Below are positions 1-45,934 of a stretch of 45,934 bases of DNA, piece by piece; position 1 is the stretch's first letter, and each line of letters opens with the position of its first letter. The stretch lies in the NCBI GenBank assembly GCA_005223125.1, contig NJBH01000001.1:1-45934 (forward strand). Direction: 5' to 3'. A program made the position numbers and the translations under genes. The stretch comes from Promethearchaeota archaeon Loki_b32 (GTDB lineage: Archaea > Asgardarchaeota > Lokiarchaeia > Sigyniarchaeales > SOKP01). The notes below the pieces were generated by a model. The model made no database searches. It was not told where the DNA came from and saw only the letters and a list, made by a program, of their open reading frames with translations.

Positions 1-120
1 AAGCTCTCACTCTTGTTTTTTTTAGGTTTTTATTAGTTGATTCATTCAGATCCAATTTTATCATTCTCTTTTTATGTTTTCTAATGTATCACATCTCAAC
101 AGTATAAACATTTACAATAA

Positions 121-675
121 TTAAGAATAACTTTCAACTTTCAGTATTGATCTCGTTAAAAATTCAAAAATCTGTTCAACATTTTCTCCAGTTTTAGAGG
201 AACATTCGAAGTAGTTAACGATTTTATATTTTTTTGAGATTTTCTCAGCGTATTTTCTGGATATTACTCTTTCTTTATGGAGGTCTAACTTGCCACCAAC
301 CATTAATAGAGGAATTTTCTTTTTTTCATTAGATAAATTGTCTTTGAATAATGTTAACCAATCTTCTATATTCCTTAAACTGGAATAATTAGTGATATCA
401 TACATAATAATACCTCCTGATACGCCCCTCATAAAAATGGGGAACATAAATTGAAACTGAGGATCACTTCTAAGATTCCAAATTTGAAGTATAATTTTAG
501 AAGAATTTATTGTTAAATTTTTAAGCGCAATATCTATGCATACTGATGGCTTTACTTTCTTTTTTTGGATATCTGCTTGGGTTAATGAAGTTTTTCCAAC
601 ATTTCTATCTCCAAAAAGACATATTTTGTAGATTAACTCCTTGCTTATTTCTTACACCTTTTGTTTCAAGTGCAT
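121..675 (-). pseudogene. Degenerate Ras/Rab-like small GTPase with 5' in-frame stop
   Basis: Reading upstream of the ATG at 447 in the same frame extends a small-GTPase fold back to 651. The P-loop GDRNVGKTSL is intact and is preceded by a typical first strand (ELIYKICLF). A TAA at 652-654 interrupts the frame, and an in-frame ATG lies beyond it at 675. No ATG, GTG or TTG sits between the stop and the P-loop. Other G boxes are eroded: the WDxAGQ switch II motif reads WNLRSDPQF, NKxD reads GKLD, and the G5 motif is CSSKTG. Total length of about 177 codons is normal for the family. Small Ras-like GTPases are expanded in Asgard archaea. I infer a pseudogene or a GTP-binding but hydrolysis-poor paralogue. 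A non-canonical start after the AAGGAG at about 637-642 is the alternative. Confidence 0.65.
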
Positions 676-741
676 TCTATAATTTAGCTAAAATATTATT
701 CTTATAGCACTTTCTATAAACTTCTCTATATAACAATCATA

Positions 742-826
742 CCGACAAAATTTAAATATTTACTTTGATATCCGAAATGATTAATCTAAGCTAATTTTTA
801 TAAGAAAAGAAAAAAAAAGATAAATA
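742..826 (+). repeat. Dispersed intergenic repeat, copy A
   Basis: It begins with CCGACAAAATTTAAAT, then a TTTACTT.GAT.TCC.AAATGAT block, then a TAATTTTTATAAGAAAAG-type purine-rich tail. The same order of blocks recurs at 1545, 1932 and 4704. The start of this copy is well matched and the tail is weaker. It lies between two minus-strand genes. Confidence 0.55.
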
Positions 827-859
827 ATATTTAGATTTTTCACTAAAATTTTAATAGTA

Positions 860-1450
860 CTAAGGTATTAGGTTTCCAAGATAAGCCCAGCACTCCGCTT
901 CATTCGTAAAAGAGAACGGAAATGGTCCAATGGGGATACCAAAGATTTCAAAATAATAATTTCCTGCAACATATACGGACATTTTTGCATGTCCCACACC
1001 TACTTGTTGATTTACCACGATGGTAGCACCCATAACAAATCCTAATGGATCACCTGAAACCATCCAACTTACACTCATCCATGAGGGTACATTTGAGGTA
1101 TAGAACCATCCATTAACAACAAGATAAACAGTCCGAGTTGAAAATCCATTACCTGAAAACGTAAAAGTAACTGTCTTTAGATCACTTATAAAACCTGGTA
1201 GTTTCCATATTCCGGGGACATTATATTGCGTATGAGCATCTAAGAACTCATATCTATAACAAAAAAATCCCCAATTTCTCTGAGTACCAACAGCCCAATC
1301 ATAAGCATGATTGGTTATTACCCCTGCGATATTAACATGACCTTCACCATCTTCATATTTAATCCACCCTTGAACTGCTGGGGCACCAAATCCAAGGATT
1401 ATTATGCTTAATGATAAAAATAAAATTATTTTTGTTTTTTTTGTTAACAT
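860..1450 (-). CDS. Secreted protein of unknown function
   Basis: This is a 196-residue protein with a clear N-terminal signal peptide: basic MLTKKTK, a hydrophobic stretch at about residues 8-22, then GAPAVQG as a likely cleavage zone. The mature part is rich in aromatic residues, Gly and Val (several Trp, Tyr and Phe), which looks like a beta-rich extracellular domain. There is no second hydrophobic anchor, so it is probably released or bound to the cell surface. I do not recognise a family. Repeat-bearing intergenic DNA flanks it on both sides, so it is probably a single-gene transcript. Confidence 0.7.
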   Translation of the reverse strand: MLTKKTKIILFLSLSIIILGFGAPAVQGWIKYEDGEGHVNIAGVITNHAYDWAVGTQRNWGFFCYRYEFLDAHTQYNVPGIWKLPGFISDLKTVTFTFSGNGFSTRTVYLVVNGWFYTSNVPSWMSVSWMVSGDPLGFVMGATIVVNQQVGVGHAKMSVYVAGNYYFEIFGIPIGPFPFSFTNEAECWAYLGNLIP

Positions 1451-1544
1451 TTTTAGTTCCTTTTTTTGAATTTCTTTAGATTATAGATTAATTAAAATTT
1501 AATATGTACAATTTTGTCATGAGATTTCGTTACTATTATTTAGG

Positions 1545-1660
1545 TCGACATAATTTTTAAATCTTTACTTTGATGTCCAAAATGATCAATTTTAACTAAT
1601 TTTTTTAAGAAAAGGGAAAAAAGAGAATCAAAAGTAATTAAACAGACAAAATTTAAATTT
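1545..1660 (+). repeat. Dispersed intergenic repeat, copy B
   Basis: It starts with tcgacataatttttaaatc and continues with ctttactttgatgtccaaaatgatcaatttt-like sequence. It then has the purine-rich block (agaaaagggaaaaaagagaatc) and ends with a second agacaaaatttaaat. The unit is therefore bracketed by two direct copies of a (c/a)gacaaaatttaaat motif about 100 bp apart. Confidence 0.6.
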
Positions 1661-1931
1661 TTATTATTTTCCTAAATTCTTTTATGAGGAGAAGGGAAAA
1701 GATTTACTTTTAAATGTTTATTTTTTTAATAAAGTGAAATTATTTAAATAATAATTTGATTTTACTAATTTTGTTGATCTAAATTCTTACCTAAAGAGAA
1801 GAGAAAAGAAATCTGAGCAATTATAAAAAAATCAGGGAGAGATTAACCTATTTTAAGGTTAATGGAGGGCGAAATCCAATGTTTAGCTCAAATTATCTTT
1901 GAATAAATTTCCCTTCCCTATTTTTATAGAT

Positions 1932-2145
1932 ACATTCAAATATTTAAGTTTTTACTTTTATGTCAAAGATGATCAATTCTAATTAAATTTTGTAAGAAAA
2001 GAGAAAAAAGAGAGAATCAAATGTCATTAATCCGACAAAAATCCCAAATCTTACTTTTACTTCATATCAAAAATAAAAACATGTTTTTCTAATATTTACA
2101 CTTTTGGAAAAAAGAGGACTTAAATATGACTTTTTTTATAATAAT
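1932..2145 (+). repeat. Dispersed intergenic repeat, copy C plus 3' module
   Basis: It has the same middle blocks as copies B and D (gatgatcaattctaattaa, then gaaaagagaaaaaagagag, then ccgacaaaaatcc). A further module, catatcaaaaataaaaacatg through ggacttaaatatgac, follows. That second module recurs separately at 4985-5060, so the family is modular. Confidence 0.55.
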
Positions 2146-2176
2146 GTAAATCTTTATATTAATCTAATCCCTAATT

Positions 2177-2437
2177 ATGTCCTTAAATTACGAGAAATCC
2201 TTAAAAAATTCAGAAGTTAATTTTAAAATGTTTATAGATTTTGATCCAACCTCTAAAGTTTTTTATCTTAATTATTTTTTTGACGAGTATAAAAGCGTCT
2301 TAAAGATAGCTTTGACATCCTCATTATACGACAATGATAATTTCTGGGATAATACTGCCAATAACGGAGATTGCCTAGATCTGATATATGAGAAATTTGA
2401 TCTTACAAAATATGTGTATTTATTACACCTTCTATAA
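2177..2437 (+). CDS. Small hypothetical protein
   Basis: An 86-codon reading frame starts at an ATG about 25 bp after a TATA-like tttatatt, the spacing expected for an archaeal leaderless or short-leader transcript. The product is acidic in its middle part (SLYDNDNFWDNTANNGDCLDLIYEKFDL), has no signal peptide or membrane segment, and matches no family I know. The last residues (KYVYLLHLL) run into AT-rich DNA, so the gene may be truncated at its 3' end. It is the only plus-strand gene in the first 5 kb. Confidence 0.35.
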   Translation: MSLNYEKSLKNSEVNFKMFIDFDPTSKVFYLNYFFDEYKSVLKIALTSSLYDNDNFWDNTANNGDCLDLIYEKFDLTKYVYLLHLL

Positions 2438-2565
2438 AATTTTGAAATTATATTTCACTATTTATGTCCATCAAAATTTAATTTTTTTCTTTAATTTTAT
2501 TTTTATTGATGCTTCTGAAATGAAACACACTAACAATAAAAAAAATTATTTAATTATTAATTTAT

Positions 2566-3411
2566 TTATGCTAAATAACTATAATGATTTACATAGTAAG
2601 GTTCTTGCCAAACAGTTCCAGATATACCACCAGTAAAAGTCCACCAAATTTCGTAATGGACATGATTATAATCTCCGTAATGCACATACCATACCCCATC
2701 AGATTGGGGTTCGATGTAATAAACATCAAGATAATTATCAGAATCACTTCCATCTTGACAATAGATTAGATTAAAAGCATGTCCATATGAACCATAAGGA
2801 TCAGAAGGGTCTTGCCAACCAAAATCTCCATTATAACTATAAAACATACAAGCAATTCTCATTCTCCAGTTCATCGCCTTAGCTCTAACCATAAGCATAG
2901 CAGAGAAATCACCACACATCCAATTTTCAGTATATGACATATCATCAGTATCATCAATAGCTAACCAATTTTGAACTTGACTAATAGTTGGTATTACAGG
3001 ATTAGTTAATGGATCTTCAAGAACGCTAAGTATTGAATAATATTCACCAAATAGAAAATTATAATCAGTAAATAATTCATTATAATCATCTAAGAGGTCG
3101 TCATAGCCTTGTTCTAAATCCTCATAATCTCCAGATAAATCATTATATCTATTATTTATTTGTATGTATAATATTCCTAATACTCCCGCTAATACACATA
3201 CAACTATTAATGATATAGAAAGCACAAATACCTTCTTATTTTTTACAAATCTTTTTTCTTTGTTTATATTTTTATTTATAGTCGTTATTTGATGAGGAAT
3301 TATAATTTCTTGTTCTTCTATTTCCTTTAGTTCTTTTAATGATGTTCCACAGCTTGGACAGATAACCCAATGTTCTTCCAATTTATTTCCGCATTTTGTA
3401 CAAAAATTCAT
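2566..3411 (-). CDS. Zinc-ribbon, single-TM, coiled-coil, transglutaminase-like membrane protein
   Basis: Domains in order: an N-terminal zinc ribbon (Cys4, Cys7, Cys18, Cys21; CTKCG and CPSCG), a charged linker, one membrane segment at about residues 61-83, an acidic coiled coil with YxxL/DL repeats at about 88-128, and a C-terminal domain with a papain/transglutaminase-like triad. The triad candidates are Cys166 (WMCGDFS), His211 (YGHAFNL) and Glu234 (YIEPQSD). Topology predicts a cytosolic zinc ribbon and an external enzyme domain. The start is backed by a Shine-Dalgarno-like GAGGTG at 3421-3426. The activity (peptide cleavage or cross-linking) is inferred from the fold. It lies 67 bp downstream of another surface protein gene on the same strand, possibly in one operon. 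Confidence 0.75.
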   Translation of the reverse strand: MNFCTKCGNKLEEHWVICPSCGTSLKELKEIEEQEIIIPHQITTINKNINKEKRFVKNKKVFVLSISLIVVCVLAGVLGILYIQINNRYNDLSGDYEDLEQGYDDLLDDYNELFTDYNFLFGEYYSILSVLEDPLTNPVIPTISQVQNWLAIDDTDDMSYTENWMCGDFSAMLMVRAKAMNWRMRIACMFYSYNGDFGWQDPSDPYGSYGHAFNLIYCQDGSDSDNYLDVYYIEPQSDGVWYVHYGDYNHVHYEIWWTFTGGISGTVWQEPYYVNHYSYLA

Positions 3412-3420
3412 TTGTTATTA

Positions 3421-3426
3421 CACCTC
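3421..3426 (-). promoter_or_regulatory. Shine-Dalgarno-like site for the zinc-ribbon/transglutaminase gene
   Basis: On the minus strand AGAGGTG precedes the ATG at 3411 with a spacing of about nine bases. This fixes the start and shows that leadered translation is used by some genes here. Confidence 0.5.
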
Positions 3427-3478
3427 TTTTTGTTAAATCTTTTGGTAATATCTTAATGCCAACGACATAATTTTTAAA

Positions 3479-4438
3479 TTACTCTATTGGTTTTATAACT
3501 TCTTCTGAAATTCTTTTTTTACGTTTATGAACAATAACTACAGGAATAACAATAGCAGAAACTATAGCAGAAATTACAACAATTATTAAAATAATATTAA
3601 TAATGATATTTGTTATTTGATTGTTTGTTTCTGGGATTTCTTCTGCTTCCATTAATGAGAAAATACCAAAATAAAAACTATAAAATATATATTTCCCTGC
3701 ACCTTGCCCTAAATCATTAGTTGTTATAATATCACGAGCACCATAGTCCATTACATCATGAGAACCATCTAATTTTGCATAAGAATATAAAGAATTAACA
3801 TTAGCATAATAAATCTCATTTCCTCCTAAATAATCATGGTGTAATCCATCATGTCCTGTTTGATATTCTGTATATGAATCTAATTCAATTATTCCTACCA
3901 TAATTGCATTTGTATAAAAATCCCAATATTCAGTTGATATTTCAGTATCTAAAGGAACTATTGGAATTTCTAAAACTCCAATTCCATAAGAACCTCTATG
4001 ACTATCAAAACCTTCTATTCCCCAACGTATTGTTATATTATATAAACCTGTTTGAGATGGATTAATATAAAGAAAATAACATAACGGAATATTTTCAGGA
4101 ATATATTCATAATAATAATCTATTGTTGTATTTACAGCTAAATGAATCCTTATTTCTGAATTTTCCATATCCATATAACCCATCGGATCATAAAATAAAT
4201 AATGTTTGTTTGATTCAAGAAATACTTGATGATAAAAGTATTCAACTTCAGTTGCATGAATCCATCCATCCGATGTAAAATATATTGTATCAACTGAAAA
4301 TAAAAACGGATTTGAAGGATTAGTTCGTTGTTCATATACTCCCACATATGCTTCTGATTGTGGAATAGTTATAATTGTTATTCCAGAAAAAGTTAATATA
4401 CCTAACAAGGTTAATAATACTAATTTTTTATTTTTCAA
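3479..4438 (-). CDS. Type I surface membrane protein of unknown function
   Basis: This is a 319-residue protein read from a TTG start. It has an N-terminal signal peptide (KNKK, then a hydrophobic run to about residue 24, cleavage near SEA/YVG). A long extracellular region rich in Tyr, Ile and Thr follows. A membrane anchor lies at about residues 283-308, with a basic cytosolic stop-transfer tail (HKRKKR). This is the layout of an S-layer-like or adhesin-type exported protein, but I recognise no domain. The TTG start overlaps the TGA of the small upstream frame (TTGA at 4435-4438), suggesting translational coupling. It is followed by the zinc-ribbon/transglutaminase gene in the same direction. 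Confidence 0.7.
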   Translation of the reverse strand: MKNKKLVLLTLLGILTFSGITIITIPQSEAYVGVYEQRTNPSNPFLFSVDTIYFTSDGWIHATEVEYFYHQVFLESNKHYLFYDPMGYMDMENSEIRIHLAVNTTIDYYYEYIPENIPLCYFLYINPSQTGLYNITIRWGIEGFDSHRGSYGIGVLEIPIVPLDTEISTEYWDFYTNAIMVGIIELDSYTEYQTGHDGLHHDYLGGNEIYYANVNSLYSYAKLDGSHDVMDYGARDIITTNDLGQGAGKYIFYSFYFGIFSLMEAEEIPETNNQITNIIINIILIIVVISAIVSAIVIPVVIVHKRKKRISEEVIKPIE

Positions 4439-4650
4439 TTTATTTTTTTTAAAATTTTAAATTTATCTACTAAACTTTTCATTGAAGGATACACAGAAAC
4501 AGCAGGGGAATTTTTAACTGTTAAATCCCTACAAATAATTAATTCTCTACATATATAATAGAGAAATCGTTTTATTCTTCCATTTTTATATAAAATTTCT
4601 TTTTCAAGTTTTTCTTCTTTATAGATTGTCTTAATTTCCAATCTATTCAA
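4435..4650 (-). CDS. Small basic protein, possibly coupled to the downstream surface protein
   Basis: A 71-codon frame with a TTG start ends in a TGA that shares two bases with the TTG of the next gene. The product is Lys/Arg-rich at both ends and contains two Cys in its middle part (YYICRELIICRD). I do not recognise it. The overlap is the main support. The TTG start and short length keep confidence low, and it could be the 3' relic of a longer gene. Confidence 0.3.
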   Translation of the reverse strand: MNRLEIKTIYKEEKLEKEILYKNGRIKRFLYYICRELIICRDLTVKNSPAVSVYPSMKSLVDKFKILKKIN

Positions 4651-4703
4651 CCTTTTTTTTAAATTTGCATTTTTCTAAAATCTTCTGGTAATATGATAAT
4701 CTT

Positions 4704-4834
4704 ACCGACAAAATTTAAATCTTTACTTAAATGTCGAAAATAATCAATTTTAATTAATTTTTGTAGAAAAAGCGAAAAAAGAGAGAATCAAAAGTAATTA
4801 AACCGAAAAAAATTTAAATCTTATTTTTACTTCC
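4704..4834 (+). repeat. Dispersed intergenic repeat, copy D
   Basis: This is the clearest copy. CCGACAAAATTTAAATC, the ctttactt/gtcgaaaataatcaatttt block, the agaaaaagcgaaaaaagagag block, and a closing ccgaaaaaaatttaaatctt all occur in the same order as copies B and C. The two bracketing motifs are direct repeats. Confidence 0.6.
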
Positions 4835-4984
4835 AATCTTCCCTCACCCTCTCTCAGAAACATCCTTATTCTGTGAAGGTTTTCTGATTTAGTAAAGAAG
4901 TGAAAAAGTTTTATGAAAAAGCTTAATGAGCAATTGAATATGGTATTATAAATTAAGGGCTAAAAAGAAAAAGAATTAATATAA

Positions 4985-5060
4985 TTCATATCAAAAATAA
5001 GAATATATTTTTTTATTATTTACATTTATGGAAAAAAAAGGATTTAAATAAAATTTAATT
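4985..5060 (+). repeat. Dispersed repeat 3' module, second copy
   Basis: The sequence from catatcaaaaataagaatat through ggaaaaaaaaggatttaaat matches the module at about 2062-2135 next to copy C, with a few substitutions. Confidence 0.5.
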
Positions 5061-5120
5061 TTTGTCTGTTTTCTCAACCGAATTGGTTAAAGATTAAACC
5101 AAAAAAAAAGATTAGTTATT

Positions 5121-5381
5121 TTAAAGGTCTTCTGGTTTTACTAATTCACATTTTTGATCGGAAACAAATATAGGAATTGTTTGATATTCAACATAACCCT
5201 TACATCTTGCTATCATAAATAAAGGAACTTGACTTCCATTATGTAATACTTTCGCGTTTGAGATTCCATGGCATAAACTCTTTACTTTTTTTCCTGTAGT
5301 AGACCCAATTTCTCCCTTTGGACCGATTTCCCATTTGAATAGAATTGATTCTTGATTATTTAGATAATTTTGTATTGATAT
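5121..5381 (-). pseudogene. Coding-like fragment lacking a start codon
   Basis: An open frame of 86 codons runs between a TAA at 5382-5384 and a TAA at 5121-5123. Its composition looks coding, with stretches such as FKWEIGPKGEIGSTTGKK, SLCHGISNAKVLHNG and FVSDQKCELVKPEDL. The only ATG in frame is late (FMIARCKG), and no GTG or TTG occurs near the beginning. I do not recognise the family. It is probably the 3' part of a truncated gene, or a gene with an unusual start. It lies upstream of and divergent from the glycan cluster. Confidence 0.4.
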
Positions 5382-5548
5382 TTAACCTCAAATATTATTA
5401 ATTAGTTATTAAATTTTAAATGTTTTTATTGTAATTAAAATTAGAACTGGTTGAAATAAAAGTAAAGATTTAAAGTTTCGGAATATTCTTCTTATTTGTA
5501 CTAAATGCTATAGAGAACCCTATAGAAAAACTTGATGAGATTATAAAA

Positions 5549-7006
5549 ATGAATAGTAGACCATTTGTTTCAGATTTAGATGATCTTAGAGGGGACGAGG
5601 GGTACCTTAGCGAGTCACTAAGTATTATCAAAAATTCTTACAATGTAGAGAACCCTTTAATCTCCGTTGTAATTCCTCTGTATAACGAAGAATTTTCCAT
5701 TAAAGATGTAATTGACAGGATTCCAAATCATAGATTACTAGAGATTATTATAGTTGATGATGGTTCTACTGACAAAGGCGTGAAGAAAGTCAAAGAAATT
5801 AAAGATATGGATATTAAAATAATTAAACATGAAAAAAATCAAGGCTATGGCGCAGCATTATTATCTGGTATTAGACATGCCACTGGAGATATTATCGTCA
5901 CAATGGATTCTGATGGCCAACATAATCCTGAAGAAATTCCTAATCTGATAAAACCAATTATTAATAACAAAGCTGATTTTGTTGTTGGATCAAGATATTT
6001 AGGTAAGTTTAATTATAAAAATCCTCTCTATGCTCGCGCAGGAGCATATTTTATAAGAATATTCTTTAGAATGTTATTTCTTCAAAGAGTACATGATAAC
6101 CTAAGTGGTTTTAGAGCTTTTAAGAAAGAAATCACTAAAATTTTAGGGAATATGCGATATACAGGAATGGGCTTTACTACAGAATTATTATATAAAGTCG
6201 CATTTTATCAATACAAAATTGTTGAAACTCCAGTTTACGTCAATCCCAGACAATATGGTATTTCTAGTATCAATCTTATAAGAGCTCTCATATCAATCTC
6301 TTCTTGTATCTTATATTATATTTTAAGAAAATTAACACATAAAATGCAATCGCTTAAAAGTAAATTCAATTTCAATCAAATTAGTAAAAGAGCTATTAAA
6401 AATTTTGAAATGTCTGATTTTAAAGCTAATGTTATTCCAAAAAATACATACATGTGGAGAGAACGTTCAAAATTCATAGAAGAAATTGAATCTAAAAGAG
6501 ATTATAAAATTGGCATAAATTCTAATATAAGACAACCAACTATTATTTATTCTGGAAATAGAATTAAAGAAAATTTTCAAACAGGACATTTTGTAACTAT
6601 CAGAGAAAATAATAAAATTGGAAATAATGTTAGTATTGGGTCTCATTCTAATATAGAACATCACGTTATCATTGAGGATAATGTTCGTATTCACTCTAAT
6701 TGTTTTGTTCCAGAATTTTCAATTCTGAAACATGATTGCTGGTTAGGCCCAAACGTTGTATTATGTAATACAAGATATCCTAAATCTATTGATGTAAAAA
6801 AGAATCTTGTTGGTCCAACTATACAGGAATATGCAATAATTGGAGCAAATTCTACGATTTCGTCCGGTGTCAAAGTTGGAAGACATGCTTTAATTGGTGC
6901 TGGTACAGTTGTTGTGAGAGATGTACAAGATTATGCGATTGTTACAGGGAATCCTGGAAAAAAAATAGGAGATGTAAGGAATCTTAATAAGTACAAGGAG
7001 GAGTAG
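5549..7006 (+). CDS. GT2 glycosyltransferase fused to left-handed beta-helix acetyltransferase
   Basis: Residues about 38-260 form a GT2 domain of the dolichyl-phosphate-mannose/polyprenyl-phosphate sugar synthase type (VIPLYNEE, VDDGSTD at 70-75, MDSDGQHNP at 119-127, then NLSGFRAF). Residues about 335-475 form a left-handed beta-helix of hexapeptide repeats (IGNNVSIGSHSNIE..VIIEDNVRIHSN..WLGPNVVL) ending in the canonical IGAGTVVVRDV...GNPGKKIG. The helix resembles WbpD/WlbB-type UDP-sugar 3-N-acetyltransferases. A linker of about 70 residues (270-335) joins them. With the neighbouring dehydrogenase and aminotransferase this suggests that one polypeptide both makes and transfers, or modifies, a diacetamido sugar. 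The ATG at 5549 is chosen, although the frame stays open upstream without a good start. The gene directly abuts the next GT2 gene. Confidence 0.85.
   Translation: MNSRPFVSDLDDLRGDEGYLSESLSIIKNSYNVENPLISVVIPLYNEEFSIKDVIDRIPNHRLLEIIIVDDGSTDKGVKKVKEIKDMDIKIIKHEKNQGYGAALLSGIRHATGDIIVTMDSDGQHNPEEIPNLIKPIINNKADFVVGSRYLGKFNYKNPLYARAGAYFIRIFFRMLFLQRVHDNLSGFRAFKKEITKILGNMRYTGMGFTTELLYKVAFYQYKIVETPVYVNPRQYGISSINLIRALISISSCILYYILRKLTHKMQSLKSKFNFNQISKRAIKNFEMSDFKANVIPKNTYMWRERSKFIEEIESKRDYKIGINSNIRQPTIIYSGNRIKENFQTGHFVTIRENNKIGNNVSIGSHSNIEHHVIIEDNVRIHSNCFVPEFSILKHDCWLGPNVVLCNTRYPKSIDVKKNLVGPTIQEYAIIGANSTISSGVKVGRHALIGAGTVVVRDVQDYAIVTGNPGKKIGDVRNLNKYKEE
6995..7003 (+). promoter_or_regulatory. Shine-Dalgarno site deciding a TTG start
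   Basis: AAGGAGGAG lies inside the last codons of the upstream gene, immediately before the TTG at 7007. It is the strongest ribosome-binding site I saw in the window and supports TTG 7007 over the in-frame ATG at 7073. Confidence 0.65.
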
Positions 7007-7840
7007 TTGTTTAGAGGATTTTCTAAAACTGTTCTATCTTACCATCATTATAAATTTAAAAAAAATTCAGGGATGTCTTATTTGGTTTATAAAGGAAAGA
7101 AAATTTCAATAACTATACCTGCTTATAATGAGGAGCGTTTAATAATTCCTACAATAATGGGAATTCCCGATTTTGTTGATAAAGTATTTGTAATAGATGA
7201 TGGGAGTAAAGATTTGACATCAGGTTTAGTTCAAAGATTAGACGATCCAAAAATAATTCTAATAAAATTAACTAAAAATCAAGGAGTTGGAAATGCAATC
7301 AAAATGGGTTATATAGCATCTTTACAACACAATATGGATATTGTAGCTGTAGTGGGCGCTGATCATCAATTTGATTTAGAACAATTGCCTTTATTATTAG
7401 ACCCAATTGTAAATGATGAAGCTGATTATACAAAGGGAAATCGATTCTTAGTCGATGCTAAAGAAGTAATGCCTAATAAAAGATATTTTGGAAATATTTT
7501 TCTTTCGATTCTAACAAGAATGGGATCAGGCGTTCATAAAATATTCGATACACAAGATGGATTTACTGCTATCTCAAGGAAAGTAATTGAAACAGTTGAT
7601 TGGGATCTTTTTTGGGACGGATATGGCTATGTATCTGATTTCATTATAAGAATTGCGGCTTATGGATTTCGTATTAAGGATGTTCCAAGAAGATCGATTT
7701 ATCTCGAAGGAGAAAAACAATCAAACATTGTTATTTCTAAATATATAAAGCGAAATTTATTCATGATATTAAAAGGATGGCTGTGGAGAATAATCCATCA
7801 AAGGAAGATTAAAAATAATCGAAAAGATAAAAAGCTTTAA
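7007..7840 (+). CDS. GT2 polyprenyl-phosphate sugar transferase-like protein
   Basis: This is a 277-residue GT2 enzyme. Visible motifs are ITIPAYNEE, VIDDGSKD, VVGADHQFD (DxD equivalent), the KGNRF step and DTQDGFTAI. The order is that of dolichyl/polyprenyl-phosphate mannose or glucose synthases. There is no C-terminal membrane segment; the C-terminus is basic (WRIIHQRKIKNNRKDKK). It would move a sugar from a nucleotide donor to a lipid phosphate at the inner membrane face. It starts with TTG directly after the stop of the preceding gene, backed by a strong Shine-Dalgarno, so the two are cotranscribed and probably coupled. The small membrane protein that follows may anchor it. Confidence 0.85.
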   Translation: MFRGFSKTVLSYHHYKFKKNSGMSYLVYKGKKISITIPAYNEERLIIPTIMGIPDFVDKVFVIDDGSKDLTSGLVQRLDDPKIILIKLTKNQGVGNAIKMGYIASLQHNMDIVAVVGADHQFDLEQLPLLLDPIVNDEADYTKGNRFLVDAKEVMPNKRYFGNIFLSILTRMGSGVHKIFDTQDGFTAISRKVIETVDWDLFWDGYGYVSDFIIRIAAYGFRIKDVPRRSIYLEGEKQSNIVISKYIKRNLFMILKGWLWRIIHQRKIKNNRKDKKL

Positions 7841-7853
7841 AATCGTTAGAGAA

Positions 7854-8165
7854 ATGATAAAAATGGCGAGTTTAATATTTAGAATAATTGTTAATTTCAT
7901 AATTGGAGGGTTGATATTTGTTTTCGGGTTAGCTTTTATCGGATCAATTCTTCTATTAATATTTAATAAAATATCATTAATTTTTCTAATCCCCTTTATT
8001 CCATTCTGGATCATTATTCTTCTTTTTGAAAGAGAATTTCTTTGGACTTTAATATTTTTGTTGAAAAAAGCACCATACAGTCATTTAAGTAAAACCTCAA
8101 GAAAACACGAAAAAATTTTAGAAGATTATTTAAAAACACAAAATAAGACAAAGGGAGAATCCTGA
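7854..8165 (+). CDS. Small membrane protein, possible GT2 partner
   Basis: A 103-residue protein with two long hydrophobic segments at about residues 8-37 and 41-58 and a charged C-terminal tail (SRKHEKILEDYLKTQNK). It begins 13 bp after the GT2 gene in the same direction. The GT2 enzyme lacks a membrane segment of its own, so a role as its membrane subunit (as with DPM2/DPM3 or GtrA-like partners) is plausible but inferred from position only. No family motif was recognised. An alternative start is the ATG at 7863. Confidence 0.6.
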   Translation: MIKMASLIFRIIVNFIIGGLIFVFGLAFIGSILLLIFNKISLIFLIPFIPFWIIILLFEREFLWTLIFLLKKAPYSHLSKTSRKHEKILEDYLKTQNKTKGES

Positions 8166-8251
8166 GGATTATTTTTAATCTTAATTTATCTGAGATTTAA
8201 TATTTATTTTTTATATATTCTATAATCTTTTTTAGATCTATCTATCATATT

Positions 8252-9259
8252 TTAAAAATAGATTCTCTCATTTTTTTCTGCTGAGAGTATTGCTTTTTCA
8301 CACATTCTTACTGCATTATATCCCACTAAACCATCTGAGTTTGGAGCTGTTCTAGTTTCAATACATTTAATAAAGTGAAGGATTTCTTGCTTCAAAGGTT
8401 CTTTATATTCGATAACGATCTTATGAATTCCATTATTATGCTTTTCGAAGATTACTTTATCATTAACTTTACTGCTCCTTATACTCGAATCAAATATTTG
8501 ATATTCAGACGGAGTAAGATAATTTACGTAGCCACTCTTTTCAGATCCAATTATTAGTAGTTCTCTTCGTTTACCATAAATAGGAATATTCCAACTTTCC
8601 ATTATATAACCTTTAGTATTATTATCGAAATTTAGAGATATGTTTGTTATTTCGGTAACTACTTCTTGATTAAACTTTCCATTATCTACTAAAATAGATT
8701 CTGGTTCCTTTTTATTTAATAAATAACATGTAAGATCAAGATCGTGAACTGCTAATGCTAATATTACACCCATATCTTTTTTAGGGACTCCTAACGCGAG
8801 TCTAAATGACAAAATCATTTGAATTTTTCCAAATTCACCAATATCCATTCTTTTTTTAATCTCTTCAACCGCAGGGTGATATCTGAAAAGATGACCAACC
8901 ATTAGGATTCTTCTTTTTTGTTTTGCTAAATCAATTAACTTCCTAGCATTATCAGATTTGAGAGTTATTGGTTTTTCCACAAATACATCCTTACCACTCT
9001 CTAAAGACAGTTTAGATAATTCATAATGAGTTGATGAGGGAGTAATAATCGCGACAGCAGTTATTTTATCGTCATTTAATAATTCCTTTATATTTGTTGT
9101 ATAATCTATTGAATTAATCTCAGAGATTTCTTTAACTCTCTCCTCATCAATGTCACAAATCTTTAAATAATCAATCTTTTTCTCAAAAAGTAGAGATTTA
9201 TAAATTGTTAAGTGATTCTTACCCCAATATCCCATTCCAACTATACCAATACCAACCAT
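8252..9259 (-). CDS. Gfo/Idh/MocA dehydrogenase, WbpB/WlbA-like
   Basis: This is a 335-residue NAD(P)-dependent oxidoreductase. It has an N-terminal Rossmann motif (GIVGMGYWGKNH), the family EKP motif (VFVEKPIT), a GHLFRYHP segment and the HDLDL active-site region. In the diacetamido-uronic acid pathway this family oxidises C3 of UDP-GlcNAc-uronate so that an aminotransferase can act. The exact substrate is inferred from the neighbour. Its ATG overlaps the stop of the aminotransferase gene by one base (TAATG at 9261-9257), so the two are translationally coupled. Transcription runs aminotransferase then dehydrogenase, convergent with the GT2 genes. Confidence 0.85.
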   Translation of the reverse strand: MVGIGIVGMGYWGKNHLTIYKSLLFEKKIDYLKICDIDEERVKEISEINSIDYTTNIKELLNDDKITAVAIITPSSTHYELSKLSLESGKDVFVEKPITLKSDNARKLIDLAKQKRRILMVGHLFRYHPAVEEIKKRMDIGEFGKIQMILSFRLALGVPKKDMGVILALAVHDLDLTCYLLNKKEPESILVDNGKFNQEVVTEITNISLNFDNNTKGYIMESWNIPIYGKRRELLIIGSEKSGYVNYLTPSEYQIFDSSIRSSKVNDKVIFEKHNNGIHKIVIEYKEPLKQEILHFIKCIETRTAPNSDGLVGYNAVRMCEKAILSAEKNERIYF

Positions 9260-10356
9260 TATAAATCCTCCATATATTCATTAATAGCCACTTTTATTCG
9301 GTCTAGCTCCTCATTAATTAATTGAGGAGATAATGGTAAGGAAACAATTTTATCAACAATCTCTTCCGTCACTCCTAATTTAGGTTGTATCCCGTATAAT
9401 TTTTGAATAATTGGTTGCCTGTGAACGGGGATTGGATAATAGATACCAGTTGCAATCTTCTTTTTATTAAAGTGTTCTATGAATGAACTTCTTTTTTCAA
9501 TTTGAATAGTATATACGTAATATGAACATTTTGCCCATTCTTTTTCGGAAGGAATCTTAACATTTGGGTATTTTTCGATTATCTCATTATAAAAATTAAC
9601 GATTTCCCTTCGTTTTTCAATCCATTCATCAAGATATTTTAATTGTTCTTTACCGATTACAGCTTGAATTTCGTTCAATCGGAAGTTTAAACCTAATAGC
9701 TCATTTTCATATTTAGATTTCCTACCGTGATCTCGCCTTAATTTCAATTCTTCACCATATTTCTCGTTATTTGTGACTATCATTCCCCCATCCCCACCAA
9801 CAGTCATATTTTTTGAGGGAAAAAAACTAAATACTCCAATATCTCCAAGTTTTCCTACCTTCTTTTCTTTATATTCTGCTCCATGAGCTTGACAACAGTC
9901 TTCAATGATTTTAATACTTTTTTCTTCAGCAATCTCCAACAGAGGATCCATATCCACAGGATGACCGTAAATATGAACAGGAACGATGCATTTGGTTTTT
10001 GGGGTGATTTCACTTTTTACTTTCTCAATATCCATACAATAAGTTTCGGGATCGATATCAACAAATACAGGTTTAACTTTAAAATATGCTAAAGGAGTCG
10101 CTGTTGCAATAAACGTATGAGAAGGAACGATAACCTCATCTCCCGGATTTAAATTTAATTCTTGGTAAGTTAAAAATAACGCCGCAGTTCCTGAAGATAC
10201 ACCTATAGCATATTTTGATCCAATATAATCTCTAAAAGATTCTTCAAAATGCCGTAAATTAGGTCCTTTAACATAATATCCACTATCAAGAACTTCTAGC
10301 ACAGCATTTTTAATATCTTGGTTCATATACATTTTACTTAACTTTATTTCGTCCAT
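9259..10356 (-). CDS. DegT/DnrJ/EryC1 sugar aminotransferase, WbpE/WlbC-like
   Basis: This is a 365-residue PLP enzyme with the family hallmarks: SSGTAAL near residue 54, PSHTFIATA, IEDCCQAHGA (Asp153 for the PLP ring nitrogen), and the Schiff-base lysine Lys182 in FFPSKNMTVGGDGG. The C-terminus has the usual TGIYYPIPVHRQP. It transfers an amino group from glutamate to a keto-sugar nucleotide. Coupling with the Gfo/Idh/MocA gene argues for 3-amination of a UDP-2-acetamido-3-keto-uronate. Other DegT products (4-amino sugars) remain possible. A 60-bp relic of a related gene sits at 11371-11430. Confidence 0.88.
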   Translation of the reverse strand: MDEIKLSKMYMNQDIKNAVLEVLDSGYYVKGPNLRHFEESFRDYIGSKYAIGVSSGTAALFLTYQELNLNPGDEVIVPSHTFIATATPLAYFKVKPVFVDIDPETYCMDIEKVKSEITPKTKCIVPVHIYGHPVDMDPLLEIAEEKSIKIIEDCCQAHGAEYKEKKVGKLGDIGVFSFFPSKNMTVGGDGGMIVTNNEKYGEELKLRRDHGRKSKYENELLGLNFRLNEIQAVIGKEQLKYLDEWIEKRREIVNFYNEIIEKYPNVKIPSEKEWAKCSYYVYTIQIEKRSSFIEHFNKKKIATGIYYPIPVHRQPIIQKLYGIQPKLGVTEEIVDKIVSLPLSPQLINEELDRIKVAINEYMEDL

Positions 10357-10590
10357 AAAATAACCTAGTAAGTAATATTATTATTTACACATGAAATTAA
10401 ATAGATGTTGAATTTTGATGATTTTATATCTTTTAATATCTTTAATATATATCTTTTTATAAAGGTTTTTCTACAATATGATGTTTTTAAAGTAAAATTA
10501 AAATAAATAATATGCTTAACACATCTACAATAATTTAAAAATCTCGTATCATTGGGGATAAGACGGCTTTTTGAGTGGGTTTTTTAGTTT

Positions 10591-11370
10591 CTATGAATTT
10601 ATGAATTTAAGAATAAATTGATTTAAATCAATGAAATTTTTCAGACATCTATACGCCATTTCTTCTTTCTTTTTTTCATCTAAATTCACTAAATTATCAA
10701 GAATATTTATTGCTTCTAAGAAATTACTTGTTTTTCTGCATAATTCGTTATTTGAATTAAATTGCTCAAACAATAAACATTTTATAGGATTTATTACAAC
10801 ACTGGGTTTACCTAATATTAAAGCCTCTTGGGCAGTTGTAAACGCTTCTCCAATATAACCTGCTGAAAAAAATAAAAAATGGTGGAAGTCTCCTAATTTC
10901 CCTTTATATAATTTATTTTTCCATTTTTTACGTATTGGAAACTCAGAGGTGAGAAGTATCTCGTATTTTTCAGAAAGAATATTTAAAAATTTATTAATAT
11001 CGGGAATTCCTTTTTTACCAATATCATGAGTAGCATCCCAATCTATTAATCTCACCACAATAAATTTATTTGCATTTAATCCATATTTTCTGATTATTTC
11101 TGCATTAGGTTTGAAATATTTTGTGTTCAGATAAGTGTATTCTTGACAACCCTCATATTTGATATGTTTGGCACCATAAACTTTTAATGGAAACCACTTT
11201 GGAGTAAAAATAAAATTAGAAAAAAAACTTCAAAAATAAAATTGCTCAGGGGCGAAATCAATATCATTAAACCCTATATAAGTAATCCTTACAAATACCG
11301 AAGCAATACAGGCATAAACCGGAGAGATTCCTATTATATAATCATTTTCATCAAAATAAAAATATTTCAA
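10591..11370 (-). pseudogene. DUF354-type glycosyltransferase, 5'-truncated with in-frame TGA
   Basis: The intact 155-codon 3' part starts at 11058 (VRLIDWDATHD.GKKGI, then SAGYIGEAFTTAQEALILGKPSVV). It matches the second half of the DUF354 family of GT-B-like archaeal proteins. The same frame continues upstream with family-like sequence (YGAKHIKYEGCQEYTYL, then ISPVYACIAS and YIGFNDIDFAPEQ) but is interrupted by a TGA at 11230-11232. About 260 codons remain, compared with about 340-350 in the family, so the N-terminus is missing. It abuts a fragment of an aminotransferase gene. I read it as a decaying gene left by rearrangement. Confidence 0.7.
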
Positions 11371-11430
11371 GAAGGAATGTTAAGTTCATCTCCCGGATTT
11401 AAATTTAATTCTTGTTAAGCTAAAAATATC
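11371..11430 (-). pseudogene. Relic of a DegT-type aminotransferase gene
   Basis: These 60 bases align without gaps to 10121-10180 inside the functional aminotransferase gene. They share an uninterrupted 27-base block spanning the QELNLNPGDE codons (from about 10138 and 11388). The relic frame has a TAA where the intact gene has a Tyr codon and ends in a stop after NIPS. It is fused to the DUF354 relic, marking an old recombination junction. Confidence 0.65.
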
Positions 11431-11949
11431 ACACTAGATTTTAACCTTGAATTCACTACAGATGCTAAAAATTTTCTAACAGATGAAGAACTCATAGCAA
11501 TTATTATCGCTACCCTTTAATCTACTCATTATGAATTACCTAAATAGTTTAATATATAAGAGGGGAATGGATTATTAAAAAAGAATGTAAAAGACATCTC
11601 TGACTAATCATAAGTAATAATTCATTTAACATAGGTACTTTTTATTTGATTAAAAAAAAATTCAACCAAAAATATAATGATTTTTTAGAATAAGAGATAA
11701 ACAAGAATTATGAATCCTAATAAAGATCTCCCTTAATTTCCCTTTATCATCTATTGAATGTGTATTAAGTGATTAAGTGGTTTTTTAGGAATAATTTTTT
11801 AAAGTTTTGTCTGCTTAAATAATTGTTTTTGATTATTATTGTTAAATATACAACATTTTATATAAAATTTGAAAAGTTTAAGTATTTGATTTAATTCTCA
11901 AAAAACAAAATATATTCTCATTAACTAAATTTTTGCTATAAAGACAATA
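11431..11949. other. Gene-free stretch with a coding-like relic
   Basis: The plus strand at about 11421-11518 reads as protein-like codons (FTTDAKNFLTDEELIAIIIATL, a TAA, then STHYELPK). This looks like the decayed 3' end of an unidentified gene. The remainder to 11949 is AT-rich without a frame I would call. Confidence 0.35.
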
Positions 11950-13140
11950 ATGTGGATTATCATGAGGATTATAATGGTATTATACAAATATTTTATCTCT
12001 GATACTAGAGTACAAAGAGAAGCTAAAATTTTAGCACAAAAAGGATTTGAAATCGATGTAATTAATTGTAAAAATCCTGAAGATAAAAATAAAGGAAATA
12101 TAAATTCTAATAAGCAAATAAAAAATAGTGAAATTATGCAAGTTCAGCCAAAAAAACGTGAATCAGTAATATCATTGTTAAAATTTTGGTTTTTAGCTTT
12201 TTATCATTTAATAAAAAAAAAAAAAAAACCAAATGTAATTCATGCTCATGACTTATCAGGACTTCCACCTGCAGTTTTATACAAAATAGTATTTCCAAAA
12301 GTAAAATTGATTTATGACTCACATGAACTATTCCCAGAAGCGGCAAAAGACAAACTAAATAAATTCTCTTGGTTATGTTTTCTATTGATAGAATTAATTT
12401 GTAGTAAATTTATTACCATTCTAATTGGTGCTAGTCCATTACAACTTAAAATTCTAAAAAGAAGAATTAATAAACCTCAATTTTGTATTTTGAATGTACC
12501 AGATTTAGATTTCATTAAAAAAGAATTTAATTATGAGAATCTTGAATATCACCCTTTATCTTCTAATAAAGAAAAAAGAATTAAGATAGTCTATTCTGGA
12601 GGGGTTTTTACACATAGAGGATATGATGAGTTTATTTTGTCAGCAATTAAAATATTAAAAAAAAACAAGAATTTCGAATTCTGGATTGTAGGTGATGGGA
12701 TTTATCTAAATAGTGTTAAAGAGATGGTTAGAAGGTATAATTTAACAAAACATTTTAAATTCACAGGTGGTGTCACACATTCTGACCTCTTAAAATTAAC
12801 ATATAATTGTGATATCGCAGTAGGATTATACCAGGATATAGATAATAATAATATAATGATTTCAAATAAAATATTTGAATATATGTTAGTTGGAATACCT
12901 TTTATATTTACCAGTTTAAAGTCATCAATACCCTATTTAGATAAAGTAAATGCGATTAAAATTGACTTTCCCCTTGACCCCGATATAATCGCCAATAAGA
13001 TCTTATACCTATCAGATAATAAAAAACTACAATATGAAATTTCTATAAAAAGTAGAAATTTAATTAAAGAAAAATTAAACTGGAAAAATGAATCTGCAAA
13101 ATTAGCTGCAGCATATGAAGAGTTGTTAAATAAAAAATAA
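11950..13140 (+). CDS. GT4 family glycosyltransferase
   Basis: A GT-B fold enzyme of about 392-396 residues. The N-terminal half carries VQREAKILAQKG and YDSHELFPEA, typical of one GT4 clade. The C-terminal half has YSGGVFTHRGYDE, FWIVGDG and NKIFEYMLVGIPFIF, which holds the nucleotide-sugar contact Glu. The ATG at 11962 (MRIIMVLYKYF) is a more natural start than 11950, because family members begin with this strand. It is soluble and cytosolic. It is the first gene of the plus-strand unit that continues with the heparinase-like gene 19 bp downstream. Confidence 0.85.
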   Translation: MWIIMRIIMVLYKYFISDTRVQREAKILAQKGFEIDVINCKNPEDKNKGNINSNKQIKNSEIMQVQPKKRESVISLLKFWFLAFYHLIKKKKKPNVIHAHDLSGLPPAVLYKIVFPKVKLIYDSHELFPEAAKDKLNKFSWLCFLLIELICSKFITILIGASPLQLKILKRRINKPQFCILNVPDLDFIKKEFNYENLEYHPLSSNKEKRIKIVYSGGVFTHRGYDEFILSAIKILKKNKNFEFWIVGDGIYLNSVKEMVRRYNLTKHFKFTGGVTHSDLLKLTYNCDIAVGLYQDIDNNNIMISNKIFEYMLVGIPFIFTSLKSSIPYLDKVNAIKIDFPLDPDIIANKILYLSDNKKLQYEISIKSRNLIKEKLNWKNESAKLAAAYEELLNKK

Positions 13141-13159
13141 CAAAAAATGTAATTCAAAA

Positions 13160-15274
13160 ATGAAAAAAACTGTGGAAAGCAACAAAATATTGAAAGCGAT
13201 CGAACTCGTTTTCTCTGATATGACGACATATCTTTTCAAAAAATATAATTTATTGAACATCATTTTACCAAATTTGTTACACCAAATTTTACGAAGGATC
13301 ATCTTTTCGAAATTTTATAAAAAGAAAAAAATCATATTGAAAAATTCTTATAATTCAGAGAAATTTTTTGGTAATTTTTTTAAAGGCAAATTAGATTTTC
13401 AATATATTTGTAATGACTTCTTTGCCAAAACTTTTTTCTCCTACCCCATTTTAAGTGAAAAAAAGAAGATAATTTCGCTATTAAAAGAACTAAATGATAA
13501 TGAAATTAGAAGTTATATAGACTATGCTGATGAAATAATAGATAATAAATTTAAAATTTTTGAAAAAAATCATCACTTCAGGAACGATATTGATTGGCAC
13601 TTTAGTTTTTTTGGAGATTATTCGTTTGATATTAATGCTTCTGAAAAATTAAATTACTTCGGGTTTTCCAATAATAATGAGTTAATTGATGTAAAATATG
13701 TTTGGGAATTTAATAGACACCAATTTTTACACTACTTAGGTATAGCTTATTATATTACTAACAATGAAAAATATTCTTACAAATATAGAGATTTAATTCT
13801 TGATTGGATCAAAAAAAATCCCCCCTTATTTGGTGTTAATTGGGCTTCCGGTTTAGACATTTCAATTAGATTAAACACATGGATTTTCTCATTATGGTTT
13901 TTTAAAGATTCGAAATTAGTTAATAATAGAATGTTTTTTGAGAAGATTTTCAAAAGTATGTTCCAACATGCTTATTATTTAAGATTTTTTTATACAAGAT
14001 ATTCTTTTAATCATACAGTAGGAGACTTATTTGGTGTATATCTGTTCTCAAAGGTCTTTAATAACTTAAATCCATTAAAAAAATGGGAAAAAAAATTTTT
14101 TGAGAAATTCAGAAAACAAATTTTCTTTCAAACTAGATCAGATGGCGTTAATATAGAACAATCTATTAATTATCATCGATTTGTTTTGGAATTCTTTACC
14201 CTTTTTGTAATTTTGGACAAAAAAAAAATGTATCAAAAAGAGTTAAACCGGATTGAAAAGATGTTTGACTTTTTAATATATACCATAAAACCTGATATGA
14301 ATTTTCCTGTAATTGGTGATTCTGATGATGGTTCTATCTTACCATTAAATTTTTATCGAAAGAATAAGTTTAATGATTTAATTAATTTAAGCTCAATCCT
14401 TTTTACTCGTAGCGATCTAAAATACATTTCAAAAGACATCTCTGTTATTTCCTTACTATTTTTAGGTTATGAAGGATATAACAAATTTATAAATTTATTG
14501 ATAAAAAAACCTAAATATAAGTATCATTTTTTTAAAAAATCGGGTTATATAACTTTTCGAGACTCTTGGTCTAAAAAGGCTAATTACTTATTTCTTGATT
14601 ATGGTAAATTTGGCCCTCTACACGCATCTCATTCTCATAGTGGTATTACAAATCTAGTATTATCAATAAACGGTAAAGATCTTTTAATAGATTCTGGAAC
14701 TTTTACATATAATAAATCATGGGAAATAAGAAATTTATTTAGAAGTAGTAAAGCACATAATGTTCTTTCTATCAATTCAAAAAATCAAGCTGACATTGTT
14801 AATTGGTGGATGTGGAAAAATAAACCGAAATTAAAGAGGATTTTAACTAAAAAAGAAAATAATTACTATTTTTCTTGCTACCACAATGGATATAAAAACT
14901 TTATTATATATCGTAAAGTTATTGTCCCCGTGGATTTTAAGGAATTAAAAATAATAGATGAGATCATCAAGGAAGATCTGAAAGCAAATGAGATAGAAAG
15001 CTCTAGAAATGTTTTTGATATCTTTTTTCATTTTGATAATAAAAATAAAATTGAATTAAGGGAAAATAGAATTTTAATTAATTCTAATTTAATTATGAAA
15101 TTTAAAGCAAATAGGGATTTCTCACTTTCTTTAATTGATACTTATTATTCTCTTAATTATGGTGTTAAAATACCCAATAAAAGCTTAAGGATCTGTATTA
15201 ACGAGGAAAAATGGAACGATGAAAGAATTAAGATTTACACAAAATTGGAATATTTAAATAATTCGTTTGATTGA
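13160..15274 (+). CDS. Heparinase II/III family protein, copy 1
   Basis: A 704-residue protein with an alpha/alpha toroid N-terminal domain (IDWHFSFFG, then VKYVWEFNRHQFLHYL at about 178-192) and a C-terminal beta-sandwich (SHSHSGITNLVL, IDSGTFTYN, SSKAHNVLSIN). The Asn-Tyr-His set used by heparinase III-type lyases is present: Asn284 in SFNHTVGD, Tyr338 in INYHRF, and His491/His493. No signal peptide is seen, so it is predicted cytosolic. That suits a biosynthetic or lipid-linked-glycan role better than degradation of external polymer. Similar proteins occur in bacterial exopolysaccharide loci beside GT4, MDR/Gfo and WecB genes. A paralogue is at 21013-23031. Confidence 0.85.
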   Translation: MKKTVESNKILKAIELVFSDMTTYLFKKYNLLNIILPNLLHQILRRIIFSKFYKKKKIILKNSYNSEKFFGNFFKGKLDFQYICNDFFAKTFFSYPILSEKKKIISLLKELNDNEIRSYIDYADEIIDNKFKIFEKNHHFRNDIDWHFSFFGDYSFDINASEKLNYFGFSNNNELIDVKYVWEFNRHQFLHYLGIAYYITNNEKYSYKYRDLILDWIKKNPPLFGVNWASGLDISIRLNTWIFSLWFFKDSKLVNNRMFFEKIFKSMFQHAYYLRFFYTRYSFNHTVGDLFGVYLFSKVFNNLNPLKKWEKKFFEKFRKQIFFQTRSDGVNIEQSINYHRFVLEFFTLFVILDKKKMYQKELNRIEKMFDFLIYTIKPDMNFPVIGDSDDGSILPLNFYRKNKFNDLINLSSILFTRSDLKYISKDISVISLLFLGYEGYNKFINLLIKKPKYKYHFFKKSGYITFRDSWSKKANYLFLDYGKFGPLHASHSHSGITNLVLSINGKDLLIDSGTFTYNKSWEIRNLFRSSKAHNVLSINSKNQADIVNWWMWKNKPKLKRILTKKENNYYFSCYHNGYKNFIIYRKVIVPVDFKELKIIDEIIKEDLKANEIESSRNVFDIFFHFDNKNKIELRENRILINSNLIMKFKANRDFSLSLIDTYYSLNYGVKIPNKSLRICINEEKWNDERIKIYTKLEYLNNSFD

Positions 15275-15293
15275 TTTCTCTAATTTAAATGTA

Positions 15294-16337
15294 TCATAGA
15301 TTATTTAAAAGTTGATTAATGAATTGTTTAGAAAATGATTCTTTATCGAAGTTCTTCATTATGTACTCTCGTCCAGTTATATTAATTTCACCTGAATTTC
15401 TTAATAATTTGAGAAATTTCTCTGAAATTGACTGCCATACATTTTTTTCTTGAAAATAAATTATAGTTCCAAATTTATTTACTGCTGTTGAGATCCCATT
15501 CACTTCTGAAGTTATCACATGACAACCACATAACATCGCTTCACATACTGCATTTGGAAAACCCTCATGACGAGAGAATTGGCAATAAATTTTGGATTGT
15601 TGATAATAACTTAATAATTCTTTCTTAGATAGCTTTTCAATAATGTTTAAATTTGGTGGAATGTCTTTTACGAATTTCTTGAAAATTTCGACATTGTATC
15701 CAATTAGTAAAAATTCTTCCTCGGGAAATATTTTTGCTAATTTTATAAAGCGGTCAATTCCTTTTACTAAGAACCTAGTGAAAAACTGTTGTTTATTCTC
15801 ACGAAAATTTGTAGAAACAGTAAGAATATATTTACGCTCATTTTCTCCTGGGATCCAAAATTTTGAGTCAAAAAAAGTAGGCAATATGGAATAATTATTA
15901 AATCTTTTTTTTATGTTTTGTTCCAATTGGTCCTTTAAATGAGCATCTACAAATCTAATATGATATGTAAATTTTAGGTTAAATTTAATCATTAATTTTT
16001 TTATGGGATAATAAAGTTCACCATATTTTATTTTTGGAAGATTTGCTGTATCACTTCCAGCTGCAACTAATATTACTGGTTTCTTTGTAAAAATTCCAAC
16101 TAAAATTGCCAAATAGTTATATAAACGCCATCCATAAATAAAATCAGACATTCGTGCTCTCTTTATTAGTAATGGTAAAACAAGCAAATTTTTAACATAA
16201 TCTGATAAAATCGGGATGTCATTATAAGAGATGACATCAACTATTTTCGAAATCAATTCTAAGTCTCTTTTAATAAATTGTTGTTTTATACGTTTTTTAT
16301 CATTAACAAAAAAGAATACTGTTTTTTTATATTCCAT
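15294..16337 (-). CDS. GT4 family glycosyltransferase
   Basis: A 347-residue GT-B enzyme. The C-terminal domain is clear: ILTVSTNFRENKQ, FLLIGYN, SKIYCQFSRHEGFPNAVCEAMLCGCHVITSEVNG (the EX7E motif and glycine region). The N-terminal domain is more divergent, with DFIYGWRLYNYLAIL. It is probably an inverting-locus sugar transferase acting on a lipid-linked glycan at the inner face. It is a single gene in opposite orientation to both neighbours, convergent with the heparinase-like gene and divergent from the GT-C gene. Confidence 0.85.
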   Translation of the reverse strand: MEYKKTVFFFVNDKKRIKQQFIKRDLELISKIVDVISYNDIPILSDYVKNLLVLPLLIKRARMSDFIYGWRLYNYLAILVGIFTKKPVILVAAGSDTANLPKIKYGELYYPIKKLMIKFNLKFTYHIRFVDAHLKDQLEQNIKKRFNNYSILPTFFDSKFWIPGENERKYILTVSTNFRENKQQFFTRFLVKGIDRFIKLAKIFPEEEFLLIGYNVEIFKKFVKDIPPNLNIIEKLSKKELLSYYQQSKIYCQFSRHEGFPNAVCEAMLCGCHVITSEVNGISTAVNKFGTIIYFQEKNVWQSISEKFLKLLRNSGEINITGREYIMKNFDKESFSKQFINQLLNNL

Positions 16338-16469
16338 AATTAGTTAGTTTTATAAAGAAATAAAAAATTTTTTATTCACTATATATTATAAAACTAAAAA
16401 AGTATTAATTGCATTTTAAATTGAAATCAATTAAAAATTTAAAAAATTATACTAACTAATGAATTAAAA

Positions 16470-18422
16470 TTGATGAACTTTAATATTAGAAATATCAATA
16501 TAAAAAAACCCGGTTTATATTATTTCCTACTTATCTTATTGGCAATTATTTTTCCTTTAGCTCATTATCCACGCATTTTTGGAACGGACGCCTTTCAAGT
16601 AATGTGGATGGCAAATGCTCTTAGAGATGGGGCGTTTTTTTCTGAAAATACCTGGTTAATCCATCCCTTTTCCTACTTTGGGTATTATCCATTTTCTCAT
16701 CGAGCGATAGGTGTTCCTATATTCCTTGCTTTTTTAATGAGTCTTCTGAGCTTTTTTTCCTTTGGTATATTTGGTCTAACTGAGGCGATATTAGCCTTCG
16801 ATATTATACTCATCATAATTATTTATAAAAGCGCTAGAAATCTCGGAAATCAAATATTCGAAGAAGAATGGAGTCGATTTATATTTGTAGCAGCTATTTT
16901 ATTTTCTATGTATGCACTAAATGACATTACAATGACCGTTAGTACAAGAATTATTATAACAATTGTCATGATGGTTCTTTTGAATTTAAATTTAAAAATA
17001 TTAACTAATTCGATTAGTTTATTTAAAGCCATGATTTCTCTGTTTTTACTCCTCATAATTGGTGCCTTAGCACATAGGCTTTGGATTGGTATGCTTATCC
17101 CAATAGTAATTATGATATTTACGGTTTTTATCCGAAAATTTAAAAATTTACAAAAGCTTACTGTATTTTTAATTCTTCCGCTAAGTATAATTGCTTTTTT
17201 CGTAGGATTAGAAGTAATCGGTACATCTTATCTATCGAGACTCGATCCAAATCAAACATTTACCCCTTTTATAGATGAGAACTCTCTATTTGGGAGGATT
17301 ATATTACTTAGCTGGTTTCATGCTTGGAATTTAGGTGTGATCTCTGTTTTCTTCCCAATAGGTGTAATAATAATGTTATATAAAATAGCGATTTTATTAA
17401 AAAATTCTAATGGAAGGAATATTCAACTCAAAAACAATCAGCAATTTATTCAAAAGTACTATTTATTTCTTTTTATTATACCCTTTTCATTTTTACTCCC
17501 TGCTACCTTTTATTCAATGGTAATTTTTTTCCCTCTTTTAATTATTTTTTCAATTTATGGCATAATTTATATTAAAAGGTTTTTATCAAATTATTCTGGA
17601 ACTTTGAGTTGGCTTTTACTTCCAATTCTCTTATTTATATCTATAGTTTATTCCTTTCTTAAAATTGAAGTTTCAGTAAATATTAATCTTTGGTATGTGT
17701 TTGTATTATCCTTTATTTCTTTAATCTTATTCCTCTTTGCTATCATAATAGGTCATTATAAAACTCTAAAATTTTCAAAAATTTCTCTTAATCCTCTTAA
17801 AATGAAAAAAGGGATCTGGATTCTTATATTAACAATTTCGATGTCAATATTTTCAATAACAACTATAGAAACTAATAGAGCTGCTCTCATTAGCAGTCCC
17901 TATCCATGGGAAAATAGATGTCTGACCGATGAAGAAATCGAAATTATTGAATTTTTTCAAGACGAAGAAATTGATGGATTGATTTTTACTCCTGATAAGT
18001 ACATAACAGAAAAAGTTTCTGGAGTAGGATTTTTACCCACCTTTCACGGACGTTCATCTATTGGAAAAGATTTATGGTATAGCCTAATTAGTCCAAATGA
18101 AGTTCTTGAGAATACAGAATTCTTATTTTCATTATCTAACTTGTTTGAACAACGTTTTTTTAGGTTTAGGCCAAAAAATATCACTTATAATTATGAAGCG
18201 TCTCCTTTAGAGGTTCTAAGGAGGAAAATAATTAGATTAAATATGACAATCGAAGGAGATCGTGTTCTTTTGCGATCGGTGTATAATGTGCACTATGTTA
18301 TTTCTATAAATGAAAATTCCCTACATAGCAGTAATGAATGGACTTTAATCCGATCTTTACACCAATCGGAATTAGAACCTATTTTTTCAACTCAAAATTT
18401 AGTAGTATGGAAAATAAATTAA
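16470..18422 (+). CDS. Multi-TM GT-C-like membrane protein
   Basis: A 650-residue protein with about a dozen hydrophobic segments in its first 460 residues and a soluble C-terminal domain of about 190 residues. The first outer loop carries FGTDAFQVMWMANALRDG, then HPFSYFGYYPFSHRAIG. An acidic residue followed by a YPxxxRxxG-type element is usual in GT-C enzymes that use polyprenyl-phosphate sugars. The acceptor is unknown. It leads a plus-strand run of eight genes to 29168. Its architecture parallels the interrupted gene at 32132-34288. Other possibilities are a ligase or polymerase-like protein. Confidence 0.7.
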   Translation: MMNFNIRNINIKKPGLYYFLLILLAIIFPLAHYPRIFGTDAFQVMWMANALRDGAFFSENTWLIHPFSYFGYYPFSHRAIGVPIFLAFLMSLLSFFSFGIFGLTEAILAFDIILIIIIYKSARNLGNQIFEEEWSRFIFVAAILFSMYALNDITMTVSTRIIITIVMMVLLNLNLKILTNSISLFKAMISLFLLLIIGALAHRLWIGMLIPIVIMIFTVFIRKFKNLQKLTVFLILPLSIIAFFVGLEVIGTSYLSRLDPNQTFTPFIDENSLFGRIILLSWFHAWNLGVISVFFPIGVIIMLYKIAILLKNSNGRNIQLKNNQQFIQKYYLFLFIIPFSFLLPATFYSMVIFFPLLIIFSIYGIIYIKRFLSNYSGTLSWLLLPILLFISIVYSFLKIEVSVNINLWYVFVLSFISLILFLFAIIIGHYKTLKFSKISLNPLKMKKGIWILILTISMSIFSITTIETNRAALISSPYPWENRCLTDEEIEIIEFFQDEEIDGLIFTPDKYITEKVSGVGFLPTFHGRSSIGKDLWYSLISPNEVLENTEFLFSLSNLFEQRFFRFRPKNITYNYEASPLEVLRRKIIRLNMTIEGDRVLLRSVYNVHYVISINENSLHSSNEWTLIRSLHQSELEPIFSTQNLVVWKIN

Positions 18423-18455
18423 TTCACGTTATTCAAATATTCTGGAAGTGTATTC

Positions 18456-19442
18456 ATGAGTCAACCAATTATCAGTGTAATCATCCCCACATACAAAAGG
18501 AATACTACAATAGAACGAGCTATCAATAGTGTTTTAAATCAGACTATTCATAATTTTGAAATAATTGTTGTTGATGATAATAACGAGAGAAGTAATTATA
18601 GGAAACTTAATGAAAAATTGATGAAAAAACATAAATTTGACGATAAAGTAATATATCTTAAACACAAAAAAAATATGAACGCAGCAGCAGCACGGAATAC
18701 AGGGATCTTATATTCATCATCGAAGTATATTGCTTTTCTAGATGATGATGACGAGTATTTAGCAAATAAATTAGAACAACAAGTAAAACTGCTTGAAAAA
18801 CTTGATGATACTTGGGGGGCAGTATACTGTGGATATTCTATATATAGAAAAAACAAATTATTGCAAAGAAATTTGAATTTAGGTCACGGTAATTTAAAAA
18901 AGAAATTGTTATTGATGGAAAACCCATTTGGGGGTGGTTCCACCTTGCTTATGAAACGTTCAATCTTGAAAGAATTAGATGGATTTGATATCACATTCTC
19001 GCGACATCAAGATTGGGAATTATTAATACGTTTTTTTCGAAAATATAGAATTGCTTACGTTAATCGCATACTAGTAAAAGTGCATCTTGATGACAGAAAA
19101 AATATTACTGATCCCGAAAATATTGTCCTAACCAAAGAAAAATATTTAAGGAAATTTAAAAAAGATATTGAAGAAATGCCAATAAGTTTACAGAAAGAAA
19201 TATATAAGCGCCATTATTTAGAAATTACAAGATCATTTATCAAAAATAAAAAGTATAATAGAGCTTTTGAGTACTATAAAAAATCTAAAAAATTTTCTAA
19301 GATTTTATTAATAGATTACATTAAACTAATTTCAACCCTAATTGATTCAATAATACCAATTAAAGAATTTCTTATTATTAATATTATAAGAATATCGCGA
19401 TATTTTAATTACGATAAACTTTTAAAAGCCTTTAATCGATAG
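18456..19442 (+). CDS. GT2 family glycosyltransferase (GT-A)
   Basis: A 328-residue enzyme with the standard GT2 signature: SVIIPTYKRNTTIERAINSV, IIVVDDNNERS, AAARNTG, a long acidic FLDDDDEYL (DxD) and a GGGSTLLMKRSIL...DGFD...RHQDWELLIR acceptor-side motif with the ED-type catalytic base region. It lacks a membrane segment. It lies 33 bp after the GT-C gene on the same strand. It would add one residue to the repeat unit from a nucleotide sugar. Confidence 0.88.
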   Translation: MSQPIISVIIPTYKRNTTIERAINSVLNQTIHNFEIIVVDDNNERSNYRKLNEKLMKKHKFDDKVIYLKHKKNMNAAAARNTGILYSSSKYIAFLDDDDEYLANKLEQQVKLLEKLDDTWGAVYCGYSIYRKNKLLQRNLNLGHGNLKKKLLLMENPFGGGSTLLMKRSILKELDGFDITFSRHQDWELLIRFFRKYRIAYVNRILVKVHLDDRKNITDPENIVLTKEKYLRKFKKDIEEMPISLQKEIYKRHYLEITRSFIKNKKYNRAFEYYKKSKKFSKILLIDYIKLISTLIDSIIPIKEFLIINIIRISRYFNYDKLLKAFNR

Positions 19443-19625
19443 TATAACAGAATCCCAATTTTGATTTCTCTAAGTAAATTTCAATATTTTCATCTCAATA
19501 ATTACCATACTTTATCAATAAATAAAAATAACTCTAAAGGAATAAGATATTTTTTAATTTCATTAAAAGGTGAATATCTCTTGAATAATAATAATTTTTT
19601 TAGATTATATAATTTATAACCTAAC

Positions 19626-20903
19626 TTGCAAAGTAAGAAAAATATTATGAAAATTAATAACCCAAGGATATTGCATTTACTTGAAGTTTCATTGCCAATA
19701 TTAGCGGGGTACACAATTAGAACTCACAATATACTTCAAGAACAACAAAAATATGTATATCCTTTAGCTTTAATTGATCCTAAGATTATGAGAAATAAAA
19801 ATCCTTATATTAAAAATGGGGTACCTTATTATAAATTTCCACCCTTTCCGGGATATAATTTAATTTCAGACTCAAAGATTCTAAAAGCTGTAAAAATTTC
19901 TAAAGGATATAATTTAATAAACACACTTTTATTTACAGATCAAAAAAATTATTTATCTAAGTTTGTTGAAATCCAAAAGATAGATTTAATTCACGCTCAC
20001 ACACCCGCAAGATTTGCAAAATATGGTTATAAGATTGCAAAAAGTAAAAATATTCCATTCATTTACGAAGTGAGATATTTTCCTGAAGATAGTGCTGTTG
20101 CAAGTGAAAAATATAAAAAGGATTCATTTAAATATAAGAGAAAACATAAAAAGGAAACTAAATTAATGAAGAAGGCTGATGCTGTGATCACATTAGGAAA
20201 AGCAATGAAAAACGATATTAAGAATAGGGGGATTGCTGAAGAAAAGATATATATAGTTCCCAATGGAGTTGACACTAAGAAATTTGTTCCATTAGAACCA
20301 AATCAATGTTTAAAAATAAAATTAAGTCTACAAAATAAAAAAGTTATAGGATACATAGGTTCTATTCGAAGAATTGAAGGTATTGAAATTTTATTGAAAT
20401 CTTTTTCTCTTCTAAAAAAAACAGTAAATGACGTAAAACTCTTAATTGTAGGACCAGTAAGACCATATGATTATTTAGAATCATTGAAGGATTATTCTAA
20501 GATATTAAATATAAAAAAAGATGTAATTTTTACTGGAATGGTTCCATATGAAGAAGTGAATAATTACTATTCCATAATAGATATTTTTGTAATTCCTCGA
20601 TTAAATTTAAGATTAACCAGATTAGTAACTCCTCTAAAACCTTTAGAAGTGATGGCGATGGGGAAGGTCTTAATAACTAGCGATTTACCTGCTCTAAAAG
20701 AATTAGTTAAACAAAATATTTCAGGAGATCTCTTTAAAGTAGAAAATAGTAAAGCTTTAGCTATAAAGTTAGAAAAATATTTAAAAACACCAGAAAAAGC
20801 TGAGATATTGAAACAAAGTGCCCGTGAATATGTAGTGAATAATTATAGCTGGTCTGAGATAGTTAAAAAGTATATACCGATTTATGATAAACTTTTAAAG
20901 TAG
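19626..20903 (+). CDS. GT4 family glycosyltransferase
   Basis: A GT-B enzyme of 418-425 residues. The preferred start is ATG 19647 (MKINNPRILHLLEVSLP), because the family starts just before this strand; TTG 19626 is less likely. Motifs are HAHTPARFAKYG, YEVRYFPEDSA, VPNGVDTKKFVP, IGYIGSIRRIEGIE and KPLEVMAMGKVLITSDLPALKEL (EX7E). The N-terminal AGYTIRTHNILQEQ is typical of enzymes found beside heparinase-like genes in exopolysaccharide loci, and the next gene is indeed heparinase-like. Confidence 0.88.
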   Translation: MQSKKNIMKINNPRILHLLEVSLPILAGYTIRTHNILQEQQKYVYPLALIDPKIMRNKNPYIKNGVPYYKFPPFPGYNLISDSKILKAVKISKGYNLINTLLFTDQKNYLSKFVEIQKIDLIHAHTPARFAKYGYKIAKSKNIPFIYEVRYFPEDSAVASEKYKKDSFKYKRKHKKETKLMKKADAVITLGKAMKNDIKNRGIAEEKIYIVPNGVDTKKFVPLEPNQCLKIKLSLQNKKVIGYIGSIRRIEGIEILLKSFSLLKKTVNDVKLLIVGPVRPYDYLESLKDYSKILNIKKDVIFTGMVPYEEVNNYYSIIDIFVIPRLNLRLTRLVTPLKPLEVMAMGKVLITSDLPALKELVKQNISGDLFKVENSKALAIKLEKYLKTPEKAEILKQSAREYVVNNYSWSEIVKKYIPIYDKLLK

Positions 20904-21012
20904 GAAATTAATTTAAATTTGATAAATCCCAATTTTCTTTAAGTTTATCAATTTAACACAATTAATTTTAATAGATAGAATTTTTGAAATTATAATTTAA
21001 GAGATTAAATTC

Positions 21013-23031
21013 ATGAATTTTTTAAGAGCTCGAAAATCCCTTAATATATCTAAAATTATTGAAAAAATAGAAAATAAAATTAGAAAGATTTTACTTTTTA
21101 AATATTATAATAAAAAACGCGAAATTATTAGAAAATCAGGTATTTCTGATGAATTCTTTTGGAGAATGCTTGGCTCCCCGAAGATATCTGATATTCGTAA
21201 TCTTTTCTTTAATAACAATATTTTTGCTTATTCTAACAAAGAAGAGAAAGAAAAAATTATTGAGTGCTTAAAAAATAACTGTTCCAGAGAGATTAATGAT
21301 TATCTTAATTTTGCTGACAAAGTTATCAGAAAGGAATTTGATATTTTTGAAAAAACTCACATATTTGATGAAAAAATTGATTGGCATTATAGCTTTTTCA
21401 ACGGTTTTAGATGGAAATTACAAAAATCAGAGAAGATGGATATACGTCCTAAAGATAAACAAGTTGATGTAAAATATACTTGGGAATTTAATCGACATCA
21501 ATTTCTGATATATTTAGGTTTTACATTTTATTATACAAAAAATGAAAGATATGCCAAAGAGTTTAAAAATGTAATATCAGACTGGATAAAAAGTAATCCT
21601 CCCTTATACGGGATAAACTGGTATTCTGGATTAGAAATATCAATTCGATTGATATCTTGGATTTATGCATTATATTTTTTTGAAGATTCTATAGAAATAA
21701 ATAATGATCAGTTTTTTAAGAAAATATTTGTATCAATGTCTCAACACGCGTTTTATCTAAAATATTTTTATACTCGCTGTTCATTTAACCATACTATTGG
21801 AGATTTATTTGGTGTATACTTATTTTCTAAAATCTTTGACCATATTAATCCCTTCAAAAAATGGGAGAAAATTTTTTATATAAAATTTAAAAGACAAATT
21901 TTTCTACAAACTCGACCTGATGGGACAAATATAGAACGATCTGTTAATTATCATAGATTCGTCTTAGAATTTTTTTCTCTTTTTATGATTTTAAACCCTA
22001 ATAAGTTGAAAGGAGAAGAATTGAAACTGATTGAAAAAATGTACAATTATTTATTATATATAATTAAACCTAATGGTACTTTTCCATTAATTGGTGATTC
22101 TGATAATGGAAAAGTCCTATTACTAACATTTCATAAAAAAGATTCTTTTATTGATCTAATTAATTTAGGTTCCATCTTATTTCAAAGAGGAGATTTAAAG
22201 TTTCACTCAAGTAAATTACTACCTCCCTCAATTTTACTACTAGGCTCTAAAAATTTTGAAATTTATAATAATCTTAAAATTATAAAGCCTAATACAAAAT
22301 TGAAATATTTTAACGATGCAGGATATTTTCTAATAAAAAATAATTGGACTAGTAAAGCAAATTATTTATTTATTGATTTAGGCAGATTTGGAGCACGAAA
22401 TGCAGGACATTCGCACAGCAGCATTACTAACATTATTTATTCTTATAAGGGAAAAAATATAATTACTGATTCAGGTACTTATACTTATAATAAATCATGG
22501 GAAGAAAGGAATTATTTTCGTAGTAGTAAAGCTCATAATGTATTAACTATAAATAATCAAAATCAGGCTATGATTAAATCATGGTTTTCTTGGGAGAACA
22601 AACCAAGAGTTAAAAGTATTATCAATATCCAGAATAATAAAATTGAATTGGGATGTTATCATAATGGTTATAAAGGATTCAGTATTAAAAGGAACATAAT
22701 TACTAATAGAGACTTAAACAATATACTCATTAAAGACACTGTAATACGATCTCAAGAGATTCAAGATGAAGAAATTTTTGATATAAAAATATATTATCAT
22801 TTTAGTAGAGGACTCAACATATCCCTTGAAAATAATATTGTAAATATAGATAATGAGATATTGTTGAAAGTCTCATCTTCATTTGATTTTAATGTTCAAA
22901 TCGATAAATCGCTATATTCACCTAATTATGGAGAAAAATATGAAAACTCCCTCCTTAATATATCTTCAAACCACTCGTTCAAGCAAAATGCAATATTTGA
23001 AATTCTAATAGAAATAAAAAATATTAAATAG
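21013..23031 (+). CDS. Heparinase II/III family protein, copy 2
   Basis: This 672-residue paralogue of the 13160-15274 protein is alignable over nearly its full length (IDWHYSFFNGFRW, VKYTWEFNRHQFL, SFNHTIGDLFGVYLF, SVNYHRFVLEFFSLF, GHSHSSITN, ITDSGTYTYNKSWEERN). The Asn, Tyr and His positions expected at the active site are kept. No signal peptide is seen. It sits between a GT4 gene and the two-domain oxidoreductase gene, the association common in bacterial glycan loci. Copy 1 sits beside a GT4 gene only. Both probably act on the glycan or its intermediates; a lyase or epimerase-like activity is inferred, not shown. Confidence 0.87.
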   Translation: MNFLRARKSLNISKIIEKIENKIRKILLFKYYNKKREIIRKSGISDEFFWRMLGSPKISDIRNLFFNNNIFAYSNKEEKEKIIECLKNNCSREINDYLNFADKVIRKEFDIFEKTHIFDEKIDWHYSFFNGFRWKLQKSEKMDIRPKDKQVDVKYTWEFNRHQFLIYLGFTFYYTKNERYAKEFKNVISDWIKSNPPLYGINWYSGLEISIRLISWIYALYFFEDSIEINNDQFFKKIFVSMSQHAFYLKYFYTRCSFNHTIGDLFGVYLFSKIFDHINPFKKWEKIFYIKFKRQIFLQTRPDGTNIERSVNYHRFVLEFFSLFMILNPNKLKGEELKLIEKMYNYLLYIIKPNGTFPLIGDSDNGKVLLLTFHKKDSFIDLINLGSILFQRGDLKFHSSKLLPPSILLLGSKNFEIYNNLKIIKPNTKLKYFNDAGYFLIKNNWTSKANYLFIDLGRFGARNAGHSHSSITNIIYSYKGKNIITDSGTYTYNKSWEERNYFRSSKAHNVLTINNQNQAMIKSWFSWENKPRVKSIINIQNNKIELGCYHNGYKGFSIKRNIITNRDLNNILIKDTVIRSQEIQDEEIFDIKIYYHFSRGLNISLENNIVNIDNEILLKVSSSFDFNVQIDKSLYSPNYGEKYENSLLNISSNHSFKQNAIFEILIEIKNIK

Positions 23032-23100
23032 AAAAAATAATAATTTCTCGCATCACCTGTGAATTAATTTAAAATATATTAACCTAATCTGATAAAAATT

Positions 23101-25296
23101 ATGAAGAAGTTATTTATTAATAAACAAGGAAAAGTTGTGCTAAAAGAGGTAAGAGAGCCATTAATCGAAACAAAGGGATCTTTAGTAAGAACTAAATTTG
23201 CCTTAATTAGTTCAGGTACAGAATTATCAACGATTAAGGAAATTAGATTTCGAAGTTTATCGCTTATCAAGAAAATTAGAACATCAAAAGATTATCGTAA
23301 GTTGTTATTTTCCGAATTAAAGAACAGAGGTATTAAAGAGGCAATAAAATTTACTAAACTTCTTTTATTCAAGAGGAATGATAAAAAAAATTTTTCCAGT
23401 CCTTCCATAAATTTATTTCCTATAGGCTATAGTTGTTCTGGAATCGTTCAAGAAACAAATATTGACAATTTAAAAGTTAATGATAGAGTAGCATGTGGCG
23501 GTTCAAATCATGCCGAAATAATATATTCTCCAAAAAATCTTACTTGTAAAATTCCAAAAAATGTAAGCTTTGAGGAAGCTGCATTTGCTACATTAGGAGC
23601 AATAGCCCTACATGGAATTCATCGTGCAAACATAAAACTAGGAGAAAATGTAGGCGTAATAGGGACAGGTTTAATAGGATTACTCGTTGTTCAACTAATT
23701 AAGGTAATCGGAGGAAGAGTTTTTGCTTTAGACTTAATTAATAAAAGATTAAATCTTGCTAAAGAATTAGGAGCAGATTTTATATTTAATCCCAAATATT
23801 ACAACTCAGAACGGAAGGTTTCTAAATTTACTGATGGGAAAGGATTGGATTCTATAATTATCTGTGCTACATCAAAATCTCCAAAACTTTTAGAAGATGC
23901 TGTTGATTTGATTCGTGATAAAGGAAATATAATAATGTTAGGAGGATTTCCTATAAATATAAACCGTGCCAAACTATATTACAAAGAGGTAGATTTACTT
24001 ATCTCAAGATCTTATGGTCCAGGACGGTATGATAATTATTATGAGTATGAAGGATATGATTATCCTGAAAAGTATGTACCTTGGACAGAAAAACGAAATA
24101 TGGAATTTGTTTTAAAATTAATTTCAGAAAAGAAATTAAATGTTAAGAGATTAATTACTGACATTATTCCTGTTGAAAAAGCGAATACCGCTTATAATAA
24201 ATTGGAAAAAGACCCAATTAACACTATTGCAATTTTATTAAAATTCTTTAAAGATGATGGTAGTATAAAAATTATTAAAGATCAAATAAAAGAAAAAGAA
24301 ATTTCTAAAAAATTAATTATTGGACTCATTGGATGTGGTTCATTTGCTCAGGGCTCACATTTACCCCACTTATTATCTAACCCAAACTGTAAAATAAAAG
24401 GGATCTCTACCCAGCATAATTCTTCTGCGAATTATTGTAAGGAAAATTATCATCCAGAGTTTGTGACTACTGATTATAAAAAAATTCTTAAAGATCCAGA
24501 AATTGAGACTGTATTTATTTATACTAGACATAATACTCATAAAAAATTTGCAATTAAGGCATTAAAAGCCGGTAAGAATGTATTTGTTGAAAAACCTATG
24601 GGAATTACATATGATCAATGTGTTAATGTTTATAATACTGTTAAAGAAACCAAAAAGTTGTATTCCATAGGATTCAATCGACGATACAGTTCTTTAATAC
24701 AAATATCTAAAGGATTATTAAAGGATAGAACTAATCCAATAATTATAAATTATAGAATTGCTAATAGTTTTATCCCTGGACATCATTGGATTTTTGATCC
24801 GAATGAAGGCGGTGGACCAATAATAGGGGAATTTTGCCATTTTGTTGATTTAGTTTTATATTTAATTAATTCTTCTCCAATTGAATTAATAGCAAAAGGG
24901 GGTTCTCTCAGCCATAAAAATCTAGATGTTTTTGACAGTTGTACAGTTATTATTAAATTCAAAAATGCTTCTCTTGCTAATCTTGTTTACACCGATCTAA
25001 ATGCTCCAGATATGCCAAAAGAGAGAATTGAAATTTTTTCTGGAGAATCATCAATAATAATAGACTCCTTTAAAACAATGCAAATTGGGGGTTTTGATGC
25101 AGGAAATAAATTTTTAAGTGAGCCAGATAAAGGACATGAAAAAGAGATGAAGACAATAGTTAATTCTAATTTAGGATTAGAAAAATTGTTAGTAAATGAA
25201 ACTGATGCTATAAGGGCAATGGATCTATGCTTTAAAACAATCGAATCTATAAAAAAAAATAAGAGTATTAATATCGAAAGCGAATTTTATGAATGA
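23101..25296 (+). CDS. Two-domain oxidoreductase (MDR fused to Gfo/Idh/MocA)
   Basis: A 731-residue fusion. Residues about 1-380 are a medium-chain dehydrogenase (NDRVACGGSNHAE, FATLGAIALHGIHRA, GVIGTGLIGLLVVQL as the Rossmann loop). It lacks the usual GHE zinc motif. Residues about 398-731 are a Gfo/Idh/MocA domain (IGLIGCGSFAQGSHL, VFVEKPMG, GFNRRYS, GGGPIIGEFCHFVDL). This fixed fusion is known from bacterial polysaccharide clusters next to heparinase-like and GT4 genes, as here. The substrate is unknown; a nucleotide-sugar or glycan uronate redox step is likely. The gene is 69 bp after the heparinase-like gene and 29 bp before asnB, so probably one operon. Confidence 0.87.
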   Translation: MKKLFINKQGKVVLKEVREPLIETKGSLVRTKFALISSGTELSTIKEIRFRSLSLIKKIRTSKDYRKLLFSELKNRGIKEAIKFTKLLLFKRNDKKNFSSPSINLFPIGYSCSGIVQETNIDNLKVNDRVACGGSNHAEIIYSPKNLTCKIPKNVSFEEAAFATLGAIALHGIHRANIKLGENVGVIGTGLIGLLVVQLIKVIGGRVFALDLINKRLNLAKELGADFIFNPKYYNSERKVSKFTDGKGLDSIIICATSKSPKLLEDAVDLIRDKGNIIMLGGFPININRAKLYYKEVDLLISRSYGPGRYDNYYEYEGYDYPEKYVPWTEKRNMEFVLKLISEKKLNVKRLITDIIPVEKANTAYNKLEKDPINTIAILLKFFKDDGSIKIIKDQIKEKEISKKLIIGLIGCGSFAQGSHLPHLLSNPNCKIKGISTQHNSSANYCKENYHPEFVTTDYKKILKDPEIETVFIYTRHNTHKKFAIKALKAGKNVFVEKPMGITYDQCVNVYNTVKETKKLYSIGFNRRYSSLIQISKGLLKDRTNPIIINYRIANSFIPGHHWIFDPNEGGGPIIGEFCHFVDLVLYLINSSPIELIAKGGSLSHKNLDVFDSCTVIIKFKNASLANLVYTDLNAPDMPKERIEIFSGESSIIIDSFKTMQIGGFDAGNKFLSEPDKGHEKEMKTIVNSNLGLEKLLVNETDAIRAMDLCFKTIESIKKNKSINIESEFYE

Positions 25297-25325
25297 ATTT
25301 CCAATCAAATTTCAGTTAACGTAAA

Positions 25326-27278
25326 ATGTGTGGAATTGCGGGGATATACGGTCTCGAAGATAAATTACTTTTAAAAAAGATGCTAAAATGCATAAAATAC
25401 AGAGGCCCTGATGATCAAGGATTATATATTGGTGATAATCTATCCATAGGACATGTGAGATTAAGTATTATAGACCTTACAGAAGCTGGACGAAATCCAT
25501 TATTTAACGAAGATGGTTCTATTTTTGTTGCATTTAATGGAGAAATCTATAATTTCCGGGATTTGCGTGATGAGTTAATGAAAATGGGCCATAAATTCCA
25601 ATCAAGAACAGACACAGAAGTTATAGTTCATGCTTATGAAGAATGGGGAATGGATTGTGTTAAAAAATTCAATGGTATGTTTGCCTTTGCTCTGTTTGAT
25701 ATTAACAAAAAAAAATTATATCTATGTAGAGATCAATTCGGAATTAAGCCACTGTTTTATTCCACTCAAGGAGAATTATTCTTTTTTGCTTCAGATATAA
25801 AAGCTCTAATTGAAAGTGGTTATATTAAATCTGAAATAAATAAACTTGGATTATATTATTGTTTATCATTCTTTAGTACTCCTAGCCCTTATACCATATA
25901 TAAAGGAATAAAAAAATTACCTCCAGGTTATTATCTAGAGATAGATTTCAAAAAGAAAATAAAAATAACAAAATATTATGATATAAACGATCTACCAAAT
26001 AATTTTCAATATGATTTTGATCTTATTGTTAAGAAAGGTGAACTTTTATTAAGAGAATCAATAGATAGAATGAGATATTCTGATGTTCCTCAAGGTGTTT
26101 TTTTAAGTGGTGGGATTGATTCAAGTACAATTGTTGCCTTATTGGATGAAATGGAATCTCAACCAATTGAAACATTTTCTATTGGAATAGAGGGTTATGG
26201 TGAACAATATAATGAACTTAAATGGGCACAGATTATTCATGAAGAATTTAATACAAATCATCATGAATATTTTATCAGACCTGATGAATTACCAAATTTA
26301 TTACAAGAATATTTAAATCAACAATATGATTTTATAGCAGATCCTGCAAACATACTCACATATCAACTCTCGAAAGAAGCGATAAGAAATAAAGTTAAAG
26401 TAGTTCATGTAGGGGAAGGAGCTGATGAAATCTATTGTGGATATCAAGTTTATTTTAAAATCTTGAATAGCTTTACTAAGCAATATTTATATTTTAAATT
26501 ACACCATATCCTAAAAAGCGCAATAAATCTCTATTTAAAAAGTGGAATTGATTTATTTAAGAAAATAATAGGAAGGAAATCTAATTATTTGAATTTCATC
26601 TATACAAAAACAGGAACTTTAGAGAGACTAAATGAGGATACTTTAATTCCAGTAAGGGGTATAATGGGATTTTCGGAGGTAGATAAGGAAAATATTCTAA
26701 GACAAGAAGGAATTCCTTCAAAAAATTCAATATATCATATTTATAACATTTTAAAACAATTAAATAGAAATTCTAAAGGATTAAGTGCTAAAGAATCACA
26801 TTTTCAAGATATGCGTTATTTAGAGTTTAAATTAAGACTTCCAGAATTAATTTTAATGAGGGTCGACTTTAATACAATGTTATCCTCAATTGAAGCACGT
26901 GTTCCCTTTTTTGATAAGCACTTATTAGAATTTAATTTATCTTTATGTCCACCAATAAAAATACATTATAATGATAAGATCTCTAAATATATATTAAAGA
27001 AAATTATGAAAGACAAATTACCTAAAGAAACTTTAAATCGTAAAAAAATAGGGTTAACTACTCCAGTATCTTGGAAAAAATCTTTAGATTTTTCTCATCT
27101 AATAGAATCTGAATTCTCGAGAAGTTATCTAAAAAAATACTTTAGAGAAGATTTTTTAGAAAAGATTGTAAAAAATAGAAGTTATAGAATGAATTTCCCT
27201 CAACTTAAAATATGGCAAATCTTAAATTTTTGCTTCCTGTATCGAAAAGTAATTTTAAAAGAAAAAATAATCTTATAG
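25326..27278 (+). CDS. asnB: Asparagine synthase (glutamine-hydrolysing) homologue
   Basis: A 650-residue class II amidotransferase. The glutaminase domain has the processed-Cys start MCGIAGIYG, RGPDDQG, HVRLSIIDL, FNGEIYN and RTDTEV, all intact. The synthetase domain has the pyrophosphate loop FLSGGIDSSTIV and GEGADEIYCGY. In glycan loci such proteins often amidate uronic acids (WbpS-like) instead of making asparagine. Given the uronate-type sugar genes nearby I favour that, but a metabolic AsnB is possible. It lies 29 bp after the two-domain oxidoreductase gene and 21 bp before a degenerate dehydrogenase-like gene. Confidence 0.9.
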   Translation: MCGIAGIYGLEDKLLLKKMLKCIKYRGPDDQGLYIGDNLSIGHVRLSIIDLTEAGRNPLFNEDGSIFVAFNGEIYNFRDLRDELMKMGHKFQSRTDTEVIVHAYEEWGMDCVKKFNGMFAFALFDINKKKLYLCRDQFGIKPLFYSTQGELFFFASDIKALIESGYIKSEINKLGLYYCLSFFSTPSPYTIYKGIKKLPPGYYLEIDFKKKIKITKYYDINDLPNNFQYDFDLIVKKGELLLRESIDRMRYSDVPQGVFLSGGIDSSTIVALLDEMESQPIETFSIGIEGYGEQYNELKWAQIIHEEFNTNHHEYFIRPDELPNLLQEYLNQQYDFIADPANILTYQLSKEAIRNKVKVVHVGEGADEIYCGYQVYFKILNSFTKQYLYFKLHHILKSAINLYLKSGIDLFKKIIGRKSNYLNFIYTKTGTLERLNEDTLIPVRGIMGFSEVDKENILRQEGIPSKNSIYHIYNILKQLNRNSKGLSAKESHFQDMRYLEFKLRLPELILMRVDFNTMLSSIEARVPFFDKHLLEFNLSLCPPIKIHYNDKISKYILKKIMKDKLPKETLNRKKIGLTTPVSWKKSLDFSHLIESEFSRSYLKKYFREDFLEKIVKNRSYRMNFPQLKIWQILNFCFLYRKVILKEKIIL

Positions 27279-27299
27279 AATAATTAAAATTATAATACA

Positions 27300-28112
27300 T
27301 TGAATAAATCGATGGCTGAAATTAAAGCAATTGACCCTGTAAAAATTAACAACCAGTTTGCTGTTTTTTCAACATATTCAGACGATCCAATATTTAACAA
27401 TGAAATAATTTCAATTGATTCACCAATTTTTTGTGCAGGAAAAATTACTAATTTTGAGCAAAACGTTTATAATTTTAATAAAAATGATTTAGTAGCATAT
27501 ATATCTCTTAAGCAGAATTTAAACATTGAAATATCATCTAACCTGATTTTAAAATTTAATAATAATGGAAATCAGAAATTAATTGCATTCATTCCTTATG
27601 CTTCATTTGCTATGAAAATTCTTAGAGAAATTGATCCAAAAATAGCTCAAAATATTTCAATTATAGGAAAAAACTTTTTCTCTACTCTTTTGGCTAATAT
27701 CATAAGAAGTAGTGGTGCTAATGTAATAAATATCGAGAAAAATAATGATATAAACTATAATGATGAAGATTCAATAGATTCTTTAATAGTGGTCTCAAAT
27801 TTAACTCAAAAAAATAGAAAGCTAATTGAGACTCTAAATATAAAAAAAAAGTATTATCTAAAACAAATATCAATATTCGATAAAGGATTAGATGATCCTA
27901 AATATATTAAGGGTATAAAATATCCATATTCATATGTAAGATGGAAATTTAAAGAAAATCTTAATTTTTTCCTTTATTTAGTTGAAAAGAATGTTGTAAA
28001 TATTGATTTCCTAGAACTTACCTATGTCAAAGCTGAATCTATAGAAGATTTAAAAAATAAAGTTAAAGATGCACAGAAAAATTCTTTAATATTATATGAG
28101 ATCTCCTATTAA
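27300..28112 (+). CDS. Degenerate MDR-like protein (apparent pseudoenzyme)
   Basis: A protein of 266-270 residues; ATG 27312 is preferred over TTG 27300. It parallels the MDR half of the 23101-25296 protein. NDLVAYISLKQN matches the NDRVACGG region, IPYASFAMKILREID the GAIALHGIHRA helix, and ISIIGKNFFSTLLANIIRSSGANVINIE the Rossmann strand-helix-strand, with the GxGxxG glycines lost (GKNFFS). GLDDPKYIKGIKYPYSYVRW matches the tract GRYDNYYEYEGYDYPEKYVP and the Trp that follows it. Cofactor binding is therefore unlikely. It may be a regulatory or scaffolding subunit for the true oxidoreductase. I infer this from residue comparison alone. Confidence 0.65.
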   Translation: MNKSMAEIKAIDPVKINNQFAVFSTYSDDPIFNNEIISIDSPIFCAGKITNFEQNVYNFNKNDLVAYISLKQNLNIEISSNLILKFNNNGNQKLIAFIPYASFAMKILREIDPKIAQNISIIGKNFFSTLLANIIRSSGANVINIEKNNDINYNDEDSIDSLIVVSNLTQKNRKLIETLNIKKKYYLKQISIFDKGLDDPKYIKGIKYPYSYVRWKFKENLNFFLYLVEKNVVNIDFLELTYVKAESIEDLKNKVKDAQKNSLILYEISY

Positions 28113-28208
28113 CAACTTTTTATTTTGTTCCCTAAAAAATATAAAACTAATATGTTATTTCAAAAACATTCAATTAATTACAATAATTATTAGGAAATAA
28201 GATGTTTA

Positions 28209-29168
28209 ATGAAAAGTAACATTATCGCTGAACCAGAAAGTTGGAAATGTCCTGTTTGTAATAGCACCATATGGAAAAATATATTAAAGAATAAATGGAA
28301 AATTCCAAACTTTAAGCATAAATGGTTAATCGTCTGTTCGAATTGTTTCTGTGGTATTATTTATCCTAAACCACCAGAAGAGGAACTTAAAGATATAAAT
28401 CATAAGTATTGGAATAAATATGAAATAATTTCAAATATACATAAAAAAAAAACAGAAATAAAAAATATTTCCCGAATAAATTACTTAGAGAAATTTATTG
28501 ATTTAAATTCATTAGAAACTATTTTAGACATCGGTGCGGGATATGGAAATTTTATTAACTGTTTAAACAAGAATAAAAGATTAACTAAAAATATTGAATA
28601 TTATGCTATTGAACCTGATTATAATATGGAAAAGGTTTTAAAAAATCTTGGCGTAAAACAAATTTATAAAGATATTATAGAAATAGATATGAATAAACCT
28701 TTTTCATTAATCATATTATCTCATATCCTTGAACATACAAGAAATCCTGTTAAATTTTTAAATAAAATCAAAAAATTAATGGATGGAAAAACTTATTTAT
28801 TTGTTGAAATTCCCAATATAGATGGTTTTTTTGTAGAAGATTTAGGACTTCATACTTATGTTTTTAATGTTAAATGCATTAAAATTCTAATTAAAAAATT
28901 AGAGTTTAAAGTCATAAACTTAACAACCGTCGGTGAAACTTTAGAAAATTTAATAAAAAGTTCTACTAAAAAGTACTTAATTCAAAAATTTAAAAAATTT
29001 TTCTTTAGAATTAATCTAAATTTATATTATAAAATTTTAAAAAAAATCTTCTTTTATTTAAAAAATCTTTCAGAAAATAATGATTTTGACATTCTTAAGA
29101 TGTCTTTAGATCAGTATGGAAAAAGTCGAAGATTTATACGCATTCTTTTAAAGAAAGATTTTACTTAA
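28209..29168 (+). CDS. Zinc-ribbon SAM-dependent methyltransferase
   Basis: A 319-residue protein. The N-terminus has four Cys arranged as a zinc ribbon (WKCPVCNS and VCSNCFCG, about residues 14-50). A class I methyltransferase core follows: TILDIGAGYGNF (motif I), YAIEPDYNM (acidic end of strand 2), LIILSHILEHTRNP (motif IV with HILEH). This architecture is common for sugar or glycan methyltransferases in polysaccharide loci. It is the last plus-strand gene of this block and overlaps the 3' end of the opposing flippase frame by 8 bp. Confidence 0.85.
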   Translation: MKSNIIAEPESWKCPVCNSTIWKNILKNKWKIPNFKHKWLIVCSNCFCGIIYPKPPEEELKDINHKYWNKYEIISNIHKKKTEIKNISRINYLEKFIDLNSLETILDIGAGYGNFINCLNKNKRLTKNIEYYAIEPDYNMEKVLKNLGVKQIYKDIIEIDMNKPFSLIILSHILEHTRNPVKFLNKIKKLMDGKTYLFVEIPNIDGFFVEDLGLHTYVFNVKCIKILIKKLEFKVINLTTVGETLENLIKSSTKKYLIQKFKKFFFRINLNLYYKILKKIFFYLKNLSENNDFDILKMSLDQYGKSRRFIRILLKKDFT

Positions 29169-29445
29169 CGACTTTCTTGATAAAAGATAAGGTTTTAATA
29201 ATTATTCTATTTGAAAATTTATTCTTATTTAATACTAATTGGAAATATTCAATTTCATTCTTTTTAAAGAACCTACCCAAATAAGTAAAAACTAAATATA
29301 AAATGATAAATGTAAGTATTGTGAAAATAGGAATAGAATTAAAAAAAGAAAGATTAAGAAGATTTAGAAAATACATACTTAAATCTTCAAAAAATAAAGA
29401 ATTCAAAAAAATTGATATTATAAGAGCAATAAAAAAAGAAAAATA
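29161..29445 (-). pseudogene. Frameshifted C-terminal part of the Wzx-like flippase
   Basis: Beyond the flippase stop, the next frame continues with a hydrophobic segment, a second one (IFTILTFIILYLVFTYLG) and an ending RFFKKNEIEYFQLVLNK. This resembles the C-terminus of the other flippase in this window (FKELKREDLSFFIEILK). Removing one T from the T6 run around 29449-29454 joins the two frames without a stop. I therefore read it as the displaced tail of the upstream gene, not a separate small gene. Confidence 0.6.
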
Positions 29446-30798
29446 TTAAAAAATCAATTTTTTCAAATCAATTTCTATTACTAAAAGCTTATATGATAAA
29501 ATAAAATAGATAATAAAAATTAAAATATTACTAAAAATCAATGCAAAGAATGACCCAATAATTCCAAAGAAAATTAAAAACAAAAAAAATAAACTTGCAT
29601 ATATACCTGCCATGATTAAACGGATTATAGCGATATAGAATTGTTTATTTTTTGCTAACACTAAAGCATCAGCAGGCGTTTGAATTACATTAAAAATAAC
29701 TGATATCAACATTAATTTAAGGAAGATTGAAAAATTCCCATAATCAGAACCATAGACAAAAAGTAAGAAAAAATCACTCAGGTAAAAAAAGATCCCAACC
29801 ATTATTGATAAAAAGAATAATTTTAATTTTATCACCAGATTGTAAATTTTTTTAATTTTTTCCGATTGATTCGATACATTTAAAGTAGTAAAGGATCTAA
29901 TTAATGGCGTACTAAGAGAGGAATATAGAGATGTTAAATTTTTTGAATAACTTTGTGATATATTATAACCAGTAACATTTTCTATGGGAGAAAAAAGTCC
30001 TATTCCTTGTATTTGTATCTGATCCCATAATCCATATACCAAATAACCAAAACTAATCGGAAAACCGTATTTCGAGGTCATCTTAAATATTTCTTTTAAG
30101 GGAATTTTTTTGTCGAATCCCTCTTCCTTTGTCAATTTTCTCACTATATTAAAAATACATATTAAACAAACCAAAAATTGTATAATTTCATTAATCACAT
30201 AAATAAATGCAATATATTCAATCTTTACAGTAATTAATTCACTGAACATTAGAAAAAGAAGGGAAATTTTAAAAAAGGAAGAAAATAAAAAAATTAAGAA
30301 AATTGGCTTGAACCTATTAAAACCTCTAAGAATTGAATAAAAAATAGTATTAAATCCTGAAAAAATAATTAATGGAGATAAAATAAATATTAATGTGGAA
30401 TTTGTCCAAATTTTTTCAATGATAATGAAAAACAAAAATAAAAAACAAAAATAAAAAAATAACAAAAAAAGAAATTTCAAAATTATGACACTTTTTATAA
30501 ATGATCTTAATTTTTTATTTTCTTCTAATGAAATAAATCGTGGTACATAATAAATTATTGAATATTCTAAGGCAGGAGGAAAATAATTTGTTATAACCGC
30601 AACCAAAGTTATAAATGACATAGATAATATTAAAACACCCCAAGATTCAATTGTTATTAATCTAGCTATTAAAAAGGGGATAATTATTTGAAAAAATATA
30701 CCTGAAAAATTATGAAGGAATGAATAAATTGAATTTTTGAACAAATTTTTATATTCATTATTATTTTCAGTCTTTTTACTACTATCTAATTGTTTCAT
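29446..30798 (-). CDS. Wzx-type polysaccharide flippase, 3' end frameshifted
   Basis: A 450-residue protein with about 12 hydrophobic segments, of the MOP superfamily (polysaccharide/lipid-linked-sugar exporter). Features are the N-terminal NSIYSFLHNFSGIFFQIIIPFLIARL, then WGVLILSMSF, and FNRFKPIFL in the middle. It would flip a polyprenyl-linked glycan across the membrane. Relative to the second flippase (502 residues) it lacks the final membrane segments and the KxxDL-type tail, which are found downstream in another frame (29161-29445). The residual product may be non-functional. It is transcribed after wecB and the interrupted GT-C gene. Confidence 0.8.
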   Translation of the reverse strand: MKQLDSSKKTENNNEYKNLFKNSIYSFLHNFSGIFFQIIIPFLIARLITIESWGVLILSMSFITLVAVITNYFPPALEYSIIYYVPRFISLEENKKLRSFIKSVIILKFLFLLFFYFCFLFLFFIIIEKIWTNSTLIFILSPLIIFSGFNTIFYSILRGFNRFKPIFLIFLFSSFFKISLLFLMFSELITVKIEYIAFIYVINEIIQFLVCLICIFNIVRKLTKEEGFDKKIPLKEIFKMTSKYGFPISFGYLVYGLWDQIQIQGIGLFSPIENVTGYNISQSYSKNLTSLYSSLSTPLIRSFTTLNVSNQSEKIKKIYNLVIKLKLFFLSIMVGIFFYLSDFFLLFVYGSDYGNFSIFLKLMLISVIFNVIQTPADALVLAKNKQFYIAIIRLIMAGIYASLFFLFLIFFGIIGSFFALIFSNILIFIIYFILSYKLLVIEIDLKKLIF

Positions 30799-30811
30799 TA
30801 TTTTCTATAAT

Positions 30812-30922
30812 TTAAATCACAGATCTTTCATTAAATTTTGTGTTCTGCAAGATATTTATCAAATTACGCCCTATGAAACCCACGGTGCCTATTAAAACTA
30901 CTCTTTTTCAAGTAAATTCCAT
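30812..30922 (-). pseudogene. Relic of an extended-SDR sugar epimerase/dehydratase N-terminus
   Basis: A 37-codon frame starts with an ATG that has an AAAGGAGAT ribosome site. It has an in-frame TGA at codon 5 and then reads KRVVLIGTVGFIGRNL, the first strand and GxxGxxG loop of NAD-dependent epimerases. It ends after ILQNTKFNERSVI. Only the dinucleotide-binding start survives, squeezed between wecB and the flippase gene. Confidence 0.6.
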
Positions 30923-30952
30923 AACTATATCTCCTTTATTAAAATTAAAGAT

Positions 30953-32050
30953 TTAGAGATTTAATTTCTCTTTTAGCACTTTTACAATTCTTTTTGAAGC
31001 CCGACCATCCCAATATTCAATATTTTTACCATTCTTGTATTTACTGGTAAAAATTTCTTCTATATGTCTTTTGGCTTTATCAATATCACGTCCGATTATT
31101 GTGTTAGTACCTTCTTCTACAGTCACAGGCCTTTCAGTTCCCATTCTAGCTGTTAGAACTGGAATTTTCAAATACGAAGCTTCTTCTTGAATCCCTCCCG
31201 AATCGGTAAGAATTAATTTTGAGTTCGTCATTAAGTTCAGAAATTCTAAATAACCAATTGGGTGAGATAAAACAATATTTAAATCTTTAATATTTTTTTC
31301 AAGATCGAATTTTTCGAGATTTTTTTTAGTGCGGGGATGTATAGGGAAAAAAACCTTGATTTTTTCTTGTAAAAAATTAAGTATATTCAACATTTTTTCC
31401 AAGTTCTCTTTAGTATCGACGTTAGAAGGGCGGTGCAAAGTAATTAATGCATAATCGTTCTTTTTCAAATTATACTTATCGAGCAAATTCAATTCTTTTG
31501 CTTTTTCGAGATTCATAATCAAAACATCAATCATAATATTTCCTACAAAAAAGATCTTATCTGAGCTAATACCCTCTCTTTTTAAATTAATCACTGCACT
31601 TTTCTCGGTAGTAAATAAGAAATCTGAAATTTGATCAGTTAGCAACCTGTTAATTTCTTCGGGCATCTCCATATTGAAGCTTCTTAATCCTGCTTCAATA
31701 TGAGCTACTTTAATATGTAGTTTTTTTGCTACTAAAGCGCATGCCAATGTAGAGTTAACGTCTCCAACAACAACTACTAATGATACTTTTTCTCTTACCA
31801 ATACTTTTTCAAATTCAATCAATATTTTGGCGGTTTGTACAGCGTGAGATGCAGAACCTATATTAAGATGAATATCTGGTTCGGGGATTCCAAGATCGTC
31901 AAAAAATACTTTTGACATATTATAATCGTAATGCTGACCAGTATGAATTAGTTTAAATTTAATTTTTTCTTTCTTGAATTCTTTAATCAAAGGAGCAATT
32001 TTCATAAAATTAGGTCTTGCTCCAACCACCAGATAAATTAGTTTCGGCAT
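30953..32050 (-). CDS. wecB: UDP-N-acetylglucosamine 2-epimerase (non-hydrolysing)
   Basis: A 365-residue enzyme of full family length. Motifs are VGARPNFMK, HTGQHYDYNMS, VVGDVNST, HIEAGLR, MPEEINR, LHRPSNVD and LTDSGGIQEEA...RMGTERPVTVEEG. It interconverts UDP-GlcNAc and UDP-ManNAc. Close relatives (WbpI/WlbD) act on UDP-GlcNAc(3NAc)A, giving the manno form; with the dehydrogenase, aminotransferase and acetyltransferase in this locus that alternative is attractive. It is in an apparent minus-strand operon: GT-C gene, wecB, SDR relic, flippase. Confidence 0.93.
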   Translation of the reverse strand: MPKLIYLVVGARPNFMKIAPLIKEFKKEKIKFKLIHTGQHYDYNMSKVFFDDLGIPEPDIHLNIGSASHAVQTAKILIEFEKVLVREKVSLVVVVGDVNSTLACALVAKKLHIKVAHIEAGLRSFNMEMPEEINRLLTDQISDFLFTTEKSAVINLKREGISSDKIFFVGNIMIDVLIMNLEKAKELNLLDKYNLKKNDYALITLHRPSNVDTKENLEKMLNILNFLQEKIKVFFPIHPRTKKNLEKFDLEKNIKDLNIVLSHPIGYLEFLNLMTNSKLILTDSGGIQEEASYLKIPVLTARMGTERPVTVEEGTNTIIGRDIDKAKRHIEEIFTSKYKNGKNIEYWDGRASKRIVKVLKEKLNL

Positions 32051-32131
32051 AATTACTATAAATTAATATTAAATATATTTATTTTATCTTTTGAAAAACA
32101 GTAATAACTGTAAATATGTGTTAGATAAATC

Positions 32132-32524
32132 TCATAAATTTAATTCTGCAAAAATCCAATCATCCTCATTTCTATATAGAATATTAAAATCATAGCATAG
32201 ATTTGTTTGAAAATCTTTATCAGTAAATTTTACATTAAATAACACATATGTAACATTCATAAATTCAATATGTTCTTTAAATTCAATGTACTTAGTGTAA
32301 TTTAAATAATTAGTAGAATTACAATTAAAAGTATAATATATTTTTTCTAAGTTTTCTACTTGTATTAAGGCATACAAGAAGTGAATATATTCTCCACCCT
32401 GATTCTCAACAAGTAAAATATTTTCTGCATACAATGGATTTTCATTGAAGTAATTACCAGCAAACAAAACAACATCTGTTTGGCTATCAGTAAAATAATA
32501 ACGCGTCCATTCTGATGTTCTTGT
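32132..32524 (-). pseudogene. C-terminal domain of interrupted GT-C-like protein
   Basis: This frame is exactly continuous with the membrane protein gene upstream: after its TAA (32525-32527) the codons continue TRTSEWTRYYFTDSQTD, then FAGNYF and a soluble domain to the stop at 32132. No alternative good start precedes the domain (TTG 32467 at best). The soluble C-terminal domain parallels that of the intact GT-C-like protein at 16470-18422. I infer one gene split by a nonsense codon (CAA to TAA would explain it). Confidence 0.65.
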
Positions 32525-34288
32525 TTAATTAAGAGTATAATAAATTCCACTTAGGAAAATAATTGACATCATGAGAAATGCGTTAGTAATTCTTTTTATA
32601 GATTTATTTTCTATAAATTTTTTAATTCCTCTTTTGTTGGCTATTTTTCTATTTAATTTAATTTTACAAATTGATCTTTTCACTAAAATTATAAGATATA
32701 CAAAAGGGAAAAAAAATAATACGACCCAAAATCCAGAGAATAATTCAATTAGACGTATGAGGTAAACTTCCAGAAATATATTAATTCCTGGGGAAAAATA
32801 GATAATATCATTTAAAATATAAAGTAAAAATGTTAAAATAAAGGTAAACTTAATAAATCTAACTAAATATCTCTGTTTTTTGTTTAAGTGAAAGAATTTA
32901 TTAACTGGAATTAAAATACCTATAACTATGAAAATTATACCCGATCCAAAAATCCAATAAAAATGTGCTATATTACCAATATTAATTAAGCTTGAAAAAA
33001 CATTAGAAACCAAACTTTCAATATCTTGTATTACAGTTTTAGTTAAAAGATATTCAGCCAAATTAAAAAAAAATTCACCAATCTTAGCAATACCAGCTAA
33101 CGGGTCAAAAAGATATAAAGGTTTAAAATAAAAAAAATAATCTTCCAAGAAAGGAAGACCTGAATAAAAAGTGTAATAAATAAAAAAAGGAAGCATCATC
33201 ACCAAAACAATTGAAAAAATTGAAATAAGTTTTAGAAAGAAATTCCCTATATTGATTATTTTTAGCTTCAAATTTGTCTTTTCTCTTTTTAATATTATAA
33301 AAAATATTTCAAATAAAAAATAAAAAATAATGTAATAAAGTCCATATAGAGGATGAGCCAAAGTTATTCCAGAAAGGATAATCCCTCTTGTTATAATGTT
33401 TTTTTTCTTAAAATTTAGAAATACCGCTTTTCGCAATTTAATCTTATTTGAGGTCATATTAACAAAAGATCCTTCTTTAAGTGCTAATAAAAATAAGAAT
33501 CCTAAGGTTGTACTTAAGGTTGAAGGTAGCAGCATAGAAAAACGATAGGAGTAATATTGATTACTTAAATAGATTAATAAAGCACAGAAAATTATGATTT
33601 TTTTTTTAAAAAAGAATTTTAAAATTTCATATAAAACAATTAAATTTATAGCTGATAGAAAAATTGGCATGTATTTGCAGAAAAAATATGCAATAAAATA
33701 ATCCTCATTAAATGAGATTATACTTGCAGTGAATAATACAAATCCGGGAGGATATACTCCAGCAAAATCAAATCTTAATGAACAATTTTTATGGATGAAC
33801 CAAATATCTCCAAACCATGAATAAGAGTCAAGACCAGGGTAACCTACACGTTGCCATATAATAACCATTTGAAATATATAGAGCAGCACAAAAATTATGA
33901 CTATCATTAAGAAATTTGGAAAATTACCTTTTAAAAGAAGTAAAATTTTTTTCCAGCTAACTGCTTTTATTTTGTCTTTCAGTTTTATATTACTTTTCTT
34001 GAAACTATAAATTATGAAACATATATCTATTATAATAAAGGGTAAGTATATTGTAAAAAAATTAAATATCTGAAAAGAGATTATGATAAGTGAATAAATT
34101 ATATGAAGACAAACTCCTAAAGCAAAAGATATTAATACAAATGAAATTTTATTCCCTTTCTCGGGTTTTTTTTTACTAAAAATTAAAAAGCCAATAGAAC
34201 CAAAAATTGAAAAAGTAATAAAATAAGTGACAAATAGGAGTAGTGCAATTATAAAATACACATCAATATAAAGTATATTTAAAATCAA
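32525..34288 (-). CDS. GT-C-like multi-TM membrane protein, interrupted by TAA
   Basis: A 587-residue hydrophobic protein with more than ten membrane segments. The first outer loop has GLDSYSWFGDIWFIHKN and VYPPGFVLF, the acidic-residue plus YPPG layout of GT-C glycosyltransferases or oligosaccharyl-type enzymes. Family logic predicts a lipid-phosphate-sugar donor and an outer-face acceptor. The reading frame ends at TAA 32525-32527 just after the last membrane segment (GIYYTLN), but the same frame continues to 32132 with a soluble domain. The product may therefore be truncated. It heads the minus-strand unit with wecB and the flippase gene. Confidence 0.72.
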   Translation of the reverse strand: MILNILYIDVYFIIALLLFVTYFITFSIFGSIGFLIFSKKKPEKGNKISFVLISFALGVCLHIIYSLIIISFQIFNFFTIYLPFIIIDICFIIYSFKKSNIKLKDKIKAVSWKKILLLLKGNFPNFLMIVIIFVLLYIFQMVIIWQRVGYPGLDSYSWFGDIWFIHKNCSLRFDFAGVYPPGFVLFTASIISFNEDYFIAYFFCKYMPIFLSAINLIVLYEILKFFFKKKIIIFCALLIYLSNQYYSYRFSMLLPSTLSTTLGFLFLLALKEGSFVNMTSNKIKLRKAVFLNFKKKNIITRGIILSGITLAHPLYGLYYIIFYFLFEIFFIILKREKTNLKLKIINIGNFFLKLISIFSIVLVMMLPFFIYYTFYSGLPFLEDYFFYFKPLYLFDPLAGIAKIGEFFFNLAEYLLTKTVIQDIESLVSNVFSSLINIGNIAHFYWIFGSGIIFIVIGILIPVNKFFHLNKKQRYLVRFIKFTFILTFLLYILNDIIYFSPGINIFLEVYLIRLIELFSGFWVVLFFFPFVYLIILVKRSICKIKLNRKIANKRGIKKFIENKSIKRITNAFLMMSIIFLSGIYYTLN

Positions 34289-34461
34289 AGCAGAACCACT
34301 TTTTATCTTATAATATTATAAAAAGAGATTTAAAAGTTGTTATTGTGCGATTTAGTTGTCGTTGAAAATTTAACTGTTTTTAAAAAAAATGAATTAAAGA
34401 ATTAGATTCTAAATATATATTTATAACGCACTAAATAATTTTCTATATTCCATATTTTAAT

Positions 34462-34478
34462 TCAAAATATATAAATAG
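34462..34478 (+). promoter_or_regulatory. TATA-like promoter element
   Basis: The aaaatatataaat core lies about 30-38 bp upstream of ATG 34504. The TTG at 34483 would fall before the expected transcription start, so the ATG at 34504 is the better start. Confidence 0.45.
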
Positions 34479-34503
34479 TCAATTGAAGGTTATATTATGT
34501 AGT

Positions 34504-34923
34504 ATGTCAATTTCATCAAAAACTATAAATGTAATCCTTCTCAGTGGCGTAGTTTTCTTATTTATTGGAACCTTTTCGATTATTTTTTATTTCATAATGT
34601 GTTCTGTAATTGAGATAATATCTCCTTTATATTTTTTTATTGGATGGTTATTATTTGCTATTGGAGTATTTTTTATTGGAATAACACCAAGGAAGTATTA
34701 CCATACTTTAAAAAGGGGGAATCAGAGAACCTTGGGAATAGAATTATTTATTATAGGTTTATGTGGATTAATATTAGGTACTTTTATATCTATAGCTGTT
34801 GATATTTATATTTATAGAAATGATGGCGTATTTCCCTTTCGAACATTATTATTTTTCACTGCTGGTTTCACTGCTGGTTCTGTAGGATTTATTATAGTAA
34901 AAAAAATACGGAAAGAAAAGTAG
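34504..34923 (+). CDS. Four-TM membrane protein of unknown function
   Basis: A 139-residue protein from ATG 34504; a longer form from TTG 34483 adds seven residues and fits the TATA box poorly. It has four hydrophobic segments (about 9-32, 37-56, 71-92 and 105-126), a basic loop ITPRKYYHTLKRGNQRT between the second and third, and a basic C-terminus (KKIRKEK). No family was recognised. It stands alone between the GT-C operon (divergent) and a nuclease-like gene, outside the obvious glycan genes. Confidence 0.6.
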   Translation: MSISSKTINVILLSGVVFLFIGTFSIIFYFIMCSVIEIISPLYFFIGWLLFAIGVFFIGITPRKYYHTLKRGNQRTLGIELFIIGLCGLILGTFISIAVDIYIYRNDGVFPFRTLLFFTAGFTAGSVGFIIVKKIRKEK

Positions 34924-35072
34924 TAGGGAAATTATTTATTGCGTTATAAATAGATTAATGTTATATTATACATTATTTTCAATATTATTAAGATAGGCTA
35001 GTCAAGAATTCAAATCATGTTGCCCATCCTTTTTTTGAAATCTTTTTTAAACTTAATCTCCTATTATATATC

Positions 35073-35783
35073 ATGAGTAGTTCTAAACCCGTCGCTCCTT
35101 CCCGTCTGTTTCACTCGAAGGAGTGTAAAAATTTTAGATTCATCGCCTTTTGGTCAAAAAAAATTACCAATTTTGTTGATCATATTGAAAAAACGGATAC
35201 TAATGCTCGAGTCACCCATCACGATTTGCTCGTCAACTTTGTGAACGAGGAATATCTTGACGGGGCAGGTGAATTAGATCATGAAAAACGAGTAAAGGGT
35301 TCGAAGCACGATGATTTGAGCCTTCCTTCTAAGGTAATAGAATTCAAATTCCGTTCAAGTGCATTAACTTCGTTACCCGGTGTTTTAAGAAATGCGAAAG
35401 ACATTTTCACGCGTAGTGATTTTCTCTATTTCGCGTACTTTCGCCGAAGAATCAAGAAAGACCAAACCAAAATTATAAAAACCAGAGGTTGCATATCTTA
35501 CTTAATAATTATCATATTTCCGAAAGAGATTGAACAACTAAATTTAAAAGCTCTGTTGAAAGAAATAAGAAAGGAGGAGATGGAGTTTACTAAGGAAGTA
35601 GCCCAAAAAAGCGGTATTGATATGGATGATGAAGAATTATATGCAGTCGGCAATATGATTAAAGAGATCAAGCTTGAGCGAAAGTTAGAAGAGAAAGACA
35701 AGATAATAGAAGAGAAAGACAAGGCAATAGAAGAGAATGACAAGATAATTAAAAACTTGAAAAAACAATTAAACGGAAAATAG
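35073..35783 (+). CDS. Putative PD-(D/E)XK-type nuclease-like protein with coiled-coil tail
   Basis: A 236-residue protein. The centre carries KHDDLSLPSKVIEFKF, where an Asp followed by ExK on a hydrophobic strand could be the PD-(D/E)XK core. The spacing is suggestive, not diagnostic. The C-terminus is a charged coiled coil made of three 7-residue repeats (EEKDKII, EEKDKAI, EENDKII) encoded by 21-bp tandem repeats at 35688-35750. The first part of the gene is visibly richer in G and C than its neighbours, and it stands alone, both hinting at mobility or recent transfer. Rpn-like transposase-associated nucleases have a similar layout. Confidence 0.5.
   Translation: MSSSKPVAPSRLFHSKECKNFRFIAFWSKKITNFVDHIEKTDTNARVTHHDLLVNFVNEEYLDGAGELDHEKRVKGSKHDDLSLPSKVIEFKFRSSALTSLPGVLRNAKDIFTRSDFLYFAYFRRRIKKDQTKIIKTRGCISYLIIIIFPKEIEQLNLKALLKEIRKEEMEFTKEVAQKSGIDMDDEELYAVGNMIKEIKLERKLEEKDKIIEEKDKAIEENDKIIKNLKKQLNGK
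35688..35750 (+). repeat. Three 21-bp in-frame tandem repeats
   Basis: Units begin at 35688, 35709 and 35730 and read gaagagaaagacaagataat with one to three changes each. They encode three heptads of a coiled coil, so copy-number change would alter tail length without a frameshift. Confidence 0.75.
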
Positions 35784-35930
35784 GATTTCTTTACTATATT
35801 TCTCGGTTTACATTTTGGAAATAAAATTGATATCTAGCTTAACTTAATAATATTGATTATTTTCTTTTATGTATTTCAAATCTCCATAATTGTCATTAAA
35901 AAAATCCTCTAAATATCTTAAGAATTACAC

Positions 35931-35952
35931 ATAAAAAATAGGGACCTGTCCC
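35931..35952 (-). terminator. Hairpin plus T-run after the second flippase gene
   Basis: On the minus strand GGGACAGGTCCC (a self-complementary arm pair) follows the stop codon directly, and TATTTTTTATG comes next. A GC-rich hairpin with a T-run in otherwise AT-rich DNA is consistent with termination. It could also be the edge of an inserted element. Confidence 0.4.
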
Positions 35953-37461
35953 CTAACTTATAAATTCTTTTTTTACTGATTCTGTATAACTCTTCAATTT
36001 CAAAATTTCAATAAAAAATGATAAATCTTCTCTTTTTAGCTCTTTAAAAATAAATAATGACCCAATAAAGATACCCATTGCTATAATTGATGATAATATT
36101 AATAGTAAAATTTGATTTTCAGGAAATATGCTATTAAGAAAATTTTTGATAAAGAATGTAATTATTATTGTCAGTACTGCTAGAAAAAACTGTAAAATCA
36201 TTGTTTTTTGATATTTTATGTTAAGAGTTTTGTTAATATAATAACGACACAGAAATGTCCAAAAGATCCATGGGATTGTTTGAGCTAAAGCATAACCTAT
36301 TATACCTAATCCTAAAGTTTGAAAGAAAAATAATTCTTGTGGAATAAAGTAAAGCATTAAAATAATTATTAGGATAGAAACAAAAGAATTCACACGAGCA
36401 TTTATTTTTTGTTTTTTTCCTGCGACTAAGAGCCAACTATATGGTTGAGAGATCGCTATGATATATGGTATGAATATCATAATATAAAGAATAGGAACAG
36501 CTTCAAGAAAGTTCGGTAAAAATATTGATATAATTAACTCGCCATTAAGGAGAATTATTATTATAATAGACAGGAATAAGATTGAAGAGTAATTTTCAAT
36601 GATGTACAAAGTTGTTTTTATCGAATTAAAATCTTCCTTTTCAAAATCTTGCGAAAAAAGAGTTAAATATATCGAACTAATACTTCCTGAGATTAATAAT
36701 AAAACAGGAATTAAATATATGTTTACACTGCTAAAATAACCAAGAGGTTCATTACCAAACGAATAGTAGAGAATCAGATTTCCTAAGTATGTTGCTATTA
36801 CCGATACTATTGAAAAAAATATTAAAGGTTTTGCATCTTTAATGTAATTACGCGCTAATAATTTGTTAGGTTTGTTAATTTTAATCTCATTTTTCGACAG
36901 ATAAAATATTATTATTACAAAAAATGTATAAAATATGAAATTTGAAACGCTTAGGTATAGTATTGGATCAGAAATATGAGATATATTAAATGCAAGATAA
37001 ATTATTGAAAGACTATTCCCAGTTATAACGAAAAAATTAGGTATCTCAGCTTTGAAAATTTTAATCTTTATTCTTAGGTTTACTATAAATATATTTCCTA
37101 TACAAAAGAAAATTTTAGAAAACAGTAAAAATAAGCTGAAAGCAATAAATGCAGTGCTCCATATTTGTAATATTGCTAATAATCCTAACGTAATTATAAT
37201 ATTGATAATTAATAATACTACTTTAATCATAAAATAAGTTCCAATGTAATCTGAAATGTTTTCTTTACCGGAATATTGATAATGAATCGAATCAAAACCG
37301 ACATTTATAAATAAAAAACCAAGATTAACAACAGTATTTAAAAAAACCCATATTCCTATTGAAGCAATATCTAATTTTAATAAGAGGATATATGAAGCAA
37401 ATAAAAATAACACATTCGAGCTTAATCCTGTAATTAACGAAAAAACAAACTTTTCTTTCAA
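35953..37461 (-). CDS. Wzx-type polysaccharide flippase, second copy
   Basis: A 502-residue MOP-superfamily transporter with about 14 hydrophobic segments. Features are the N-terminal FSLITGLSSNVLFLFASYILLLKL, SIGIWVFLNTVVNLGFLF and the C-terminal FKELKREDLSFFIEILK. It is full length, unlike the frameshifted homologue at 29446-30798, so it is the better candidate for the working exporter of the lipid-linked glycan. It is divergent from the second asnB-like gene, with a 0.2-kb region between holding both promoters. Confidence 0.85.
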   Translation of the reverse strand: MKEKFVFSLITGLSSNVLFLFASYILLLKLDIASIGIWVFLNTVVNLGFLFINVGFDSIHYQYSGKENISDYIGTYFMIKVVLLIINIIITLGLLAILQIWSTAFIAFSLFLLFSKIFFCIGNIFIVNLRIKIKIFKAEIPNFFVITGNSLSIIYLAFNISHISDPILYLSVSNFIFYTFFVIIIFYLSKNEIKINKPNKLLARNYIKDAKPLIFFSIVSVIATYLGNLILYYSFGNEPLGYFSSVNIYLIPVLLLISGSISSIYLTLFSQDFEKEDFNSIKTTLYIIENYSSILFLSIIIIILLNGELIISIFLPNFLEAVPILYIMIFIPYIIAISQPYSWLLVAGKKQKINARVNSFVSILIIILMLYFIPQELFFFQTLGLGIIGYALAQTIPWIFWTFLCRYYINKTLNIKYQKTMILQFFLAVLTIIITFFIKNFLNSIFPENQILLLILSSIIAMGIFIGSLFIFKELKREDLSFFIEILKLKSYTESVKKEFIS

Positions 37462-37650
37462 ACTTTAAGCCTCAATTTTGGAAGATTCTTGTTTTCTTTT
37501 AAAATTAAATATTTTTAATATTATAACTTAAACTTATTTTAATTCTATGAAAAGAATAAAATTGTAATAAATTTTATAGATATACATAATTCAAAAGATA
37601 AAGAACTGTAAAAAATCCTTAGAAAAAATTGAAAATAAACAACCAGAAAG

Positions 37651-37660
37651 AATTTAAATT
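37651..37660 (+). promoter_or_regulatory. TATA-like element for the asnB-like gene
   Basis: aatttaaatt at this position would place transcription initiation near 37685, downstream of GTG 37675 and upstream of ATG 37711. It therefore supports the ATG start. Confidence 0.4.
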
Positions 37661-37674
37661 AGTTTTTAATTAGG

Positions 37675-39555
37675 GTGAATAATTACAAAATCGCCTTAAG
37701 AGTTGAAATTATGAGCGGTATTTGCGGATTTAATAGAGAAAATAAGAACCTTTTAAAGTTAATGTTGGGATCCATAAAACATCGAGGTCTCGATGATGAA
37801 GGTTTATATCTTGATACTGATTTATCTATTGGAATAAGAATTGCACTATTAAAAAGTAGTACATCAAAACAACCAATACATAATGAAAATGAGGATATAT
37901 CGCTTGTATGTGATGGGGAAATTTACAATTATTTAGAACTAAAAACGGACTTAGAGAAAAAAGGTCATAATATTAACACTGATATTAGTTCTGAAATAAT
38001 AATTCATGCTTACGAAGAATGGGGCGAAGAATGTTTTGATAAGTTTCGAGGTGTTTTTAGTTTATGTTTATATGATTCAAGAAAACATTTACTTATTTTG
38101 GCGAGAGATCATATTGGTATTAGGACACTCTATTATTATTTCGATGGGGAAATATTCATATTTGGTTCAGAGATAAAATGTTTATTCCATCATAATATAA
38201 AAAGAGAAATTTATAAAGAAGGTTTTAGCCAATATCTTTCACTTCGATATGTACCCTTTGATAAAACATTATTTAAAGGAATTAAACGAGTGCCAAATTC
38301 AAGTTATTTAAAATTTGATTTAAAAACTAAACAATTAGAGATTAAGAGATACTGGGATTTTAGAATTAAGGTGAATAAAGAAAAATCAGAAGCTCAATTT
38401 ATTCAAGAATTAAAAAATTTAATAATTAATAGTGTAAAAGTTCGCTTAGTCAAGGACATGCCAATTGGTGCATTCTTATCAAGCGGTATTGATTCGTCTT
38501 TAGTTGTAGGTGTATTAAGTAGTTTAATTGATAAGCCTATAAAAACATTTTCAGTAAGATTTGAAGAAGGTGCTCCGGTAAATGAAACCAAACTTGCTCA
38601 AATCGTTGCAGAAAGAAATGGTACTGACCATACAGAACTACTTATAAAATCAGATATTGTTGATGTTATACCTAATATTTCTTGGTATAATGATGATTTA
38701 TTTGCTGATGCGGCAATTATACCACTTTATTTGATGGGAAAGCAGGCTAAAGAACATTTAAATCTAGTCTTTACAGGAGACGGTGCTGATGAGGTTTTTG
38801 CGGGATATTCAGTATATTACCGAGGTCAATATATCAAATATCCAAAATTCTTGCCTCGAACAGTAATAAACTTAAGTAAGAAATTTAATAACTACATCCC
38901 CTTTCAAAGATTTCGAATGGGAATTAATTATCTTGATTGCACTAAAAGTTTATATGACCAATATATGAGAGGAATATTCATAATTTCTGATTTAGAGAAG
39001 AATAATGTTATTCCTTATAAAGCTCAAAAAGTTGAGCTACTAATAAGAAAGACATTTCAAAAAGACTTGGATGTTATTAATCAATTTACAAAATGGGATT
39101 TAAAATATCAATTACCAAGTCAATATAATGTAAAGGTTGATAGGGCACTTTCAGCAGCTTCTTTAACAGGAAGAATACCATTATTAGATAGAGATATTGT
39201 TGCATGGTCATTAACGATTCCGTCTAACTTAAAGCTGAAGGGAAATATTGAAAAATATATTCTGAGAATGGCAATGAAAGATTATGTACCTTCAGAAATT
39301 ATAAAAAGAAAGAAGTTAGGATTTAGTACACCAATTAATCTTTGGCTCAACAAGGGATTAAGAGAAATATCAGGAGACCTTTTAGACAGACTATCAAAAA
39401 GAATCAAGCTAATCAAACCGAAATATGTGAAATTTATTAAAAAACGGCGCTTAAATCGATTATTTGAATCACAAGCATGGAGCTTAATTATGTTTGAATT
39501 ATGGTATGAGACATTTATAGAGAATGATGGATTAAATCCTATAAACCTATATTAA
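37675..39555 (+). CDS. Asparagine-synthetase-like protein lacking the catalytic N-terminal Cys
   Basis: A protein of 614 residues from the preferred ATG at 37711 (626 from GTG 37675). The synthetase half is typical (FLSSGIDSSLVVGVL, FTGDGADEVFAGY, LGFSTPINLWL). The glutaminase half aligns end to end with the neighbouring AsnB but is eroded at key points: the start is MSGICG, so the nucleophile position after Met is Ser; RGPDD reads RGLDD; NGEIYN reads DGEIYN. Glutamine hydrolysis is therefore doubtful; a free-ammonia route or an amide-bond-forming role like beta-lactam-synthetase relatives is possible. It is next to a methyltransferase and a GT4 gene, suggesting glycan modification. Confidence 0.85.
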   Translation: MNNYKIALRVEIMSGICGFNRENKNLLKLMLGSIKHRGLDDEGLYLDTDLSIGIRIALLKSSTSKQPIHNENEDISLVCDGEIYNYLELKTDLEKKGHNINTDISSEIIIHAYEEWGEECFDKFRGVFSLCLYDSRKHLLILARDHIGIRTLYYYFDGEIFIFGSEIKCLFHHNIKREIYKEGFSQYLSLRYVPFDKTLFKGIKRVPNSSYLKFDLKTKQLEIKRYWDFRIKVNKEKSEAQFIQELKNLIINSVKVRLVKDMPIGAFLSSGIDSSLVVGVLSSLIDKPIKTFSVRFEEGAPVNETKLAQIVAERNGTDHTELLIKSDIVDVIPNISWYNDDLFADAAIIPLYLMGKQAKEHLNLVFTGDGADEVFAGYSVYYRGQYIKYPKFLPRTVINLSKKFNNYIPFQRFRMGINYLDCTKSLYDQYMRGIFIISDLEKNNVIPYKAQKVELLIRKTFQKDLDVINQFTKWDLKYQLPSQYNVKVDRALSAASLTGRIPLLDRDIVAWSLTIPSNLKLKGNIEKYILRMAMKDYVPSEIIKRKKLGFSTPINLWLNKGLREISGDLLDRLSKRIKLIKPKYVKFIKKRRLNRLFESQAWSLIMFELWYETFIENDGLNPINLY

Positions 39556-39648
39556 TTCTGTTAAAAATTTAAATCAGCGTAAAATATGATGTAATTTGTT
39601 TTTATACAATTTAATATCACAAATCTTTTTAAAAAAAAATTAGAGCCT

Positions 39649-40488
39649 ATGAACAGTACAGAAGAATTTAAAAGAAATCTAAAAAACAAAATTGATGGAA
39701 TATCATTTTCATTTGGAGCGAATTGGAAAAGATACTTAGATTCACTCACTATTGAAAAAATTCAAATTGCTAAACAGGGTTTAAAAGATTTTTTAGGTAA
39801 TATCACAGGTAAGACTTGTATAGATATTGGAAGCGGAAGTGGGATATTTTCATATTCGATGTACGCTCTAGGTGCTAAGGAGGTTACCAGTATTGATAAT
39901 GATCCATTTTCAGTAAAATGCGCAAATTATTTAAAAAGTAAAGTAAAAAATCCTGAGAGATGGAATATTTATCAAGGCTCTATTTTAGACAAAATATTTA
40001 TTTCGCAAATTGGTAAATATGACATTGTATATTCATGGGGAGTTCTCCATCACACTGGTAATATGTGGGAAGCCATTAAAAATGCAGCGTCGTTAGTAAA
40101 TGATAATGGAATTTTTTATTTAGCGATTTATAATAAAACCAGAAGTTCGAGATTCTGGTTAAAAGTAAAAAAAATTTATAACTTTTCACCCAAAATTGGT
40201 AAAAAATTCATGAATTTTCTATTATTTTCTGATATGTACTTTATACTACCCTTATTATCATTAAAAAATCCTTTAATCAGACTTAAAAATTATAAAAAAA
40301 AGAGGGGTATGGACCCAATGACAGATGTAAAGGATTGGTTGGGAGGTTACCCTTTTGAGGTTGCAACTTTTAGAGAAATTGTAACTTTTCTTAACAGAAT
40401 TAATCAAAATTTCAAATTAATAAAATATAATAAAGTAAATCCTAATGGAAACGCGAATAATGAACTAGTTTTTAAAAATGTAAAATAA
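39649..40488 (+). CDS. SAM-dependent methyltransferase
   Basis: A 279-residue class I methyltransferase. Motif I is CIDIGSGSGIFSYSM, the acidic residue after strand 2 is in VTSIDNDPFS, and motif IV is YDIVYSWGVLHHTGN, followed by AIYNKTRSSRFW and a C-terminal WLGGYPFEVAT segment. This clade is common in polysaccharide clusters and is likely to act on a sugar or a glycan intermediate. It lies about 90 bp after the asnB-like gene and about 30 bp before a GT4 gene, all in one direction, so probably an operon. Confidence 0.85.
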   Translation: MNSTEEFKRNLKNKIDGISFSFGANWKRYLDSLTIEKIQIAKQGLKDFLGNITGKTCIDIGSGSGIFSYSMYALGAKEVTSIDNDPFSVKCANYLKSKVKNPERWNIYQGSILDKIFISQIGKYDIVYSWGVLHHTGNMWEAIKNAASLVNDNGIFYLAIYNKTRSSRFWLKVKKIYNFSPKIGKKFMNFLLFSDMYFILPLLSLKNPLIRLKNYKKKRGMDPMTDVKDWLGGYPFEVATFREIVTFLNRINQNFKLIKYNKVNPNGNANNELVFKNVK

Positions 40489-40519
40489 TAATATCAATTA
40501 AAATGGATTAATCAATTAA

Positions 40520-41683
40520 ATGAAGATTCTAATTTATTCTTATAATTTCCTTCCAAAAAACCGAGGTGGGATGGAGAAATTTATATTTTCCTTAGTGCAA
40601 AGGCTAAAAAAAAATCATGAAATTAGCTTATTATTACCTAAACGACATAATATCTATATTAGCGATATTAAAACTTATCATGTCTGTGAAATATTTCCAA
40701 ATTATAATAGAGAGAATTTAAGTCGCTTAAAATTACTTATTAAAGACTTCTTACAATTCTTATCGAATATTATATCCATGTCTATTGTATTACCACGTGT
40801 TTTAAAAAAAAATAAAATTCAAATTGTTACTGTATTTCAACCATCTCTTTACTCTACTTTAGTTAACTTTATTGCGTTGTTATTTAAAAAGAGAACATGT
40901 ATTAGCTTAAGAGGTATTGAAGGAGATGTGAATCTTTTTTATCAATTATCAATGGACTCAACCTTTCTATTTTCAAGAGCTGTAATTATTAATTCAAAAG
41001 ACTTGTTTGATAGATATTTAAAAACTACATATATTCCTAGGGTTTTATTTTCAAATAAAAAAGTTTATTATCTTCCTAACGGGATAAATGTTGACTATTG
41101 GAAACCAGATAAAACTGATAAAGTCAGTAAAGAGTCAGATTTAATATTTGTAGGAAACCTCAAGGATAAATCACAAATTAATAATAAGGGAATTAAATTT
41201 TTATATGAAGCAATTAAAATTCTAAGAGAAAATAATAATTTGAATTTGAAGGTATTGATTATCGGACATGCTAATATGTATTTATTAAAGAAAATGATCG
41301 CACCTGACATTGAAAAATATTTTAATTTTTACGGTTTCTTAGAAAATTACAGCACATTAAAAACTAAAATTCAAAAGAGTAAAATATATGTATTACCATC
41401 CATTTCCGAAGGAATGCCAAATAGTTTAATGGAAGCTATGGCTCTGGAGATGCCTTGTATTGCTAGCAATGTAGGGGGAGTACCTGAACTAATTGAACAT
41501 AATGTTGATGGATTAATTTCTGAACCCAAAAATCCAAAAAAATTAGCTGATTTAATTCGATTATTACTTGAAGATGAAAATCTTCAAAAAAAATTAGGTA
41601 TTAATGCGAGGAAAAAAATGGTAAATAAGTTTAATTGGAATCAGATTATAAAAAAATTGGAAATCCTCTATGGAAAACTTTAA
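40520..41683 (+). CDS. GT4 family glycosyltransferase
   Basis: A 387-residue GT-B enzyme. The N-terminal glycine loop is FLPKNRGGMEKFIFSL, then SLRGIEGDVN, LPNGINVDYWKP, and the donor site SISEGMPNSLMEAMALEMPCIASNVGGVPELI with the full EX7E motif. It is cytosolic or peripheral and transfers a sugar from a nucleotide donor. It is the last gene of the asnB-like/methyltransferase/GT4 run and is convergent with the next GT4 gene. Confidence 0.9.
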   Translation: MKILIYSYNFLPKNRGGMEKFIFSLVQRLKKNHEISLLLPKRHNIYISDIKTYHVCEIFPNYNRENLSRLKLLIKDFLQFLSNIISMSIVLPRVLKKNKIQIVTVFQPSLYSTLVNFIALLFKKRTCISLRGIEGDVNLFYQLSMDSTFLFSRAVIINSKDLFDRYLKTTYIPRVLFSNKKVYYLPNGINVDYWKPDKTDKVSKESDLIFVGNLKDKSQINNKGIKFLYEAIKILRENNNLNLKVLIIGHANMYLLKKMIAPDIEKYFNFYGFLENYSTLKTKIQKSKIYVLPSISEGMPNSLMEAMALEMPCIASNVGGVPELIEHNVDGLISEPKNPKKLADLIRLLLEDENLQKKLGINARKKMVNKFNWNQIIKKLEILYGKL

Positions 41684-41703
41684 TAAAAGATTAGTATCAA
41701 TCT

Positions 41704-42891
41704 TCAATGTGAATATAACTTTATCCATTTCTTTCCGATGACATTTATATCAAATTGATTTTTTATTTTAGTTTTTGCTTTTTCCATCATGTCTGTTCGT
41801 TGTATTTTTGATAAATTAAAAAAAATTCCCAAATTTTTTTCAATATTAACAATATCCCCCGGATTAACAATATATCCAGTATTCCCAATTATATGTTTAA
41901 TTTCACCTACATTTGTACCTAAACAAGGGACATATGAAGCCATTGCTTCTAATATTACATTAGGGCATCCCTCTACATAGGATGTAAGAACAAGCAGATC
42001 TGCAATAGCTAAAAGTTCTTTAATATCATCTCTCTTACCTAGAAATATTACATTTTCCTCTAAATTAAATTCTCTAATTTTTTTTTTTAAGAGATCAGTA
42101 TATTTTCCTTCTCCAATGAAAAGCACCTTATATTTCTCCGCTTTCTTTTTTTCTTTTAAATTTTTTAAGAAATTTTGAAAGGCAATTAAGAAATCAATCA
42201 TTCCTAATACTTTTTGGAGAAAAATCATATATCCAATGTACAAAATAATTTTATCGTCTGTTTTTAAAGAAAAGTCAAGCTTTAAGTTTCGAATCAAAAT
42301 TTCTCTCTCTATTTCAGTCGATACATGAAAATAATCTAAATTTTCAATTGCATTTGGTATCCAACAAAAATTTTTTAATTTAAATTTTTTCTTTAAAAAA
42401 TTTACGATTTTTCTGCTCATTAAAATAGTTTTTTTTGAGTTATATGCAATAAAATTAATATCTAAATTAAATAAGAAAGGATATGGGTAATCTAAACCAT
42501 GGATTGTATAAATGTATGGTATTTTGAATATTTTGGATAAAAAGTAAGCAACAAATCCTGAAGGGAGTGGTGAATGAGCATGGATTAAGTCGATTTGAAA
42601 TTTTCTTTTAATTTTTATAGCTTTTAAATAACCATAAATAATAAATTTCAAAAAAAAAATAGTTCGCTTAATTAGTCCTGCACTAATTCTGGGAGCTTGA
42701 AATGGTAAATAATAAATTTCAAAATTATCATTAATTTTTTTACTTTTAAAAAATGAATTACTTTTTGATTTACAAGCAATATTAATAGTTTTAATTTTAT
42801 TTTTTGAACAATATTTAGATAAAAGATATGCCTGCTTAGCTGGTCCTCCGATATCTGGAAAGATTCTAGTGCTAATCCTTAAAATTTGCAT
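41704..42891 (-). CDS. GT4 family glycosyltransferase
   Basis: A 395-residue GT-B enzyme: RIFPDIGGPAKQAYLLSKYC (acceptor loop), LIHAHSPLPSG, TIHGLDYPYP, WIPNAIENLDYF and SYVEGCPNVILEAMASYVPCLGTNVGEIKHI with EX7E. It is a complete gene bordering the insertion element. Its promoter region (42892-42956) contains a 22-bp perfect palindrome and ends at the left end of the element, so insertion may have affected upstream regulatory sequence. Confidence 0.9.
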   Translation of the reverse strand: MQILRISTRIFPDIGGPAKQAYLLSKYCSKNKIKTINIACKSKSNSFFKSKKINDNFEIYYLPFQAPRISAGLIKRTIFFLKFIIYGYLKAIKIKRKFQIDLIHAHSPLPSGFVAYFLSKIFKIPYIYTIHGLDYPYPFLFNLDINFIAYNSKKTILMSRKIVNFLKKKFKLKNFCWIPNAIENLDYFHVSTEIEREILIRNLKLDFSLKTDDKIILYIGYMIFLQKVLGMIDFLIAFQNFLKNLKEKKKAEKYKVLFIGEGKYTDLLKKKIREFNLEENVIFLGKRDDIKELLAIADLLVLTSYVEGCPNVILEAMASYVPCLGTNVGEIKHIIGNTGYIVNPGDIVNIEKNLGIFFNLSKIQRTDMMEKAKTKIKNQFDINVIGKKWIKLYSH

Positions 42892-42917
42892 TATTTTAAT
42901 TCATAAAATTGTATTTC

Positions 42918-42939
42918 TTAATAAAAATATTTTTATTAA
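42918..42939. repeat. 22-bp perfect palindrome in a promoter region
   Basis: ttaataaaaat followed directly by its reverse complement atttttattaa, 27 bp upstream of the GT4 start on the minus strand and 18 bp from the left end of the insertion element. It may be an operator, or chance in AT-rich DNA. Confidence 0.4.
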
Positions 42940-42956
42940 AAACTGATGATACAATA

Positions 42957-43021
42957 GAGAGTATTTTTAAATCTATAAATTAATCTCATTTTTAAAGATT
43001 TTAAATCTTATTCCGACTAAA
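42957..43021 (+). repeat. Left terminal inverted repeat
   Basis: It runs from gagagtatttttaaatc to ttccgactaaa. It is unusually long for an IS and matches the right end in 64 of 65 positions. Inside it, at 43037-43051, lies the motif shared with the dispersed repeats. Confidence 0.85.
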
Positions 43022-43208
43022 TTTCTAGATATCTTCATTTAAATTTTGTCGCAAAAATGGAAAAACTAGCTTCGAATTAATGTGAAATCTAATAAATGTT
43101 AATAGTTTCGTATTAGTTCTTTTAGAATTGGATTTCACAGAATGAATTAGGTTTCATAATCAGTGAAAATTATATATAATAGGCATTAAATGAACCAAAA
43201 CATTTAAA

Positions 43209-44720
43209 TTGGGTTTAAGATTATTACTCATAAAACATCGAGGAAAACAATTGATTGTTTTAAAATATAAAAATTATAATTCGTTTGCCCAAATGCAAAT
43301 TACAGATTATATATTTAAGATAGAGAAACAGATATTTGTGATGAGAATCCCGAAAGATTACAGGACAGCGATGAAACTCATAAATAGCGTCCCTCGAAAA
43401 CCAAAGCAAAAGCGCGGTAGAAAGAAAGATATTACGAAATTGTTCTATAAGATTGACCATTTTATTAAAAAGGGTGATTTATCAGCGATTAAGCCTCAAT
43501 ATCTTAGGAGATTTCGAGATGTAGCGGTTGTACCCGAGTCAGAGATAACTTATAAGGGAATTAGTCAGGTTGAAAAACTGATGCTGAAAGCCCTTTCTGG
43601 CTTTACCGGCTTTTTTGAACACATTATAAATTGTAATAATTTCACTTATTTTGATGATTTACAAGGAAAGCTAGAAATAAAAGGGATTTCTTTTAGAGAG
43701 CGATTCTTACACGATATAATCATTATTGAACTGTCCCGCATTCACATAGGAATTGATAATTACACGTCCTACATGAATGCAATTAGATATTTTCAAGCTA
43801 ATTACCTTAAAACCGTACTTCACGACCCCTCCTACTTTCCTGATGTATCTATAGTAAGCCATGCATTAAGAGCCATTCCCTTAGAAACATTAAGGCAGTT
43901 TTTCCTTGAATTGCTTGAAGAGACATACGAGTATAAGATAATAAAAAATAGAATATTGATTTGGGATGCACAATTCGTTCATTCTAATAGTAGCGATCAA
44001 TTCAACAAAGAAAAAGATTCTTATAACGATCCAGATGCGGGATTTTGTAGACATCAAGGAAAAAGCTATGGTGTGGGATATAAAGTGTCTACAATTTACG
44101 CCTATTGTGGCAATCGTTCCGTTCCAATCTATTGCGAGTTATTTTCGGGCAATACTAGCGAACATACGGTTTTTAAAGAGACATTTAAGCATTTTTTTGC
44201 ATTAGGTTTCGAGAGTCCCTTGATAATTCTAGCTGACGCCGGTCCTTATTCCATCGAGATTTTAAAGTGGATTTTTGAAATGGGTATAATTCCTTTGATA
44301 AATTCAAAAAAGTCCATAAAAAATCAAAATATAATGAAACTCAATGACAATTTCTACGTTAACATGGATTTCATTCCTTCTGATTGGGCAAAGGAAGATT
44401 TAATCCTAATGATGAATATTAGATCTGAAATTGAGCGCCAATTTTCTCATAATATAGTTATATATCACGCTAGACGAGCAAACGTGCGTGGGTTAGAAAT
44501 GGTTTCAAAGCATCGTTATTTAATTTTGATATTAGATCTTCTCAAAATTAATACGGCTTACAAGCTTGGAAGACCTGACATGATTGGTAAAACTCGCGTC
44601 TTTACAATGACAAAAGGCGTTGATTTTTATTCAATATTTCCTGAAATTGCGAAAGAAGATGGGTTTCAGATCCTTTTACCGGAATATTCGCGAAATCCGA
44701 CATTTTTAAGAATGGGATAA
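43209..44720 (+). CDS. DDE-type transposase
   Basis: A protein of up to 503 residues from TTG 43209; ATG 43293 would give 475. The N-terminal region is basic (RKPKQKRGRKKD). The catalytic core reads IWDAQFVH (first Asp), GNTSEHTVFK, LIILADAGPYS (second Asp) and MNIRSEIERQFSH (Glu with a following basic residue), an IS4/IS5-like DDE pattern; I cannot name the IS family. A TATA-like ttatatataa near 43169 fits a start at 43209. Codons and the intact frame suggest a functional enzyme. It fills nearly all the space between the inverted repeats. Confidence 0.85.
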   Translation: MGLRLLLIKHRGKQLIVLKYKNYNSFAQMQITDYIFKIEKQIFVMRIPKDYRTAMKLINSVPRKPKQKRGRKKDITKLFYKIDHFIKKGDLSAIKPQYLRRFRDVAVVPESEITYKGISQVEKLMLKALSGFTGFFEHIINCNNFTYFDDLQGKLEIKGISFRERFLHDIIIIELSRIHIGIDNYTSYMNAIRYFQANYLKTVLHDPSYFPDVSIVSHALRAIPLETLRQFFLELLEETYEYKIIKNRILIWDAQFVHSNSSDQFNKEKDSYNDPDAGFCRHQGKSYGVGYKVSTIYAYCGNRSVPIYCELFSGNTSEHTVFKETFKHFFALGFESPLIILADAGPYSIEILKWIFEMGIIPLINSKKSIKNQNIMKLNDNFYVNMDFIPSDWAKEDLILMMNIRSEIERQFSHNIVIYHARRANVRGLEMVSKHRYLILILDLLKINTAYKLGRPDMIGKTRVFTMTKGVDFYSIFPEIAKEDGFQILLPEYSRNPTFLRMG

Positions 44721-44727
44721 TCACGAT

Positions 44728-44792
44728 TTTAGTCGGAGTAAGATTTAAAATCTTTAAAAATGAGATTAATTTATAGATTTAAAAATACTCTC
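44728..44792 (-). repeat. Right terminal inverted repeat
   Basis: Reverse complement of 42957-43021 with one mismatch. It begins eight bases after the transposase stop codon. Confidence 0.85.
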
Positions 44793-44876
44793 ATTAATTT
44801 ATAAAGTTAAAGATTAAAAAGAATCGAAAGATAGGTGATTATTTCTTAAAATATATAATTATTGTAATCATTTGAT

Positions 44877-44966
44877 TTAAATTCCTTTATGCCATGTGAA
44901 AAAACGGCATTTTGAACCAGGTCAGCATCCCTCTTCCATATAGGCGTCGCTAGTATTAATAAGAAT
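44877..44966 (-). pseudogene. Possible relic of a small Cys-containing protein
   Basis: In one minus-strand frame this short, relatively GC-rich patch reads DAYMEEGC, a TGA, then PGSKCRFFTWHKGI and a stop. The residue mix (Cys, Trp, His, Gly) looks like the end of a metal-binding protein. There is no start and the frame is broken, so this is only a suggestion. No family was recognised. Confidence 0.25.
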
Positions 44967-44990
44967 TTATTGATATTTTATCTTAATTAC

Positions 44991-45488
44991 TTAACTTATT
45001 TTATTACCACAATTCTTACAGAAGTTAGCAGTAGATTTATTTCTCTCTCCACAATATTGGCAGATATAAGATTTAGTTCTTAAGGGGGCATGCGCATCGT
45101 GATTTGTTTGATTTTGTGTAAAGTCAATATTAGTTAAAATTGTCGTATTTATTAATTCACTTAATTTTGCACTTTCTAGTTGACCTGAATCTCTATATTT
45201 AGCCATTGTAATTGTAAATAGATGGTTATCTCTTGTTTCTACAATAACTGTGTAAATTTTTCGATTTTTTATAGCATAAGCTTTTTTAATTGCCGATAAT
45301 GGTATTTTAAAGCCATCAGTATAATTATCAATAGGAGTACCAACTTCTGTAAGGGATATATTCGATTTTTTCATAAATGATAGCTCTTGGTCAGTTAATA
45401 TTATTTTTCCCAATTCCATTTCAAATTGCCAATCTTTTCCTACCTCTCCTTCCCGAAAAAACCCATCCGAAGAAAATATTATTGTCAT
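44991..45488 (-). CDS. PH/GRAM-like domain protein with C-terminal zinc ribbon
   Basis: A 165-residue protein. Residues about 20-115 look like a small beta-rich PH/GRAM-type domain (GKIILTDQELSFMKK, FKIPLSAIKKAYAIKNRKIYTVIVETRDNHLFTITM with the pattern of successive strands). A linker with His/Asp and Thr follows, then a zinc ribbon (CQYCGERNKSTANFCKNCG, four Cys). No membrane segment is present, so it is probably cytosolic and membrane- or partner-binding. The zinc ribbon resembles the one in the 2566-3411 protein. The function is unknown. It is a single gene downstream of the insertion element. Confidence 0.7.
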   Translation of the reverse strand: MTIIFSSDGFFREGEVGKDWQFEMELGKIILTDQELSFMKKSNISLTEVGTPIDNYTDGFKIPLSAIKKAYAIKNRKIYTVIVETRDNHLFTITMAKYRDSGQLESAKLSELINTTILTNIDFTQNQTNHDAHAPLRTKSYICQYCGERNKSTANFCKNCGNKIS

Positions 45489-45777
45489 AATTCTGTTGTT
45501 TTGATTATTCTTTATTTCATAAAAATAAAATCTATCTTAATTTATTCATGGTTTATCTTACTTATATTTGATATATAGTCCAATTTTTTTATTTAAATAG
45601 ATTTTTAAATACAAACTCGATAAGTACATTAAAGCCCTACAAAAAGAAAACAATAAAAATATCTTTTTGAAGAGGTTATGAAAAGAAAATAAATTTTATT
45701 ACAAAACATAAAAAAGTAGGTGTTAACATACGTCAGAACAATTATTAAACTGTAGAGAATTTGTTCTTAAAGAAAAA

Positions 45778-45934
45778 ATGGTTTCTCTAACAGATAAAGG
45801 AGAAATCTTTAACATGAATAATGAACTTATGGGAACTTTCCGAGGAAAACTAATAAAAATTGGAAATACATACCGAATTAGAGATTTAAATGATACTCCT
45901 GTACTTACAGTCGCTGAAAAAATAATATCTTTAC
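45778..45934 (+). CDS. LURP-one/Tubby-C-terminal-like protein, 5' part only
   Basis: The frame runs off the window end. The visible residues have the repeated strand pattern of LURP-one-related (Tubby-like barrel) proteins: MVSLTDKGEIFNMNNELMG, then KLIKIGNTYRIRDLND, then VLTVAEKIISL. In-frame codons just upstream (REFVLKEK) also fit the family, but the only ATG is at 45778. The true start may be further upstream at a non-ATG codon, although a TAA at 45724 limits this. Such proteins are common in Asgard archaea; a scramblase- or membrane-related role is known only for distant relatives. Confidence 0.55.
   Translation, partial: MVSLTDKGEIFNMNNELMGTFRGKLIKIGNTYRIRDLNDTPVLTVAEKIISL

Follow-up and report, generated by a model that had tools for sequence, protein, structure and literature searches.

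A glycosyltransferase fused to a predicted 3-amino-sugar N-acetyltransferase beside a conserved pathway gene triad in a lokiarchaeon

Within the window, a stretch of 45,934 nucleotides from the lokiarchaeon Loki_b32 (contig NJBH01000001.1, positions 1 to 45,934), one open reading frame joins a GT2 glycosyltransferase domain to an N-acetyltransferase (NAT) domain, and it lies next to a dehydrogenase and an aminotransferase gene that accompany related NATs in archaea and bacteria (Table 1). Our preferred explanation, which we hold at about even confidence as a whole, is that this protein works as a two-domain enzyme, in which the NAT would finish a nucleotide-linked 3-acetamido sugar and the fused GT2 would load this product on a lipid carrier, and that the fusion was born by an inversion.

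Table 1. Position, strand and basis of assignment of the features discussed.
Feature	Position	Strand	Basis
GT2-NAT fusion ORF, 485 aa	5549..7006	+	coordinates, Pfam matches, structure model, counterpart in second species
GT2 domain, residues 36-262	5654..6334	+	PF00535, model, structural matches, dN/dS 0.24
Long helix, residues 243-286	6275..6406	+	model, hydrophobicity
Linker region, residues 263-314 (helix end and disordered stretch)	6335..6490	+	model, alignment, dN/dS 0.90
N-acetyltransferase domain, residues 315-485	6491..7003	+	sequence matches, tree, active-site residues, dN/dS 0.23
GT2b, second GT2 gene	7007..7840	+	conserved with window-type NAT in G007, G081, G118
103-aa protein, two hydrophobic segments	7854..8165	+	paired with GT2b in G007, G081
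Gfo/Idh/MocA dehydrogenase	8252..9259	-	Pfam, profile models, PDB match, tree
DegT/DnrJ/EryC1 aminotransferase	9259..10356	-	Pfam, PDB matches
WecB-type UDP-GlcNAc 2-epimerase	30953..32050	-	TIGR00236, 348.8 bits, cut-off 210

The initial annotation had described a GT2 and a left-handed beta-helix acetyltransferase in one polypeptide, and all genes it named were found where it had placed them. The fusion ORF is a single open frame with zero ambiguous bases. Its N-terminal half matches PF00535 (residues 39-196, E 1e-35), shows a GT2 fold with a DXD motif and carries the motifs VDDGSTD (69-75), DSDGQH (120-125) and SGFRAF, while the C-terminal half combines the left-handed beta-helix fold seen in the predicted models with hexapeptide repeats (PF00132, best stretch 356-387; PF14602 at 430-455). 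AlphaFold2 predicts two confident domains, GT2 at about 36-262 and the beta-helix at about 316-475, with a linker of low confidence between them. The two-domain architecture is thus borne out by the open frame and, as described below, by a second metagenome-assembled genome (MAG). The GT2 half has its best structural matches in ArnC, dolichyl-phosphate mannose synthase and GtrB, pointing to a GT2 of the polyprenyl-phosphate type with polyprenyl phosphate as predicted acceptor. Whereas those three enzymes have transmembrane helices, the fused GT2 has one amphipathic helix and then continues into the NAT. The first part of this helix combines hydrophobic with amphipathic character (peak 1.76 at 241-259), and with no clear membrane span it likely contacts the membrane surface.

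The same GT2-NAT fusion was found in the independent MAG of Lokiarchaeota YT1_007 (G007, contig JAEOTA010000081, ORF of 532 aa), whose GT2 and NAT are 74% and 84% identical to those of the window. Between the two species dN/dS amounts to 0.24 for the GT2 and 0.23 for the NAT, and purifying selection acts on both halves. The linker, with a value of 0.90 and 47 additional residues in YT1_007, is flexible, variable, fast-evolving and near-neutral, and when its source was sought among the loci collected, only the two fusions matched. We also considered whether the NAT might be expressed separately, using an internal start codon. ATG codons lie at residues 266, 288 and 302 of the window protein. 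In the YT1_007 protein a single ATG, at residue 270, corresponds to the one at 266 and is accompanied by two TTG codons, so that no start codon just ahead of the NAT is conserved.

Among proteins of stated function, those that match the NAT best are acetyltransferases acting on 3-amino sugars, supporting the activity predicted in the initial annotation. Its label of a WbpD/WlbB-like enzyme did not hold, since tree and active-site signature point to QdtC instead. The E-values range from 3e-43 to 2.5e-41 for QdtC and from 4e-21 to 3e-20 for WlbB, and the best PDB match is QdtC (PDB 3fs8) with 48% identity across the aligned domain. In the NAT tree WlbB, WxcM, 7s3u and the Bacillota operon L150 are split from the window clade with a support of 100/99, which by sequence places the window NAT on the QdtC side, although it is joined to QdtC itself at 87/41 only. 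The active-site stretch IHSNCFVPEF..CWLGP is near that of QdtC, whereas WlbB reads IQNNVSVYDN..VFCGP, and of the residues that we take to form the QdtC active site, H123, H134, E141 and N159 are kept as H371, H382, E389 and N407, while D160 is replaced by T408. QdtC differs from the NAT half in being a longer (273 aa), stand-alone protein. A NAT-only structure model was dropped as judge between QdtC and WlbB because its global superposition on solved structures was poor, with TM-scores of 0.3-0.4, below 0.4; this poor fit also counts against our preferred explanation. Relatives of the window NAT were also sought in viral contigs, where none were found.

The dehydrogenase and aminotransferase genes overlap by one base, at the start of the dehydrogenase, and are both transcribed towards the fusion. 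When the dehydrogenase was scored against ten models, UDP-GlcNAc 3-dehydrogenase (NF040723) came out best with 203.5 bits, below the curated cut-off of 450, and the closest PDB entry is 7bvj, presumably GnnA. An inositol enzyme, the identity that would have spoken against a sugar pathway, was dropped because in the tree the dehydrogenase falls within a clade of 18 rows, most of them triad dehydrogenases, to which the inositol enzyme does not belong. The top PDB matches of the aminotransferase are 7b0d, QdtB in second place and other sugar aminotransferases, with WbpE lower. Both genes lie at most two genes from the NAT in 34 of 45 NAT loci spanning archaea and bacteria (33 on one strand), supporting the earlier assignment of this pair as pathway partners of the NAT, and separate GT2 genes directly adjoin the NAT in eight loci. 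The WecB-type epimerase also noted earlier is a true WecB family member in the same cluster, but it is located about 20 kb from the triad and shows no sign of belonging to it.

Stand-alone NATs are present in relatives, in the order aminotransferase-dehydrogenase-NAT in G030 and dehydrogenase-NAT-GT2b-small gene in G081, and these gene orders probably reflect the ancestral arrangement. The segment comprising NAT, GT2b and the small gene would have been inverted out of the old aminotransferase-dehydrogenase-NAT operon, whereby the NAT landed in frame behind a GT2 belonging to an Asgard paralogue family. The fusion hence seems to stem from a local gene rearrangement, putatively this inversion.

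For the biosynthesis we infer a route in which the minus-strand dehydrogenase would oxidize a sugar nucleotide, most likely UDP-GlcNAc, at C3, the aminotransferase would add an amino group there and the NAT would acetylate it to UDP-2,3-diacetamido-2,3-dideoxy-glucose, with oxidation of C6 as a possible extra step. The fused GT2, whose C-terminal helix probably holds it at the membrane, would most likely transfer the sugar now made beside it to a lipid carrier, the link between the halves serving as a flexible tether. NATs of the beta-helix kind usually assemble as trimers, so three GT2 domains would be attached to each such assembly. A bolder version, a dedicated acetylate-and-load enzyme in which three dolichyl-phosphate-type GT2 domains are tethered to a trimeric C3-N-acetyltransferase and take the acetylated sugar only, born by inversion in an Asgard glycan locus, is tentative and in our view rather unlikely.

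Several alternatives concern the product. Acetylation of a dTDP-3-amino-3,6-dideoxy sugar would agree with QdtC and QdtB ranking high among the PDB matches of NAT and aminotransferase. QdtC works on a dTDP sugar that is made through a ketoisomerase, but a PF05523 search of the genome for this enzyme, FdtA/QdtA, gave no match and the Gfo/Idh/MocA dehydrogenase sits in its place in the conserved triad, so that this pathway was dropped as very improbable. The initial annotation had instead favored UDP-2,3-diacetamido-glucuronic acid, made by a Wbp-type pathway and channelled to the fused GT2. Such a uronic acid would fit the finding that a GlcNAc3NAcA residue of Methanococcus maripaludis depends on its acetyltransferase MMP0350 (PMC2952790), and also the UDP-sugar 6-dehydrogenase that lies close to the triad in L118, L121, L126 and L128, four archaeal relatives. 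However, the only NDP-sugar 6-dehydrogenase in the Loki_b32 genome (95.5% complete) is of the UDP-ManNAc type and none is linked to the triad, the window NAT stands outside the WlbB clade, and WlbB groups with L150, where all five Wbp-type steps are present. The type of the dehydrogenase does not decide between neutral and uronic sugar, as the L150 operon, too, encodes a short dehydrogenase that is a relative of the triad ones. Channelling as such is weakened by the variable, disordered linker and by the glycosyltransferase that is conserved here, and we regard this alternative as unlikely.

This conserved glycosyltransferase beside the window NAT subclade is GT2b and not the fused GT2, whose relatives are common in genomes without the triad, and both observations speak against our preferred explanation. 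GT2b orthologues (at least 57% identity) occur in 4 of 228 phylum genomes, all four of which carry a window-type NAT; NAT, GT2b and small gene form one gene run in G081, a 117-aa small protein adjoins GT2b in G118, and a further orthologue is found near the triad of a Woesearchaeote (L112). The 103-aa protein of the window had no Pfam match. The diacetamido sugar might hence be used by GT2b and its small membrane partner, while the fused GT2 would act on a different sugar, with the fusion serving only for membrane attachment and co-expression of the NAT. This has a real chance of being correct, if below even, but a fusion retained under selection normally marks related functions, and in G030, which carries the triad but gave no match to GT2b, a fused-type GT2 adjoins the NAT. 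A fusion arising from an assembly error or as decaying read-through of two genes could be suspected from the broken adjacent gene (10594-11376) in the Loki_b32 genome. An assembly accident is contradicted by the independent MAG, which has the same fusion with a linker of another length, and with purifying selection on both halves this last alternative is extremely improbable.

Under the preferred explanation, in which the fused GT2 would load the product of the NAT, the sugar step can be named for a surface-glycan locus of an Asgard archaeon, and the triad provides a three-gene marker for 3-acetamido sugars that is widely conserved among archaea and uncultured bacteria and whose NAT subfamily differs from WlbB. 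Pathway and fusion design are each known from elsewhere, while the pairing of a GT2 with a QdtC-side NAT is new in detail. The consecutive action of C3-dehydrogenase, C3-aminotransferase and N-acetyltransferase is described for the WbpB-WbpE-WbpD (WlbA/WlbB) pathway and for MMP0350 of Methanococcus (PMC10622841, PMC2952790) and is mirrored by the triad, whereas the window locus uses another NAT subfamily, has no linked 6-dehydrogenase or 2-epimerase and carries its NAT fused to a GT2. Since Neisseria PglB and mimivirus L142 are parallels, the fusion is a variant of a familiar design. In L142 an N-acetyltransferase is joined to a predicted GT2 for which its product has been proposed as substrate, the two being separate genes in some isolates (PMC10117803); L142 differs by its reverse domain order, its viral host and the acetylation of viosamine (Vio4NAc). 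Neisseria PglB unites an N-acetyltransferase finishing a UDP-diacetamido sugar with a transferase for a polyprenyl carrier (PMC6959607, PMC11130364), as predicted for the fusion, but in PglB acetylation takes place at the 4-amino group of a trideoxy sugar and the transferase part is a phosphoglycosyltransferase domain, which is absent from the fusion with its PF00535 transferase half. The lokiarchaeal protein would thus have arrived from different components at the solution seen in Neisseria PglB, and its relatives still display intermediate gene orders.

The window, part of contig C18 in a 95.5% complete genome of 4.13 Mb that has Lokiarchaeota MAGs as near relatives, encodes a 485-residue protein in which a GT2 domain (PF00535, residues 39-196) is fused to an acetyltransferase half (NAT) built of hexapeptide repeats (residues about 315-480). 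Both domains are modeled with high confidence by AlphaFold2, the linker at about 287-310 being poor, and the pTM of 0.56 indicates no fixed orientation of the two domains. The single polypeptide described in the initial annotation recurs in a second MAG, Lokiarchaeota YT1_007 (G007), as a 532-aa ORF with 74% identity in the GT2 and 84% in the NAT domain; the linkers of the two are homologous, with 47 additional residues in G007. Simple Nei-Gojobori estimates of dN/dS between the two are 0.24 for GT2, 0.23 for NAT and 0.90 for the linker, which is short at 52 codons. Both halves are kept and there is little constraint on the linker; the fusion is real and in use.

The GT2-NAT fusion is also rare. 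Among 228 genomes of the phylum, the NAT lies in a frame of more than 400 aa only in the window genome and G007, and among 45 NAT loci from a genome collection the fusion occurs solely in G007's own locus, in a scan seeded with two short peptides that distant fusions could escape. Synonymous divergence from G007 (locus L033) is 0.57 for the fused GT2 (5549-6490) versus 0.18-0.23 for the neighbouring dehydrogenase (DH), aminotransferase (AT) and second GT2 gene (GT2b); the higher value may reflect gene conversion with paralogues.

Coding features of the fusion locus and the surrounding glycan cluster
Feature	Position	Strand	Remark
GT2-NAT fusion	5549-7006	+	485 residues
GT2b	7007-7840	+	downstream of fusion
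Small protein	7854-8165	+	downstream; 103 residues, two hydrophobic segments
DH	8252-9259	-	
AT	9259-10356	-	
Broken DUF354 / GT-B-like gene	10594-11376	-	residues 76-336 at 81% match to intact 336-aa version in G007; remaining ORF 155 aa
Heparinase II/III-like	13160-15274		PF07940/PF16889 detected; inside glycan assembly cluster
Heparinase II/III-like	21013-23031		similar by eye; inside glycan assembly cluster
731-aa ORF	23101-25296		apparently alcohol-dehydrogenase-type, then Gfo/Idh/MocA domain
Asparagine-synthase-like (AsnB-type)	25326-27278		by eye; glycan cluster
Asparagine-synthase-like (AsnB-type)	37675-39555		by eye; glycan cluster
DDE transposase (PF01609)	43209-44720		close to cluster end

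The DH and AT genes share a single base and are read towards the run of fusion, GT2b and small protein gene. Related DH and AT genes were found within two genes of the NAT in 34 of the 45 loci, and in 33 of these they share its strand; both counts are lower bounds because the loci were cut at 6 kb or contig ends. These loci span Lokiarchaeota, Thorarchaeota, Heimdallarchaeota, Borrarchaeota, Woesearchaeota, Thermoplasmata, methanogens, Chloroflexi, Daviesbacteria, Nitrospirae and others, and both enzymes are genuine pathway partners of the NAT, as initially proposed for this coupled pair. Nearest to AT in the PDB are 7b0d, QdtB and other sugar aminotransferases, followed by WbpE. DH is best matched by the archaeal UDP-GlcNAc 3-dehydrogenase model (203 bits, below the cut-off of 450; inositol model 123 bits) and, in profile searches, by PDB 7bvj, which we take to be GnnA of Acidithiobacillus ferrooxidans, then by inositol dehydrogenase 4hkt, with 3q2i, presumably WlbA, lower. 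Its tree position within an 18-row clade of mostly triad (DH, AT, NAT) dehydrogenases (100/98), apart from the inositol enzyme 3ezy, argues against a grouping with inositol-type enzymes.

The NAT itself departs from the WbpD/WlbB-like assignment made earlier. It matches the dTDP-sugar 3-N-acetyltransferase QdtC at 3e-43 versus 4e-21 for WlbB, and falls on the QdtC side of a 100/99 branch, joined to QdtC itself weakly (87/41), while WlbB clusters with the NAT of a Bacillota operon (L150) ordered 6-dehydrogenase, C3-dehydrogenase, NAT, aminotransferase, 2-epimerase. Its active-site stretch (IHSNCFVPEF..CWLGP) is QdtC-like (IHSNVFVGEK..VWLFP in QdtC; IQNNVSVYDN..VFCGP in WlbB). H371, H382, E389 and N407 match residues of QdtC, and a fifth QdtC position is T408 here; we assume these to be the counterparts of its active-site residues.

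Regarding the sugar, WbpA, B, E, D and I successively convert UDP-GlcNAc to UDP-ManNAc3NAcA (PMC10622841), GnnA and GnnB yield UDP-GlcNAc3N without C6 oxidation (PMC7663294), and in M. maripaludis MMP0350 is required for a GlcNAc3NAcA residue (PMC2952790). A dTDP sugar is argued against because the ketoisomerase FdtA was not found in the 95.5% complete genome. A genome search for the UDP-GlcNAc 6-dehydrogenase that would fit the 2,3-diacetamido uronic acid first suggested returned a single typical NDP-sugar 6-dehydrogenase (contig C64), of UDP-ManNAc type, with NF040825 at 326 bits under the cut-off of 750 yet the best specific model; a second, weak PF03721 match (C67) lies in a 323-aa ORF unlike such enzymes. 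A 6-dehydrogenase is near the NAT in five of the 45 loci (again a lower bound), four of them archaeal relatives. Neutral UDP-2,3-diacetamido-2,3-dideoxyglucose is the simpler product, the acid being possible as well. The WecB-type epimerase assigned to the locus is indeed present but lies 20 kb away, and any tie to the triad is putative.

Gene orders in related genomes suggest how the fusion arose. In G030 a single strand carries AT-DH-NAT (NAT 171 aa). In G081 a single strand carries DH-NAT-GT2b-small, and the next gene, for a membrane protein, is convergent with it; the 175-aa NAT ORF of G081 opens three bases past the DH stop codon. In G007, AT-DH is followed by small, GT2b and fusion on the opposite strand and then by a homologue of the G081 membrane-protein gene. 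Inversion of NAT-GT2b-small would convert the G081 into the G007 order and would give the start of the NAT a different neighbour, at the place where a GT2 gene is at present found in frame. The arrangement with a stand-alone NAT on the same strand, which prevails almost everywhere else, is therefore most likely ancestral, judging from gene order, which does not date the event.

Two transferases may use the sugar. The fused GT2 has a DXD motif, the fold of ArnC, dolichyl-phosphate mannose synthase and GtrB, and an amphipathic hydrophobic helix with no clear membrane span. Its relatives are common across genus, family and order, where the triad DH occurs in 6 of 79 genomes; cousins in G013 and G015 are joined to a second GT2 instead of the NAT. 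Such GT2-GT2 ORFs lie at L034:10724-12370 (548 aa) and L035:10895-12574 (559 aa), in two species of the same genus. GT2b orthologues of at least 57% identity, by contrast, are confined to four of the 228 genomes (the window genome G000, G007, G081 and G118), all with this NAT, and another lies near a Woesearchaeote triad. GT2b is therefore the older genetic partner of the NAT and the fused GT2 a later recruit. That GT2b uses the sugar is a tentative reading which this distribution favours. Eight loci from distinct lineages have a separate GT2 directly adjoining the NAT; in four Methanosarcinales it is the gene just upstream, on the strand of the NAT. For use of the NAT product by the fused GT2 we see even chances. 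As to the channelling proposed initially, the flexible tether speaks for proximity and not for a closed channel. GT2b and the small protein (7007-8165) travel paired and could possibly constitute a two-part polyprenyl-phosphate transferase; GT2b has GADHQ in place of the DSDGQ typical of most fused-GT2 relatives.

FdtD (4mzu) is likewise bifunctional, combining a NAT with a ketoisomerase according to its structure title. Fusions of the same logic are Neisseria PglB (PMC6959607, PMC11130364) and mimivirus L142, an N-acetyltransferase joined to a predicted GT2 (PMC10117803). The GT2-NAT fusion differs in domain order, transferase type, acetylation position and host. Its logic is already known from these two fusions, while we regard this variant as new.
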